From the NCBI GenBank assembly GCA_033439795.1, contig JAUTDP010000001.1:930001-994000 (forward strand): a stretch of DNA of 64,000 nt, given 5' to 3'. A program made the position numbers and the translations under genes. Every line of letters starts with the position of its first letter. Position 1 is the first letter of the stretch. This stretch comes from Sordaria brevicollis. Taxonomy: Eukaryota > Ascomycota > Sordariomycetes > Sordariales > Sordariaceae. Of this stretch, positions 1 to 64,000 are shown one piece after another. The notes below the pieces were generated by a model that saw only the letters and a program-made list of their open reading frames with translations, was not told the DNA's origin and ran no database searches.

Positions 1-387
1 GGTGTCCAACCGTAAAAGCAGAGATCTCATGACCACAAAGAGCAGCAGGCTTCCATATTGCCCCAAAGTGGCCCGTAAGTGGATTACTCCTCGTATATGC
101 AGGTCGAGTTGTTCTTGTCCATGTCATGTCAGGTCTTGGGGATTCCGCTCCGCTCCTCACGAGGTGTCAAAAAGTCGCGATGTAACCTTCTCCAACTCCA
201 CGCGGGACTCGGCGGCGACGGCGGGAGCGAAATCGTAAAAGTAATCATGACCCTGACGTCGGTTGGTGGGACCACTGAACCCATTGATGCGCTGGGATCT
301 GGGAGGAGGGGTGAAGAGCCGCATGCTCGAGCGTCTGATTGTTTTCTCGGTTTTGAACGTTGTGGGGAATGAATTTGAGAGAGTCAA
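1..387 (-). CDS. 5' part of an unidentified gene, running off the left edge
   Basis: Reading on minus, an ATG at 387 opens a frame of 75 codons up to a GTGAGG donor at 160. A 47-nt intron (160 down to 114) with a CTGACAT branch-like site ends in AAG, and the frame then stays open to the window edge. Exon 1 is 387-161 and exon 2 is 113 to below 1. The predicted N-terminus is basic and rich in Ser, Thr and Pro; a stretch near residue 30 reads RSQRINGFSGPTNRRQGHDY. I recognise no family and only about 110 residues are visible. The intron is short but acceptable for this group. A second in-frame ATG lies at codon 22. It could also be a chance frame; the spliced continuity to the edge is the main support. 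Confidence 0.4.
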
Positions 388-1893
388 ATGGCTTCAATTG
401 CTGTCAAGAGGAAGTTGTGCATTGCGAAAAGGTTGGTTGGTTGCGGATTGAAGTTGGTCAGACGAAGTTGGTCAATTAACAGGGTTGGTCGGAGTTTGCG
501 ATGTTGGTCAGCTTTTGGAGTGTTGGGTCAGTTGCTGAAATCGTGGGTCGGCGACGAGACAAGCGCAGAAAGTGCAGGGTAAGTGACGATTTTGCGCAAA
601 CTGAACAAAACCACCGTTCATTGAGGAGCTGGGCCGGTGTTGGTGGCGCCAAGATGCCAAGACTGGTTGGCTTGGCGGACCGTCATCGCCGACGACCACC
701 GTCCTCGACATGAACAGCCACATGGTCCGTTTGCAATAGTGATGTTGATGAAAAAGGAAGTGCGAGCAGCGCAAAACACCAAGAAGACATCCGACCGGTC
801 TTTGATGGTGGAAAAAGGCAGAAGTCGTTGTCGTGGCCGATGTGCAGGACGTTGAGCGATGCCCGTGCGCCAAGCCGAGAACAATGCCGGCCCCTGTCCG
901 CCCCGGCGCGGCGCGGCTCGGCGGGTGCCGTGTAAGTCGCCGCCAAGCCCATCATCCCATTTTCCTTTTTGAGCCTCAAGGTTTGTACTTTGCCCCAACC
1001 TTCCAACGACATACTTCGCATCCACATATCTGATTTTGAAGAAATACAGATCATTATCCGACCACGTTCAGTTATGACAGGAGTAACCGCAAGAGTAGGA
1101 GGGAAAAGCATGGATTGCAAGGGCGAGCTTGTGTCTCTAGCCGTCACCATATCCTCGGAGCAGGTAGGATACCGTACGCAGCGGACGAATATCCGGCTGG
1201 GAGCCATCCCATCTCTTCCATGAGCCGGGCCGGGCCGGGCCAGCCACGTTGCGGACGGTACCTACTTTATGTACTTGTAGTTCAGACGGTGGAGTCGTAG
1301 ACAAGCGGCTAAAATCCCAGCCGAGATACTGTACCTCTACGTACGGAACGACGGGTGCGTGCCACCCGCGTGAGCCGTTCCACGTTCGATGCCCGGAGAG
1401 AGAGGATGATGACTTGACTTTGACCTTTCCAACAGTCCAACAGTCCAACCAATCGAACGCTCCTGACATAAGCCAAAGGGGACAAAGAGAAGAGGAAACC
1501 GACAATAAATCACTGATCCCGGTGACTGACTGCCCCGGACCCGGAGGCAGTGTTTCCAACCTCTACTGTCTCCACGTAGAGCAGCAAGTTGTGGTTCTCT
1601 TCCAAACACAATTATCACCATCCTGAGACTTGAAGGTTCATGTAGAACTCCCTGGCTCTCTAAAGGTAGCTCTCTGGACTATACATACATCGAAGGCTAC
1701 AAGAGTCTAGACCACCCCAATAGCGGACGTATGGCTTGATGTCATGCCTCGCGGCACACCCTAGAGGTACTGAGACAAGTAGCAGTGCCCAATCATTGAC
1801 TCCCTGAAGCGCTCGCACCGAAGGGATGAAGAGGAGTATGAAGAAGCATGGTTTGTGGGCGATGGATTCCTGGAGATATCCACCTCAGCGCTG
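388..1893. other. Intergenic DNA, no supported gene
   Basis: Several overlapping open frames occur on both strands here, but none shows a splice pattern or a family I recognise. The part just upstream of the leftmost gene (about 430-545) carries a cluster of GTTGGTC heptamers. A GC-rich run of repeated GGGCC lies near 1223-1243. Confidence 0.5.
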
Positions 1894-2245
1894 TCGATAA
1901 GTCAAGTATTGTAGGTAAGTATAAATAAGTATAAGTAAGTAAGTAAGTAAATAGGAGGTTATACCTTTACTTATAAGTAAGTACAACTCCTTACTTACTT
2001 GAGGATACTTGACCTTTTCTTTGGCTTTTATTATCGATTATTATCGGCCGTTATCATACCGTTATTAATCGTTATCGTACCCGAGCTTGCCGTTATCGGG
2101 CGTATTTTACCGTTATTGTAACGTTATCGGGTCTTGGCAAATATAGTCAAGTAAGTAAATATAAGCAAGTATAAGTAAGTACGAGGGGATACTTGACCCA
2201 CTCAAGTAAATATAACCCCCTACTTAACTTAACTTGACTTATCGG
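1894..2245. mobile_element. 352-bp MITE-like element, copy 1, with palindromic 8-bp target duplication
   Basis: The element is flanked on both sides by CAGCGCTG (1886-1893 and 2246-2253), itself a perfect palindrome. Its ends are inverted repeats: TCGATAAGTCAAG on the left and the complement of CCGATAAGTCAAG on the right, with one mismatch. The outer thirds are built of AAGTA/AAGTAAGT tracts in opposite orientations, so the ends could fold on each other. The centre is rich in GTTATCG/CGTTAT words. It has no coding capacity. A second copy of exactly the same length lies at 2571-2922. The superfamily is unknown to me; the 8-bp duplication would fit a hAT-like or similar cut-and-paste transposase supplied in trans. 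Confidence 0.7.
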
Positions 2246-2570
2246 CAGCGCTGATCCACCTTACCCTCGGGAATGGCTCTCACTCTCGACATTTGTTGAT
2301 ATTTCTGACCTGCCGACCTGTTGCGCTCGGGATCGAACTTTGAAAGGTAGCGGAGTCGTCGTTTTGGTTGTGGGCTGTGAAATTTGTGATGAGAGTGAGA
2401 AAGATCAAGTCTAAAACCTCCTCCAAACTGCTGCCAGGTTTCACATCCAAATGTGCTAGAGATACCGTGCCAGGCCATGTTCCGAAACGGTGACGGAGTC
2501 CTCGTGCTGGTTTTAATCTGTCGTAATCGCATACATACATGGTCGACGTACGGTCAAGTACGCAGCGCCA
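2246..2570. other. Unique spacer between the two 352-bp elements
   Basis: This 325-bp stretch of ordinary composition separates the two related elements and includes both adjoining target copies. Open frames on minus (about 97-100 codons) show no recognisable motif. I see no supported gene. Confidence 0.5.
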
Positions 2571-2922
2571 GAAACAAGTCAAGTATTCTAGTCAAGTATA
2601 AGTAAGTATAAGTAAGTAAGTAAGTAAGTAAAGGTCCATACTTATACTTGGCAAGTAAGTAAGGTTTGATACTTACTTGAGGATACTTGACCAGTTTCTT
2701 GGCATAACTTTTGGTACCAAAATTTCGATTAATAACGATAATAAAATACGAGTACGAAAAAATAACGGGCGATAACGCCCGACAACGCCCGATAAGAGCC
2801 CCGATATGAAAGGTCAAGTATTAATAAGTAAGTAAATATAAGTAAGTACAAATAAGTACGAAGTCTTACTTGACCTACTTAAATAAGTATAAGTAAGTAT
2901 GACCTCTTACTTGACTTGTTTC
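2571..2922. mobile_element. 352-bp MITE-like element, copy 2
   Basis: The ends are perfect inverted repeats GAAACAAGTCAAG. The flanking octamers are CAGCGCCA (2563-2570) and TAGCGCTG (2923-2930). They differ from the palindrome CAGCGCTG, which flanks copy 1 intact, only by transitions. The internal layout matches copy 1 but the centre lies in the reverse orientation relative to it, and sequence identity is limited to the terminal AAGTCAAG and AAGTAAGT tracts and the GTTATCG-type core. The equal length of 352 bp and the shared target argue for one family. Transition-only divergence of the flanks is what RIP or ordinary methylcytosine decay would give. Confidence 0.65.
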
Positions 2923-2930
2923 TAGCGCTG

Positions 2931-3412
2931 CCAGTACGGGCTCCAAACAACCTTGATGGTCGCAACCGAAGATCCGAGAAGTGTGCAGTCGAGATATTGA
3001 GCCCACAGCCAGGCCAAAGTAGAACCAAGCATTACCAAGGGCCCGAGAAGCAGCTAACCCTACCTACTGCTTGCTGCGTTCACTGCGTCGAGTTGTCCAT
3101 ATACCTGCATGCATGCATGAACAGTAGGTACCTATATCGGGACTTGGGGTGGCCCTGTGCCCGCATGCATGAACGGTGTGTCCTCTGCAGTCTGCAGAGC
3201 TCTGCCGGGCCGATGGGACCGCTGTAATCAGATGTATGAAAGGCTTGAGGGCGCTGATTGGCATTCCGATGGTCCGCCGGCGACTTGTCAAGTGGTAAGG
3301 TCAGCATAGAGGTTATGGAGAAGATGGGAAGGGGGGCCACAGGTGATTTTTTGGCGAAGCTCGTACAACGGAAACGACAGAGTGAAAGCAAGAGACAATG
3401 TGATGCGTCAGA
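2931..3412. other. Intergenic DNA, no supported gene
   Basis: No supported gene. It contains short GCATGCATGCATG runs near 3109-3117 and 3163-3169 and overlapping minus frames of about 75-103 codons with no recognisable motif. Confidence 0.45.
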
Positions 3413-3414
3413 TA

Positions 3415-3733
3415 CCGTATAATCTCGGGCTATCCGGTTTCCAGGTCAGACCGATATAGCTGGCGCACAGTTGGGATAGGGTGCCAGTTTCTGCCCGCTG
3501 CGCAAGTAAAACGCCGCTTTCTGTCATGTAAATGCTGGTCAAAACGGCGGTAGTATAATGTTCTTAACGGGAGCCGTAGTAAAAGAACCAGTCTTCAATA
3601 CTAGCTATTGCTAAGGCATATGCCTATGCGGTCAGTAATTACATACACTTATGCTAACTAAGCCAGTTTTCTTCTGCTAGTTTGCCAACTGTATCGGTCT
3701 GACCTGGAAACCGGATGGCCCGAAATTATACGG
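3415..3733. mobile_element. 319-bp MITE-like element with ~50-bp inverted repeats and TA target
   Basis: The left end (from 3415) and the complement of the right end (to 3733) match over about 50 nt. The differences I see are transitions (for example T/C within CGGGCTATCC versus CGGGCCATCC). Both ends start CCGTATAAT and are bordered by TA (3413-3414 and 3734-3735), the duplication expected of Tc1/mariner-type insertion. The interior has no coding capacity. A second element with a related CCGTA terminus follows at once (3791-4065). Confidence 0.7.
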
Positions 3734-3790
3734 TACTAACTTGGTAGAGCGAAGGGTCAATGGCAATGGATGCTTGCTACGAAGATAGTA

Positions 3791-4065
3791 CCGTAGAAAC
3801 TCGTAAAACCTAGAATTGTCCTTTTCCCTCAGAAGTCTAGCGTAAGGTCTGTGTAGGGTAATAGGGGCATCCGCATGTAGTCGCATATGTGCCCATTACA
3901 CCCTGCCAGATTAGCATTGTCATAGAAATATCGCCCTCCACCTTAACTGATATACATTTGCAGGTATGAAATGCGGGCCGACAGTGGCAGTAATTTACTT
4001 CTATATGCTAGACTTTAGCACCCTAAGACCTCTGGGACAATTCTAGGTTTCGCGAGTTTCTACGG
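3791..4065. mobile_element. 275-bp MITE-like element with 31-bp inverted repeats and TA target
   Basis: The left end (3791-3821) and the complement of the right end (4035-4065) match over 31 nt with two transition differences. Both begin CCGTAGAAACTCG and are bordered by TA dinucleotides at 3789-3790 and 4066-4067. The first five bases equal those of the neighbouring 319-bp element, but the rest of the terminus differs, so the two look like separate families mobilised by related transposases. The element is non-coding. Confidence 0.7.
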
Positions 4066-4422
4066 TATCCAAGAATAACACATCAACCCGCATGGCTAAG
4101 ACGAGACGACAAACAGCCCGCCTTTTCCTTCAACCGAGAATAAGAAAGATCTAAACATTGTTGTTTCCAGGACCAAGAAACTCTTCCGATTATTCCCACT
4201 CAGAAGTAAGAACAACACATGCGCCAGCAAAGTGGAAACGAAAGACACATGGGTGGTAATACCATAAGACATCAATTTATTACACACGAAAAAGACCTAA
4301 CCAAACAACTAAAGACTTCCACCCATATACATTTCCTTCCCTTCTTCCTTATCTCTCTTGGGTATACAACAACAACAACATCATCAACCACCACACTCCC
4401 CCCTCTACAATAGCTATCTCGC

Positions 4423-6116
4423 TTAGAGCATGACCATACCGGCACCGACGCCCATGGCGACGACGACGTACAGACCAACGGCCATGTCGGCAACGGAGAA
4501 GAAGCTCTTCATGGCAACAGGGGAAGCGAAAGAGGAGCTGGTGGCAGCAGCAGCGTCACCACCATCGGTACCACCGTTGCCGGAGCCAGCAGTGGCGGTA
4601 GCAGCGACAGCGTTGGCGGCGTCAGCGCTCTTGAGAGCGGCGGAGCACGAGGCGTCGGCCTTGCCAGAGCCATTGGGGGAGGCAGCACCGTTGAAGGAGC
4701 AGGCGTGGGAAGCGTACTTCTGGTTCTTGTAGTACTGGTCCATGACATAGCCGAGCTGCTGCTTGGCGTTGCACATGGCGTAGGCGCCGTACACACCGGT
4801 GCTGGGGTCGCCGAGGATGCCAGCGCAGGCGTCCTTGTCGTTGCCGCAGACAGTGCCGAAGATGTCACCGTACTCTTCGGCCTTGAGGTTCTTGTCGGGA
4901 ACGCAAGTGAGGGAGTTGAACATGCACTCGCAAAGGCTCTCATCGGGAGTAGGGGGAAGAGCCTTGCCAGTAACCTGCCAGTTCTTAGTGACATCAGGGC
5001 ACTCGGCGGGCTCGTTGTCGGGGGTGTAGGAATCCATGTCGACGGTCTCGGGCTTGGCACCAAGGACGGCGGTCTTGAGCTTGTCGTAGTTCTTAAGGGT
5101 CTTGGCGTCATTGCCGGAAACCTTGACGAGACCGTAGTCGTTCTCCTCTTGGAAGTACATGTAAACGATACCACCAGAGAAGACGTCAGTCATCACCTTC
5201 TCGTTGTAAAGAGCAGTGGTCTCCTGGAAGATACGGCCCTCGGCACCGCCGGGTTCGTTGCAACCATACTCGGCGAAGAAGACGGGGACGGAGTAGTTGG
5301 AAAAGAAGTCGATCTGGTCCTGGTATCCGGACTTCTTGATGGAGCTCTCGCCGCACCACTCGTAGATGTTGTAACCCCAGAAGTCGATGGCCTGGTCCTG
5401 GTCACCGCAGTTGAAGTAGTGGGCAATCTCGGCACGAATGTTGGGGTCATCGTTGGCGGCGTAACCAACACCCATCCAGCGCTTGACGTTATCCTTGATG
5501 TACTTCTTGGAGTCACGGACGGCAGCCTTGACGTAAGCAGAAGCCTTGGTGTTGGTAGCATTGTTGGAGACCTCGTTGCCGGCGAAGAAACCGATGACGT
5601 TGTCGTACTTGCTCAACTCGTCGATGACCGAAGTGTAGCGCTTGAAGAGGGTGACATCCCACCTGGGGTCGTCACGGTTGATGGACTTGGCGGGCTCGGA
5701 CAAATCACTAATGACGTAGATGCCGGCGTCGTCGAGGAGCTTCATGCATGCGCTGTGGTCCTTGGTGGGATCGATGGCGTAGGTACGGATGGCGTTGGTG
5801 CCGGCGGCCTTCATGATGGGAACATCACGCTTGCAGGCGTCGGCGTCGGCGAGGGGATCCTTGAAGGTACCAGTGGTTGTCTCACCACCAGCACCGGTGG
5901 TATCTTGTTGGTAGGCAATACCCTTGATGTAGAACTGGGTGCCGTTTTCGTAGAAGAACTTGGTGCCCTGTGTGTTTGAATGTGGTCAGCATTGAGTGTG
6001 CTTCGTCTTCTGGAGTGCCGTGGTTTGCCTACCTTCATGACAATGGGTTGAAGGGCAGCGGCAGCCTGGCCCGCGAGGGTGAGGCCCGCAACAAGGGCCG
6101 CTTTGGAGGTGACCAT
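4423..6116 (-). CDS. gel-1: GPI-anchored beta-1,3-glucanosyltransferase (GH72 with X8/CBM43 domain)
   Basis: CDS complement(4423..5967, 6033..6116), 542 codons. The enzyme cuts cell-wall beta-1,3-glucan and joins the new end to another chain; it acts outside the plasma membrane. Exon 1 gives a 28-residue start with a signal peptide (hydrophobic AALVAGLTLAGQAAAA). The 65-nt intron has an AAG/GTAGGC donor, a GCTGACC branch site and a CACAG acceptor. The GH72 domain follows, with the acid/base Glu in GNEVSN (residue 160) and the nucleophile Glu in FAEYGC (residue 261). A cysteine-rich X8 domain covers about 374-459, starting CECMFNSLTC. A Ser/Ala/Gly-rich linker and a hydrophobic C-terminal tail fit GPI attachment. 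Length and domain order are typical of the Gas1/Gel4 subgroup. The symbol is from memory of the Neurospora name and was not checked. The sequence is intact and not RIP-damaged. Confidence 0.95.
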
Positions 6117-6809
6117 TGTGTCTGTGAGTGTTGTCTGTCGGAGGTGTTGATTAAGGCAATGGTCGTCTGAAGTCTATTGATGAATATGCGGCGCAAAAGT
6201 ATGTCGGGGGATTATCCTGCAGCTGTCGGCCGAGTGTATCGTGTAAAATATGTTGGTCAAAGAATGTGGGAAGAGATACGAATAAAAGAGGCAGTAGCGA
6301 AAGACCTCTGTATGTGGTGATTCAGCCCCCCTCTGTGGATGAATTAGGAGTGGATGGGCAGGAGCAATGGAAGAGAGAGTGAATGGAGTTGAAAATGGAG
6401 AAAACGGAAACAGCTCGGAAACTTGGGGGATACGCGGTGGAAAAGGAGGAAAGAAGAAGGCGACGGAGATTGGGAAAGTGTGGAAATGGAAGCCGTGGTC
6501 AGTGCGTTTGTGGTGCGAGGGTGGGTATAGTTGTGGGTCCATGTCTGGCTGGTGTGGTGGGGAGTGGGTCAGAACCCCCGGCAACGGGCCCATCGAGGCC
6601 CCAGTTCGCTCAGGAACGCTGCAGCAGACGATGCAATGGAAGGGGCCAAGCGATGGAGGGCAACGACCACACAGCATCTTATCTCAGCGCTCAGACCACC
6701 TTGAGCTCTCGTGCACGGACGTTTTACAACCAATATACATTTTTTTTTATTTTATCGATAATTTAATTTTTTATTTCTGATCTGGGTAATATTGTATACT
6801 CCGCTCAAG
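6117..6809 (-). promoter_or_regulatory. Upstream region and probable 5' UTR of the glucanosyltransferase gene
   Basis: The minus strand just upstream of the ATG at 6116 is pyrimidine-rich (CTTCTTTCCTCC-type tracts around 6440-6480), as is common in strongly expressed Neurospora promoters. No TATA box stands out. Composition turns AT-rich from about 6735, approaching the RIP-damaged element that starts near 6810. No independent gene is supported. Confidence 0.4.
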
Positions 6810-6959
6810 GAGGTCTAAATTTACTACGCTTCTAGAATCGTACACACGTTCAGAAACCACCCAATCGCCAACCCTCAACACCACAACTCTATCAAAACAC
6901 GTCACATCGCGAAGCCTTCTATTTTATTTTAATCGCGTAGATTAGCGCTTTTAAACGGT

Positions 6960-9900
6960 ACTAATTTTACCGCCTTCGCTATAGAGGAAAATTCCTAAAA
7001 CGAGGACGCGCAATCTATACGCAATTTCCCCGTATTGCTTACGAATATTCGAATTCGTTCCCAAATATAATAATAAGGATAACCTCCCAACTCCCATACC
7101 GGACATTATCGTACCTCATTAACAATTCGTCTATCATTAGCCGGTAATTCTTCAATAATCTCTACCTTAATAATTAATCCTTATATTAATTAAAATCCTC
7201 CGCCTTATATCTAAGAATAATATACTAATTTATTTAAAGAAGAACGTCGGGCTTTAATAAATAAGGAAAAGGACGATTCCGATAACGAAAATATTAACGA
7301 CGAAGATTACAATATTATAGACGAAATTAAACTTCTTTTCGCCCGTTTACATTCGAGGTCCCATTTACGCGTTAACGAAGCAATGAAGTAAAGCAAGGTT
7401 AAACGCTTAAAGAAATATAATATAAAAATATTCTTCTATTATTTTTTTAAAACTAATCGGAATACTACCCAATTTACTAACATTATATAGTCTAGAAAGA
7501 TGAAAGCGCGTCTTAATATTTACGGTCTTACCTTTACCCAATTATAAAAAGGCCTAGGTTTTTCGACTTTTTCCCTACGTAACGAAATACGCCTACTCCT
7601 CCAAAAGCTGTCTTTCAATAAATTCGATATCGAAAAGCTTTATTAAGGTAACGAAAAGGCCACTATCTCTAACCTAAATACATTTTTTTAATTAGAAAAT
7701 ACTCTTAAAAATACGTAGCTGTCTCTTAAATTAACCGCACCCAACTTAATAGCCCTTCTTTCGTAACTTATATTAATTCGCGTAAATTTCTTTTATTTCT
7801 TCGTTAATATTTCTTAACTAATATAATAATAGTGTATAATATTGAATAATATCCAGAACGTTACCATTCTTACCGCAGAGTAGTAAAGTCGTATTATTCT
7901 CATTATTTCATTAATTATATCTAATTATACTAAAAGGATTAGTACTTTTATTAAAAAGGTTCTTAGTTTTTATTTATTAGCGATAAATACTTCTAAGAGA
8001 GCAATTTAAACATTATCTAATATAAGGGTAATATCTTCCTATACTACATTCAACCGTCTATTTAACATTATAGCCGATTAAATAAAGCGTAACTTCAAAC
8101 GAATAATATATAATCCCAATAATATTATTATATATAATAACTTTAATTATAAGGATATTATTCGGGAATTAGTAGGCGGGAAGTAGGATAAAATAGTCAA
8201 CCTTATAATAATATCCCTAATTTATTACCCCGAATTATATAACCCTTTCGTATAATCTTCGTTTAATAAAATTTAAAAATTTATATAAAAAATATTAATT
8301 AATTATCTATTCCTTCGACGTAAAAATATAAATAAAACGATGCATTAATTAATAGAATTCGCCCTTAAATCAATATTCTTCCGTAAATAGAAGGATAAGC
8401 TTCCTATTTTATTTATTATTAAATGGATAAAATATAAAGAATCGCCGTCGTTATAAATTGGCGCTATCTATAAGGATAAAGGGAAGCTTAAAGGAATCTA
8501 CCGCATCTATAAAAAGTTTTAGAATAATCGGCTTATATTCAATAAATTAGAATTAATATACCGCCTAATTCTAATATATAGCGACTAAAAAATAACGTTT
8601 TTTATTAAACGTATCTAATATTACAAGATCGAAGCAAGCGAGCAATAGGAATAGAAAAAATAAATACTACCTATCCCTACCTTTTTTTATATCGAAATTA
8701 ATTATATTAAAATATTATTCAAATATTTCTAGGACGCTAATAAAAATACCCCTTTTTCTTCTATTACTATTTCTTCTAATATCTTTTTCTTCTAACGATC
8801 TAAAAATATTAAAAAGGAAAAGATCAAATATTATCAAACCATACCTCTCATTATATATAACTTTATAATAAAAATCCTAACCTTTATTATTAACGAGCTT
8901 ATTCAATATCGAGACCTTATATCGGATAAACTAACGGTTAATAATATTAAAGAAAAAATAATCGAGGTTTTCAATAATAAATAATACGAATATAAATTAA
9001 ACTATATATTAAACTGTATTTAAAATACCGTCTTTTCCCAATAAAATTAAATTAGAGAATATTTAAATATAAATATTAAGGTTAATATTATAAATATTAA
9101 CGGACAAGGATCCATTTCGCTAAAACCCACTTCAACCTCAACTTCGAATATTAATATCGATATCGAATTTAGGAGCTATTATAAATTAATACAAATAATA
9201 TCGATTCTTCTATCGATCTACGAAGCCATCAAAGCTAACGACTATAATATACTTCGAAATATTATACCTATCCTACTTATCATTTTTTATAGTAATAAAT
9301 TATAGAATTATAGGCCCGAAATATTATACTTTACCTAGCTTCTTTATAAGGATATATCGGATACCAACTTTAGAAACGCTATCCTCAAAGGCGGCCTAAT
9401 TTATTATACGATTGCTAATAGTAAATATAAACCTATTAATTTAATATTTAAGTATTAGAATCGTATTTATATTATTAATATTAAAAATAATAAGAATTCG
9501 ACATATAATATCGAAATTACGCTTACCCGCTTTACGTTCAATTCTAACGTCCTTACTATTATTCGAAAAGGTATAGAAAGGTTATAAGGTCGTATTAATA
9601 AAAGTATTTATACCGTTAGCAACGTATTTACCGATATTATTTTATACGCACTCAAATTATATAATAATAGTATAATAAAAAAGAGGATAGGACCGGTAAT
9701 TATAAGCCAATCTAAACTATTTAATATACTAAACATATATTTTCTAAGGTAATAACACTTAATAAAGAAGTTTAATAATTAGAACGAAGTTATACCTTTC
9801 TTTATAAATATTATTAATTAGTAATATATACCTAGAATTATTAAATTTCCAATATAGGATAGGAATATCGATTATAGCGAAGAAGGAGGACGGTTATTCA

Positions 9901-9990
9901 AAGAGGGAGCCGAAGATCTATAGAGTAATAATATTAATAACGATATTAAAAACGTATATAATAAAGGTATTAATAATAATAATTAATATA
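6960..9990 (+). pseudogene. Decayed DUF6589-like protein gene
   Basis: One plus-strand frame can be followed from about 7230 to 9990 (over 900 codons) interrupted only by TAA and TAG and never by TGA. That is what RIP does to CAA and CAG codons, because it prefers CpA. A further coding-like piece in another frame extends back to about 6960, implying an intron or frameshift. Recognisable remnants include an N-terminal acidic stretch (near 7270: DSDNENINDEDYN), a YNNFNYKD segment near 8135 followed by a Gly-Gly-Lys, and FRNAILKGGLIYYT near 9370. These resemble from memory the central and C-terminal parts of the fungal DUF6589 family; that match needs a profile search. The gene has dozens of stops and cannot be functional. 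Confidence 0.6.
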
Positions 9991-10199
9991 ATTATTAGAA
10001 ATAATTATAATTCTCGATAAAAATCTCGGAATTTTTCGGAGTTTTTCGGAGAAAGTGTAAAGGTTTTCGGATTAAAGGATAACGAGAATAATAAATAACT
10101 ATATAATTTTAATATTATATATATATATACATTTACTTCTTATAAACTAATAATCTAATAATTAGCGTATTATTTTACTTTTTCTTTCCTTTTCCCTTC

Positions 10200-12960
10200 C
10201 CTTTTAACGGCGTTAATACTTAAATTACTTCAAAAATTATTCGACCTTCTAATACTTTTACTAAAACTATTTAATTTATTAGGGAATTTATTATAATAAC
10301 CCGCAAGTCTCCTCTTCCCTATAATTCGAGCTTCTAAGTATTATATTATTATATAAAATTAATAAAAGGGGAAACCGGTTTATCCTCTTCGGCATCCTCT
10401 TCATTACCCCTTTCGGTACCGTAGCGAGGAATTATTAGTAATAATCCGCTAAATTCACCAAATAAATAATCCGTTTCTTCTTATCCTTCCTATTATTATT
10501 ATTATTATAATATTAATAAACCTAATCGTAATAATTAATATTAGGGTATTAAAGGATTTACTAACCCTACTTCTTTTTAAACCTTATTATTATATCCGCT
10601 TTACTCTACCTCCTTTTATTCCCCTAGTATTATTACCTCCAATATTACTAGAAATTCTACATCTCCAACTTCTAATTAAAGGGCTTCTAATTGAAGAGTA
10701 ACGGTAAAAATAATAGTAATTATTACGCGGTTAAAAGTATTAGCTAAAAGAAAAGTAAATCGAGTAAGATTTATAAAGTTATTAATACGTAACCGTAATT
10801 ATAACCGAGGTTAGGTTTAATGTAGGGCGGGTCGATCCTTTTCCCAATCTTTATAAATTTTAGCTACGATAGATAAATAAAATTCAATAAATACATCGCT
10901 ATATTCCTCTTTATACTCCTATCTTCGTATATCCGGGAATTTTTCTTCTAATTCATCGATATTATTAAAAGGAAGCTCTTTATTATAGCGAATAAATCCA
11001 TTAATAAATAACCGAGCGACCGCGTTCTACAATCTAATCGGCATTAATATTTCTAATATAATTAAAAAGGCGCGTTAATTATTAAAAATAAGGTTTTACG
11101 CTTTATCCTTATATTAATTATTCAAGTAATTAATAATTATATTAACTAACGATCCTATTAATAGCTTATCGAATATTTTATCCCTATCCGATATTCGTAA
11201 TAATATTAAAGGAATCCGTCCAAGCGCCGGCGTACAACCACTATTATTATAGTAAAAACCTTCGAAAATAAGACGCTTATACTCCAAATTCTCATTTTAA
11301 AACTTTTAGAAATAATTGAGTATAGCCTTTCGAAAGTATAGAGTATTAAATTATTATATAAAGAGCGGATTATACTTTCTTCGAAATTTTTTATTAACTT
11401 CGGACTATTTAACCTTATACTTAAATTTATATAAAAAATACTATTCTATATCGTCGTCCCGTAATAGAGTATTAATTTTATTACTATTATTATTACTATT
11501 ATTATTATTATTATTATTATCCTCGTCGTCGGGATCTAAATTATTTTCTTCGTTATTATATATAATAATATTCATTAACCTACTCGGTACGGTTAGAGCA
11601 TACGGCTATCTAAACCGTAGCTATTATTATTATTATCTTCTTACTATTAGCTATTTTAATTATTTATCTTCCGATTTAAAGTAATTAAAAACCTAAAAGG
11701 GTACGAAGAAGTATACCCGTCCTTACTTCCCATCTAAATTATTACGCATCGCTCTTCTAAACTATTATTATATATCCAATATATTAAGAATAGGCGGTAT
11801 ACTAAATTAAATAACCCTTTTAATATTTAGGAAATCTATACCCATCCCCAAAAATATAATTATTAAATAAATACAATAATCTGTTAATTCCGAAGCAAAA
11901 TCCTTATATATAATATCTTTATCCGTTAAGCGCACTAAAGAATTATATAACCGGACGACTTTACGGCTAAAATCCTTACTAAAACCATATTACTTATATA
12001 AGTAATCGATTAGGACATATTATACTTTTGTAAAATAGTTATAATTATCGATATATATAATAATTTTTAAAATTTCTCGACGAATTAATAATATAATATT
12101 TTTAATAAGGAAATATAACCGGCGGTAATCGGTAAAATAATTACGGAAGAGAGGTTAAACGATAATAAAGATCTTTAGCCTATCGACGGAAATCCTAATA
12201 ATTTCAATACTAGAATTAAAACTAACCTTCTTAATAATAAAATCTTAATAAATACTAATAAGCGTCGCCGTATAACCAAACTAAGGAATTCTTTTTAGGA
12301 GAAAAGGCCGTAAAATATATAAATATTGAAATTCCTTCCAAAAGTCCCTCTATTCTAATACGTAATATAATTCGTCGATAATGAATAGACCGATATAAAA
12401 ATAAAATTCTAAATTTCTTAATACAACTTTAAAAAGAAGATTAATAGCGAGCTCTAAATTTAGTAGGATATAAATATACTCTCCCGTAATAACCTTCTCC
12501 TATATTTTTTTATCCTATATATTATAAATTAATTAGTAAATAGAAAATATAAAATTAATAAAAAGGACGGAGGATATTAATACTTTAAAGACTATATCCT
12601 TATTTATCTATATTAATTTTACGTCTAGTAATCGTCTAATAATATTATTTCGTTAACTTTCGCCCAATTTCGTAAAGGGAACGATTTATATCGTAATTTT
12701 ATCGCATAAGGTTAAAAAAGCGTATAAGACGATACTTTTTCCATACCTAATTACCGCGACGAGAATTGTATCCAACTATTTAATAACAAGCCTTACAATA
12801 GCCTAAACCTATCTATCACGAAGCTACCTTCTACCGATAATATCTTTTATTACCGCCAATACGCACTAGGTATCAACGGGGTCGTCGTCCTCTATACTAT
12901 TATTATTAAGAATAAAAAATTCAAGAAAAAGATTAACGCATTACAAAAGCATAAAACTTA
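10200..12960 (-). pseudogene. Decayed RecQ-family (DExH) helicase gene
   Basis: A minus-strand frame with essentially only TAA/TAG stops runs from about 12,960 down to at least 10,700, and probably to 10,200 after a frame change. Motif remnants in order are: a Walker-A-like RYGKSIV (about 12,750-12,730; the Gly-rich part is damaged), IVPFTKLGE (about 12,680), the DExH box as DELYY (about 12,380, from DELH), TATL (about 12,270), GMGIDF (about 11,850), and an arginine-finger region RRAMRNN (about 11,760, from the usual Q-x-x-GRAxR). An Asn/Asp-rich stretch follows near 11,540. Motif order and spacing fit RecQ-like helicases such as the telomere-linked helicases of fungi. It converges on the DUF6589-like relic, about 0.2-0.7 kb away. 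Non-functional. Confidence 0.7.
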
Positions 12961-13299
12961 AGAAAGGTTATTAATATTATAATACGGTCGTATTTACAAA
13001 ATTTCAAAAAATTAAGACGAAAAGCGATACTATAATAACCTTTAGGCATAGCCATCCCGTTATATTAACATAAAACTTTTTTTACGTTTAAATACATATT
13101 ACTATATTTAAACGTCGTATAAAAAAAACAATTATACTATTAAAACCGTCTCGTCGAGACTATTCTAACCATATATTTCATATCACTAGAATATTTTTTC
13201 GTAAATATATTATTATCGGGTAACCATTTAATTATATATATACTTTAGTGGGCTATGTAAATATAAATCGATTTAATCCACCCAGTGAACTCAGACCTC

Positions 13300-16195
13300 T
13301 TTTTTAGGCGTTCTTAAATAATACAGTAATTACATAGAAACATTGAGAACGCACGGACCCGACATGGTAAATATCGAAACTTTCAGAATGTAGAGTGGTC
13401 CGTGCAGCAAAAAACATGAACATGGCAATTACGATCTATGGAACGTCCTAGCCTAAAAAAGAAGAACGGTCTGAGTACTGAGATAAACAGCATCTCGAAA
13501 TGGCTTGTTCAATCGGGTCCATGATTCGTCCATCACACTGCCAATTTCTGTGTCGCTGACTTGAAGCCAACCATTTTCGTAAATCATTTTTGGGAGGTTT
13601 CCAATTGCCGTACGCCACACTGAGCACAGCTACAGATCAAGTCGAAACCGACAAGTGGGTTCGTCTGGTCACTCAAGTGGAGGTTTCGTCGTCGCATGGT
13701 GGGATATTTCGTAACGCAGGGATGGTTAGACATTGGGAGGGATTCTGTTTGAGAGACAGCTCGTTGTCGTTGTCCCTTATCTCTGGAAACACAACACACA
13801 CAAGGAAACGCATTGAGAATGGGGATTGTTATTTCAGACCGGCAGTAGCAGCTACAGCAAGCCACAAAAACACGGCTTGTGTTTGCCGGGATTTTAACGG
13901 GAAGACGGGACACTGCCGAATTACATTCCATTGAAAACAAAGTTAAATGCATGTAAATCTTGCGTGCATCACCATGTTGAACAACAGAACAAGATTTGAA
14001 AGAGAGAGTCCGTTGACCGCCCATCGCATCGTATCGTTGCAGTGTTCAATGTGCCATCTTCATTTCGCCTGTTGCCAACGTGTGGGCTCGTCTCCAGAGC
14101 ACCCTTCTTCTTCTTCTTTTTCTCCTCTCTGGAAGTGTTTGCCGAGCCTGGGGCAACCGACGAGCCAGCGAGCAACTTTGTGGACACTGGACAGACACGG
14201 CACAACCGAGCCCGAGCGACTGGCCAACAAGGGTTCAATTGTTCGCTCGCTGACATCGATCGTCTCGTTGGACCCTTGAAGCAAAAGTTCTAGCGACACC
14301 AATAACACGTGATACGACTGTCCAGATTGAGGAGAACGTCCGACGCCACTCTTCGCCGGCCTGCCATTTCTGGTGCACTGCTGATCAAGATAGGGGGATA
14401 ATGGATATGGGATGAAAGTTGATGAAGGATGAACATGTTTCCCTGTTGGCGATTGTCGTTCATCACTTCTGTTGTCAAAGCTTCGTTCTCAATTAAAGCG
14501 TTGCGCACTCAAATCTGAGCTCTCGCGTTTGGCGCTCACATCAGCGGCACAGACGCTGACGGGCAGGCGGCAGGCGGAGTCGCAAGTCGCAACCCCGGCG
14601 GGAACAGAACTGAACTCATGGTCGCCCAATTTCCCCCGACTGTTATCTATTTCCCGGCCTTTCCGTTTTCTGCCCGACTTTTTGTCATGCTCACTCAACT
14701 CTGTTCGTATTTCCACATCGCCAGCCGCAGTTGTCTGTCTGTCGATGGAAGATGGAAGCCATGTCGTTTAGCAAGCCACCGACCCCAACGCCCAAGAAAT
14801 CCAAGAGATCTCTTGTCGTTGCTTGTCATTCGAAAAAAAATCCCCGATCGACAAGCCTTTTTCTTCCCGTCTTGGTTGTCAAACAAGCAAACTCAAACTC
14901 TTGGAAATTTGGGCAAAAAAAAGCTTGGTTGATCGACGCCCGCGCCTCACAAAGTCTTGACTTTTTCTCGGCCCAGGCGGGACAGGCGTTGCGGGTTTGG
15001 CACTTTGGCTGGACTGGAGCAGGATTGAAGCGGGTCAAAGCTTGTGTTGGTGGTGGAGCCGGCTTGGCGCTTCAGGGGTAATCATTGGGGGGGCGTGGGC
15101 TGCGTGGGCGGCTGCGTTCCTGCGTTCTCCTGGAAACCTTGGCAGACTTGGCAACACCCTTCTGGCCAACTTTTTGGAGCCCGTCGAGAGATTCAATTCG
15201 ATGATGAGTTCTGGAAGCGCTGGAGGCACTGGAATGTAGATGATGCACGTAGACGTCAAGCTCGATTCGATGATGCATGTTGTTTTGATATTGGATTTCT
15301 CATTCCTTCGTGGATTGTGTGCATACTCACGCCTGTTATTTATGACTTCTTCGAGAATGGATGAAGACAGACCTCAATGCGACTCTGACACCAACAACCT
15401 CCTGAGAACAATTGCGCCTGCCCTCCCAGGCTGATCGCCCCCGAACTGTGCATGCATCTCGAAATTGAGCTTCAAGCGACACCGCCGCTGAGTTTGTTAC
15501 ACCAACACAAGCGCCCGATATCTTGTTTACTGCCGTCGCTCAATCTCCAAAAAAATCTGACCGTCGTCGGCAGTGCAGTGCCACCCGTTTGAAACAAGTC
15601 GTCTGCGTCGAAATGTACACACAGTTTAGTCGCAAAGCAAGCACATTCAACGGCGGCGGCATCACCACAAGGAAAAAGCCTGTGTTTTGCTTCCAAACCA
15701 AAAATGACGTCCGGTCGGATGCCAACACCCGAAACAGCGGGTCAAGTTTCATGACTGCCGCTTCAACTTTGTGCGTTGACGATCAACTTTTTTTTTCGCG
15801 GATGTATCGACTCGACAAATCAATTAGTCTTTCATCCCTCTCTCTTCTTGCTCGCTAAAAAGATCGATGATGGCTCTTGCCTCAATTCTCTGATCATTGT
15901 CAACCACCCACTATCATGATCTACAGGAGACTGATTGGCGCGATCTTCACTCCTTCCATTTTTCAAAGTCTCACAGCACTGCCCCCTTTCGTGTGTACGT
16001 GGTGGTTGTCAATCAATGCAGGCAGTCGCGATGGGATAAGGTGTGATCTGTGCTTCTAAGAATGGAACTTGCCGCTGCCCTGCTCATTGTTCTGCTTTTT
16101 CTGGATTCTGACAGCGGCGTGGTGAGTGCGACCGACCGACCTACCGACGGGATTGGGACGGCCAAGAAAAGGGGCGCGGCACGGCAGGCACAGAC
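13300..16195. other. Non-RIP spacer between the two destroyed elements, no supported gene
   Basis: Base composition returns to normal abruptly at 13,300. Frames of 60-146 codons occur on both strands (for example 13,584-14,024 minus) but lack splice structure and any motif I know. A direct run of CTTCTTCTTC lies near 14,105. The right end (16,191-16,195, CAGAC) is the target-site copy of the LTR element that follows. Confidence 0.45.
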
Positions 16196-16487
16196 TGTGG
16201 GCGGCGCCTGCGACGCAACCCACTGGGTACTTCCTAGATACGAGCAATGTACTTACCTATAAAGGGTGGTACTTACCTAGTACAGACCTTTATTTGCTGC
16301 GAATAGTTAGATAAATATAGGTAGGTACCTATAGGGCTTGAATAGCCCTATAAGTACGCCCAAATACTAAGAGGGTATAAGATTAGAGGTCCCTCTAATT
16401 AATTAGAGAGGTAGATTCTTTTCTATTAATTTAATTTATTATATTTTATACAAGTCTTTACTTATTTCCAAGGAGCAAATCCTTATA
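16196..16487 (+). repeat. 5' LTR (292 bp)
   Basis: Aligns end to end with the copy at 24,657-24,948. It contains a TATA-like CTATAAAGGG near 16,258 and a second pair of direct words around GTAGGTACCTATA. The outer ~65 bp are almost undamaged (CA and TG dinucleotides kept), while the inner half is RIP-altered. The primer-binding region should follow 16,488 but is too altered to assign a tRNA. Confidence 0.9.
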
Positions 16488-17649
16488 ATTTAGCGATTTA
16501 CCCAAGGGAATAATTAATTTCCCGATTTACTAACTTTATTGTATTGTTATTTTTTCTTTTTTTTTTTCCCTTCCCAACGTACTACGTTACGCGATTTCGC
16601 GTCGGTAACGTATTAGTAATAGCACTAATAAGTATTAATAGGGCGTAACCTCCCCTTTATAATAAATTATTCCTTTACTAACTTCCTTAATATTTAACCT
16701 CCCGTAACGGTATTACCTTTATTTCCCTATACTTTTACCCTCCTTATACCCGTCGACCTAAAAGAGAGAATGCGGTAAATTATTAAATTTTATTAATCCG
16801 GCTACCTTTACGTAAAAAGGATTTTCGATTCGAATATCGAATTAGCGAAAACTTTATAACTTAATTTTAATATTAATCCTCTTATCCCCGGAAAAAAGCG
16901 CTAGCTACTAAAGTAGGTTATATTTATTAGGTTTCTTACGGCCGTATTCGCCTAATTTTATAAATAAATAATCCTAGGTTAGGAATAAAGTTAATTAAGC
17001 CCCTCTTCTTAATATATTTAACTATTACGTAGGTTATTACGTCGCTAATTGAAATGTTCCCGTTAATAATCCGCGTTTATTTAAAACTTTTAATTAATAA
17101 AGTTAATTTAATTATTAGGTTTAATTATTAAAGTTGCGTTGTAAGAACGAATAAAATCCTTCGACGAGTTAAATTAATCTCCTAAACCTTTATTTATTTA
17201 TAAAGAAGTATTTCCTTATTAAATATTAATATAATTTATATATTATTTACTTTAGTTTTGTAATAATTAGATCGGCCTTAACGTACGTGGAATAAAATTA
17301 TTTAACGAATCCCCGTTTAACGAAATTACTTTAAAAGAATAATAAAAAATAATTACCCCGCCCGGTTTTTTAGACCCTTCGTTTATAGGATTAGATTGTA
17401 ATATATTTATACCCTAAATTAACTTTTTAAATTTTTACCCGTATTAAGAGGATTTATTTCTAGAAAATTAAATTATTCTATTGTAAATACCGACCGGGTT
17501 ACGATTAACCGATAATAGATAGAATAATAATACCGAAAATAATAAATCCGAAAGCTATTAAAAAAGAAATATATAATCGGCCGGATAAACCGAAAGTAAT
17601 AAACCTTCCCGATTTTAATTAAAATAATCCTAGGAATTATAATTCGATA

Positions 17650-20600
17650 AACCTATAGTAGGGTTTCTTATATTTAATATATTTAATAATAAGAGATACG
17701 ACGAGGCGTAAAGGCGCGATTAGGCGGCTATATTCGCTTTAACCTTTTAGGAAATTAGAGCGTAAAACGTTATTAACGTGGTTAAGATTATTACGGAAGT
17801 TATTTAATAATATAAGGACGAGCCCTAAAATATTTAAGTCTAATAGATAAAGGGATTATTAAAGGCTTACGAAGTAGGATATTTCGACCCTTCTATAAAG
17901 GATGTTAATAAATTTAATATAGTATCCGATAGTAGGATAAATAAGTATTACGATATATTTCTATTTATTGATTGTTTATTATTTTTTAAATAATCCTACG
18001 GCGTATAAGTAGTACGCGAAGTATAAATATCCTACTTTATTAGATTAACGCTAATATAATATTCGTATATTTTAACCACCGCCGATCGATAAGTCCTATT
18101 ATCTATAAATATTTTAATAATTTATAAAAAATTAAAGGAACGTTTTAAAAAAAATTATTCGAACGTAATAGAAAATATTAAAAAGGTTAACTTTTCCTTT
18201 TAAAATATAATAAAAGGATAGGACTTTTCCGCCTTCGTATAAATGGTAGTCCGTAACGCTAAAGTATATAGAATATTATTCTAAAGTTAATTTACCGCCG
18301 CTTTTGAGGTATTAGACTCCGATATTTAATCGGAATTGGCTAAATTAAGAGAAAATATTATATTAAATAAATTCTTAAGAAATATTACCGAGTGCGAATT
18401 GGTTATTGAAAATAGGGCCCGAAAATTAATAGAGCGTTCCTAATAATTCTAAAATAAGGGTAGAATTAGTTACCCTTCCTAATAAAATTATTAAAACCTT
18501 AATACCTAATTATTCGGTTATAATAATCCTATTTACTTTAGGAATTTTAATAAATAAAATAATATTAATAATTATTAGAATTAACGGAATAATTAATAAT
18601 AATTAGCTCCTTATATAATTCCTAAGAATAGGCGTTTTTTAACCCTTAGACCTAAATACGTTAACGCGGCCTTCGAAGATAATAGTTAGGATAATTACTA
18701 TTAATATTTAACCGTTAAAAATATTTTAAACGACGCGTTTAATATAAACGCTTTCGCCGCTTAAAGTTTTAACGATTAAGAAGAATAAAGGTAGGAAGAT
18801 TAACCTCCCTTACCCCTATTAGAATTTAAATACTAAAGATTTGTATTCTTTGCGATTATTTTTTTAATAAATGCCGAAACCTTCTATTATTAATATTATA
18901 AATGCCCGAAATTTTTCCCGAATAGGTCTAAATTAATAGAATACGTATACTCTATTTATTTAAAGCGTAAACGACCCGATTTAAAAAAGCGAAATTATTT
19001 ATATTACGATTAATAGGATAAATAAAATATAGGGTTAGTATATATTGTATATTATTAAATATTTGGGCAATATAACGGCCGGTTTACCTTTTATTAGATT
19101 GGCGGAAAGTCGGGAAACGCTAACCTAATAATATAAAAACGGAGGGTGTCCGAAGAAAAGAATCATCTTCCTATTAGTAGTATAGAAATAGTTTAGGTTA
19201 TAAGTTTCGTTTATAAATTTATTTAAAAGCGAAAATTCGGATATTATCCGGTAACGAATTATAGATTTATATAAATACGGGTTATTTTTTATTAATAATC
19301 GACCGCTATTAGTTGGTTAAATATTACTCTAGTTTGTGTATTAAATAACGAACTACCCTTTTTACTTTAAAAGGTATTAATAAAATCGTATTAGAATTTA
19401 AAGAATACGTCCTCTTTTTATTTATTCTCCCCGGTATCGATATTTCGATAAAAGTTTTAATATTCGCAACCTTTATAAAGGAAATCTCTTTAGTAAATAA
19501 CTTCGCTCTAAATTTTCTCTTCGGCACGGATTATATAAGATTAGAGGCGTTTAATATTTTATTATTCTAATTTATTACTAATATTAAATTATACGGCGTA
19601 TTTATTTTATTTACCTTCGTTAATCGGATTAAACTTCAATAAATTAGAGTTTATACTATTAAATATATTATTATCCTATTAATTACTATATATTATTTCC
19701 CTGTATTTTATAATATTTATAACGCCGATTATAATTTTATTTTTAATTTAGCCTTGATTAACTGGTTCTCTTCGTTTGTATTACTTACCGATTTAAACTT
19801 TTACTTAATATTCGCGTATAATAAAACCAATTAGCCGTTGGTTATTTTTATATAGTAATAGGTTGGATATTTTTTATTTATCGATTTTAATGTAATATTT
19901 TTCTTAATAAATGTAAATTTAATCGATTTAGTAATGTAAGAACCCTTAATAAGAAAGAGGCGAAAGGACGAGATTTGTATATTAATAATCCCTATAATTA
20001 ACGATATTAAATATAAATACGGTATAATTATCTTTACGGATAAAAATAACCCGGGCGGCGTTAAATGCCTAGCGAAGGTTTTATTGTAATTTACCGTAGT
20101 ATTTAAAAATAAGGGTTTTACAAAGATATTAAAAGAATAATAAATAAATATTAACCTCCGAGACGATTAGTAGAAATTTATTCCTAAAAAAACGAGAATT
20201 TACCCGTTAGGTTAAAAGGGTAAAGAAGTTATTTAAGATATTATTTAAAAGTTGAAAAATATAAGAAAGATTATACTTATAATTTAAAAAGTATTTTTTT
20301 CCTTTTTAATTTTCGTAATTTAAAGGGATATACCGGATGGTATTAAGAAAGGAAGGATAGTAGTAAATATCCGCAGATTTAATTATATCGCGATTATAAA
20401 TTCGTACCCTATAAAAACGTAAGAAGAAATTATTACAAATTTAAGAAATTATAAATATATTACCGTTCTTAATGCCGTTACCTTCTATTATTAATAATTT
20501 ATTTACCCCGAAAGCCGTTAAATATTTTCTATTATAATTTATATAGGCTAATTTACGTTCAATTGTATTATTATAGGTTATAAAAACTCTAACGCCTTTG

Positions 20601-23250
20601 TATAAAGATATATAAATACTATTTTCCGAAGTATTAACGTACTAATTTATTATAATAATATTGTATTTAATTTATAAACGTTAAAGGATTATATTCAAAA
20701 TTTTATTAAATTATTCGAGCGTTTATAATAATATAATATATTTATCGGCTTGAATAAATTATTTATCGGTTTTCCCAACGTTATTGTATTAGGACGGGTA
20801 ATCGATTTATTTAATATAAATACCTCCGAAAAAAAGCTCGCCGCTATTAAACGCTTTATTTTTCCTAAAAATTTAAAAGATTTGGAAATTTTTATTAGCT
20901 TCTCGACCTAATTCCGTTATAAAATCCTATAATTCGCGGTTGTAATCGATCCGTTAAAATAGCGGAAAGTAAATATAATTAAAATTAATAAACGAATATA
21001 TAAAAATAAAACCGATTGGAGAAATTAAGCGTAAAAGCTTTTTTTCCTACTTTTTACTTTAAAAGAGAAGAAAGTTTTCGATAATATTAAAGTAGTATTA
21101 CTCCGCCCTATTATTTTCGTTTATTTTTCGCTAATTAGGATATTATATATCGATTTCGATATTTTTAGCCTAAGAATCGGCGTATAAGTTTATTATATTA
21201 AAGACGAGGCATTAATTAAAATTATTACCGATGGCGGAATAACTTCCTTATTACCTTCGATATTTATTAAATTAATTATTTTTATTAGTAAAACCCTTTA
21301 GGACGCCGAAAAGAAGTATTAATTAATAGAGATAGAAATATACGGCTTCGTATAGGTATTAAAAAAGTATAAATAATAGATCGTTGAAATTTAATATTTT
21401 ATTTAAATATTTATAGATTATAAAACTATTTTAAATTTAGTGAAATAGTATATTAATATCGTTAACTCTACCGCTATATTTATTAAAAATAAAAAATTAA
21501 TCCGAGCCTTTAAATATTTAAATTAATAGGATATTAAGGTCCTATATAAATTAAGTAAAGATTATATCGTACCGGATATATTATTTAGATTCCCGATTAA
21601 CGAATCCGAATTAATAACGGAGCCGGGCTCCTTAAATAATTTACTAGACGACCGCCCGGAATATTAGGTAAATTTTATTATATATATTGAAGGCGCGCTA
21701 TTTAATTCCTAACCGCTCTGGTTATTACTTATTAAAATTATTAAATTACTGTTAGAGGTTACTAATATTAAATTATCCGAAATATTAGCGCTAGGACGAG
21801 GGGGGATAATTTTAGTCGAAATTAGCCCCGATTTCCGAAGAAAGATTTAAATTAGTTATTTTTAAAATCCGAAATAGAAGAGTATACTAGATATAGTAAA
21901 GAAGAATAACTAAATTTTATAATCGGCTACTTTACCCTTCGAAATCCGAAATAGCCTCCTTTAGAGAATTATAAAGGGTATAACCCCTAAGTTGTATATA
22001 CCCTTTAATTATATTACTAATATTTTTAATATATTTTATAGAAAGAATTATTATAAATATAATAAGCTTTGCGAAATATTTATTATTTTATATTATATTA
22101 ATTACGGTTATAAGGAATTCCGCCGATTCGTACGGATTTACCCCTAATATATTATATACCGTATTACCCGGTATAAAGTTTACGGAAACCTTTAGCCTAT
22201 TTTTTCTCCGCCGTACTTATATTTTTTCGTTAATATTAATTTTATAGTCGGCCTCCTTTATAACCTAAATGGGTATAATATATACCTTATATATATAAAT
22301 AAATTTAACCGCTAGATTTTACTTTTAAAGGGTAAAATAATATAAATAGCTTCGTAATAAAGGAAGATTTTAATCGTAGCTTTCCTCTCTGCGAATTGGG
22401 GAATTTTAAAATAATTATTAAATAACTGGGACCTTAAATTCTTTTTTAATATATAGAAAATAATTTAGTACGAATTAGGTACTTATTTATTATATTTAAT
22501 AGTTTATTACTTAGTAATAAATAAATAAATAGAACGAATAATCTAAACCGTTAAGTCTGTACTTAAATATTTTCTTTACGGAATAGTAGACGGAATTTAA
22601 TAGTCCGAAGTATTACTTTATATTTAATTTATATATAATAATACTAAGTCCGCATCGATTAGTATATCCCCTAATAAAGCCGTTATAAGTTTTACCTTTA
22701 ATAATATAATTAGGTTTATAGTAAAACGGGTCCCCGAAAAGGTGGTTAATTTAGGAACGTTGCAGGTCGGTATAATTAACGTTATTATATTAGTAGCCGT
22801 AATTATAAAAATTTATTATAATCGGAAGTATATAATAAAATTCTTTAAAGTTGGCGATAAAATTATATTCCGCCTATATAAAAATTATAATATCCCTCTA
22901 GTTTTATCGATCGGTAAGAAGATTAGACTATAATACGCCGGATTATTTCGAATAGTTTAAATAATCGGGAAATTAGTATATAAATTAAATTTCCTATTTA
23001 CGTAGAAGATATATAATATAATATTTATCGACTATTTCGAATTTTATTATTTTAACCTTTATAATAAATAATTACTTCCTATCGGCCCCGTTCGAATTTA
23101 GGACTACCGCCGGCGAATTATTTCCGAAGAATAAATAAAAGCCGGGATAAAAAGATAATTAATCGAATATAATGGCTTAAATTAGGAATTTATCGAATAG
23201 AAAATTTTAAAGGAATTAGGATTAAATAGAACGGACTTTATACGAAATTA
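17650..23250 (+). pseudogene. Decayed gag-pol region of the Ty3/gypsy element
   Basis: Frames broken by TAA/TAG keep clear pol landmarks. A zinc-finger-like remnant ending KCPKFFPNRSKLIE lies near 18,905. Reverse transcriptase spans about 20,320-20,900, with YPIKTQEEII, YITVLNAVTF and a FTFNCIIIGYKNSNAF segment. Its catalytic Tyr-x-Asp-Asp now reads YYNN (20,648-20,659), each Asp codon changed GAC/GAT to AAC/AAT. RNase H spans about 20,900-21,650 (YIDFDIFSL near 21,140; DAEKKY near 21,310; IVPDILFRFP near 21,570). Integrase spans about 21,950-23,250, with a zinc-binding part near 22,060 and a C-terminal KVGDKIIFRLYKNYNIP near 22,840. Upstream gag and protease limits cannot be set from the damaged sequence. 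No part can be functional. Confidence 0.8.
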
Positions 23251-23589
23251 GGAAATAAGGTACTAAATATATAAAACGAAGGATACCCGGTAAATAGATA
23301 CCCCCTAAATCGTTTATTAAGAAATTATAAGAATATCCCCCCCCCTACCTCTTCCTATTACCTTCTTTCTTTCTTTAAATATTACTTTTAAATAATTCTT
23401 TTCTTTTAAATAATTCTTTTCTCCTAAATAATAATTCTTATAAGTTTAAACCCAATTTATAAAATTACCCTTAGAGACGTTACTACAAATATATTTACCT
23501 TAAATTTACCTTTGAATATTATTTATTAAAGTATATACTAATTTAATATAAACGCTATTAATTATAGTAGTAATATTTATTATATATTA

Positions 23590-24549
23590 GTTTTGAACCG
23601 CGTTAAATACGCGCCCTTTAATAAATACTATATTAAGGATATAAATATTAATACGATACCGTTATAGAAAGTGGATTTTATTATAATCGGAATAATAATA
23701 GTAGAATAAGTCGAATATATTATTACCCGCTAATTAAATAATTTCTTGTAAGAAATATTCGTCTATTAATATATTTTACGTTATACGTACCTTATAAAGT
23801 ATAATATACGTTATATCGGCGAATTATATAAAGAAATGCTATTTACGCTAGAATAATACGTAGTTTAAATATTATAGTACGAAATATAATATTATTAGAC
23901 GGGTAAGCGGAAGTATATCGATTTTATTTAATAGGTAACTTATTTCGTTCGAATTTATAAGAGATGTAAAAGCGCTAAATATATTATTAATTTAAACCTG
24001 GATACGCGTATAACCGCTAACGTTTTAACCGCCGCCTTCTAATACGTTATATATTATAAAAAGTTTACGCCTCTTTAATAGCCCGGTAATTGAATAATAA
24101 TTCCTAAAGAATAGGCCTACTATATCCCTTACTACCGAGCCTTCTACCCCTACGTCGTCCTTAGAAATTTAATTAATTACAATTTTTATATTATTAATAT
24201 ATTAGTAAATTAATTTAATAATATCTCCGGTAAAGATTATTCGTAAATATAAGAAGAACCGTATAACGGAGAACCGGGACGCATTATAAAGTTTAAAGCT
24301 TCTAATTCCGGACGCGGTCCTATTTTTTTTACTAAATTAACTACCGAATTTATTACTAATAAAGCCCTTTATAATATTTAATAAGCTTTAATATTCGTTT
24401 ACTAACGTTGTATTACCCGAATTATAATCCGTAAAAGTACGGAGGATATATATTATAACGAATATAAAATAGTTAAATAGGTAATAAATAGGGAATAAGC
24501 GGCGAATAAGGCGGTAGAAAAAATTTATTTTTATAATAGATTTATATAA
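23590..24549 (+). pseudogene. Extra decayed reading frame between integrase and the 3' LTR
   Basis: A single plus-strand frame of about 320 codons runs from 23,590 to the TGA at about 24,547. Apart from one TGA its internal stops are TAA or TAG, as for RIP-damaged CAA/CAG codons. It lies after the integrase remnant and in the same orientation. Readable pieces include RCKSAKYIINLNLDTRITAN near 23,960 and SNSGRGPIFFTKLTTEFI near 24,305. I do not recognise the family. Standard Ty3/gypsy elements have only gag-pol, so this may be a third gene, an env-like or captured gene, or a gag-like domain in an unusual place. Confidence 0.55.
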
Positions 24550-24656
24550 TGAATTTTAATTACGTAATGAGTTACTTTTTATTATATTTTTTCTTAATTA
24601 TTTATACCGATACGAGTTAACGAGGGCGTTAACGGATCTTTTTTACGGGGGTAGAT

Positions 24657-24948
24657 TGTAGGCGGCGCCTACGACGTAACCTATTAGGTATTTCCTAAAT
24701 ACGAATAATATATTTACTTATAAAGGGTGGTACTTATTTAATATAAATTTTTATTTATTACGAATAATCAAATAAGTATAGGTAGGTACCTATAAGGCTT
24801 AAATAGCCCTATAGGTACGCCTAAATATTAAGAGGGTATAAGATTAGAGGTCCCCCCAATTAGTTAGAAAGGTAGATTCTTCTCTATTAATTTAATTCAT
24901 TACATCTTACACAAGTCTTTACTTGTCTCCAAGGAGCAAATCCTTATA
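24657..24948 (+). repeat. 3' LTR (292 bp)
   Basis: Identical in length to the 5' LTR and aligned without large gaps. The inner start is heavily RIP-altered, whereas the outer ~70 bp (including CAAGTCTTTACTTGTCTCC) are nearly intact, the mirror image of the 5' LTR. It is preceded by a purine-rich tract with GGGGG (24,646-24,651) and followed by the target copy TAGAC. Confidence 0.9.
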
Positions 24949-24953
24949 TAGAC

Positions 24954-27290
24954 TTACGCGGGTGCACGGACCGCATGGGGAGGAGTGTGTTGTTAGGATG
25001 AAGTTGAGGCGCTAACATGTGGCACCGGGGAAATAGGTGGGATGAGATAGCGTGGTAGCGGGGCTGCAACGGCGATGCACGTCGGCACCAACCGAGGTTC
25101 GAGGGCGAGCGCTCAACTGCACTGCATGCCAAATTGCATTTTCGAAAAGGCAATGACATGATTTTCGAGGCTCAATCTCAACGTCGTTCGAACTCTTCAA
25201 CATATTTAACTTCCAACTTCGAAGTTGGCAACAATCCTTTATTACAAATTCGCACCCCAAGATGTTCGCCAACTTCAACCATTTCGACATGCTTTCCCAC
25301 CTCCAATAACCCAGCCACCGAGAGAGCAGCCCAACCATGATGTCAAACGACGCTGAAAGTCCAGCACTGAACGACCGCAATACACACCGACACCGAGTCG
25401 CGATGCCATCTTGATGTTTCCAACAGCACAGCCTTCAAATTGCTGTCTCTTCCCTCGTGGCAAGGCATATTTCTTCCCAAGCTCATTATGGCTACCACAG
25501 CCATACTTCACAAGTTCACATCCATCACACACATTGAAGCTCACAACGAGAGACATCTTCGTCTCTCACACAATATATCCAGTGGCATCCAGCTTCAAGT
25601 TGACGACCCTTTCTGTTTCTTTCACGGCGTTCACTGTCTTTGCTTTGACTACCCAGTCTACCCTATTGCCTTGTTCATCTATCCTTCCTTGACTGTATAT
25701 TCCACAATGTCGCAGCCTTGTCCAACTCACAGTTGGGTAGTACTGGTGTCTTCTTTCTCCAACCAACATGATTCGCATTCCACAACACCGCATCGACTCC
25801 CTGTCCACAACGCACCTGATCTCATTTTATTTCGCGTTGTCGCAGCCTTGCCCAACCAGCCTGAATATTCCACAAGATCCCACCTCTCCCTTGACTGAAG
25901 AATCTAGCTTCTATTTCACCATCTTTTCCCACAGCCCTGTCCAGCCTGAAAGCTCTCACTCAACGGCTATGCCTTCCAGCTTAGTGAAAGAGTGCCAACC
26001 GCCAGCGAAAGCGTGGAGTCCTGCTTGAGCCGTGGTAAAACATGGTTAGCATTCAACCTTTCGAAGAAATCCCTCTAAAAGAGCTGGTGACAGGTGGTTT
26101 CCTCTCAGATGTCCTTTTTCAGAATTGTGCCCTTCATCGACCTTAGTCTCAGAGTTGTTTTGTAGTATCGCAAATGTTTATCATCATAAAGCAAGTCGGC
26201 ATCCTCTAGGGGTTTCCCTGTATACGCACCATGTCAAAGGGTTGTTTGTTTCTTCGTTATTATCTCAGCGCCCTCAAGCCCCGTCAAAGTCCTGTCTCAA
26301 CATGAGTCCATGCTGTTAGCATCGTGCTTTCCAAGGAAACGGTTATGTACAATGGCATGCAGAGTTGTGTTGCTTTCAGACCGTTCTTTTTCCCTCATTG
26401 CCTGTCATCATCAACCTTTCGGTTTACAGGTGGATAGCCGTATGAAATGTCATGTCATCATGAAGCCAGTCTCTACCCCAGTGGGAAAGTCTTTGCTTAC
26501 CGAGTCTTGGAGCTAGGTGAAGACGGTGGCATCCAGAGCCAAAGCTGTGATTCAGAGGCCTATTGAGAATGATCTCAGTTAGCGATGTCTATCAGGAGAG
26601 AGAAAGTGCTACTACACCAAGTGGGATGATGTCTCTATCAGATATAACCGAAATCTATCTCCATCTTCCCGAAGAAAGTCAGAAGTAGTCATATACAAGA
26701 AGGATGCTCATCATGAGACACGCCAGGCTGCTTGGGCGCCGGAAACTCTTGAACGTAAAGAGAAAGTCAACTTACTGATACCGACACCCGTCACTCGAAC
26801 GCCGACACTACCTCTAGGACAACACTGATGCACTGCTTGTTTTGCTCTTCTCTTTGTTGTTGATGTGATTGTATTGACTGCTTCTGCTCTTCGCCCGCAC
26901 TCACTCCCAGTCTATCTATTCCGCCCTGGTTCTTGTTCCTCCTCTTCCGCCCCTAACACATCGCCATCCCTTCCTCTTCCACCTTGCCATTCCTCCTCCT
27001 CGCAGCCCGAGGCTTCTTGTTCTCGTTCGGGGTTGTCGAGTTTTTCGGAGTTCGTCACCGTCTGGCTTGGGGCCACGTCTGTTGCTGTGTTGCAATCAAG
27101 TGTTAGCATCTGCTCTTTCAACTGCATGCGTTGTTCATTCTTTGCAGTACAAGCACTTGCTCCGTATCAGATTCTTTTCAGTATGATGCGCATCAACCCC
27201 CTACCCGTCTTGTGAATTTGTGAGCGGGTGGTTGTTTGACAGCAAATTCGTATCAAAGGTTGTCATCATGGAAGCAAGTGCTGTTTGCCT
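24954..27290. other. Normal-composition DNA, no supported gene
   Basis: The sequence is unaffected by RIP from 24,950 on. Short frames occur on both strands. One minus frame at 26,912-27,127 is acidic and coding-like (Glu-rich, CEEEEWQGGRGRDGDV) and follows an AG acceptor-like site, so it might be a downstream exon of the minus-strand array, but nothing confirms it. No family is recognised. Confidence 0.4.
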
Positions 27291-27299
27291 CCTCAGAAG

Positions 27300-28050
27300 C
27301 CAGGAGAGGAATGTTGAAAGGGGAAGGGGAAGGGGGAATGTGAGAACTGGCGTTCCCTCCGACGAAGAGACTTGATCGCCGAGGTAAATTACAGATCTCC
27401 GTGTCTTTGGAGAGATTCGACACATCTTTCTTCGGCAGTTGGGTTCATTGTTGCTTTCGTCTAGGGTCCTATAGCCCTCCCGATCGTGAACTCGAGATCG
27501 CGAGGACTGGTCCTGCCGGATGGATTGTAACTCTCTCTAGCCAAGAAGAGTTGTCAAGTGATGATGGGAAAATGTAAGAACTGGTTTCAACACTGACGAA
27601 GGAAACTTGATCGCCAATGGCTATCGACAGATCTCTGTATTGCTGAAATCAACGACGCATTGCTGCACCGCTGAAGCCAGCGACACATTGTTCTTCGGCA
27701 GGCTGGTATACGAAACGCCCTCCCGATCGTGGACTCGAGATCGCAAGGACTTGGGATGCCGGATGAATGTGTAAGAGGTGCAGTGCACACCCGTGACTCT
27801 CTCCTGCCAGGAGGAGAGTCATCAAGTGGTGATAAAGAGGGGATGTGAGAACTGTTATTACACCGACGAAGTAACTTGATCGCCGATGGAGGCTATGTGA
27901 CTCAGATCTCCGCATAGCCGAAAACAACGACACATTGCTGCACCGCTGGAATCAACTACGCATCATTCTTCGGCCGGGTATGCATCCCTCCCGGTCGTAG
28001 ACTCAAGACCGCGAGGGATTGGAGTGCCGGATGGTGTGTAGAAGGGATTT
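27300..28050. repeat. Three diverged tandem repeats of about 240-265 bp
   Basis: The word ACTTGATCGCC recurs near 27,371, 27,607 and 27,872. Other shared blocks are CCTCCCGATCGTG-ACTCGAGATCGC (near 27,476 and 27,720, a variant near 27,989), TGCCGGATG, CAGATCTC and ACACATTG. Spacing is about 237 and 265 bp. These resemble, in period, the introns-plus-exon modules of the adjacent array and may be its most diverged members, but I could not place splice sites in them. Confidence 0.6.
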
Positions 28051-28605
28051 TGTGTGGTGTAGGGAAAGGTTCAGGGAAGAGGTAAGTGTAAACTGGTGGC
28101 AAAGGGAATACTTACTTACTTTTGACAGATTCCAATGTCCGTTGACATCCAGCTTAGCCCGCATATTCTCCAACTCTAGCGCCTTGACGCCCGCCCGCCA
28201 GCTTTACTTGTTGCTGGTACATGTTCAAGCCGGGATAGAACGGCCTGTGCCAGTCTCGTCGCCGTCCTCGGTGATCTCGGAGCCAGTACCGGAATCGTGA
28301 ACATTGGCATTAGTTCGGTCCCTCTGTGGACACCCAGAACAAAAGGCTGTAGTACTTGCAGTGGTTGGCGAAGATCGCCTTGGTGGGCAACCATCCATCC
28401 TAGCTCGCCACCTCCACCCAGCAAGGGAGAAAACATAGGAACTGGGCGAAGGGGGAACAAAGTCATAGCGAGCTGGCGGAGGCGGACCGCTCGTCGGCTT
28501 CTTGGTACGCGTCTACCTTGGAAGGCGTTAACCTGCAAAGGAAACCAACGTTCCAGTTCGAGAACCCGGATTTTTTATTTTAATTTTTTTTTTTGAGCCG
28601 CCCTT

Positions 28606-28839
28606 CTACCCCGGCAATGGGAAGGGGTCATTTACTTGTTGCTGGTACATGTTCATGCCAGGATAGAAGGGCGGCGGCTCTGAGCCGGGTTCGTGGTTGT
28701 TTTTCTCGACCAGGTGCTGAATGCTGAATATCATGGCATACTCATGGCGTTGAGGCTCTACCCGAACAGTTTCGGACCAGGAACTTGTTCTGGAAGGTGT
28801 TGTCGTCCAGGAACTTTGCTGCCAACCCTCAAGCAACAT
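28606..28839 (-). CDS. Short unidentified coding-like frame with a duplicated motif
   Basis: A 77-codon minus frame ends at a TAG at 28,606-28,608. Its C-terminal part (HLVEKNNHEPGSEPPPFYPG followed by MNMYQQQV) looks like real protein. The same motif, RPFYPGLNMYQQQV, recurs in a minus frame at about 28,197-28,240, so the two are paralogous segments 0.4 kb apart. Upstream on minus (28,850-28,960) another plausible peptide contains KARDQRARPPIPKVKF with a GCTGAC branch-like site after it. A multi-exon gene at 28.1-29.2 kb is possible, but I cannot join the parts with confidence. No family is recognised. Confidence 0.3.
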   Translation of the reverse strand: MLLEGWQQSSWTTTPSRTSSWSETVRVEPQRHEYAMIFSIQHLVEKNNHEPGSEPPPFYPGMNMYQQQVNDPFPLPG

Positions 28840-29796
28840 GCGAGATGGTCAGCATGCGCCAAATTTGACCTTCGGAATTGGTGGCCTGGCCCGTTGGTCT
28901 CTGGCCTTCATCATGTTGACGCGCTTGGCGAGGCTAGAATGGTTGTGCTGGGAAGTCGAGTGGCAGTGGTGGTGGTGGTGGTCTGGTGGTAAAGATGGGA
29001 GTTGTTGAGGAGCGAACTCCCCTCTCCCTCCCATCCGCCATCTAGGCAACCAGGCAGTGCCAAAAGAGCTCGATGCGGAAACACATCGTGGCGGAGAGAA
29101 GGACGACCTGGGTGCTTGCTGGTGCTCTTGGGTGTGGCCCAACCCAGCCTGACCTGCGGTCGCTACCCCGCGAGGGGGGTCTTGAGCTCGCAGGCCAGGC
29201 AAGCCGAGAGGTGGCGGAAGAAGGACAACCTGGGTGCTCGGGGCGGCTCAGCCCGGCCCAGCCTGCGATCGCTGCCCGCTTACTCTGCCCCAGTTGATGG
29301 GGAGAGTGAAGAAATGGGGGCCGTAAGCTCGCAGACTGAGCGACCGCACCACAGGTTGAATTGTGATGCGGTGGTGTGGTGTTGAGGTTTGAAGGACTTC
29401 TTTTTTTTCTTTTTTCTTTTTTCCTGTGTTTTTTTTTTGTTTTATGGGAGCCAGTCGGAGGGAAGTCGAGACCGCTGGAATCGTCGAGGCAGAGTCCATG
29501 TACGAGGCCGCTGCGCGCGCGAAGGAAACTGAAGTTGATGAGAGATGGTCAGCATCAAGGTCTTGAACATGCAGTGACGGTTGAAACAAAGGTAAGTGCC
29601 CCATAGTTCAGAGTTAAGCAATTAAGTCATCAACGAGATGCCTCCCTCACCACAGAAGTGAGAGGTAAGAGGACTCTATGACATGTCTATTTCTCATCAT
29701 GGATGGAAGCTAACGTGGAAGAGGCAGTAGAAGGATCGCTTACCATGTAGCTGCGTCCATCGCGAGGGAAGTTCTTTGCGCCGCTGCGGCGCTGTA

Positions 29797-29908
29797 GTAG
29801 GGAAGTGGTGATGAACCTGAGTAGCGAAGTGGTGGTGAACCTGAGTAGGGAAGTGGTGATGAACCTGAGTAGGGAAGTGGTGATGAACCTGAGTAGGGAA
29901 GTAAGTGG
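29797..29908 (-). repeat. 24-bp minisatellite, about 4.5 units
   Basis: The plus-strand unit GTAGGGAAGTGGTGATGAAC plus CTGA repeats with single-base variants. On minus each unit contains TACTCAG followed by GTTCATCACC, so every unit supplies a candidate 3' splice acceptor. The last unit joins an exon-like segment that ends at a GTAAGC donor (29,743). Confidence 0.75.
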
Positions 29909-30952
29909 TGATGGCCTGCTCTCAAGGATGGTTATTAGCATCGATCTTTTTCCAAGGCGAAGAGACAGAGAAAAGCAAGGCAAGTGCTCCAGTGGGAAGT
30001 CAGATTTAAGCAATTTTGATGGTCAACATTGAGTTACCTCCTACTTGTTACAGAGGTGGGAGGACTCTATGACATGTCTTTTTGTCATCATGAAAGGGAG
30101 CGGGAGCTGACGGGTGGAAAGGAAAAGGAAGAAGCGCTTACTTTGGAGGTAGTGTTTTACTCCAGGAGGTTGCGGCTTCGTGGCTTGGAACGATTGGGAG
30201 CTGTCAAGCTGGAAGCAAAAGGTTGTTAGCGACTGTCTCAAGCGTGAAGTGTCCGGTTGATACAAGCGCGGTAAGTGTCCCCATCCATCAGGCCTCTTTG
30301 TCTTCAATGAGCCCGCCACCATTGATGTATATTTCAGGTGCGTTCTCTTGGAAAGTGCAGGTTGTCATCATGGGAGGGAGCGTTGCGAACGCAAAAAAGG
30401 AACGCTCATGACGTACCTTTTGTTGCCTTTGATGGCATCGCTTTTGAGCGCGATAGCTTCCTCCTGCTAGTTGCGCCCGGCGGCCCGACCGATCGAGGGG
30501 TTGAAGTGGAAGGCTTGTCGGGAATGATCTTGACGTTCTGAACGTGACCAGCAGTCTCGAAGAAAGGCTTTGGAGTCGTGATGGAGAGAGTGTCGACAAG
30601 TGTCGAGTGTTGGCGCGCGTCAAGTCAAAAGAGTCGATGATGTTCGCTGAGACTCTCAAAGCGCTGATGGGATGTTGCGCTCCATGGGAGGGTGCCCAGG
30701 ACGTACCCGGACAGCCCTCCCATAGAACATACCTGGAAGAAAAAAACCAACACCAAGTGGTTAGCGTTGTGTCCAAATCAGTTGATCGAAACGCAAGTGG
30801 GTGAAGGTGGAGGACTGTGGTTCAGAATAACCGTGGTAAGAAAGTGACCCTCATGGAAAATCAGGCACTTTGGTGTTTTGGTTCATCATAACCAAGTGGA
30901 AGCCCGAATGCGGCCGTGGGTGAGAGGAGGAAGTGAGAGATGGATGACTTAC

Positions 30953-33900
30953 CAAACTTGAAGCTGGAAACTTGCCCTTCCCAATCGAATGTTGGCTCGG
31001 GGAGAAAGTCGCGAGTGTCTTCTCTGCTGAAGTCCTCGCAGTTAGCAAGTGCCAAAAGACAGCTGATGCAAAAGTGTGAGCAGATGAAGATGCTGGGCCT
31101 CAGAATGGCACCATACGACGGACGTATGGGAAACTTTTTTGTCATCTTGCGAACAGACGAACGCGTTGGGTTCTAAGTGGATTTGGCAAGTTTTGTTTCA
31201 TCATTGGCCAGCTTGAAGTTGATGGTGAAGGTGAGGGAGGAGGGGTAGCTTACGCGACGAGTGTTGTTGGTCGAGGAAGAAGATGAGTGCCCCGTGGGCA
31301 AATATCTGAAAAGAAAACGTCGCTGTTAGCAAGTGCCAAAAACAGCTGATGGGAAAGTGAGCAGATGAAATTATTGGGCCTCAGAATGGCACCATACGAA
31401 CGTATGGGAAACTTTTTTGTCATCTTGCGAACAGGACGAGTGTGTTTGGTTATAAGTGGATTTGGCAAGTTTTGTTTCATCATTGGCCAGCTTGAAGTTG
31501 ATGGTGAAGGTGAGGGAGGAGGAGTGGCTGGGCGAATGGCTTACCATGGCGCGACCGGCGAGTTCTTGTTGGAGGAGGAGGAGATAAGTGCCCCGCGGGC
31601 GAATATCTGAGGGAAAACGTCGCTGTTAGCAAGTGCAGAAGGCAGCTGAAGGGAAAGTGAAGGCAACGAGGCAGAGTTGCTTGGTGTCAGAATGGCACGA
31701 TATACGGGACTTTTGTGTCTTCATTTGAGCGGACAGAAGCGTATGGTTCTAAGTGGATTTGGCAGTCGTTTTCATCATAGGCAAGTGGGATGTGGTGGAG
31801 GTGAGGGAGAAAAGTACGAAACTTACCAAGGCGCGCGCGACGGGCAAGCTGTTCATGGTCGAGGAAGAGGAGGGGCAAGTGCCTAGAGAATGAGCAAGGT
31901 CAGCTTCCTGTCAGATCGGCGCGCGCGATCGAAGAGTGGAAAAGAAGATGCTTGGTATCAGCTGGCACGATATACGGGACTTTTTTATCATCTTGCGAAC
32001 AGACGAAGGTGTTGGGTTCTAAGTGGATTTGGCAGTCTGTTTCATCATTGGCAAGGGTTAGGTATGGTGAAGGTGAGGGAGGAGGGGTAACTTACGCGAC
32101 GAGTGTTGCCGAGAGAAGAAGCGCGAATGCCTGAACGATGGAAGGAAAGTCAGCTTTCTGTCAGAATGGAAAACGAGCACGAACTCAAGTGTAAATGAAG
32201 GCTGGCTTGGTTCAGATCCAGTTCTACCCGGAGGATTGTCTGTCATCGAACAAGGTCGAAATTCTAAGAAGGAGTTCAAGAATGTTTTTGGTTTGGTCAT
32301 CATTACCAAGCTTGATGGATGTTGGAGGATGGGAAAAGAAGTGAGGGAGAGGTGGATGACTTACCAAGTGGTTGTTGTTGATGGGAGGAAGACGAGCGCG
32401 GTTGCTGGCGAGAGAAGGATGGCGGGGCAAGCGCCCGGTCGCTGAGAGAGAAGAAGAAGGTGGTCAGTTTTCTATCACAGGCGCGAGCGCGATCAAGAAG
32501 TGAAAGTGAAGGCGGCTTGGTTCAGATCCAGTTCTACCCGGAGGATTGTCTGTCATCGAACGGGTCGAAGTTGTTCTGAGAATGAGTTCAAGAATGCTTT
32601 GTTTTGGTCATCATACCAAGTGGGCAGTGTGTGAAGGCAGGGCAAGAGGGAAACTTACGCGACGAGTATTGTTGAGAGGAAGAAGAGGCGCGGTTGCTGG
32701 CGAGAGGAAGAATGGAGGGGCAAGTGCCTGGAGGAGAAAAAGCACCAGCGCGCGGTCAGTTTTTGATCAGAAACCAGGAACGCGAGCGCAAGTGTGATGA
32801 TGAGGGCTGCTTGGTTCAGGTCCAGTTTTACCCGGAGGATTGTCTGTCATCGAACAGTCGAAGTGTTGGAGCTCAGGTTGAAAACAAGAATGATATAAGG
32901 TAGTTTGGTCATCATTACCAAGCTTGATGGAGGAAGAAGAAGGAAGGGAAGTGATGGAGGGAGGGTTGTTGACTTACCAGGTTGAGGTTATTGTTGATGG
33001 AAGGGCGAAGGTTGAGCTTGCTGTTGTTGATGGGGAGAGGAAGAAGAAGAAGAGGCGGGGCAAGTGTCTGGCAGAATAAATAGACGGGAGGTCAGTCTGT
33101 CAAAAGAGGAGGGGTATGACGTACCAGGGCAAGGCGCGTTTCGTCTGGAGGGGCGCGACTTTTGTTTGTTGCCTTGCGAAAGGGAAAAGATAAGAAGAGG
33201 GCCACGCGGGTTGGCAGCCTGGCAAGTGCCTGAAAAATACAAGAGGCGGGAAGGCACCCCGGTCAGTTTCCCTTATCAGAACGAAAAATACGAGCACAAG
33301 TGTGAAAGTTTAAGAGTGCCCCGTTGGCAACTTGCTGGATCAGATTAATTGCGATTTTTTGGGCATCATGGAGTTCGAACTTTGAAGTGTCCGTTCTCTC
33401 ACAAGCTTAGTTTATAGAGATCATCATGGAAGCAAGAAGCCCCAGTGGCGCTGGTGAGCGAGTGAAGGGAAAGTTGTTTACTTACAAATGTGTTGTTGGT
33501 GTTACCGAGAGGAAGGATGGGCAAGTGCCTAGCGTAAAGAAGCAAAGCGGGGCAGTCAGTTCTCCGTCAGAAATCAGAATCGAGAAATTCAAAGACTCAA
33601 GTGTGAGCGAGATTGTTGCTTGATCAGACCTTCGGGAAAATACATATCATCTTCATGGAGGACGAAGTCTCGCCCTCTCAAATAATATGAGGATCATCAT
33701 GGAAGCAGTGAGGTAAAAGGTTGGAGTGAAGGAGGAGTTGTTGACTCACTAGAGTATATAGTCGGCTCGCTGGTCTTGATCGCTGGAAGAATGCGGGGGC
33801 GAGTTGCCTACGTGAGAAACAGATCGTCAGCTTCCTGTCAGAACCCAAGGGCTCTGCAAAACAAGTGTGAAAGGTGGTTGCTAGGTCAGATCAGGGGGAA

Positions 33901-35116
33901 TTTGCGTCATGAAGGACGAAGTGTCGCCCTCTCAAATAATATGAAGATCATCATGGAAAGCAGTGAGGTAAAGCGTTGGAGTGAAGGACAAGTTGTTGAC
34001 TTACAATTATAGTGTGGCGAGCTGGCCGCGCGCGGTCTTGATCGCGGGAAGAAGAGGGGCAAGTGCCTGAAAAGAAGAGGGCAGTCAGTTTCGTGTCACA
34101 ACCACTGGAGGGGCTCGTGAAGGTTTGAAGAGGACTGCTTGTTTAGATCAGGGGGGATTTGCGTCATCGAGTTGTACTCTCAGTGCAGCTAATATAATCA
34201 TCATGGAAAGCAAGAAGTGGTGCTGTTATAGGAGCGGGGAGAAGATTCTTGACTTACCGCGTCGTTTTTTTATTGTTGCCGGAAGAAGCAAGGCTAGAGG
34301 AGGGGCAAGTGCCTGGGAATAGAAGGCAGTCAGCTTTCTGTCAGAACCGCTGGAAGGGCTCGGACACAAGTGTGAAAGTTGCTGCTTCGATCAGATTCGC
34401 GTGATTATCTCTCATGGAGTCGAAGTTTTTGCTCTCGGAGGGAGTGATTTGTTTGATATTGGAAGTCATCATGGAAGCAACGCGGATGGAAGTAGGATGG
34501 GAGGGGAGAGGCTTACCATGACGCGTGTTTGTTGTTGGCAGGAAAAGAATTGAAGCTGGAGGAGGGGCGAGTGCCTGAAAAAAGAGCAGTCAGTTTCCAG
34601 TCAGATTCTATGGACTCGGCTGGGGCACAAGTGTAAAAGTTGCTGCTTGATCAGAATTCTCATTCATCATAGAGTCGCAAGTTTTGCGCTCTCAAGAATA
34701 GATCCGTAACATAGAGGTAAGAATCATCATGGAAGCTGGAAGGGGTGCTGCCTTGTTGTGGAAGTGAAGGGGGAAGATTGTTGACTTACTAAAGCGCGTG
34801 TTTGTGGTCGGCGGGAGAGGAGGAAGCTGGAGGAGGGGCGAGTACCTGGAGAGAAGGGCTGTCAGTATCCCCTCAGAATCTATACTGGTAGGCCCGGCTG
34901 GGGAGCAAGTGTGAAAGTCGCTGCTTGATCAGATTGGCGTGATTATCATCATAAAGTCGCAAGTTCTGCGCTCTCACGAATAGATCCATAATCTAAGAAT
35001 CATCATGGAAGCAACGAGGCTGGGAGTTGGGAATAGGGGAGGGAGGATATGCTCACCAGAACGCGTGTTTGTTTTGTTGTTGTTGGCGCGAGGGAAGCTG
35101 AGGGAGGGGCAAGTGC
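30953..35116 (-). other. Mini-exon array, distal block: at least 16 exon-like modules
   Basis: Minus-strand segments bounded by an AG acceptor and a GTAAGT/GTGAGT/GTAAGC/GTACGT donor: 35116-35057, 34845-34790, 34574-34517, 34312-34258, 34066-34005, 33807-33750, 33528-33486, 33229-33125, 33067-32978, 32727-32659, 32441-32365, 32130-32096, 31882-31827, 31606-31545, 31305-31254, 31026-30953. Lengths are 35-105 nt. Most start GCACTTGCCCC or a close variant and end in or near CACGCG/CGTCGC. Upstream of most acceptors lies CTGACAGAAA-CTGACTGCC (a doubled branch-site word), and intron interiors share TGATCAGCAGC and CTTCCATGATGA-type words. Lengths are not multiples of three and some exons carry stops, so coding is uncertain. 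Further modules continue at 30.1-30.8 and 28.5 kb. The pattern indicates repeated tandem duplication of an exon-intron unit. Confidence 0.7.
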
Positions 35117-37945
35117 CTCGAAGGAAACAACACGTTGGGAGGTGGCCAGTGCCGTATCAGAAGGGGAAAAACAAAACACAAGTGTGAAACTGAAAGATCG
35201 AGAAGGGTTGTTTGATCTATTCTGCGTATTCTGTATCATGAAGGAAGTTCCCGAGCTCGCAGGAGAAAACAAAGATGAAAAGATTGGAAGGTCATGATGG
35301 AAGCAAGGCACTGAGGATGTTGGAGTGGGAGAAGAAGTGGCAGAAGTTGTTGACCTATTGAGGTCATGGCAGATAACCTATTGAGGTCCGGGCAGATGAC
35401 CTATAGTGACCGGGGGGGCCGGAGGAAGAGGTGGGGCAAACGGGCAAGTGCCTGGGCAAATAGGAAGGCAGTCAGTTTGCTATCAGACCCGACGGACCGG
35501 GTCGCGCAAGTGTGAGCATCAGTTTCCTGCCTGCTTAGATCTGCTCCCGTTTTTTCAGCATGGAGTCGATGTTTCGAGCTCTCAGATGGAGTGATTTGAG
35601 GAGAGATATTATCATGGAAGAAATGTAGGAGGATGTTGGAGTGTCAATGAAGTGGAAGAAGTGGTTGACCTACTAACCTCAAGGTAAAGGTCTCGGGCAA
35701 GTCATCCCTATACTGACTTGATCCCGGGGGAAAGAGGGGCAAATGCCTAAAAACGGGCAGTCAGTTTCTGTCAGAACCCAATGACTTGACCGCACGGCAT
35801 ACCGGCCGTATAGTCTACATAAGTGTGAAAGTTGCTGCTTGGCCATATCTGTGTCCTATTTGCATTATGAAGGACCGGGGGTCGTATCCTCATATCCGCG
35901 AGCGTGGTATTTGGGAATCATCTTGGAAGCAAAGAGGCTCGAAGTGGGATATACGAGTCTCTGACTTCCTTTTTAAGTGTCTGAGCGATGTCAGATTGGA
36001 AGAAAGATGATACTGCAGAGCGTTCTTGACAGTTAGTCGAGTGTGCAAGGCCTGAAAGGATCTGGCAAGTTCTGAAGAATGTTGAGGCCTCACGGAGTTT
36101 ATTGCACCGCGTGTTTTGTGTTGTCGAGCTGTGGCAGTTCTTGACCATGAAGGCTTTGTGCTGTTGGGCTCAAGTGATACTGGGCATCATTGGCAGCATA
36201 AGTGGAACAAGGGCAAAGAAGAGAGCAGTGGATGGATTGCCAAGTGGTTGAATGGTGGCCAAGTGGAACATGCAGTCTGTTCTTGACGGGACCGTTTGCG
36301 AACTTCCCGAACCAAGACAGAATCTGGCAAATGCTGGAGAAATGTTGATGACCTTAGTCCGTTTACGATTGTTTCTTTGAGCCGTGACCATTGTTGGCTA
36401 TAACCCTTTGCACCCTCGAATAGAAGAGATATCTTTCACATCACTAGGTACCTAGAGGTAGCCAAGTGGGAACCTCAAAACGTTGAAGTGTTGAACGAAT
36501 CCGTCTCTTAGCATGGAACTTTTCGATCTGCACATAAAGCTTACTGATACATATATTAACGGATTCTCCGTCTCTCCATTCATCCTCCTTCTTCTTCACC
36601 TTCAACCAACAAGCCCGCCACCACTCTATTGGCTCGCATCATCTTCGTTCGCTTCACCAAATAATACCTCTATCGACTTTGTTTGCATCTTTGGCTACCT
36701 ATCTGCAAAGACCACACGGATGAAGGCATGAGAGAAGCGGATGGCTTACCAAGTAGTTGAGTTTACGCTGCTGCTGATTGTCCCTGGAAACATAAAGACG
36801 GGAGGTCTCTCCAAGACTGCGGTATGTGCTGAACAGTCAGTTGTCCTCCCAAGACATAAGGGACGTGAACCTAGCAAGTGCTGGAAGATTTGTGGTGGAT
36901 TAAGTGCGTTTTGCTATCTTTCCCATCCGTTTCAAGAGCCGTGACCATGGTGGGCTGTGAAGGCATTGCACTCTCAGACGCAGAAAGACTTTTTGACATC
37001 ACTGGACAAGTGGGATGTGGTAGAAGGAAAGGAAGTATCTATATTTTCCAAGTGGTTGATTCATGACCAAATAAAAGAGGTGGGGAGACACTCGGCCTCT
37101 TTTGCATCGTTCTGAACTACTCCATGTGCCCAATTTGAAGACAAAAGAGAATTTGACAAGTGCCGGAATAATGATGAGGCCCCGGTGCATGCTCCCTACT
37201 TCTAGGGTTGGTTCCATTGAGCCTTGCTGCCATGGCCATTATTGATTCTGAACTCTTTGAACTTACAAAAAGAACCTCAAAGAACAGTTCGACATCATTG
37301 CCCAACTGGAACACAAAAGATGGTGAAACGTATTGAACGATTTCATGTCTTAGAGCATTTGGATGATCTGCACATCTTGCTCCTGAATCCTGATACATCT
37401 GTTCAGGGTTTCCCCCTATCTCCCTCCCTGCTCTCTCCCTACTACCTGCTCTCTCCCTACCTGCTCTCCCCCCTCTGCTCTCCCCCTCTCTCACTTCCTC
37501 CATGCCTCTCTTCTTCCTTTCTCAATCGACAGGTTTACAGCCCTCCTTTTCGTCATCGCCTTATCTACATCGTGGTGTCCCACTCACTTCGTTATGTCAC
37601 TAGAGGTACCTCTACGACAGGCAAGTGTCTGACTTGCCAAGTGACTGAGGAATGGTTGGATGGACGAGACATGAGCCTCTAGCCTGTCCTGGGGGTTAGC
37701 TGAGTTAACAATGATTGAAAAGATCTGACAAGTGTTGAACGAAGCTGCTGCCCTCGGTACGTTTTCTTTGTTTTATTCCATCAAGTCATAAACATTTGGC
37801 CGTGCGATGTGCATGCTTTAACTCTGAAAAGGAAGAACAATTTCACTTCGTTGACCAAGTGGGAAGAGTGTGAAAGGTGTTGTGCGACTCCGTTCTTAGC
37901 ATTACAGGCTCTATCGACTTGCCCACGTCTCATTCTAGAGGTACA

Positions 37946-38386
37946 TATATCAAGGGAAATTCTAGACACACACACGGTCAATTCTACACGCACACACGGC
38001 TCAAAACCTAATACCGCCACTCCTCCTCTAAAACCAATTATTAATTTCTATTAAAAGAAGAATTAAATAGGAATTAACTATCCATCACTTCCCAGTCCTC
38101 TTTCCCTTTTTAAAAGGTTTTCGTTAGCCTTTCTTATAGTAAGTTTCATTCGTAATGTCCAAATTTGCAACCTACGCTTCTTCATTCCTACATCCCTGAA
38201 CAACACACTCCAGACATAAAAGAATGGGAAAAAATAGATGAAGGAGGGGTATTCTATTAAATACTCTACAAGGAAGTAGTTTTTTCATTTAAGTTAATTC
38301 TTTTCGGTGGAATTTTAAGCTTCGAAAATCCGGCATGTGTGCGTGTAGAATTGACCGTGTGTGTGTCTAGAATTTCCCTATATCAA
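37946..38386. mobile_element. 425-bp hAT-like MITE with perfect 8-bp target duplication
   Basis: The element (37,954-38,378) has perfect 43-bp terminal inverted repeats beginning GGGAAATTCTAGACACACAC. It is flanked by identical octamers TATATCAA (37,946-37,953 and 38,379-38,386). An 8-bp duplication is typical of hAT transposition. The interior is AT-rich and non-coding, so mobility would need a transposase elsewhere. A sibling array module at about 36,549-36,574 (ACATATATTAACGGATTCTC) is the equivalent site without the element, which independently supports insertion. The perfect termini indicate a recent event; at 425 bp it may be near the lower size limit for RIP. Confidence 0.85.
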
Positions 38387-38708
38387 CGGATTCTCCCTCT
38401 CCTTCCCTCCTCTTCTTCCATCTACGACAAACAAGTTTACTAGCACCCTTTCCATCATCATCCACACCCCATTGTCTTTGCCCACTGCGATCGAAAGAAT
38501 GAAGCGTCAACCTAGAGGTAGCTGGTCAAGTGGCTGACTCGCCACAAAGTGGGAGGTCGGGAAGTTTCTGCAAGACCTTGAGCAGTTAGTTGACTGACCG
38601 AGACATAAAAAGATCTAACAAGTGCTGAAAGAAGGTTGAGGCCTCAGTGCGTTTGCTGGTTTTGGCTTCATCGCGCCTTGACAAGTCCCTTTTCACATAA
38701 GGATACTG

Positions 38709-38736
38709 TTTTTTTTTTTTTTTTTTTTTTTTTTTT
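38709..38736. repeat. 28-nt poly(T) run
   Basis: An uninterrupted T run in the middle block of the mini-exon array; a shorter T run occurs in the neighbouring module near 39,048. On minus these are A runs within an intron-like segment. Confidence 0.95.
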
Positions 38737-39563
38737 GTGGGACAATCAAGGCTTTGAGTGCTCAAAAGAAGTTGAAGAAGGAGGTTTTGTCATCATGACC
38801 AAGTGAGATATCCGAGAGAGAAAGGAAGAAATGGGTAACGTACCAAGTGGTTGAGCTCATGATATGAACAAGTGGGAGAACAGAGGGCGGGCAACTCCTG
38901 CGGCTGTGTTCGAGCGGTTAGCAAACTGCCCAAAACAGGAGAGATTCTGACAAGTGTCGAAAGTGATGGTGGCGGCATCAGTGCGTTTGCTGGTTTTGAT
39001 TTCATTGAACCTTGACATGCAAGTCCCCTTTTCTGTAAGGATATTGTTTTTTTTTTTGTGTTTTTGTGGGATTGTCAAGGCTTTGGACTCTCAAACTTAC
39101 GGTCTGATCATCATTTGCCAAGGGGAGTGAGAGAAGGAAAGTGGGAATTGCTTGTCTTACCGAAGTCTTAGATCGAATTTGCAACGAGCTGCGAAAGGCC
39201 AAAGCCCCACCCTCTAGAACGCACAAATATTGTTCTTGTTAGTAAAGGCGTCTCCTGGATGAGGTGTTGACGGGGAAAGTGCGAAAGGTTCTTTGCTTCA
39301 TCTCAGACATATTTTGAGATCATCAACTGGGAGTATCACCTCCCTCAGACGAGAAACTGCGATTAATGATGTTCATCATGGAAGCATAACCGACAGGTGA
39401 CAGATAAGAGACACAATACTGACTTCTCAACCTCTCCGGCCAAGAGCTCGAAAGCCCTGGAGACGTTCTGGCCGTAGCGAGCTGAAGCCTCGGTCCAGGC
39501 ACACCTGTACTTCTTGCGAAACGGACTGGATGTTGAGAGAAGGCATATTGACTTTGTTGGGTT

Positions 39564-42500
39564 CTAATGCTGACTTGACCAAAGGCTTGTAGGGATTGAT
39601 CGATCGGCACGCGCGAAGAACAACGAAACCGGCCTGCAAAAAAATAATGTTAGCCCAATCCGTCAAACAAGGGTCCCAATCTCGAATGATGGATGTCGAC
39701 TGTTGAAACAACAAGTTCCTCAGGCTCGCTGTGTAAGTCCAACAGTCCTCCTGAACCAAGAGGCCCCTCAGCCCCTGGAACAGGCACGGACGTCCGACCA
39801 ACGTTCTGGTCTCCAAGCTGTGGCCTGCAAGGAGAGAAGAATGAAGGCCGTCTGTGCTAAGTGAGTAGATGATCTACTCACAATTTGATTGACGGAAGTT
39901 TTGTAGGCATCGATTCGATCGCAGCGAAGAGAAACGGAACTTGACGGCCCTGGGAAAAAAAACAATGTTAGCCCAATCCGTCAAACAAGATCCCGCGAAA
40001 GTCTCGAATGATGGATGTCGACTGCTATGTGGAGCATCGAGTTCCTCAGGCTCGAAGTTGGCATCTCCGACAGTCCTCCTAAACCAAGGGGCCCCAGACC
40101 CAAGGAATAGGCACAAGACGCCAAACCAACGCCTCCAAGCTGTGGCCTGCAAGGAGGGGAGATGGCCGGCTGGGCTAAGTGAGTAGATTTTCTACTCACC
40201 ATTTCATTGAAGTTCAAGTTGTTCGCTGTTGGTTGCACGTCGACTGACAACGCTGAAGTCGCTGAGGAAGATCCCGCCAAAGACGAAAAAACCGCGGAGA
40301 GGTGCCCAGGACATGAAAAGTCCCGGACAGCCCCCCCGCAGCCCAGTCGAAGAGGAACTGCCCACACGCCGCCGATGTGTGAAGTCGAAGTCGAAGAAGA
40401 CGATGATAATCGAAGAAGACACCTACCAACCCCACCGTTAGCCAGGCCCTCCTCCTTGGGATTCCCCCAGACTCGGACACGGAGGGTCCTAGACACTCCA
40501 CCATTTCATTGTCATAGCCCAGCCACCTGGCAATGCACGCCGTGGTCCTGAAAGCTGATCCCACATCCCAAGGCTGAAAAAAACCTCGAAAGGAAAAAAA
40601 GAAGCTAAGTAGGTGCACCTACCTGAAGAAGAAGACGAAGTCCGAGATCGCTGTTGAAGATGGTCGAAGACCGCTGCTGAGTTCGACGCTGGAGTTGAAG
40701 AAAACCTGCCATCCCCACCGTTAGCCAGGCCCTCCTCCTTGGGATCCCCCAGACTCGGACACGGAGGGTCTTATAAACACACATTGTCATAGCCCAGCCA
40801 CCTGGCATTGCACGCCGTGGTCCTGAAAGCTGAAACCCACATCCCAAGGCTGAAAAAAAACCTCGAAAGGAAAAAAGAAGCTAAGCAGGTGCACCTACCA
40901 GATGATGAAGGACATGAAGAAGTCCCAAGATGACCGGGAATGTCGAAGGTCGAAGACCGGCCGCTGACGAAGAAGAAGACCTATAAAGCGCAAGTCCGCA
41001 AAAAAGTTAGCCAGGCCCATCCATCCTCGGGATACCCCCAGACTCGGACACGGAGGGTCTTGACATCTCTGTGTCTCAATCATAATCATTGTCATATTGA
41101 CAGCCCAACCACCTGGTAATGCACTACCGTGGTCCTGAAGACTGTGCTATTCCCACCATCCACGAGGCAAGCTAAGTAGGTGCACCTACCAGAAGAAGCA
41201 AAAGGCGTCGATGCCAGAGTGTCGAAGGCCGCAGAGCGGTGTTGATGAAGAAGACCTGGAGTGGAAGAAAGTCCGTAGGAAGGGTTAGCCATCCCGAGCG
41301 CACAAGAATGTTGTGAAGACATTGAGGGTCTCTGGTCCGGCTACCTAACCAGAGGTGCACCGAGCCACGAGTCTCTATGCAAGGAACGACCAAGCAGGTA
41401 ACACCTACCAGATGATGAAGACGACGATGTCGAAGACCGAAGACCGCGCGACCGTGAAGATTGACCTGAGAAGATGACCACAAAGTGGGTTAGCCAAACC
41501 GAACACACGAAGAAAACAAAGCTTACAGCTCAGTGCCATCTCACCTCGCCCATTGAGGCGTCGCAACTAGAGGCGTGACTGGCAAAGTCAACTTTAAGGA
41601 GCAGATGGGTTTTCATCATCGCCACACGGGAGCCAAGTCCCTTCGCAGAACAGAATACAGCCAAGTAGGAGTCGGACCTACCAAAAGATGAAGAAGAAGC
41701 CGAGTCGAAGACGGCAAAGACCGATTGAAGACCGCACGCGCGACGAGGAAAACCTGAAAGAAGACCGCAAAGAAAGTTAGCCAAAGCAAACCGGAAACAC
41801 GTAAACAAGACCCAGTCCGCAGAAAGACGAAAGAAGCAATGAACAGAAGCCCGTGACATCAGAACCATCTCCACCTCTGCCCATGAAGGCGTCGCTTTTT
41901 GAGGCGTGGCCCGCCTGGCTTCCGCAAATGCATTGGGCTACTGCGGTGGCACCAGACAAGCCAACATTAAGGAGCCGATGGGTTGTCATCACCTGCCACA
42001 TGAGGTGGGCTCTGCCGTGGGAAGGAATGAAGCTAAGTAGGGGTTGGACCTACCAAATGTGTGTGTGTCGCGCCTGTGTGAGTCGCGCCTGTGTTTGAAG
42101 TCGAGGATGGTGTCGAGAATGCCAGGCGCGATGGCAAGGTGATGAAGATCGAAAACCTGTGAAGACTGGAATCACTTAGCCCAACCGAACAAAATCATTG
42201 TCATTGTGAGAAAAGGGACCGGTCAGAAGAAGAAATCCAAACACCGCTGGCTCAGAAGTTGGCACACTCAGTTAAGGTCATCGACACCAAGGTCAAAGCC
42301 GAGGCAACTATGAAAATTTTGTATTGGCATTCGAGGTTGTTGTCATCATCGCCAGCGATGAATGGGGTTGGACCAAGTGAGGACGATGTGCAATGTGACT
42401 CACCATGAGGAAGACAAGATGGATCTTGATGTCGCGACGACAATCTCGAAGTGTCGATGAGTTGAAGATGGGAAAAACCTGTGAGAGACTGGAATCACTT

Positions 42501-42965
42501 AGCCCAACGAAAATTTTCATTGTCATTGTTCAGGAAAGGAAAAAAGGGACCGGTCAACCCAAACCCCGCTGGCTCAGAGGGTGGCAGCCATGAAACTACT
42601 CATCGTCACCAAGGCCAAAGCCGAGGCGAATCCCGCAATCGGCAAAGGGATTTTTTCATCATCGCCAGAAAGGAATGGGAGTTGGGCTGAGTGAGGACGC
42701 TGTGCAATGTGACTCACCTTGAAGAAGAAGAAGAAGATGTCGAAGATGTTGATGTCGAAGTGAAAGATGAAGACCGAAAACCTGCAAAGACTGGAATCAC
42801 TTAGCCCAACTGAAAAGGTCATTGTCATGGTAGGAATCGCTGGCTCAGTGGCAAAGGCACAATCTTCACTTTGGCAGATCAGAAGGCACAGGCTGCTATC
42901 ATCATTGCCAGCGATGAAGTTGGGTGTTGGGCTAAGTGAGGACGATGTGCAATGTGACTCACCAT
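39564..42965 (-). CDS. Candidate 321-codon protein assembled from mini-exons
   Basis: Splicing the proximal modules in order gives a frame that starts at the first ATG of the predicted transcript (the last three bases of exon 3) and stays open to TAG at 39,564-39,566. Segments, all minus: 42965-42963, 42781-42718, 42478-42404, 42156-42054, 41753-41682, 41465-41409, 41255-41190, 40980-40899, 40705-40623, 40422-40200, 39949-39882, 39633-39564 (966 nt). Of the three frames of the 223-nt exon only one is open to its end, and the spliced frame is that one, which gives modest support. The peptide is rich in Ser, Leu, Phe, Arg and His with low-complexity Ser runs. I recognise no domain. Each intron has a standard donor, a GCTAAC/CTGAC-type branch site (GCTAAG before exons 4-6) and an AG acceptor. 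It could equally be a spliced non-coding RNA. Confidence 0.35.
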
Positions 42966-43640
42966 GATAAAGAAGAAGAAGAAGAAGCGGAAGGTGCGAC
43001 CGTGAGATGATGATCTGGGAAGAAGGAAAGAACACGTCAGTAAACTGCATGACAAATGAATGTCCGGTTAGGTGAAAGTGATCTTTGGCTTCCCTGGTCA
43101 GAGGCATTTGTTTTCATCGCCATGCCGGCACAACGTGCAATCCACCACAAGGCAGGCTCGAAGGTTTGTATGATCATCATGGGAAAAGTCTGCTCGGTGA
43201 TAGTATCTGTTCTTACCTGAAGATGAAAGTGAAGCGCAAGTGATGAAGAAGCTGATGTTGATGATGATGAATCTGATGGAAGCCAAAGACAGGTCAGCAA
43301 ATGCCAAAGATGAATGTCAGATGTGAAGAAATGTTTTGATGAGTGTCCCTCAGAAGTGGCAGTTTCCTCCATACAAGGCTAGGACTGGCTGACACCAGCA
43401 GACGCCAGCGTTACCCTGCGCCGAACACATACAGGAATACTGAAACGCCTGGCCACAGTTCATCATTGGGAAAGGAAGGAGTGTGAGATGGTGGAAGGAG
43501 ATGGAGATACATACCAGATGATGATGATGATGAAGAAGGAGAAGAAGAAGATGATGATGATGATGGAGGAGGAGAAGAGGAAGAAGAAGAGTGCGACGAG
43601 AGATGAAGAAAGGGAGAAAATTTGAGAGGAGAAGAAAGGT
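39564..43640 (-). other. Mini-exon array, proximal block: 14 exon-like modules
   Basis: Exon-like segments on minus: about 43,630-43515, 43272-43217, 43014-42963, 42781-42718, 42478-42404, 42156-42054, 41753-41682, 41465-41409, 41255-41190, 40980-40899, 40705-40623, 40422-40200, 39949-39882, and 39633 onwards. Lengths from exon 2 are 56, 52, 64, 75, 103, 72, 57, 66, 82, 83, 223 and 68 nt. Most begin GTTTTC or GTCTTC and are rich in CTTC, CATC and CGAC. Introns are 153-300 nt, long for Neurospora, and share whole blocks: GTGAGTCACATTGCACA at the donor, ATCGCTGGCGATGATGA inside, and GGGCTAAGTGATTCCAGTC or GGCTAACNNT before the acceptor. Splice signals are consistent only on minus. Exons 2-11 (710 nt) contain no TAA, TAG or TGA in any frame. 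Confidence 0.75.
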
Positions 43641-43650
43641 GAGGAAGGAG

Positions 43651-43660
43651 GGTTTAAATA
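43651..43660 (-). promoter_or_regulatory. TATA-like box of the mini-exon transcript
   Basis: On minus the sequence reads CTATTTAAACC, a good TATA-like element, followed 20-40 bases downstream by a pyrimidine-rich leader (CCTTCCTCACCTTTCTTCTC) that leads into exon 1, whose donor GTATGT is at 43,514. The same TATTTAAAC word lies on minus at 49,545-49,553, upstream of the pseudogene at 48.6-49.1 kb. Confidence 0.5.
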
Positions 43661-43690
43661 GAGGACCAGAAGGGAGAACAGGTGGGGCAC

Positions 43691-46600
43691 AAGGCGACAG
43701 AATCAGTCTGCCTGATCAGAAATTCCCGGTGGGGACTGACAACAGGACGGTACTCGAAGGAAAGCAAACAAACCGTGCGAGGCGGACCACTCAGAAGACG
43801 GGACGAAGAGCTAGGGCAAGCTGCGCAAAGATTTGGCTGGCCGGGCGGGCTGATTCTGACAATTTCTGTGCGACCTCGAGCTGAGGGAGGCTGCCTATTG
43901 GCAGGACAACGGTGGCAGGCTTGACGAGAGGGCCCACACGGGACCAAAAGTTGATCTGCCAGCCGTCCCAAAAGGGAATCAGTCGCAAGGCAGGGTGGTC
44001 TTGACGGTCTAGGCCAGGGCAAGAGGCAGGAAAGGGAACCGGATGACGGCTGGGACATGGGTAAGGGCCCACAGCTGGTCAACAGATTGTGCTCACGACG
44101 TCACGGTGCGAGGGATCCTATGGCAACGGAGCACTCTGGTTCGTCGAGGAGGAGGAACACAGTCTGGACAAAATATCTGCAGGGGTCTATTCAGATCTAG
44201 AATTCGTTGGGGCACAAACGACTGGTTCGTCCCCTTGCCCAGCAACTCCAGAACGGTTGAGGTACCCGAGAAGGAGCAAGTACCTGATGGGGTACGTGCT
44301 CAAGAAAGCAGCCATCTGGTAGGCTGAGAAGCACGAGATCAAGGGTATAGCCACTCCATGGTACTTGTAGATTCTGCGTCAGCAACGGGACGAACAAGGA
44401 GGACACTCACTCGTCCCCTCGGCCTCAGATGGAATCAGAAAGAAGGACGAGATTTCAAGACGAGATCGAGTCACACAGGATCGAGTCCCTTGTCGTAGAT
44501 AGCAGAAAAATTGCGATGAGAAGTTTGTGCCTCGACAAAATCATCTTATTGAACTCGAGGAGGGATGACGTGATGACGTGGGACGAGAGCCAACATGGAC
44601 ACTCGCCAGTTGAGACGGCTGGCAAGACGATTTGGACGGGCCAAAGTGGAGCAAAGTTTTTGTTTTGTGGTCTGGACTGTTTGGTTCATTTGTGGGCGGG
44701 GTGACGCCGATAGTTTGCCGGCTGGAAGGTACGCAAGCCGGTATCGGGGCCGAACTTGGTCGCCCGCCACCATGGAGGGGCAGTGGCGGGGTGACAGGCA
44801 CACAGAAAGTGAGCTCAAGTCTTGCTGAGTATGGTGATTCACGTTTTATGTCGATATGTGTATTGAAGCAGAAGATATTTGCGAGTGACTGTTATGTTGG
44901 TGTTGTTATGGAGGAAATTTGTGAGCTCGAGTGCACTGGGGATGCGACAAAGACCTGTCTCAACGCTTCTTGGGAAGCCACATATCATTGCGTTGTCAGT
45001 TTTGAGGCTGGAGCTATTCGCGAGTGACCATGCTGCAGTGCGGAATCCGTGGGAGGAGGCTCAACATTCCCATCGAGGACGGACACTGAGACAACACTTG
45101 AGAAAAAATGAAGGATTCAACCGGGCTTGGGAATATACAAGACATGTTCTTGTTGGCCCTTATATGTAACTAAAAGGCGCTTGCAAGTGACTGTTACGAT
45201 CAGATTCGAATGGAGACAGACTGTTCGATAGAGGTACTGAGATTGCAAGTTCACCTCTAGACGTACACGGTGCGGACATCGCAAAGTTGATACGTGATAT
45301 CGTGCTTCAAAGTCTGTGTATACCACGCTGAGAGCAAAGGTTAAACTAGGTGTTCTTGAGTTAACTTACTTGCAGAGGTAGTTGAGTTTATGTATCTCCA
45401 ATGGTTTTGGTGTTACCTAGTCCGCCATATCTCCTTGTTCATGAGTTCTGGACCTTAATATCATGTTGTGTTTCTGTGCCTCAATGAAGATTCCCATGAA
45501 CGACTCTAGTTCTTCCAGCTCGAGAATTTGGCATGTGATTATCGGAGGTCCTTAATTCATTTTACCAGGAGAAACTTTATCTCGAAGTCCCAAAGTGTCG
45601 GTGATATGGAATGCGCGCAAGAAGCACCTCACCATCAACATGGGGAACAGGTTCGAGTGACCAAACCATATCCTCTTTTGCGATACCGTTCTCAACGGCA
45701 TCAATAGGTAGAGGTATGGACTTGTTCAGCAGCTTGATGAAGTGTTTGTTGCAGTATCATAATTTACATCTGCATGTTTCCTCCAGATGTTTCCTTCCAG
45801 TGTTTCTTGTTCAATTTCTCCAAGTACCCTAGGCTGGTATCGACTTCGTGACTGCTATGGCACACCAATCACGAAAAACGAAACACGATGTGTTGACCCT
45901 GAATTCCCCTTATTTCTGATGTATTCCTGCAAGTTGATGTACTTTAACATAAGTCTCTTCTTCATCACGGTTCATTCCTGTACATTGTGCTCATATTTTC
46001 ATGTCATTTGATCAAAAACCGATTGCCAATGCGACAGCAAGCCCCAAACACAGTGCAAATCCTGCCTTGAAAATGTTTCTAAAGGTTTGACAATCTTCCT
46101 TTAATATGCAATTTTCCGTCTTTCTTCCATCGCACTATCAATCTTGCAGTCAGCATGGATCAAAAGTGTCGATTTTGCATCTCGTTCCCTTTGCCAACAA
46201 TGCCGTGTTTACACCTGAAAGGGGCGGCAACCGTTGTCATGTCGTTGAAAGTGGGTCCAATTGCGGCTAACGATTGGTGGGTTGGGTGACATCGGCACTA
46301 CGGTGGGCGACACAGCAATGATGGCAATTCTATGCGACGACAATGAACGTGGAAGCAAACAGTGACAAACGGATGTAAAGAGGATGGAGGGAAGGAAAGA
46401 GCAACTTGAATGAAGCCACAGGCTGCTGGACTGCATAACAGCTGGGGGAAAGACCATCCGACACCCAAGTGGAAGGGACGATGCGATGACGAACATCACT
46501 GGCATGCACACAAGGAGGAACAAGACTGGATGGCGACGATGACATTAGGCTAAGTCGCAGCTAGATACACGATAACATATGTGTTCCAGGACAAGCCGCC

Positions 46601-46990
46601 GACGGAGGTCAGCAAAGTATACCTCCTTGCCCTCCTCCTCAAGCTCCTCTAAGCCCGTGTTCTTTCCGGCCGTGAGGCAGCAACCCCAAGAGAAGCATCT
46701 AATCGATTCAAAAGCTTCTCTTCCACCGACCAAACGATTGTCCCACAAGGAACAAACAAAGCCCAAAACTTGTTGCATGTTTTCGACCACGTCACGTTGG
46801 GCTCAACGCCCTTGGCTCTGGCCAGCCCTGTTTGCGTTGTGGTTAGCATGTGGTTTCTACCTATCTTGGAGCGGGGATGCCGGAAGATGGTCACTTACCT
46901 CCGGTAGTATCAGAGGGGAAGCCGAGGACGGGACATTCTGCGAAGGTTGGTTGGTCGGAAGCGATGGAGCTCCCGACCGGGATGTTCTCG
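43691..46990. other. Intergenic DNA, no supported gene
   Basis: I see no family match or convincing splice pattern. Overlapping frames up to about 140 codons exist on both strands at 43.65-44.08 kb. A plus frame from 46,579 contains one hydrophobic segment (WLWPALFALWLACGFYLSW, about 46,813-46,870), which may mark a small membrane protein, but its boundaries are unclear. Confidence 0.4.
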
Positions 46991-47009
46991 AGTCAGATAG
47001 ACCATCACC

Positions 47010-47087
47010 ATGCGCCGAGTTTCTTTCTTGCGATTTTTCTTCGCCGCCCTCCTGGTGGCCTGGTGGGTACACCACAAGGTCAACTAG
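47010..47087 (+). pseudogene. Truncated copy of the 50.7-kb small membrane protein gene
   Basis: ATG at 47,010 gives 25 codons, MRRVSFLRFFFAALLVAWWV then HHKVN and a stop. About 80 nt match 50,707-50,790 with few differences, from ACCATCA just before the ATG. In the 50.7-kb copy that point is an AG acceptor (TCTAG at 50,702-50,706), so the similarity starts at an exon boundary. After the signal-anchor the sequence diverges. Confidence 0.6.
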
Positions 47088-47094
47088 TGGATCG

Positions 47095-47216
47095 TCATAT
47101 GATGTTGGTGATGGTGGTGGCAGTGATGCTAGGCAGAAGCATCAGGTTGTAGTCGTGCACAATCACAATGTCTCCCGGCTTGTGGTTCTCGAGCTCGAGC
47201 TCAGTGATCTTGTTTG
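47095..47216 (-). pseudogene. Fragment of a trehalose-6-phosphate-synthase-like gene (GT20)
   Basis: After a proper intron end on minus (ACTAAC branch site, then CCCTATAG acceptor at 47,217) the exon reads NKITELELENHKPGDIVIVH followed by DYNLMLLPS, then a stop at 47,095. The PGD-hydrophobic-VHDY-LML-P pattern is the conserved core of GT20 trehalose-phosphate synthases (yeast Tps1 has a closely similar stretch). No catalytic part downstream remains: within about 8 bp of the stop the sequence runs into the truncated small-gene copy on the other strand. A possible upstream exon lies at about 47,330-47,450 minus. It is a gene remnant, not a functional enzyme. Confidence 0.5.
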
Positions 47217-47229
47217 CTATAGGGAACGA

Positions 47230-48580
47230 GGCATGTTAGTAATTTTGAACTCCAAGAATGACCAGGCTCTGGTCCGGCGACGAGGATGTGAGACGGAGAA
47301 GACACTGGAACTGACGCAGCGGCGAGAGCCATGAAGGCTGATGTTGGCCTTGTAGCCTCTCTCTGAAGTCCTTGTAGCCCTCAGTCCCCTTGGCAGGAGT
47401 CTCGGCGTAGGGGCCGGACTCTCCGCGGAGGGCGTGCACTAGGACCGGGAGGCTGGAGGGAGGACTGAACCGACTCAATCTCTTCAGGGAAAAGGGACCC
47501 AAAGAACGGCGAGCTTCTGGCTGGTGGTGGCTGCGTGAGCCGTAGACCGTCGGTGTCTTTTTGCGTTGGAGTGGAAGAGAAACTTGACAGTGAGGAATTT
47601 GTGAGAAAAGTGGAAGAAAGGACAGAGGCGGGGCGACCGGGACGAAGGAGAAATAGAATGGCACCCGTTTGCGTTGCCCCAAGGCACCTGACCCACTTGT
47701 CCTGTGTCGGCCCCAGAGTCGAGTAACTTGTACCAAAGTACCCCTAGCAACTACCCCTCCCGATATCACAGTTGGAAGCTTTCAGGGAAAGAACGAATAT
47801 CCCAAAGTGGCACGACGGAGCTCTTGAGTCACCGGAAGGGTGCATGAAATTGGAATTGGCAGGGTCATATGAGCGTCTTCCAAGCGGGAGCAAAGTTTTC
47901 ATGATCTGACTGTTGATCACTCTTGCCTCTTGCCGAGATTTTCACATTACGTCTGATCATTCCATCTTTCTGTCATCTCGTCCTCCCGTTTGAACCCCCG
48001 CTTGAATTGCTCCGGGCTAGACCTGCCCAAACTCCCTTGCGTTGTCCCACTTTGTGTTGGGCTTCCTGGCCTCGCTACCCCGGGGAATGTTCACTCTGGG
48101 CCAGAAGTGTCAATCGTGAGATCACGCGCTTGCCTTGTAGCGGGCAAAGGAACATGTACTCAAACTTATTCACAGCGAAGAAGAAAATCTGTGAGAAGGA
48201 AGCGCTTCTCGGTTGAAGACACTTGTCTTTATTGGGGCATGGAGTGCCGGACTTGTGTTGCCTGATCGATCTTTGCTGTAGTTGCCTTCAGGTTCAAATT
48301 CGTTCACTGGCTTGCACCATCCACAATGGGTAGAGGTACCTCTAGACCGGCTACATGTGGACACTCGGTAATGGCACTCCAAACAACACTCCAATCTGCA
48401 AGTGGAATCATTCACGTAGAGGTAGAGACGTAGCATAAACAGCAAATGGTGAACTCGTTGATTGGAGGAGGAGAAGGAGGAGAAGGAGGAGAAGAAGAAG
48501 AGTGAGGCAAAAGATGAAGGACCTCAAACCACCTCCTGGACTATGTACAAGAATAACAAGCCATTAACACGGCGAACAAT
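47230..48580. other. Spacer, no supported gene
   Basis: A minus frame of 177 codons at 47,236-47,769 may contain an upstream exon of the trehalose-synthase-like fragment (a GTCAGT donor near 47,318), but it is not recognisable. A (GGAGGAGAA)n purine stretch lies at 48,463-48,500. A perfect TAGAGGTACCTCTA palindrome lies at 48,331-48,344. Confidence 0.4.
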
Positions 48581-48591
48581 GAGATGTCTCA

Positions 48592-49067
48592 TCAGTAAAT
48601 CCCCCTCGGTTCCCCCGCTGGGTACGTGCAAAGCACACCGAGAGACCAGAAGTCTCCCAGAGACCAGAGTTGCCCAAAATGAGACACTTGAACGCTATAG
48701 ACAGAAACGCCGCTCCTTCCCCCATCGCCGGCCGGGTCATGAAGTCCGAAGAGCAACACCAAACGAACCATTTCCTTAATCATGTTTTGGAATGCTCGCG
48801 GGCGGGCAATCTCGTGTTCGGCGTCGGGCTTTTCAAGGAGATTTTCGAAGTAAGTCCAGTCTGACAAGGCTGGTGGTGATCAGATTGTGGTGGTTGGGGA
48901 AAAGAAGAAGGGCTCGGCTGTCTCCTGCAGTGAGAACAATTGAGGTTAGCATTTTCTGAAAGCCCACAGGCCTGTATGGAAAGTGGAAGTGCAATTTACC
49001 TTGTCGATCTTGAAGGAGTTCCGTCTGTTTATCACTTCTGTGGCCAACGCATGTGCTTCGAAGGCGC
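48592..49067 (-). pseudogene. Unidentified two-exon gene remnant with one in-frame TGA
   Basis: On minus, an exon 49067-49000 (acceptor CTGACAG, donor GTAAAT) and an exon starting 48,924 (acceptor ACTGCAG; branch site GCTAACC) join in one frame: NRRNSFKIDKETAEPFFFSP, then after a few codons TGA, then LSDWTYFENLLEKPDAEHEI and on to a stop at 48,592. The single TGA (CGA would need one C-to-T change) is the only break. A leader with a TATA-like TATTTAAAC lies at about 49,550, and a 5' exon with three repeats of CCTAGCGACTT (49,340-49,445) comes before the first intron (donor GTAAGTC near 49,167). The family is not recognised. It could be a living gene if a small unseen intron removes the TGA. 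Confidence 0.45.
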
Positions 49068-49337
49068 CTGTCAGGAAAGCGAGTGTTAGATGACGACACA
49101 AGCAGAGTTTGAACAAACAGGCGAGTGGCTGTCCGTAGAAAAGCAGGAGAAGAAAAAAAAAGAAGACTTACAGGAGAATCTCTCTCTCCTCTCCCTGACG
49201 CCCCAGGCCAGGGTCGCGGTTGAGGTGGGAGGCGGGAACCCTGGCCTGGAGACGAGTCTTGAGAACGTCGCGGGGTGTTGTGATGGCAGAAATACAAGTG
49301 TCGAAACTGCATGATGGCGCACAAAAGGCAGCTCATA

Positions 49338-49455
49338 AAGTCGCTAGGGGAGACCCCACGGAGGGCTTTGAAGTCGCTAGGGAAGATGGAGCTCAAAGCT
49401 CATGAAGTCCGGAGGAGATGGAGCCATGAAGTCGCTAGGGAAGACTTCGAAGCCC
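49338..49455. repeat. Three imperfect repeats containing GTCGCTAGGG
   Basis: AAGTCGCTAGGG(G/A)AGA recurs at about 49,338, 49,371 and 49,430 with related GATGGAGC words between. It lies in the probable 5' exon or leader of the minus-strand remnant at 48.6-49.1 kb. Confidence 0.6.
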
Positions 49456-49559
49456 GAGGGGCTGCAGAAAAGATGGAGGGTTGAGATAATGAAGAAGAAA
49501 GGAAGAGGTGAGAGGATGGGAGACAGATGGTGGGGTGGACTGCTCGTTTAAATATGCCA

Positions 49560-50700
49560 CTCATCTTCCTCGCCAGAGTTGACAGAACACAACGGGGTCC
49601 CTAAGAATCTACCAGGTCTTGAAAGTCTTTCAGAGGTACCACGCCATACAACGAGCGCTACAAAGGTACAGCGAGCATACAACAAGACAGAGTCACTTTC
49701 CTGCAACCCGTTGCAAAATTTACCGACGAGAGCACTTTCCTTGGCAAAGAAAAGAAAACTCTACGGTCCAAATTCGGCCATGCAGGCTCCCGCTTTACCC
49801 TGGGCATTTGCAACTGCTTCCTTCAGCCCTTGCCATTTTGGGAGGAGCCTCTACGGCCTGATCTGTGATTTTAAGCCGAGAATGAGGGGTGTCTCTAGTG
49901 GGCGAAAGAAGAAGGGTGGATCTCGAGGGTGGCAGGCACGCTGATGATATCCAATCAGTACCTACCTCTAGGTACCTGTAGAAGAGTGGGATTTGAAGAA
50001 TCGAGGCCTATTCCGTCTGATGTTCGGTTGTTATCTATTTTGCGGTAGAATAGTCAGAATAGGAAGAGGGGAGGGGCCTTACCAGGCTGCCGTCAGGAAC
50101 GCGATGGTCGAGCACGCTCAAACACAACTCGAAATCCTTTCGAAAGCGCCTTGATAACAAACTCACGCCATCACTCCATCTTCTTCCAAATCTCTCTCGC
50201 CTTCAACTTCTCACAAGCAAGTCCCAAGATCCAAGAAGAAACCACTATCCAACACATCAAACCTCTTTCCTGCTGTAAGTCTCCTCAGCCATCTCTCCAC
50301 CACCACCAGGCAAACCAGGGCAGCCAAGAACACCAAGAACCCCAGGGCAAAAGAAGAAGGCACAAGCCAGGCCGTGACGGCCACTTCCAAGCCCTTCCAG
50401 ACTGGGGCGAGCAAGGAGTGACCCAAACCCTCTCACATCCTCGTCAGAAGCACTCATATTGCTCCTTCCATATCCGTTGTGTCGATTCGCAAAGACATCC
50501 CTGCTGACTTTGACCTTCGTTTAGCTCCACCCTCGTCACAAGGTCAGTCCGCGGTACCTGCAGGCAGCTACTCCCCTCTATACCTACGCCGATTGCCAGC
50601 TCTTCCGCTTCCACAAGAATCTCGATCTCAACCATCGCCTTCCATACCCAGAAGAAAGGAAGCCACCCTCTTGAACCACAGCTAACCCAGCTCTTCCTCA
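49560..50700. promoter_or_regulatory. Upstream region and probable 5' leader of the 50.7-kb gene
   Basis: No separate gene is seen. The stretch from about 50,150 to 50,700 is pyrimidine- and CA-rich like Neurospora leaders. It contains CTGTAAGTC (possible donor, near 50,272) and ends with a GCTAACCCAG branch-like site and TCTAG acceptor at 50,706, which suggests a 5' UTR intron. Confidence 0.4.
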
Positions 50701-50720
50701 ATCTAGACCATCAAACCACC

Positions 50721-50924
50721 ATGCGCCGAGTTTCATTCTTGCGATTTTTCTTCGCCGCCCTCCTGGTGACCTGGTGGGTCCACCACCAGGTCCGCGACTG
50801 GCAGCTTCGAGCCGCCCTCACGGCCGCCTGGCGCCTGCCGGGTCACCGGGAGAAGGCCGTCGCCAACATGCCTGGGACGGGGACCAGAGGAAAGCTTCGG
50901 GGAGGAGAGACCCTCTACCTCTGA
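50721..50924 (+). CDS. Small single-pass membrane or secreted protein (67 codons)
   Basis: The ATG has a good context (ACCACCATGC) 15 bases after a likely AG acceptor. The N-terminus MRRVSFLRFFFAALLVTWWV is a signal peptide or signal-anchor. The rest is basic and ends MPGTGTRGKLRGGETLYL before TGA at 50,922. No intron is needed. Parts of it are duplicated nearby: its first ~80 nt at 47.0 kb and its last ~70 nt at 53.7 kb. The word GGAGAAGGCCGTCGCCAACA is shared with the 3' end of the 55.4-kb gene, another short protein with an N-terminal hydrophobic segment. The function is unknown. The duplicated copies and codon pattern make it more than a chance frame. Confidence 0.5.
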   Translation: MRRVSFLRFFFAALLVTWWVHHQVRDWQLRAALTAAWRLPGHREKAVANMPGTGTRGKLRGGETLYL

Positions 50925-53690
50925 GTCCGCCCAACACATTTGCCCAAGGACAAGACGAGGTAGAGGGGGGACGACACCGCGGGCGGGGTCGACGCTGGGG
51001 AATTTGGGGGTTCGGAAAGGAGTTGGGGCTGGGACCTGGGACTGGGGCCTGGGGGTTGGGGGTTGCTGACTTTTGTCAGCCAAAAATGCCATCACCGTTC
51101 GTTTGTGCTGCTGCCGTTGAAGTTGATCCTTTTCGCTACTCTGTGATTGTCCTCCTAGCGGGAGGTAGGTATTCCTGCCGTGATAAACTTCTTCGTAGAC
51201 TCCTTGAAACGTGAAGGGCTTCCCGCTCCTTTTACAAAGCCTGAACGATAAGTGCCGCCTCAACTGTGTGATTCCGTAAGAAAGTGTCATTCGAATGTCT
51301 TACTGCCCTTTCAAAGACTTTAATCCTTCTTCAAAGGGCACCTACTTTCGGTTTAGTTTTTCTTGATCCAGACTCCCTCCTCTTTCCATCACCCTGCTCA
51401 GTGCCCCTGTGAATGTTTTGCGCGGGAAGCAGCATTGAAGCCTTCCAACTGTGCAAGCAAGAAAGGAACATGAAGGGAAGAGGCGCAAGAGACATAAGAA
51501 TTTGTGTGAGAGGAAGAGCGGTTCGATGCCCCTGGTCTCTCATGCTGTTAAGAGCAAGTTCCTGGTCTAGACGACCTAGAGGTACAGCTGGTCAAGACCT
51601 TCCGAGTTTCCTTTGACGCTTTTGGGCACCTCTTATGTTCAAGAGCCTGGTAGTGCCTGGCTTGGCTCTGTTCTTGATATAACGACCGAGGAAGTCCGGT
51701 TCCGTTGGTTCAAGTTGCCGTGATGACAACAAAGTTGACTGCGACAACTGCTTCCTCAACTGGCAAAAAGATCCAGTCAACCACTCTACCAAGGCTCAGT
51801 CCAAGATTGAAGCCGCCCAAACCATTTAACAGACCTACCAAAAGCAGTCAGACGTTGCACGTACCTTATCGGTCAAAGGGGTGCTGCCACGGCAAGGCCC
51901 AACCTGCAAGTTAACTGATACTGGTGAAGATGAAAGGCGACTCCCTCTTTGTCTTGGGTTTTCTTGCCGAGTTCAGTCCAAAGAGCATCATGCTTTCTCA
52001 GACACAGCGTTTAGACTTTCTATCTCTTGATGTCAACCAGGGGCACCCTCCAAAAGGCCACGCCCCATCCTTTCCGTCCCAGACAGTCCGTTGCTGCTTG
52101 AAAACCGTTTGCTGTTGTTTGCTGTCCCTTCTTTGAACGGGATCATGATGATGGAAATGCCAGGCTCAAACAAGTGGAAAGAATCAGGACCAGAGACGTT
52201 GCTGCGAGACGAAATCATCTGCAGCGTTGAACAGGAACGCTGGAGACACTGCTGCATATGCCATGCAATGCAGTCAAGAACGCCTGTGAGTTGCATGCTC
52301 CCAGAGCCCCCAGGATTCCTATAAGAGAACCCATGCCCCCATGCTTCTCTCGTCCCTTTTTTCTCCATTCCCATCATCATCCCATTCTTCAAGTCTTTCA
52401 ATCTTCTCCAAAATCCAAAAACAACAACAAAAAAAACCAAAAAAAAAAAAAACACCCTTCTTCCAAGCATCTTGGAGCTTCTCCACTTCTTCTTTGCCAG
52501 TTTCCAACACAGAGCGACCCACTTTTCTTCCTCTTTCAGGTACCTCTTGGATCGCATCCTTATCATCATTTCCTCCATCGATTATCAGCAGTATCATTTT
52601 CCGCCTTTTCCATCTTGGTTGTTCCATGTCTCACCACCTGACATGAGGTAAGCTCTCCGAATTTTCCGCGTCTTATGGTTTTCCTTCTCGTTGCCTCTGC
52701 TAATACTGGGTTCCGTTTTCTGCATCAAACAGTCGCTCATCCTCAAATCTTCCCTCACCGCAGAGGCCGGCATACACTTGCTTGGCGACGATCGCACGGT
52801 TAGTTTGTCCCCGAGACCACCCTGAATCTTCCGCCCTTGCCTTCTCCTCCATTCGTTTTGAGTGCCGTACTATTCTGACCACCCTTCCATCACGGACTAC
52901 AGGCCACCTCTGCCGTTGCAATCCATCCCTTGCTAGTCGTAGCCGATCCTTCGATCAACACCCTGCCCCTGGGCTTGGCCAACAAACGGCCAATAAACAA
53001 CAGCGAACTCGATCGGTTTCAGTCAATGCCACCTGGATTTAACATCAATACCATCCTTACCAAAATCTCCTAACAATATCGATACTTTTTCTCCCACCAT
53101 CACCGACCGGTCGAGGAAGCCAGCGAGGGAGCGAGCAAGCGAGCGGTTGTCATCAACCACAAACACAAATCCACTTGAGTCACCAGGACCAGGGGCAGGG
53201 CTGGAAGCGCACACAAACCCTAACCTTGCAGTTTCCCCTGCCTCCTCTCTCCTCAAAGGTTCTGACAACGCCGTTCCACCGTTGCGGACCACTACACCTC
53301 CGGTCGTAGGAAGAACCGTTCGTGGGAAGGGAAGGGAAATCTTTTCACCCAACGCGACCCAACATGTCAAGCCAATCTGGCCTCGTTCGTTATCGCAATT
53401 CAGCAGACAAATCACTCCACCAACTAAGAAGGGCCATGCACCACCACCCACGAAATCAAGAAAGAGCTCTCAATCTGTCAATCCTCATCGTGTCTGGACC
53501 TGGTGAGCTACTGGGAAGCAACGAAGAGACGAGCAGGACGAACAGCGAGGGTAGTACGGAGACCCTGTGGGCAGGCGTTAGCAACCCGTCCCCAGGAGCA
53601 AGCACCCGGACTTGAGGGAGAAAAGATTCTTCAACTGGCCGATGGAGGGCGCGATACCTAGTTGGTTTATCGTGGAGGGGAGCGGGGCCT
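50925..53690. other. Spacer, no supported gene
   Basis: Short frames occur on both strands without recognised motifs. There is an A-rich run at 52,423-52,453 and a GGGGTTGGG-type G-rich run at 51,000-51,065. A plus frame at 53,363-53,615 (starting MSSQSGLVRYRNSADKSLHQ) looks coding-like but has no other support. Confidence 0.4.
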
Positions 53691-53696
53691 GGGAGT

Positions 53697-53767
53697 CGGC
53701 CGTCGCCAACATGCCCGGGACGGGGACCGGAGGAAAGCTTCGGGGAGGAGAGACCCTCTACCTCTGA
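53697..53767 (+). pseudogene. Copy of the 3' end of the 50.7-kb small gene
   Basis: About 70 nt, from GGCCGTCGCCAAC to the TGA at 53,765-53,767, match the end of the 50,721-50,924 gene with two transitions (MPGTGTGGKLRGGETLYL). Similarity stops at the stop codon. No N-terminal part is present, so this is the complement of the fragment at 47.0 kb. Confidence 0.6.
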
Positions 53768-53884
53768 ATTTGGACTCCTGGAGACCTGGCCTGACGTAGC
53801 GTCTCCGGGGAGAGTGCATGTGACGACTACGACCACTACAACCTTCTTGACTTCTTTTTTGGGGTTTCATTCATTATCCCATTC

Positions 53885-54511
53885 TTACATGTATCTTAGT
53901 ACATTCCGGGGTCTGTTCATGGGAAGCATGTAACTGTTGTCTTCCCGGCTGAGTCCGTTGGGGGATGTGTGTTCCTGGATTGGGGTGGGCGGCGGCGGCG
54001 GCGGCGGCAGACGGGCCACCGCTGCTGGCTCATGAGTTTCGGTTGGCTTCTTCTTGTTCTTCCTGTTGTCCTTCTCTTCGTCCTTCTTCTTCTTCTTCTT
54101 CTTCCTCTTCCTCTTTTCTTCTTCAGGTAGCGAGAGCAGATAGACAATCCAGTTGAAACCACTTCCGTGCTTTTTGTGTGTTCTCAGTGAAATTACATGT
54201 GACTGTTTTATAGAGGCGCTTAACCTTCGACGGCCAGCACAGTGAGCCCTGCTCTTTGTGGTGACCTGATGGTCTAGAGGTAGGTTTGCTGAGAAAATGC
54301 TGACTGACCTAGGGACCTCAAAGAACTTCTTGCAATGGCAGCCGCTTATAAATGCAAGCAATACTTTATGCACAAGAAAGTTGACCACTTCTTTGTATAG
54401 TTTGGCAGTGTTCTTGGTGGTTGCAAGGCATCTTAGATGGGTTTCAGCATCACCTGTGATGTCCCCCTTCTTGATCCACGCTGGCCGCACAAAGTCCCCA
54501 AAAAAGGACAC
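53885..54511 (-). CDS. Unidentified frame, Lys/Glu-rich with polyproline C-terminus
   Basis: A minus frame of about 208 codons without an ATG at its upstream end, so it would be an internal or last exon. Its beginning contains GDFVRPAWIKKGDITGDAET and HLRCLATTKNTAKLYKEVVN. The C-terminal half is highly charged (a run of Lys, then Glu/Asp/Lys), followed by eight prolines encoded by the GGC-rich tract at 53,986-54,008 and a tail ending RPRNVLRYM. I recognise no family. The middle (54,200-54,300) is less protein-like and may be an intron. It could be part of a pseudogene. Confidence 0.35.
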   Translation of the reverse strand: MSFFGDFVRPAWIKKGDITGDAETHLRCLATTKNTAKLYKEVVNFLVHKVLLAFISGCHCKKFFEVPRSVSIFSANLPLDHQVTTKSRAHCAGRRRLSASIKQSHVISLRTHKKHGSGFNWIVYLLSLPEEEKRKRKKKKKKKDEEKDNRKNKKKPTETHEPAAVARLPPPPPPPTPIQEHTSPNGLSREDNSYMLPMNRPRNVLRYM

Positions 54512-54519
54512 TTGACAAG

Positions 54520-55400
54520 AACTCCGCGAAACTGGAATATGAAAGCGACAGAATGACTGGAATCATGCTTTTGGATAGGTTCTGTCTTGCTATCAACTTG
54601 GTGTCTTCCTCGCGAGATGTGGTGGTCCGATTGCACCGGCGCCCCACCCGGCCCCGACCACGGGGGCCGAGGACACTCAATCACAACTTCCCAAAAAGAG
54701 ATCGTGAATTGAACAAAGTTCAGAAGAGCCTTTTAATGATGATTCATTAGCATGATGCATGGGAAACCCTTGCTGGCTGGCGAAACAACTCATTGCTGAA
54801 CAAGTGTCCGCAGCGGGACCGTCGCGGGTTCACGGCTTGGTCGGTACATGACCATGAGCAACGAACAAGAACATCACAACAAATAACTACGAGAACAAGA
54901 ACACAATGTCAAACAAGGCAATGCAATTACAAGTGTGTGAAGGGTGCTTCAATCGGTGAACAAGGTGTAGCTACCTGCCCGCTACCAGTGCTATATCTGC
55001 CCGCTCCCCTTGCAAAAGAGGATGCTCCAACCTCAACCGGAGCCTTCCGAGCCCGAACAGTCCAACCCAGAATATATCACTCCACCCCGCAGCGGACATA
55101 TAGCTAACCGCCGAAAGGGTAAACAATGGAAGCATCGGTGAACATGACGAGCTACATGTAGTGGACGACCACGCACCACCGGAGTATCTTGGTTCTGCGT
55201 CATCTTGAAGCGCCCTGGGGCGTTGGCTGTGGTGTGGGAGTTCCAGCTCCAGCTCCTGGCGGACCAGAGAACAGCAACCCTGTATGCAAGAGAGCAAAGG
55301 GTCAGCACGGTCACGCGAGTGCAATATGATGGTTGGGAAAGGCAGAATGAAGCTGAAATTGGAGGCGAGGACATACTTGCAACTGTTCCTATCACATCTC
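54520..55400. other. Spacer, no supported gene
   Basis: Several overlapping frames, none with a recognised motif. It includes the 3' flank of the minus-strand gene at 55.4 kb. A GC-rich stretch (GGCGCCCCACCCGGCCCCG) lies at 54,639-54,657. Confidence 0.4.
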
Positions 55401-55406
55401 CTCCCA

Positions 55407-55736
55407 TCAACCAACAACATTGTTGGCGACGGCCTTCTCCTCAGCGGCCTCGGTCTTCTCGGGCTTCGCAGCAGCAGCGGCGGCACCGGTGATCTCGGCG
55501 GGGGCGCCGGCAGTGGTGATGGGCTGGGCGGGGGCGGCAACGGTGGTGATGCAATTGGTACCATTGCCGCCCGCCTCGCCAGCGACACCCCCGCCAATGT
55601 TGACGCGGCAGGGGGTGCCGCTCTGGCGCAGAGTCTTGCCCATCTGGGCCCAGAGCACAAGCCAGTAGACAAGTACCAGCAGGGCCAGTGCCGGGATGAA
55701 GTGCCTGGCGGGGCGCATTGTGAGAACGGTGGGCAT
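55407..55736 (-). CDS. Small single-pass membrane protein with Ala/Pro-rich tail (109 codons)
   Basis: ATG at 55,736, with a second in-frame ATG six codons on (MRPARHF) that may be the true start, and TGA at 55,407. Residues about 13-30 (FIPALALLVLVYWLVLWA) form one hydrophobic segment, so the protein is probably anchored in the secretory membrane or plasma membrane. The rest is rich in Ala, Thr, Pro and Gly and ends in an acidic EKTEAAEEKAVANNVVG. A 5' UTR intron is clear: donor AG/GTGAGA at about 55,903 and branch CTAACTC plus CCGCAG acceptor at about 55,757. A probable upstream UTR exon begins after CTTTCAG near 56,105. No family is recognised. Its EKAVAN segment matches the 50.7-kb gene at DNA level. 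Confidence 0.6.
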   Translation of the reverse strand: MPTVLTMRPARHFIPALALLVLVYWLVLWAQMGKTLRQSGTPCRVNIGGGVAGEAGGNGTNCITTVAAPAQPITTAGAPAEITGAAAAAAKPEKTEAAEEKAVANNVVG

Positions 55737-55739
55737 TTC

Positions 55740-56340
55740 AGGAAAACCCTAAGCTGCACTGCGGGAGAGTTAGAGGTAGAAAAAACAAAGAACTGGGTGA
55801 GTGCGAGCACGAGATGGAAGAGGGCGAGGAAAAGAGACGACTGAGAGGAGACTGGCGCTGTGTGAGGAGGGGGAATGTGTACTTGGACGGGCAAAATCTC
55901 ACCTGGAAATGAAGGAAAATTCTGGAGGGATGCTCTGAGAAAGAGCAGGGACCACGGACTTGACTATCGCTCTTAGTCAGATTGATCTCACGTTTGGGAG
56001 GAAGAGGCCGCCATCGACGACCGTAAGGGGAGAAAACCAACCTTGGGATGGCTTGGGAGCCGGCGATAGCACTTTGCAAGCTGGCCGTGGGGAAACTAGA
56101 ACTGAAAGGAGAAGCAAGTGTCAGTACGACCTCAGGGAGAGCTGAAGTTGAGGGATCTGGTGATGGACAAGACATACTCTTGATGCGATCCCAAATTTCG
56201 TTGCTTGCGAGATCAAGAGTGTGGTGGGTGAACCTGCCAAAGACCTGTTGTTGTTTGAGGCTGGAGACAAAAGTTGATGGTGAGAGAAAAAGTTTGAGAG
56301 GAAGATGGAAAGATTGGAGGGGTAGAAGAGGGAGGGCGGG
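55740..56340 (-). promoter_or_regulatory. Leader and promoter of the 55.4-kb gene
   Basis: The minus strand here is pyrimidine-rich with intron-like signals (CTGACAC branch site and TTTCAG acceptor near 56,105; GTGAGA donor near 55,903). A long open minus frame across the stretch is best explained by the low stop content of such leaders. Confidence 0.4.
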
Positions 56341-57440
56341 AAATAAATCAGTCGAGGGCAGAGGGGAGATTTGTGCGCTCTCCCGGTCACGAAAAAGGTA
56401 CATTGAACTTGTACCTCCACGTCTTTCCAGGTCGGCCACAAGTGGCCCGATCCAGAGCGCTCGTAGCCGTGGCTTGAAGCTGCCTCCTTCCCTCTTTGAC
56501 AACCGGTTGGCTCCCTAACGCCAAGTGACGCGGCTCATGTGGACAGAGGACTTGCCCTCCCGGCAAGGATCCGCTCTCTTCGATGGTCCAGTGACTTGAC
56601 TTTGGTCTAACCCCGTGTAATCTCAGACGCTGCGGCTTGTTTCCTATTGCGAGGAAGGTGCTGGGCTTTACGTGATTCCTTCCTGATGTCCAAGACTGAG
56701 TGACTGCCACTCATGGAATGGACAACCTGCTCAGGACAGGGGTACTTCTTCTTGAATCGTCTAATATGACCCCTCGCAGTATGAGATGAGCTGTGCTTGT
56801 TGTCGTTCGCGAGGAAGGAAGTGCCAGGTCTCTGGAGCGGATGACGCGAGAGACGATGAGGCGGGGCACCTCTCGCCGGTTGCCGTCAACAAATTTTGCA
56901 AAGCTTCTGTCGTTAAGCAAGAGCGACTCTTGCCATTCACTCAAGCCCACCATTCCAAATACCAACCTCGAGGGTCTCCCAACATCTCTCGTTCTCAGTT
57001 TCCTCTTTTTCTTCCATCGAAGTCGGCACACTTCTGTTCCTCGTGGTCGCGTTCACATCGGCTCACAAACCTCCTTCTTCTTCTTCAGACAAACAGCGTC
57101 ATACGCCACCACAACGTGGTGTCTTCAAAGAGGCTGCAGACCTTCCAAGCCTGCCATGCCCATACATCGCTTTGCCGGTGTTGAAAAGGGAAATCCGTCC
57201 AAGGGTTGAGCGCCAGCTTCGAATCTTTCCTCGCTAGAGGTACCAGTACCCCAACGATAAGCGTTTCGGTCTTGTTTCTCCCGGCGCTCCCTCGAGCACA
57301 CGATCACCATCGACGTCCTTCTCCTGGAGGTCACCCGCACAACCACCCGGTAAACCCTGATCTAGCCCGCAAGCCACTTCGGCGGGCAATAATTTCCATG
57401 CCGCGGATATCACTTCGTGGCCCGCTCTGTCCTGCCACTG

Positions 57441-57690
57441 TGGGGGAAAGTGGATGGTAACAAGCACAGCTCGGAAGATGGAACGGCCAAGATCTGGGAA
57501 ACACGTACCGGGTCCTGCCACATCCCTTGCACCCATCCAGCAGCAGGAGCAGCAGGTCCCTCATCGGGGTATGGGACATCGTCGTCAGGCAGCTGTTGTT
57601 GCATTGCCCGACTCCCAAGTGGATGGTCACAAGCTCGAAAGATGGAACGGTGAAGATTTGGGAAACAGGTATGTCCACTGCACTCATATT
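57441..57690 (+). pseudogene. Fragment of a WD40-repeat gene (HNWD/NACHT-WD40 type likely)
   Basis: Two successive copies about 170 bp apart encode WD40 signatures: SSEDGTAKIWETRTGSC (from about 57,471) and WMVTSSKDGTVKIWETG (from about 57,622). They lie in different plus frames, so the unit is frameshifted. The (S/G)SxDGTVKIWD/E-TG pattern is the end of a WD40 blade. Highly similar tandem WD40 repeats are typical of the HET-D/E and HNWD nonself-recognition genes of Sordariales, which undergo repeat shuffling. No NACHT or HET domain is visible on either side, so only an orphan piece remains. Confidence 0.55.
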
Positions 57691-57699
57691 CCTTTCTCC

Positions 57700-60600
57700 C
57701 TTTGTTGTTCAAGGACAATAACTGACTGCTATCTTTCCCAGTGAAGACTGCGTCGCCAACAACCCGAGCTTTCCACGATGCCCAAGAAACCCGAGGCAAG
57801 GATTAACATAGAGGAGGGGAAGGAGGATGCTGGTGTCGTGATGGACAAGTCGAAGTTGATTGTTGTGATGAAGATGCCCAAGGACTGAGACAAGTAAGAC
57901 ACGTAATATAATTCATGTTGTTGGCTGTCCATCGCTCATCTTCACGCCTACGTGTTTGCCACCTGTATTGCATGTCCGTGGCTTGCTGTTCCCCAAGGGA
58001 TGTTGTCGATAATAGAAAAACCGAGACGTGATAGAACGGCCCTGGGAACGAGGACCCGATTTGGCTTGCTGATGGACTTTATCCCAGCTGGGCTTGGTTT
58101 AGGTAACATCAATATTTGGGCTTCAGGGCACCCTGTCGCTCTACGCAGTCCCGGCTGGCAGAAACAGAAGTGCTCTGTTGGGTCTTTGGGCCTTTGGACT
58201 TCTTAGATGCCTTCTAGTAAGGGGGTAGTTGCCTGATGGTGGCTTGGGTCTGCCGGGAAAGAGGGATGGAGGAGGGAGAGTTGACATTTGTTGCCGGTAA
58301 TGGTAGGGCTAGATTCCTGTCTGGTTTCATTGTCTCCGTTTGTGTGAAAAGGGGGTGTTCTTTCGTGTAGTCTCGGGGAGGTGTGTTGCCATTAGGTGCT
58401 TGTGACGAATACCTACAAGCGTTGACCAGAGGTTTGATCTTCTCTAGGGGCAGTTATGGATAGAGGTAACTCTTATACCTTTTGCTTCAGACGACATTCC
58501 ATCTCGGTATGACGGTCGTCCGGAAGATATAAGCAATCGTCTTGTTCGACCTCTTTCGTGCCAAAGAACCTGGAAGAAAGATGGGAACCAACTCAACGGA
58601 TGAGATGATACTTACCTCTACCAGTATCAAGCCCAAGATATATTCGTCCACTTGGAAGGATGGGGTGGGAGTAGTGTCCCGAAGACCCTCTACACGATTC
58701 CCAGAGAACCTTTTCGGCCGACCTGACATAGCTGGGATCTTTCGCTTCACTGGATCCCGGGCCATGACCGGAACCTCCCATCCCATCAACAATCCCCTCT
58801 CGGAACAAACCAAATGTTCGAGCCCACTCTCCTCGCCAGGTGGATTCATGATCAAGCCGCGCCTGCCAGCATGCCTAACCCAACCTCAGCGGTATTGTGC
58901 TCGTTCCAGATACATTCAACACTTTTAGTTCCTCTGCTCTTCGGGCCTCAGAACCTCAAAGGGAAGTCTTCGGGGTTCGACCTGGGAGAGATACACAGGT
59001 TAACGCCATAGAAATAGACTTTCGAATACTGTTTTGCACCAATGGAAGTGTCTGCATCCTTTCAGTCCCTCACGGGTCAGCCACTTCGCCACAAACTTGG
59101 CAGGTGGCACGGCTGGAACAAACGAACAGCACCGATAAATGTCTGAAATCTCAACCTGTTGTCAGAGATTAAAACAAGGATAATGCTGAGAATGACGGGA
59201 TGGGTGTTTAGAAAAGGACTACCTCTCCATGCCACTGGGCATTGCTTGTTAAGTTGGAGTTCGACCGAAAGTGTTGAAATGTTTGCTAATGATCTCGCAT
59301 GATTTCCATACTCCAAGACCCAATAGATTTCATTCTTCCACTTACAAGATTGTTCTGACGTATTACCTCTAGCTTCGGTAGCAGAGGTGATGTTGTCGAG
59401 AGGTTTCCCGGTCCCGTGATGAACGTGTTAGGTAGTGATGCCCTGGCCATCAACTGGACGGACGACATGGAATTGCGGACATGCGTTATCCATGACGGAC
59501 CAAGACTTGGGCATCCATCTTTCGTAGGATAATGTTGGCTCCCGTGGAACGACGAAAGTCCATCCAAAACAACCGAAAGGAAAACATACGAGACGAACGG
59601 TCCGAATCAAGTTTTCTAAATAGAGGTGTGCAAAGGTCGGGTGCGAGCGTGACATGTCGTCAATGAGGCTCTGCAACCTCAACAACAGCCCCCAGCACGG
59701 CACAGCACAGAGCCGCAATGCAGAGCCTCCAGGTTTGGAAGTACCCGCCTCGAAGCTCGAGCCTACCCACCCACGCCTACCAAGACGCCTCAGCAAGATA
59801 GAACCAACGAAGCAACGCCCGGTAACCTTTTACCGCCCTCGTACGTGAAGGAAGATACTTAGCTAGACTTACGTTTAATAAAAAGTTTCCAAGAAGACAT
59901 AGAAGGAGTATTTCGATTGGATGGAGTTGCTGATGAAGAAAGACCTCTTCAGTGCCGTGTTCAATGTTCAATGCCGACCAACGTGAGGTTCAAAGCTCAG
60001 GCAGGTTGGCCATGGGCTCAACAGGCGTCAGGCGGTGGGCGCGTCTGCAAGGTCTGGTTGTTAACGTACTGACACCAATTCCGTCGCTACAGCAGTCCTA
60101 CAGCGTAGGGGCATTAACACTCCAGGTTGGACCCACTTTACCGCCTTGATCTGGATCCACTTCCCACCACACCTCCTTTGGACTTCAGGTCTCTCTGGCC
60201 CCGGCTGGTCCATGTCCATCTTCCGGGGCTGGAGCTGGAGCCAGAGCCGGAGACAGAGCCAGAGCCGGAGCCGGAACCCGGATATACTACTACCGTCGTT
60301 ATCATATCGAACATACAGAACAACGCAATCTCTTAGAACCACAATTTCTCGTTCGTTTACCTCTTGTCCAAAGCATCGTCCAGATAAGCTTGAGAGAGAG
60401 CAAGCACAACAATGTCAAGAGGTGCTCACTCACTCCTTTACGAAAATCATCGCATCAATTCGCACCTTTGCTTTTGTTCAACGCCCCATTCTCATCACAT
60501 TATCTTCATTGTAGCTGTAAGTCTAAGCTGTAAGCTGAGAACTGTGTAGCATACCTTTACCTGTAACTTTATCTCTCCTTCTCTGCTAGTCCTATATCCA

Positions 60601-60930
60601 TACAACCTGCCCTCTTCAAAAAGGATCCATTGCTGGATACTTCCTTCCTTCTGTCATATCATTCCCCATTCCCCATTCTTCTCTCCTGTCTTGCTGCTTT
60701 ATTTAATAAGCTTTTTCGGGCCCTCTCGAGGTGTGTGTTGTGATTGCTAATCCGTTGACAATGCATGCATGCAAAAAGCTCGACGGCTCGACTGCTCGTT
60801 CCCCTCCCCCTAGACCTAACCAGGCAGGCCATCTAGTAGTACAAATGAAAAACAAAACAATACCGTACAATGAAAACAATTATCCCCCTTCATCTTTCCC
60901 CATCGTGAACTGACGCCTTGATATCATGCT
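57700..60930. other. Spacer, no supported gene
   Basis: I recognise no gene. A plus frame at 58,542-58,928 (128 codons) is open but lacks motifs. A purine/GAGCC-rich tandem stretch at 60,226-60,280 would encode Glu-Pro repeats on plus. The last part (60,500-60,930) is pyrimidine-rich and lies downstream of the INO80 gene. Confidence 0.4.
60226..60280 (+). repeat. Short GGAGCC/AGAGCC tandem repeat
   Basis: Repeats of (G/A)GAGCC-type hexamers run for about 55 bp. They read as Glu-Pro on plus and as Gly-Ser on minus. Confidence 0.8.
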
Positions 60931-61008
60931 TCCCATGCCTTATTCAGGCACAAACTGACGCAAGCGATGCTTTTGCTTTGACGGAGCTACGACAAGGAGA
61001 CGGACGAA

Positions 61009-64000
61009 TCAGATATCAATCTCCCCATCAGCAATAGCCAACCTCTGCTTGGTAGTCTTGGCCTTCTTGCTCCCACCCATCTTCCTCTTCTTAGCCGCAC
61101 CTCCTGCGGCACCTCCACCCTTGCCATCATCACCTCCCGCACCATTAGGCGTAGCAGTTCCACTACCTTTGATGCCATTACCGCCATCATCAAAGTTACC
61201 CTCACCTATTGTCACTGTTAGTACCACAACCATTCCATCAGTAGTAGGAAAGAAAAAAAAAGACTCACCCTCATGATACATCTCATCCAAACTAACCTCC
61301 TTCCCCTCCCCTCCCGCACCACCTCTCTTCCGCTTATTACCACCCCTACTCTTCTTCTGCAACTTATCCAGCTCTCCGCTCTCGAGAAGCTCGCGCTCGC
61401 GCTTCTCAATCATCTCCGCCTGCTCGTCATCCGCCAGCCACATGGCGATATCGCGATTCCTGTTCTCGGGCGCACGACGGCCAGAGAAATCGACGCCGCC
61501 GCCGGCAGCAGACGAGCCGCCTGTGATGACCACACGCTGGACTTCCTCCTTCTGCATGGCGCGCTTGCGGATACGTTCCTCGATGGTACCGCGGGTAATA
61601 AGACGGTAGACGGTGACTTGCTTGGTTTGACCGAGACGATGTGCGCGGTCCATGGCTTGCGAATCGATGGTCGGGTTCCAATCCGAGTCGTAGAAGATAA
61701 CGGTGTCGGCGGACGTAAGGTTGATGCCGAGACCACCGGCGCGGGTGGACAGCAGGAAGATGAAGATCTCGGGACGGGTCTGGAAGTCGGCGACGGTGTC
61801 GCGACGGTCTTCGAGCTTGGTGGAACCATCGAGACGGCAGTACTTGTAGTTGCGATAGGTGAGGTACTCCTCCATAAGGTCGATCATGCGGGTCATCTGG
61901 AAGTACAGGAGCACACGGTGGCCGTTCTCCTTGAGCTCGCGCAGGAGCTCGTCGAGCTTGGCGAGCTTGCCGGAGTCGGTAACGAAGCGGCGCATCGAGG
62001 GGACCGTGATGTTGGTGAACTTCTGCTTCTCCTTGTCCGGTGCAGGGAGCAAGGCTGGAGGAGGGTAGCGTGATGGCGGTACCTTCTGCAGGACAAGTGC
62101 CTTCTCCTCGGCCAAGGTAGGTCCGAAGAGAACCTTGCGCATGGGAGCGTTGAACATGATGTTCTCACGCTCAACCACAGAGCTGCGGCTGTCGCACACA
62201 ACTTCGATGGGAGGAGCGGAGGTCCTAGGAGCAGCAGCCTGCTCGAGACGACCAAGACCAGTTTCAGAGAAAGCACTGCGAGAGACATTCATCAAGCTGC
62301 TCAGAACACCTTGCTCGGTAATATCAGCCAAAGGCTTCCGGTCCTCGCGCTCCCTGATCTGGAAGAGAGCATGCGCAGGAGTAAAGTTCAAGTCCTCCGG
62401 CTCATCGTAAGCGATCTTGATCTCCGCAAGACGGTTCTTCTTGGTAGACAACTCCACAGCCCGAGCAAAGATATCCTTGTGACTAGCCCGGTAGACCTCC
62501 TCATAGCTGGTATCAGCAAAACGCAACCACGAGAAGTTGTCAGTACCGGCCAGACTCTCGCGAATGTGCTCAGGAGTCCAAATGTTGAACTTCTCGTTCA
62601 GCCACTTGTTCCGCCACCCAGCAACCTGGTTGTCCTCGCCAGCCTTGTAAAGCCGGCCTCCATCACGCCAGAGAAGTCTAGGCAGCTCATACTGAATCAA
62701 GCTGCGGGTGGAGTAACCGACGGTGACCTGAGTGCCCTCGCGAATAAAGGAGGCGGTCTCGGCAAAGTAACCGAACGAGTACGGCGAAGCGGTATCCGCA
62801 CGCTCAAAGAGATCGGGGTGGTTGCACACCTTACGGAACTGCATGACGAGATTCATGAGACTAGCAGAATCGTCGTCACCCAGCGTCGCCTTCTCAATGA
62901 GGTCCATGATGCTGATCTGGTTGCGTAAGTTGGCGTACATGGCACGCTGTCTATATGTGAGATCGCAGAAGACATCCAACTCGATCTTGTCGCCAAGTTC
63001 CTTTTGGACATGCTTCTTGACACGACGCAACATGAAGGGTTTGAGGATCATATGCAAACGCTTCAGCTGGTCCTCGTTAAGCTTAGTATTACTCTGCGCA
63101 TGTGACTCAATGTCCTTGGAGAACCACTCGCTGAACTCGTCGTGAGAATCGAACAGTGAAGGCATGATGAAATGCAGCAGGGCCCAGAGTTCCTGCATGT
63201 TGTTCTGGATGGGCGTACCCGTCAACAGGAGACGGTTACGGCAGTGGAAGCCCAACAGGCACTTCCAACGCGAACTCTGAGAACTCTTGATAGCCTGGGC
63301 TTCATCAAGAATCATGTACTGCCACTTCATCTTCTGGAAGTACGCAACATCCGAAACGACGAGCTGGTACGAGGTAATCATGACATGGAAAGGAGCGTCC
63401 TTCTTGTAAGTTGTGTGCTTGCGATCCCAGAACTTGCGCAGCACCTTACGATCGCCCGCGGTACCCCAGTACGGGAGCACCTTAAACTGAGGAACGAACT
63501 TTGTGATTTCCTGCTGCCAGTTGTGAAGGGTAGACGCGGGAGCGACGACCAAGAAGGGACCCCAGATATCGTACTTCTCGGCGAGGTAGGCCATAACGGA
63601 GATAGACTGGACCGTCTTTCCGAGACCCATTTCGTCGGCAAGGATACCGTTGATGCCTTGTTCGTACAAGTTGACGAGCCAGTTGAGACCCTTGAGCTGG
63701 TACTCCTTGAGCTGGCAGTTGAGAAGCTTGGGCTGCTCAATCTCGACATCGCCCATCATGGTCGGGTTCTGGAAGTTCATCTCACCATCCTCATCGAGCT
63801 TGGACTCCTCCTTGTTGAACTCACGAGCCTTCTTTTGGGCCTCAGCAATGGCATTCTGCGCGTTCGCCATGGCCGCAGCCCGCAGCGTGGACTCATCCTC
63901 AGCGTCGAAGTCAAGATTCTCAAAGTTGGTGACCTTGGCGCCAATGGGACCAGTAGGCACCTCGATGTCGATGTCGTTCTCCGGAATCTTATCCTTGTCG
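61009..64000 (-). CDS. INO80: INO80 chromatin-remodelling ATPase, C-terminal part (5' end outside window)
   Basis: CDS complement(61009..61205, 61269..>64000). INO80 is the Snf2-type motor of the INO80 nucleosome-sliding and histone-exchange complex in the nucleus. The visible frame enters from the right edge with no start codon. ATPase motifs in order: DEMGLGKT (about 63,630), DEAQ (about 63,305), LTGTPIQNN (about 63,220), then the long insertion between the two RecA lobes that is characteristic of INO80/SWR1, with an INO80-like [20 protein letters not shown] (about 62,750). The second lobe has LDGSTK (about 61,825), [11 protein letters not shown] (about 61,750) and DRAHRLGQ (about 61,640). 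A 63-nt intron (61,268-61,206; GTGAGT donor, ACTAACAG branch site, AATAG acceptor) separates a basic tail rich in Lys and Gly. Intact and undamaged by RIP. In Neurospora the gene is, from memory, crf2-1. Confidence 0.95.

Follow-up and report, generated by a model that had tools for sequence, protein, structure and literature searches.

The minus strand of the window, by which we mean the whole 64-kb stretch of Sordaria brevicollis DNA analysed here, very probably carries a non-coding host gene of the UHG/GAS5 type with about 32 intronic, tandem-duplicated box C/D snoRNAs between about 43.63 and 29.5 kb, and four more predicted snoRNAs continue down to 26.1 kb. The locus would give rise to one long non-coding minus-strand transcript of the RNA polymerase II type, starting near 43.63 kb and extending to at least 29.5 and perhaps 26.0 kb. 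Splicing would remove dozens of introns from it, each about 150-300 nt long, most of them enclosing one box C/D snoRNA. Debranching of the intron and exonuclease trimming up to the snoRNP would release the snoRNA, and the spliced mini-exons would be by-products. Units of an exon and a snoRNA-bearing intron were duplicated in tandem with boxes and splice signals kept, the guides having changed in some units and been held in others. A tandem, intron-borne guide-RNA layout is best known from mammals and is unexpected in a fungus whose defence damages longer repeats.

Splice sites were modelled over 25.5-44.5 kb as chains of donor, branch site and acceptor, using weights set by hand after the general consensus. 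The minus strand scored 379.9 (54 introns) against 92.1 for the plus strand (29 introns), and 20 dinucleotide shuffles of the region gave 24.7 to 99.0. A stricter run over 25.8-43.7 kb, carried out without shuffles, yielded 284.4 for minus (46 introns) and 19.1 for plus (7 introns). The splice-site array on the minus strand is real, and these scores bear out the first-pass annotation in having placed canonical donors, branch sites and acceptors there. From the stricter run, 36 of the 46 introns were kept as a curated set, while ten whose sites were weak or whose length was unusual (I14, I17-I23, I42 and I43) were dropped. The donor of I15 was shifted by hand to 39160 because of the snoRNA inside this intron. 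Both runs disagree on the acceptors of I03-I05, and I03 passes the box test described below only with the acceptor from the 25.5-44.5 kb run. The many short exons that had been described are also found: 28 of the 31 internal exons flanked by kept introns measure 35-105 nt (median 62). The distance from donor to donor has a median of 276 bp and is at most 400 bp in 29 of 31 cases, the units mostly spanning 220-400 bp. Pairing of the two intron ends in a helix was rejected as a general rule (own pairs -17.6 vs. swapped ends -17.2 kcal/mol; p 0.24); in 11 introns, chiefly I03-I05 and I09-I12, pairing of the own ends came within the top eight of 36.

Box C/D snoRNAs are bound by Snu13, Nop56/58 and fibrillarin and carry a guide of 10-21 nt adjoining the D or D' box; the predicted array RNAs would be expected to assemble into such particles. 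An exact C box (RTGATGA) 30-75 nt past the donor together with an exact D box (CTGA) lying 60-135 nt before the end of the intron, the windows set for the test, was detected in 30 of the 36 curated introns (200 shuffles: mean 0.06, maximum 1), and in 28 of the 46 introns of the stricter run as delivered. The observed C boxes lie 36-63 nt from the donor and the D box precedes the branch site, mostly by 50-60 nt, each of these introns placing one predicted snoRNA at set distances from its splice sites. By eye, the U24 gene of the same genome sits in an intron of like layout. Terminal stems of at least 4 bp are present in 26 of the 36 curated introns (200 shuffles: mean 0.005, maximum 1); the stem is shorter in four of the 30 C/D introns, one of which is without any stem. 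An intron-independent C/D scan of 26.5-44.7 kb gave 32 matches on minus, overlapping pairs included, and 4 on plus, with a mean of 0.7 in 20 mononucleotide shuffles. Over the whole 64 kb, 28 non-overlapping matches were found on minus and 2 on plus, 26 of the 28 being located at 26-44 kb; a few of these matches rest on another D box than the coordinates given below. When 4227 Rfam families were searched at a lax threshold, the four matches were all to C/D snoRNA families, all on minus and all in the array; all are below the gathering score and three have E above 0.7. No Rfam family reached its gathering score in the array, the best sub-threshold match being archaeal sR1 with 25.9 bits against a gathering score of 45. 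Minimum free energy folds of four array snoRNAs did not improve on those of shuffles (z -1.54 to 0.81), which is usual for C/D RNAs. The repeating intron blocks of the first-pass annotation are present and contain the predicted snoRNAs with their flanks, a content absent from that annotation.

All features in the following are on the minus strand. At the upstream end, a TATA-like box TATTTAAA at 43653..43660 may serve as promoter, followed by a putative, pyrimidine-rich first exon at 43515..43625, whose donor is at 43514 and whose start is assumed about 30 nt past the TATA-like box. Subarray A (42054..43514; introns I01-I05), delimited by the chain runs and the box test, contains five predicted C/D snoRNAs, all from the box test: 43350..43466 (C to D box), 43098..43180, 42845..42905 (9-bp stem; the sub-threshold sR1 match), 42574..42662 and 42252..42349 (9-bp stem; folded). 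A sixth with C box GTGATGA lies at 41859..41992 (box test) and a seventh at 41530..41619 (scan and box test). Subarray B/C (39634..41408; chain run and box test) comprises the mutually related, consecutive introns I08-I13; RTGATGA was found in none of the six and CTGA only in I12 and I13. Further candidates are located at 39303..39379 (weak intron borders; boxes and sequence model), in I15 at 38978..39114 (box test) and in I16 at 38644..38796 (box test and sequence model). Modules at 35057..38485 are decayed or unclear, with weak sites and, by eye, broken boxes near 35.3, 35.6 and 35.9 kb. A transposon-like insertion lies inside the array at 37.95-38.38 kb.

The main subarray (29529..35056; chain run and box test) covers introns I24-I41; 18 out of 18 carry an exact C box and an exact D box where the test expects them. 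Besides five members treated with their guides below, the box test placed C/D snoRNAs at 34391..34472, 34148..34204 (short, 3-bp stem), 33886..33954 (two candidate D boxes, weak stem), 33624..33700, 33340..33427, 32816..32915 (conserved D guide GGGTAAAACTGGAC), 32522..32614 and 32212..32303 (both with the conserved D guide GGGTAGAACTGGAT), 31958..32048, 31687..31778, 31381..31483, 31100..31204 and 30288..30371 (3-bp stem). The first-pass annotation had described an array from 28000 to 43640. The array is present there, and further predicted snoRNAs lie below 28 kb at 27.27, 26.71, 26.46 and 26.19 kb: 27167..27269 (unclear intron borders; scan), 26638..26714 in I44, 26376..26461 in I45 and 26119..26187 in I46 (the latter three by scan and box test). 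Weak or broken units and the insertion occupy 35.1-38.5 kb, and a search of 28.1-29.5 kb found no convincing module. Both interruptions count against the host-gene reading, as do I08-I13 without RTGATGA and the ten chain introns dropped as doubtful.

As in a UHG-type host, the exons show no coding capacity, with one open frame of 375 codons counting against this. That stop-free frame, found in the spliced 13-exon 5' stretch (1127 nt), would speak for a protein-coding micro-exon gene, which we nevertheless consider very improbable. All frames of the stretch are nearly free of stops (0, 2 and 1; a total of 3 vs. 8.2 in shuffles, P 0.018), and a stop-free frame turns up in 13% of dinucleotide shuffles. 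No branch-site word CTRAY occurs in 2313 nt of exon against 8.5 per kb of intron, a contrast that is biased because the introns were partly defined by CTRAY words; the absence of these words from exons by itself leads to fewer stops. Codon-position bias was not detected in the 13-exon stretch (chi2 9.2; null 95% 12.5), exon 1 lacks an ATG, and only 6 of the 31 internal exons have a length divisible by three. Micro-exon coding was rejected on the missing periodicity and these exon lengths. Neither the resemblance to micro-exon genes of parasites nor the many splice forms suggested earlier find support. Parasite micro-exon genes are coding and have symmetric exons (multiples of 3), and the array shares with them many short exons, here without a sign of coding.

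Tandem descent can be read from self-BLAST, in which 31029-32771 matched 31313-33107 (67.6%), 33460-34855 matched 33724-35126 (66.2%) and 39575-41013 matched 39889-41291 (65.3%). These offset matches confirm the duplicated exon-intron units that had been proposed. Introns I24-I38 have a mean pairwise identity of 0.52, and 15 of 15 retain both an exact C box and an exact D box at the expected places. Among 14 aligned snoRNA copies, picked for possessing both boxes, mean column identity is 48%, and apart from a single other column only the 7 positions of C and the 4 of D never vary. When these copies were turned into a sequence model, it recovered two further array members (38.73 kb, E 1.9e-4; 39.34 kb, E 5.9e-4) and a partial one (34.19 kb, E 0.27), and gave no match with E of 1 or less in the rest of the window. 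Comparison of 11 pairs of neighbouring copies shows stronger conservation in the snoRNA interior than in the spacers (599/806 vs. 466/729; p 6.6e-6), while in six of these pairs the two are alike (0.67 vs. 0.66). Guides differ between units. At 32.9-31.0 kb, a stretch chosen after the pairs had been inspected, guides are kept at 0.91 and spacers at 0.61; outside it, guides drift like spacers (0.57 vs. 0.66).

A decaying relic, i.e. an old snoRNA array that is now mostly neutral, would be in line with the broken units at 35.3-36.0 kb, the transposon-like insertion at 37.95-38.38 kb, the missing C boxes of I08-I13 and the six pairs with equally kept interiors and spacers. We regard it as unlikely, since exact boxes persist in all of I24-I38 despite their low identity and the interiors are better kept when all 11 pairs are taken together. 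RIP detects repeats from a length of roughly 400 bp. In the diverged array copies, no RIP marks were found: Ti/Tv is 0.99 and 28 of 271 transitions are in RIP context, a context that takes in 22% of sites. The rDNA of the same genome is heavily RIP-mutated. The median unit of 276 bp, the high divergence and the lack of RIP marks suggest a way around RIP.

For guide targets, a consensus restored imperfectly from 11 RIP-mutated rDNA copies was used as rRNA reference, and the search was RIP-aware. Intact rRNA was sought elsewhere, giving one chimeric contig with 5.8S only and none in viral contigs; a U18 family search gave no match. For U24 as positive control, 26S positions 1433 and 1420 were predicted (published: 1430 and 1418). 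At the positions published for 18S and 26S of N. crassa, 63 in all, the array guides gave 6 matches (decoy mean 4.8, maximum 12) in a test that is not very sensitive, since it recovered U24 at one of two sites plus one chance match. Because these matches are not above decoys, most guides are without a target for now.

A housekeeping host of the UHG type, carrying ordinary rRNA 2'-O-methylation guides duplicated for dose or extra sites, is a plausible account that we place somewhat short of probable. It would be supported by the D' guides of I24 (34929..35006; box test and target search) and I25 (34651..34730; target search), which address the same 26S segment, the former by 13 bp including one G:U near 1890 and the latter, GTTACGGATCTATT, by 14 bp to AATAGATCCGTAAC; the Rfam LSU consensus has the same letters at the target, and this shared 26S match is the one persuasive case. 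The highest-scoring D match of the array, that of I24 (15.5), is presumably spurious when compared with fungal rRNA letters. Possible 18S matches of D guides are 13 bp near 145 for I38 (30822..30889; TTACCACGGTTAT) and 12 bp near 67 for I40 (30000..30091; no stem found), and the D guide of I41 (29608..29700) aligns to the same 18S nucleotide that neighbouring I40 addresses. However, I38, I40 and I41 (scores 12.0-12.8) do not stand out from control D scores reaching 12.5 and 13.8, and their target letters find no confirmation in the Rfam SSU consensus. D-adjacent matches scoring at least 10 were found for 13 of 32 entries (controls: 3 and 7 of 32) and at least 11 for 5 (3 and 3), whereas D' matches of at least 10 were fewer than in controls (11 vs. 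17 and 15), those of at least 11 numbering 10 (8 and 6); one of the 32 entries (39118) started 4 nt ahead of the C box. The longest array match in the first rRNA search was 14 (controls: 15 and 13). Further points against rRNA guides are the published-site result, the RIP-damaged reference and the absence of the predicted 26S and 18S sites from Table 1 of Liu et al., as we read it (PMC2780460).

Alternatively, most guides may act on non-rRNA RNAs or as decoys, as in SNORD115/116, which we consider possible, if only tentatively. The conserved guides at 32.9-31.0 kb would fit this, given published rRNA sites not above decoys. Genome-wide antisense searches with two conserved D guides returned the array itself and only control-level matches with 2-3 mismatches, i.e. 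no long partner; as pairing over about 10-12 bp suffices for a guide, such a search cannot settle mRNA targets. In the 18S, 26S and genome-wide antisense searches no target was found for such guides, and both the guide drift elsewhere and the post hoc choice of the stretch argue against orphan guides.

SNORD115/116, SNORD113/114 and rat Bsr share with the array a non-coding host made of tandem exon-intron units, a single C/D snoRNA in each intron, indications of copy birth and death, and many members without a clear rRNA target. Tandem repeats with paralogous C/D snoRNAs are common to both, but copies in SNORD115/116-type arrays are typically homogeneous with one common guide, whereas the introns here are at 0.52 identity (I24-I38) with differing guides, more diverged than in those arrays. 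SNORD115/116-type arrays lie at imprinted eutherian loci, which does not apply to a fungal array; the units here mostly span 220-400 bp, in a genome with RIP. According to a 2024 review, such tandem arrays are eutherian-specific and understudied genomes may hold others (PMC11028025). Among the papers listed in a search of titles and abstract openings, with most subscription journals outside it, no fungal tandem snoRNA array was found. With N. crassa clusters I-V and UHG/GAS5-like hosts, the array shares one C/D snoRNA per intron and little-coding hosts, and with the clusters also the kind of fungus and a similar donor spacing (36-63 nt from the C box here; 41-60 nt from the snoRNA end in N. 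crassa) (PMC2780460). The published fungal clusters covered here hold few, differing snoRNAs, e.g. seven in snR72-78 (PMC3596301), compared with about 32 largely related copies in tandem here. N. crassa snoRNAs are mostly singletons, for which Liu et al. asked the reason and pointed to RIP; so many related copies in a Neurospora-type genome run counter to this expectation (PMC2780460).

A more speculative idea, which we consider rather doubtful, is that a tandem factory of orphan C/D guides, in the style of mammals, arose independently in the fungus. Single units, mostly below the RIP limit of about 400 bp, would duplicate, diverge and escape RIP, and fixed boxes and splice signals would form a scaffold for guide exchange, giving an evolving guide library largely for RNAs beyond known rRNA sites. 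In a haploid fungus, where deletion is easy, the function of such arrays is directly testable. Elsewhere in the window, an ORF at 46.6 kb had no match in viral contigs, and the ino80 gene, located at 61-64 kb, shares 95% identity with Neurospora sp. IMI 360204.

Splice sites of the minus-strand array (about 43.6 kb down to about 26 kb) were modeled as a chain linking donor, branch site and acceptor. Between 25.5 and 44.5 kb, the minus strand scored 379.9 and the plus strand 92.1, and none of 20 dinucleotide shuffles exceeded 99.0; these scores bear out the array of short exons proposed in the first-pass annotation. A stricter chain gave 46 introns on the minus strand (I01–I46, numbered along this strand; score 284.4) versus 7 on the plus strand (19.1). 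For the curated set, 36 of the 46 were retained after removal of I14, I17–I23, I42 and I43; the acceptors of I03–I05 were taken from the first, looser chain run, and the donor of I15 was shifted to 39160 because a C/D snoRNA begins ahead of the chain's own donor. Internal exons flanked by retained neighbors (n = 31) had a median length of 62 nt (35–105 nt in 28 of 31), while the donor-to-donor distance had a median of 276 bp (≤400 bp in 29 of 31). The duplication of an exon-intron unit, also claimed before, was confirmed by self-comparison: runs of 1.5–1.9 kb matched the array's own sequence offset by about one unit with 65–68% identity. Judged by sequence, the units are related by tandem descent.

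Inspection of the repeated intron blocks by eye revealed, on the minus strand, RTGATGA near the start and CTGA ahead of the branch site, with complementary letters flanking both (CTGGC/GCCAG in the 42–43 kb copies, GCTT/AAGC in the 33–35 kb copies). This layout is the anatomy expected of a box C/D snoRNA, with RTGATGA as C box and CTGA as D box. A C/D scan blind to the introns yielded 32 matches on the minus strand (overlaps counted) and 4 on the plus strand versus a mean of 0.7 in 20 mononucleotide shuffles; counted without overlaps over the whole window, there were 28 minus-strand (26 within 26–44 kb) and 2 plus-strand matches. With the C box required 30–75 nt past the donor and the D box 60–135 nt from the intron end, exact copies of both were present in 30 of the 36 curated introns (mean of 200 shuffles 0.06), and 26 of 36 additionally had a terminal stem of at least 4 bp (shuffle mean 0.005, 200 shuffles). 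All 18 introns of the main subarray I24–I41 qualified. Among the uncurated introns of the stricter chain, 28 of 46 passed the C and D box test. Two further predicted C/D snoRNAs on the minus strand, at 39.38 kb and 27.27 kb, have unclear intron borders, giving a total of about 32 with the 30 in curated introns. No Rfam family reached its gathering score within the array; at E ≤1 there were four matches, every one a C/D snoRNA family on the minus strand, the best of these sub-gathering matches being archaeal sR1 (E 0.0042, copy at 42.9 kb).

Also, an ACACTT element about 20 nt past the D box is conserved between D box and branch site in I24–I38 (mean pairwise identity 0.88). Introns I08–I13 resemble each other and have no C boxes. 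In I03–I13 (39634–42962, minus strand), the donor can fold into a short hairpin with covarying arms (GTGAG/CTCAC, GTAGG/CCTAC); folds versus shuffles were −6.35 versus −4.38 for I06–I11, −13.65 versus −5.14 for I12–I13, and barely better than shuffles for I03–I05 (−4.53 versus −4.12).

Conservation was analyzed in an alignment of 14 snoRNAs with 48% mean column identity, in which the invariant columns were the seven of the C box, the four of the D box and one other, the copies having been selected for carrying both boxes. Exact boxes occurred in the set windows in 15 of 15 introns I24–I38. A sequence model built from the 14 copies detected two further array members (E <0.001) and a partial one in the array (E 0.27), and nothing in the window outside the array at E up to 1. 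In 11 neighbor pairs, the snoRNA interior was kept at 599 of 806 sites versus 466 of 729 in intron spacers (p 6.6e-6, with sites and pairs non-independent), and 14-nt blocks just outside the snoRNA, set by the same box anchors, were kept at 87/153 and 72/149 sites. This excess stems from five pairs at 32.9–31.0 kb (guides 63/69 versus spacers 193/315); the other six showed none (guides 43/75, interior 263/392, spacers 273/414), a split that was chosen after the pairs had been seen. Some guides are held and others are changing.

For the identification of guide targets, no intact rRNA gene was found in the assembly, and the nine 5.8S matches were all damaged by RIP, the fungal genome defence mutating repeats (39 of 1408 candidates scored). 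The rRNA reference was a consensus restored from 11 RIP-mutated copies, which is imperfect because RIP apparently struck non-CpA sites too. As positive control, the genome's own U24 gene was predicted to target 26S positions 1433 and 1420 versus 1430 and 1418 as published. The best array matches were the D′ guides of I25 (14 bp) and I24 (13 bp, one G:U), both to 26S AATAGATCCGTAAC, whose letters concur with the Rfam LSU consensus. The D guide of I38 matched 18S near 145, and those of I40 and I41 one common 18S nucleotide near 67; these matches rank as weaker than those of I24 and I25, since controls score equally high and the Rfam SSU consensus fails to confirm the letters. The function may be that of rRNA guides at unlisted sites or of orphan guides, because the 63 18S/26S sites published for Neurospora crassa (Liu et al. 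2009, Table 1) gave 6 array matches versus a decoy mean of 4.8, with the U24 control recovered at only one of two sites, and because, for two conserved guides, long antisense partners in the rest of the genome did not exceed control level.

The exons look non-coding. The spliced 5′ part showed no codon-position bias (chi2 9.2 versus a null 95% of 12.5), and only 6 of 31 exon lengths were divisible by three. One frame was open across 375 codons, and the frames held 0, 2 and 1 stops versus a mean total of 8.2 in dinucleotide shuffles (P 0.018), with a stop-free frame in 13% of shuffles. The branch-site word CTRAY was absent from 2313 nt of exon versus 8.5 per kb in introns, a contrast partly built in as such words helped define the introns; its absence removes stops too. 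A TATA-like box lies at 43660–43653 (minus strand); the putative first exon is rich in pyrimidines. Transcription would begin at about 43.63 kb, the transcript would be spliced and its introns debranched, and each intron would then be trimmed down to its C/D snoRNP as in UHG-type hosts; the spacing of the snoRNAs within the introns fits this proposed processing. By anatomy, a host with intronic snoRNAs, the array is like UHG/GAS5. It resembles SNORD115/116 and Bsr in architecture but differs in divergence, varied guides and organism, arrays of this type being treated as eutherian in a 2024 review (PMC11028025) and by Zhang et al. 2014 (PMC4063771). The locus was filed as a snoRNA host gene of new form and not as a SNORD115/116 family member.

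The assembly comprises 53.08 Mb in 27 contigs, with the window at C1:930001-994000; its ino80 gene (61–64 kb) shares 95% identity with the ino80 gene of Neurospora sp. IMI 360204. The start of C1 (about 1–107 kb, loci L009–L019) carries about eleven rDNA units at a spacing of about 9.6 kb; a GC mostly near 0.2 marks them as heavily RIP-mutated. In the window, RIP indices were strongly positive at 8–12 and 16–24 kb and negative across 26–44 kb. Neighboring array copies differed by 271 transitions versus 275 transversions, and 28 of the 271 transitions were in RIP context, while 22% of sites are. RIP is said by Liu et al. (PMC2780460) to require about 400 bp for linked repeats. Single units are mostly <400 bp, but multi-unit runs match over >1 kb at about 65–68%; therefore, unit length alone fails to explain the escape from RIP, and divergence must contribute besides length. 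The same source invokes RIP for N. crassa snoRNAs being mostly singletons, a pattern to which the array is an exception.

Further elements were observed in the window. An AT-rich block at 8000–24000 (GC mostly 0.24–0.33, positive RIP index) contains a GC-normal island at 14–16 kb, and a fragment at 53195–53509 (minus strand), outside rDNA, resembles eukaryotic 18S rRNA (model positions 1212–1485, 115.5 bits). A transposon-like element with terminal inverted repeats is inserted in the array at 37953–38378; its flanks repeat TATATCAA (by eye), and it has nine near-full-length relatives (70–79%) on seven contigs, besides many end fragments. A tandem repeat at 27299–28045 has three or four units, each about 245 bp long (64–67% identity), which look unlike snoRNA introns. 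Short stretches at 39420–39514 and 28426–28968 share 84–95% identity with places on contigs C23, C21 and C24 and are perhaps captured gene or repeat fragments within the host transcript.
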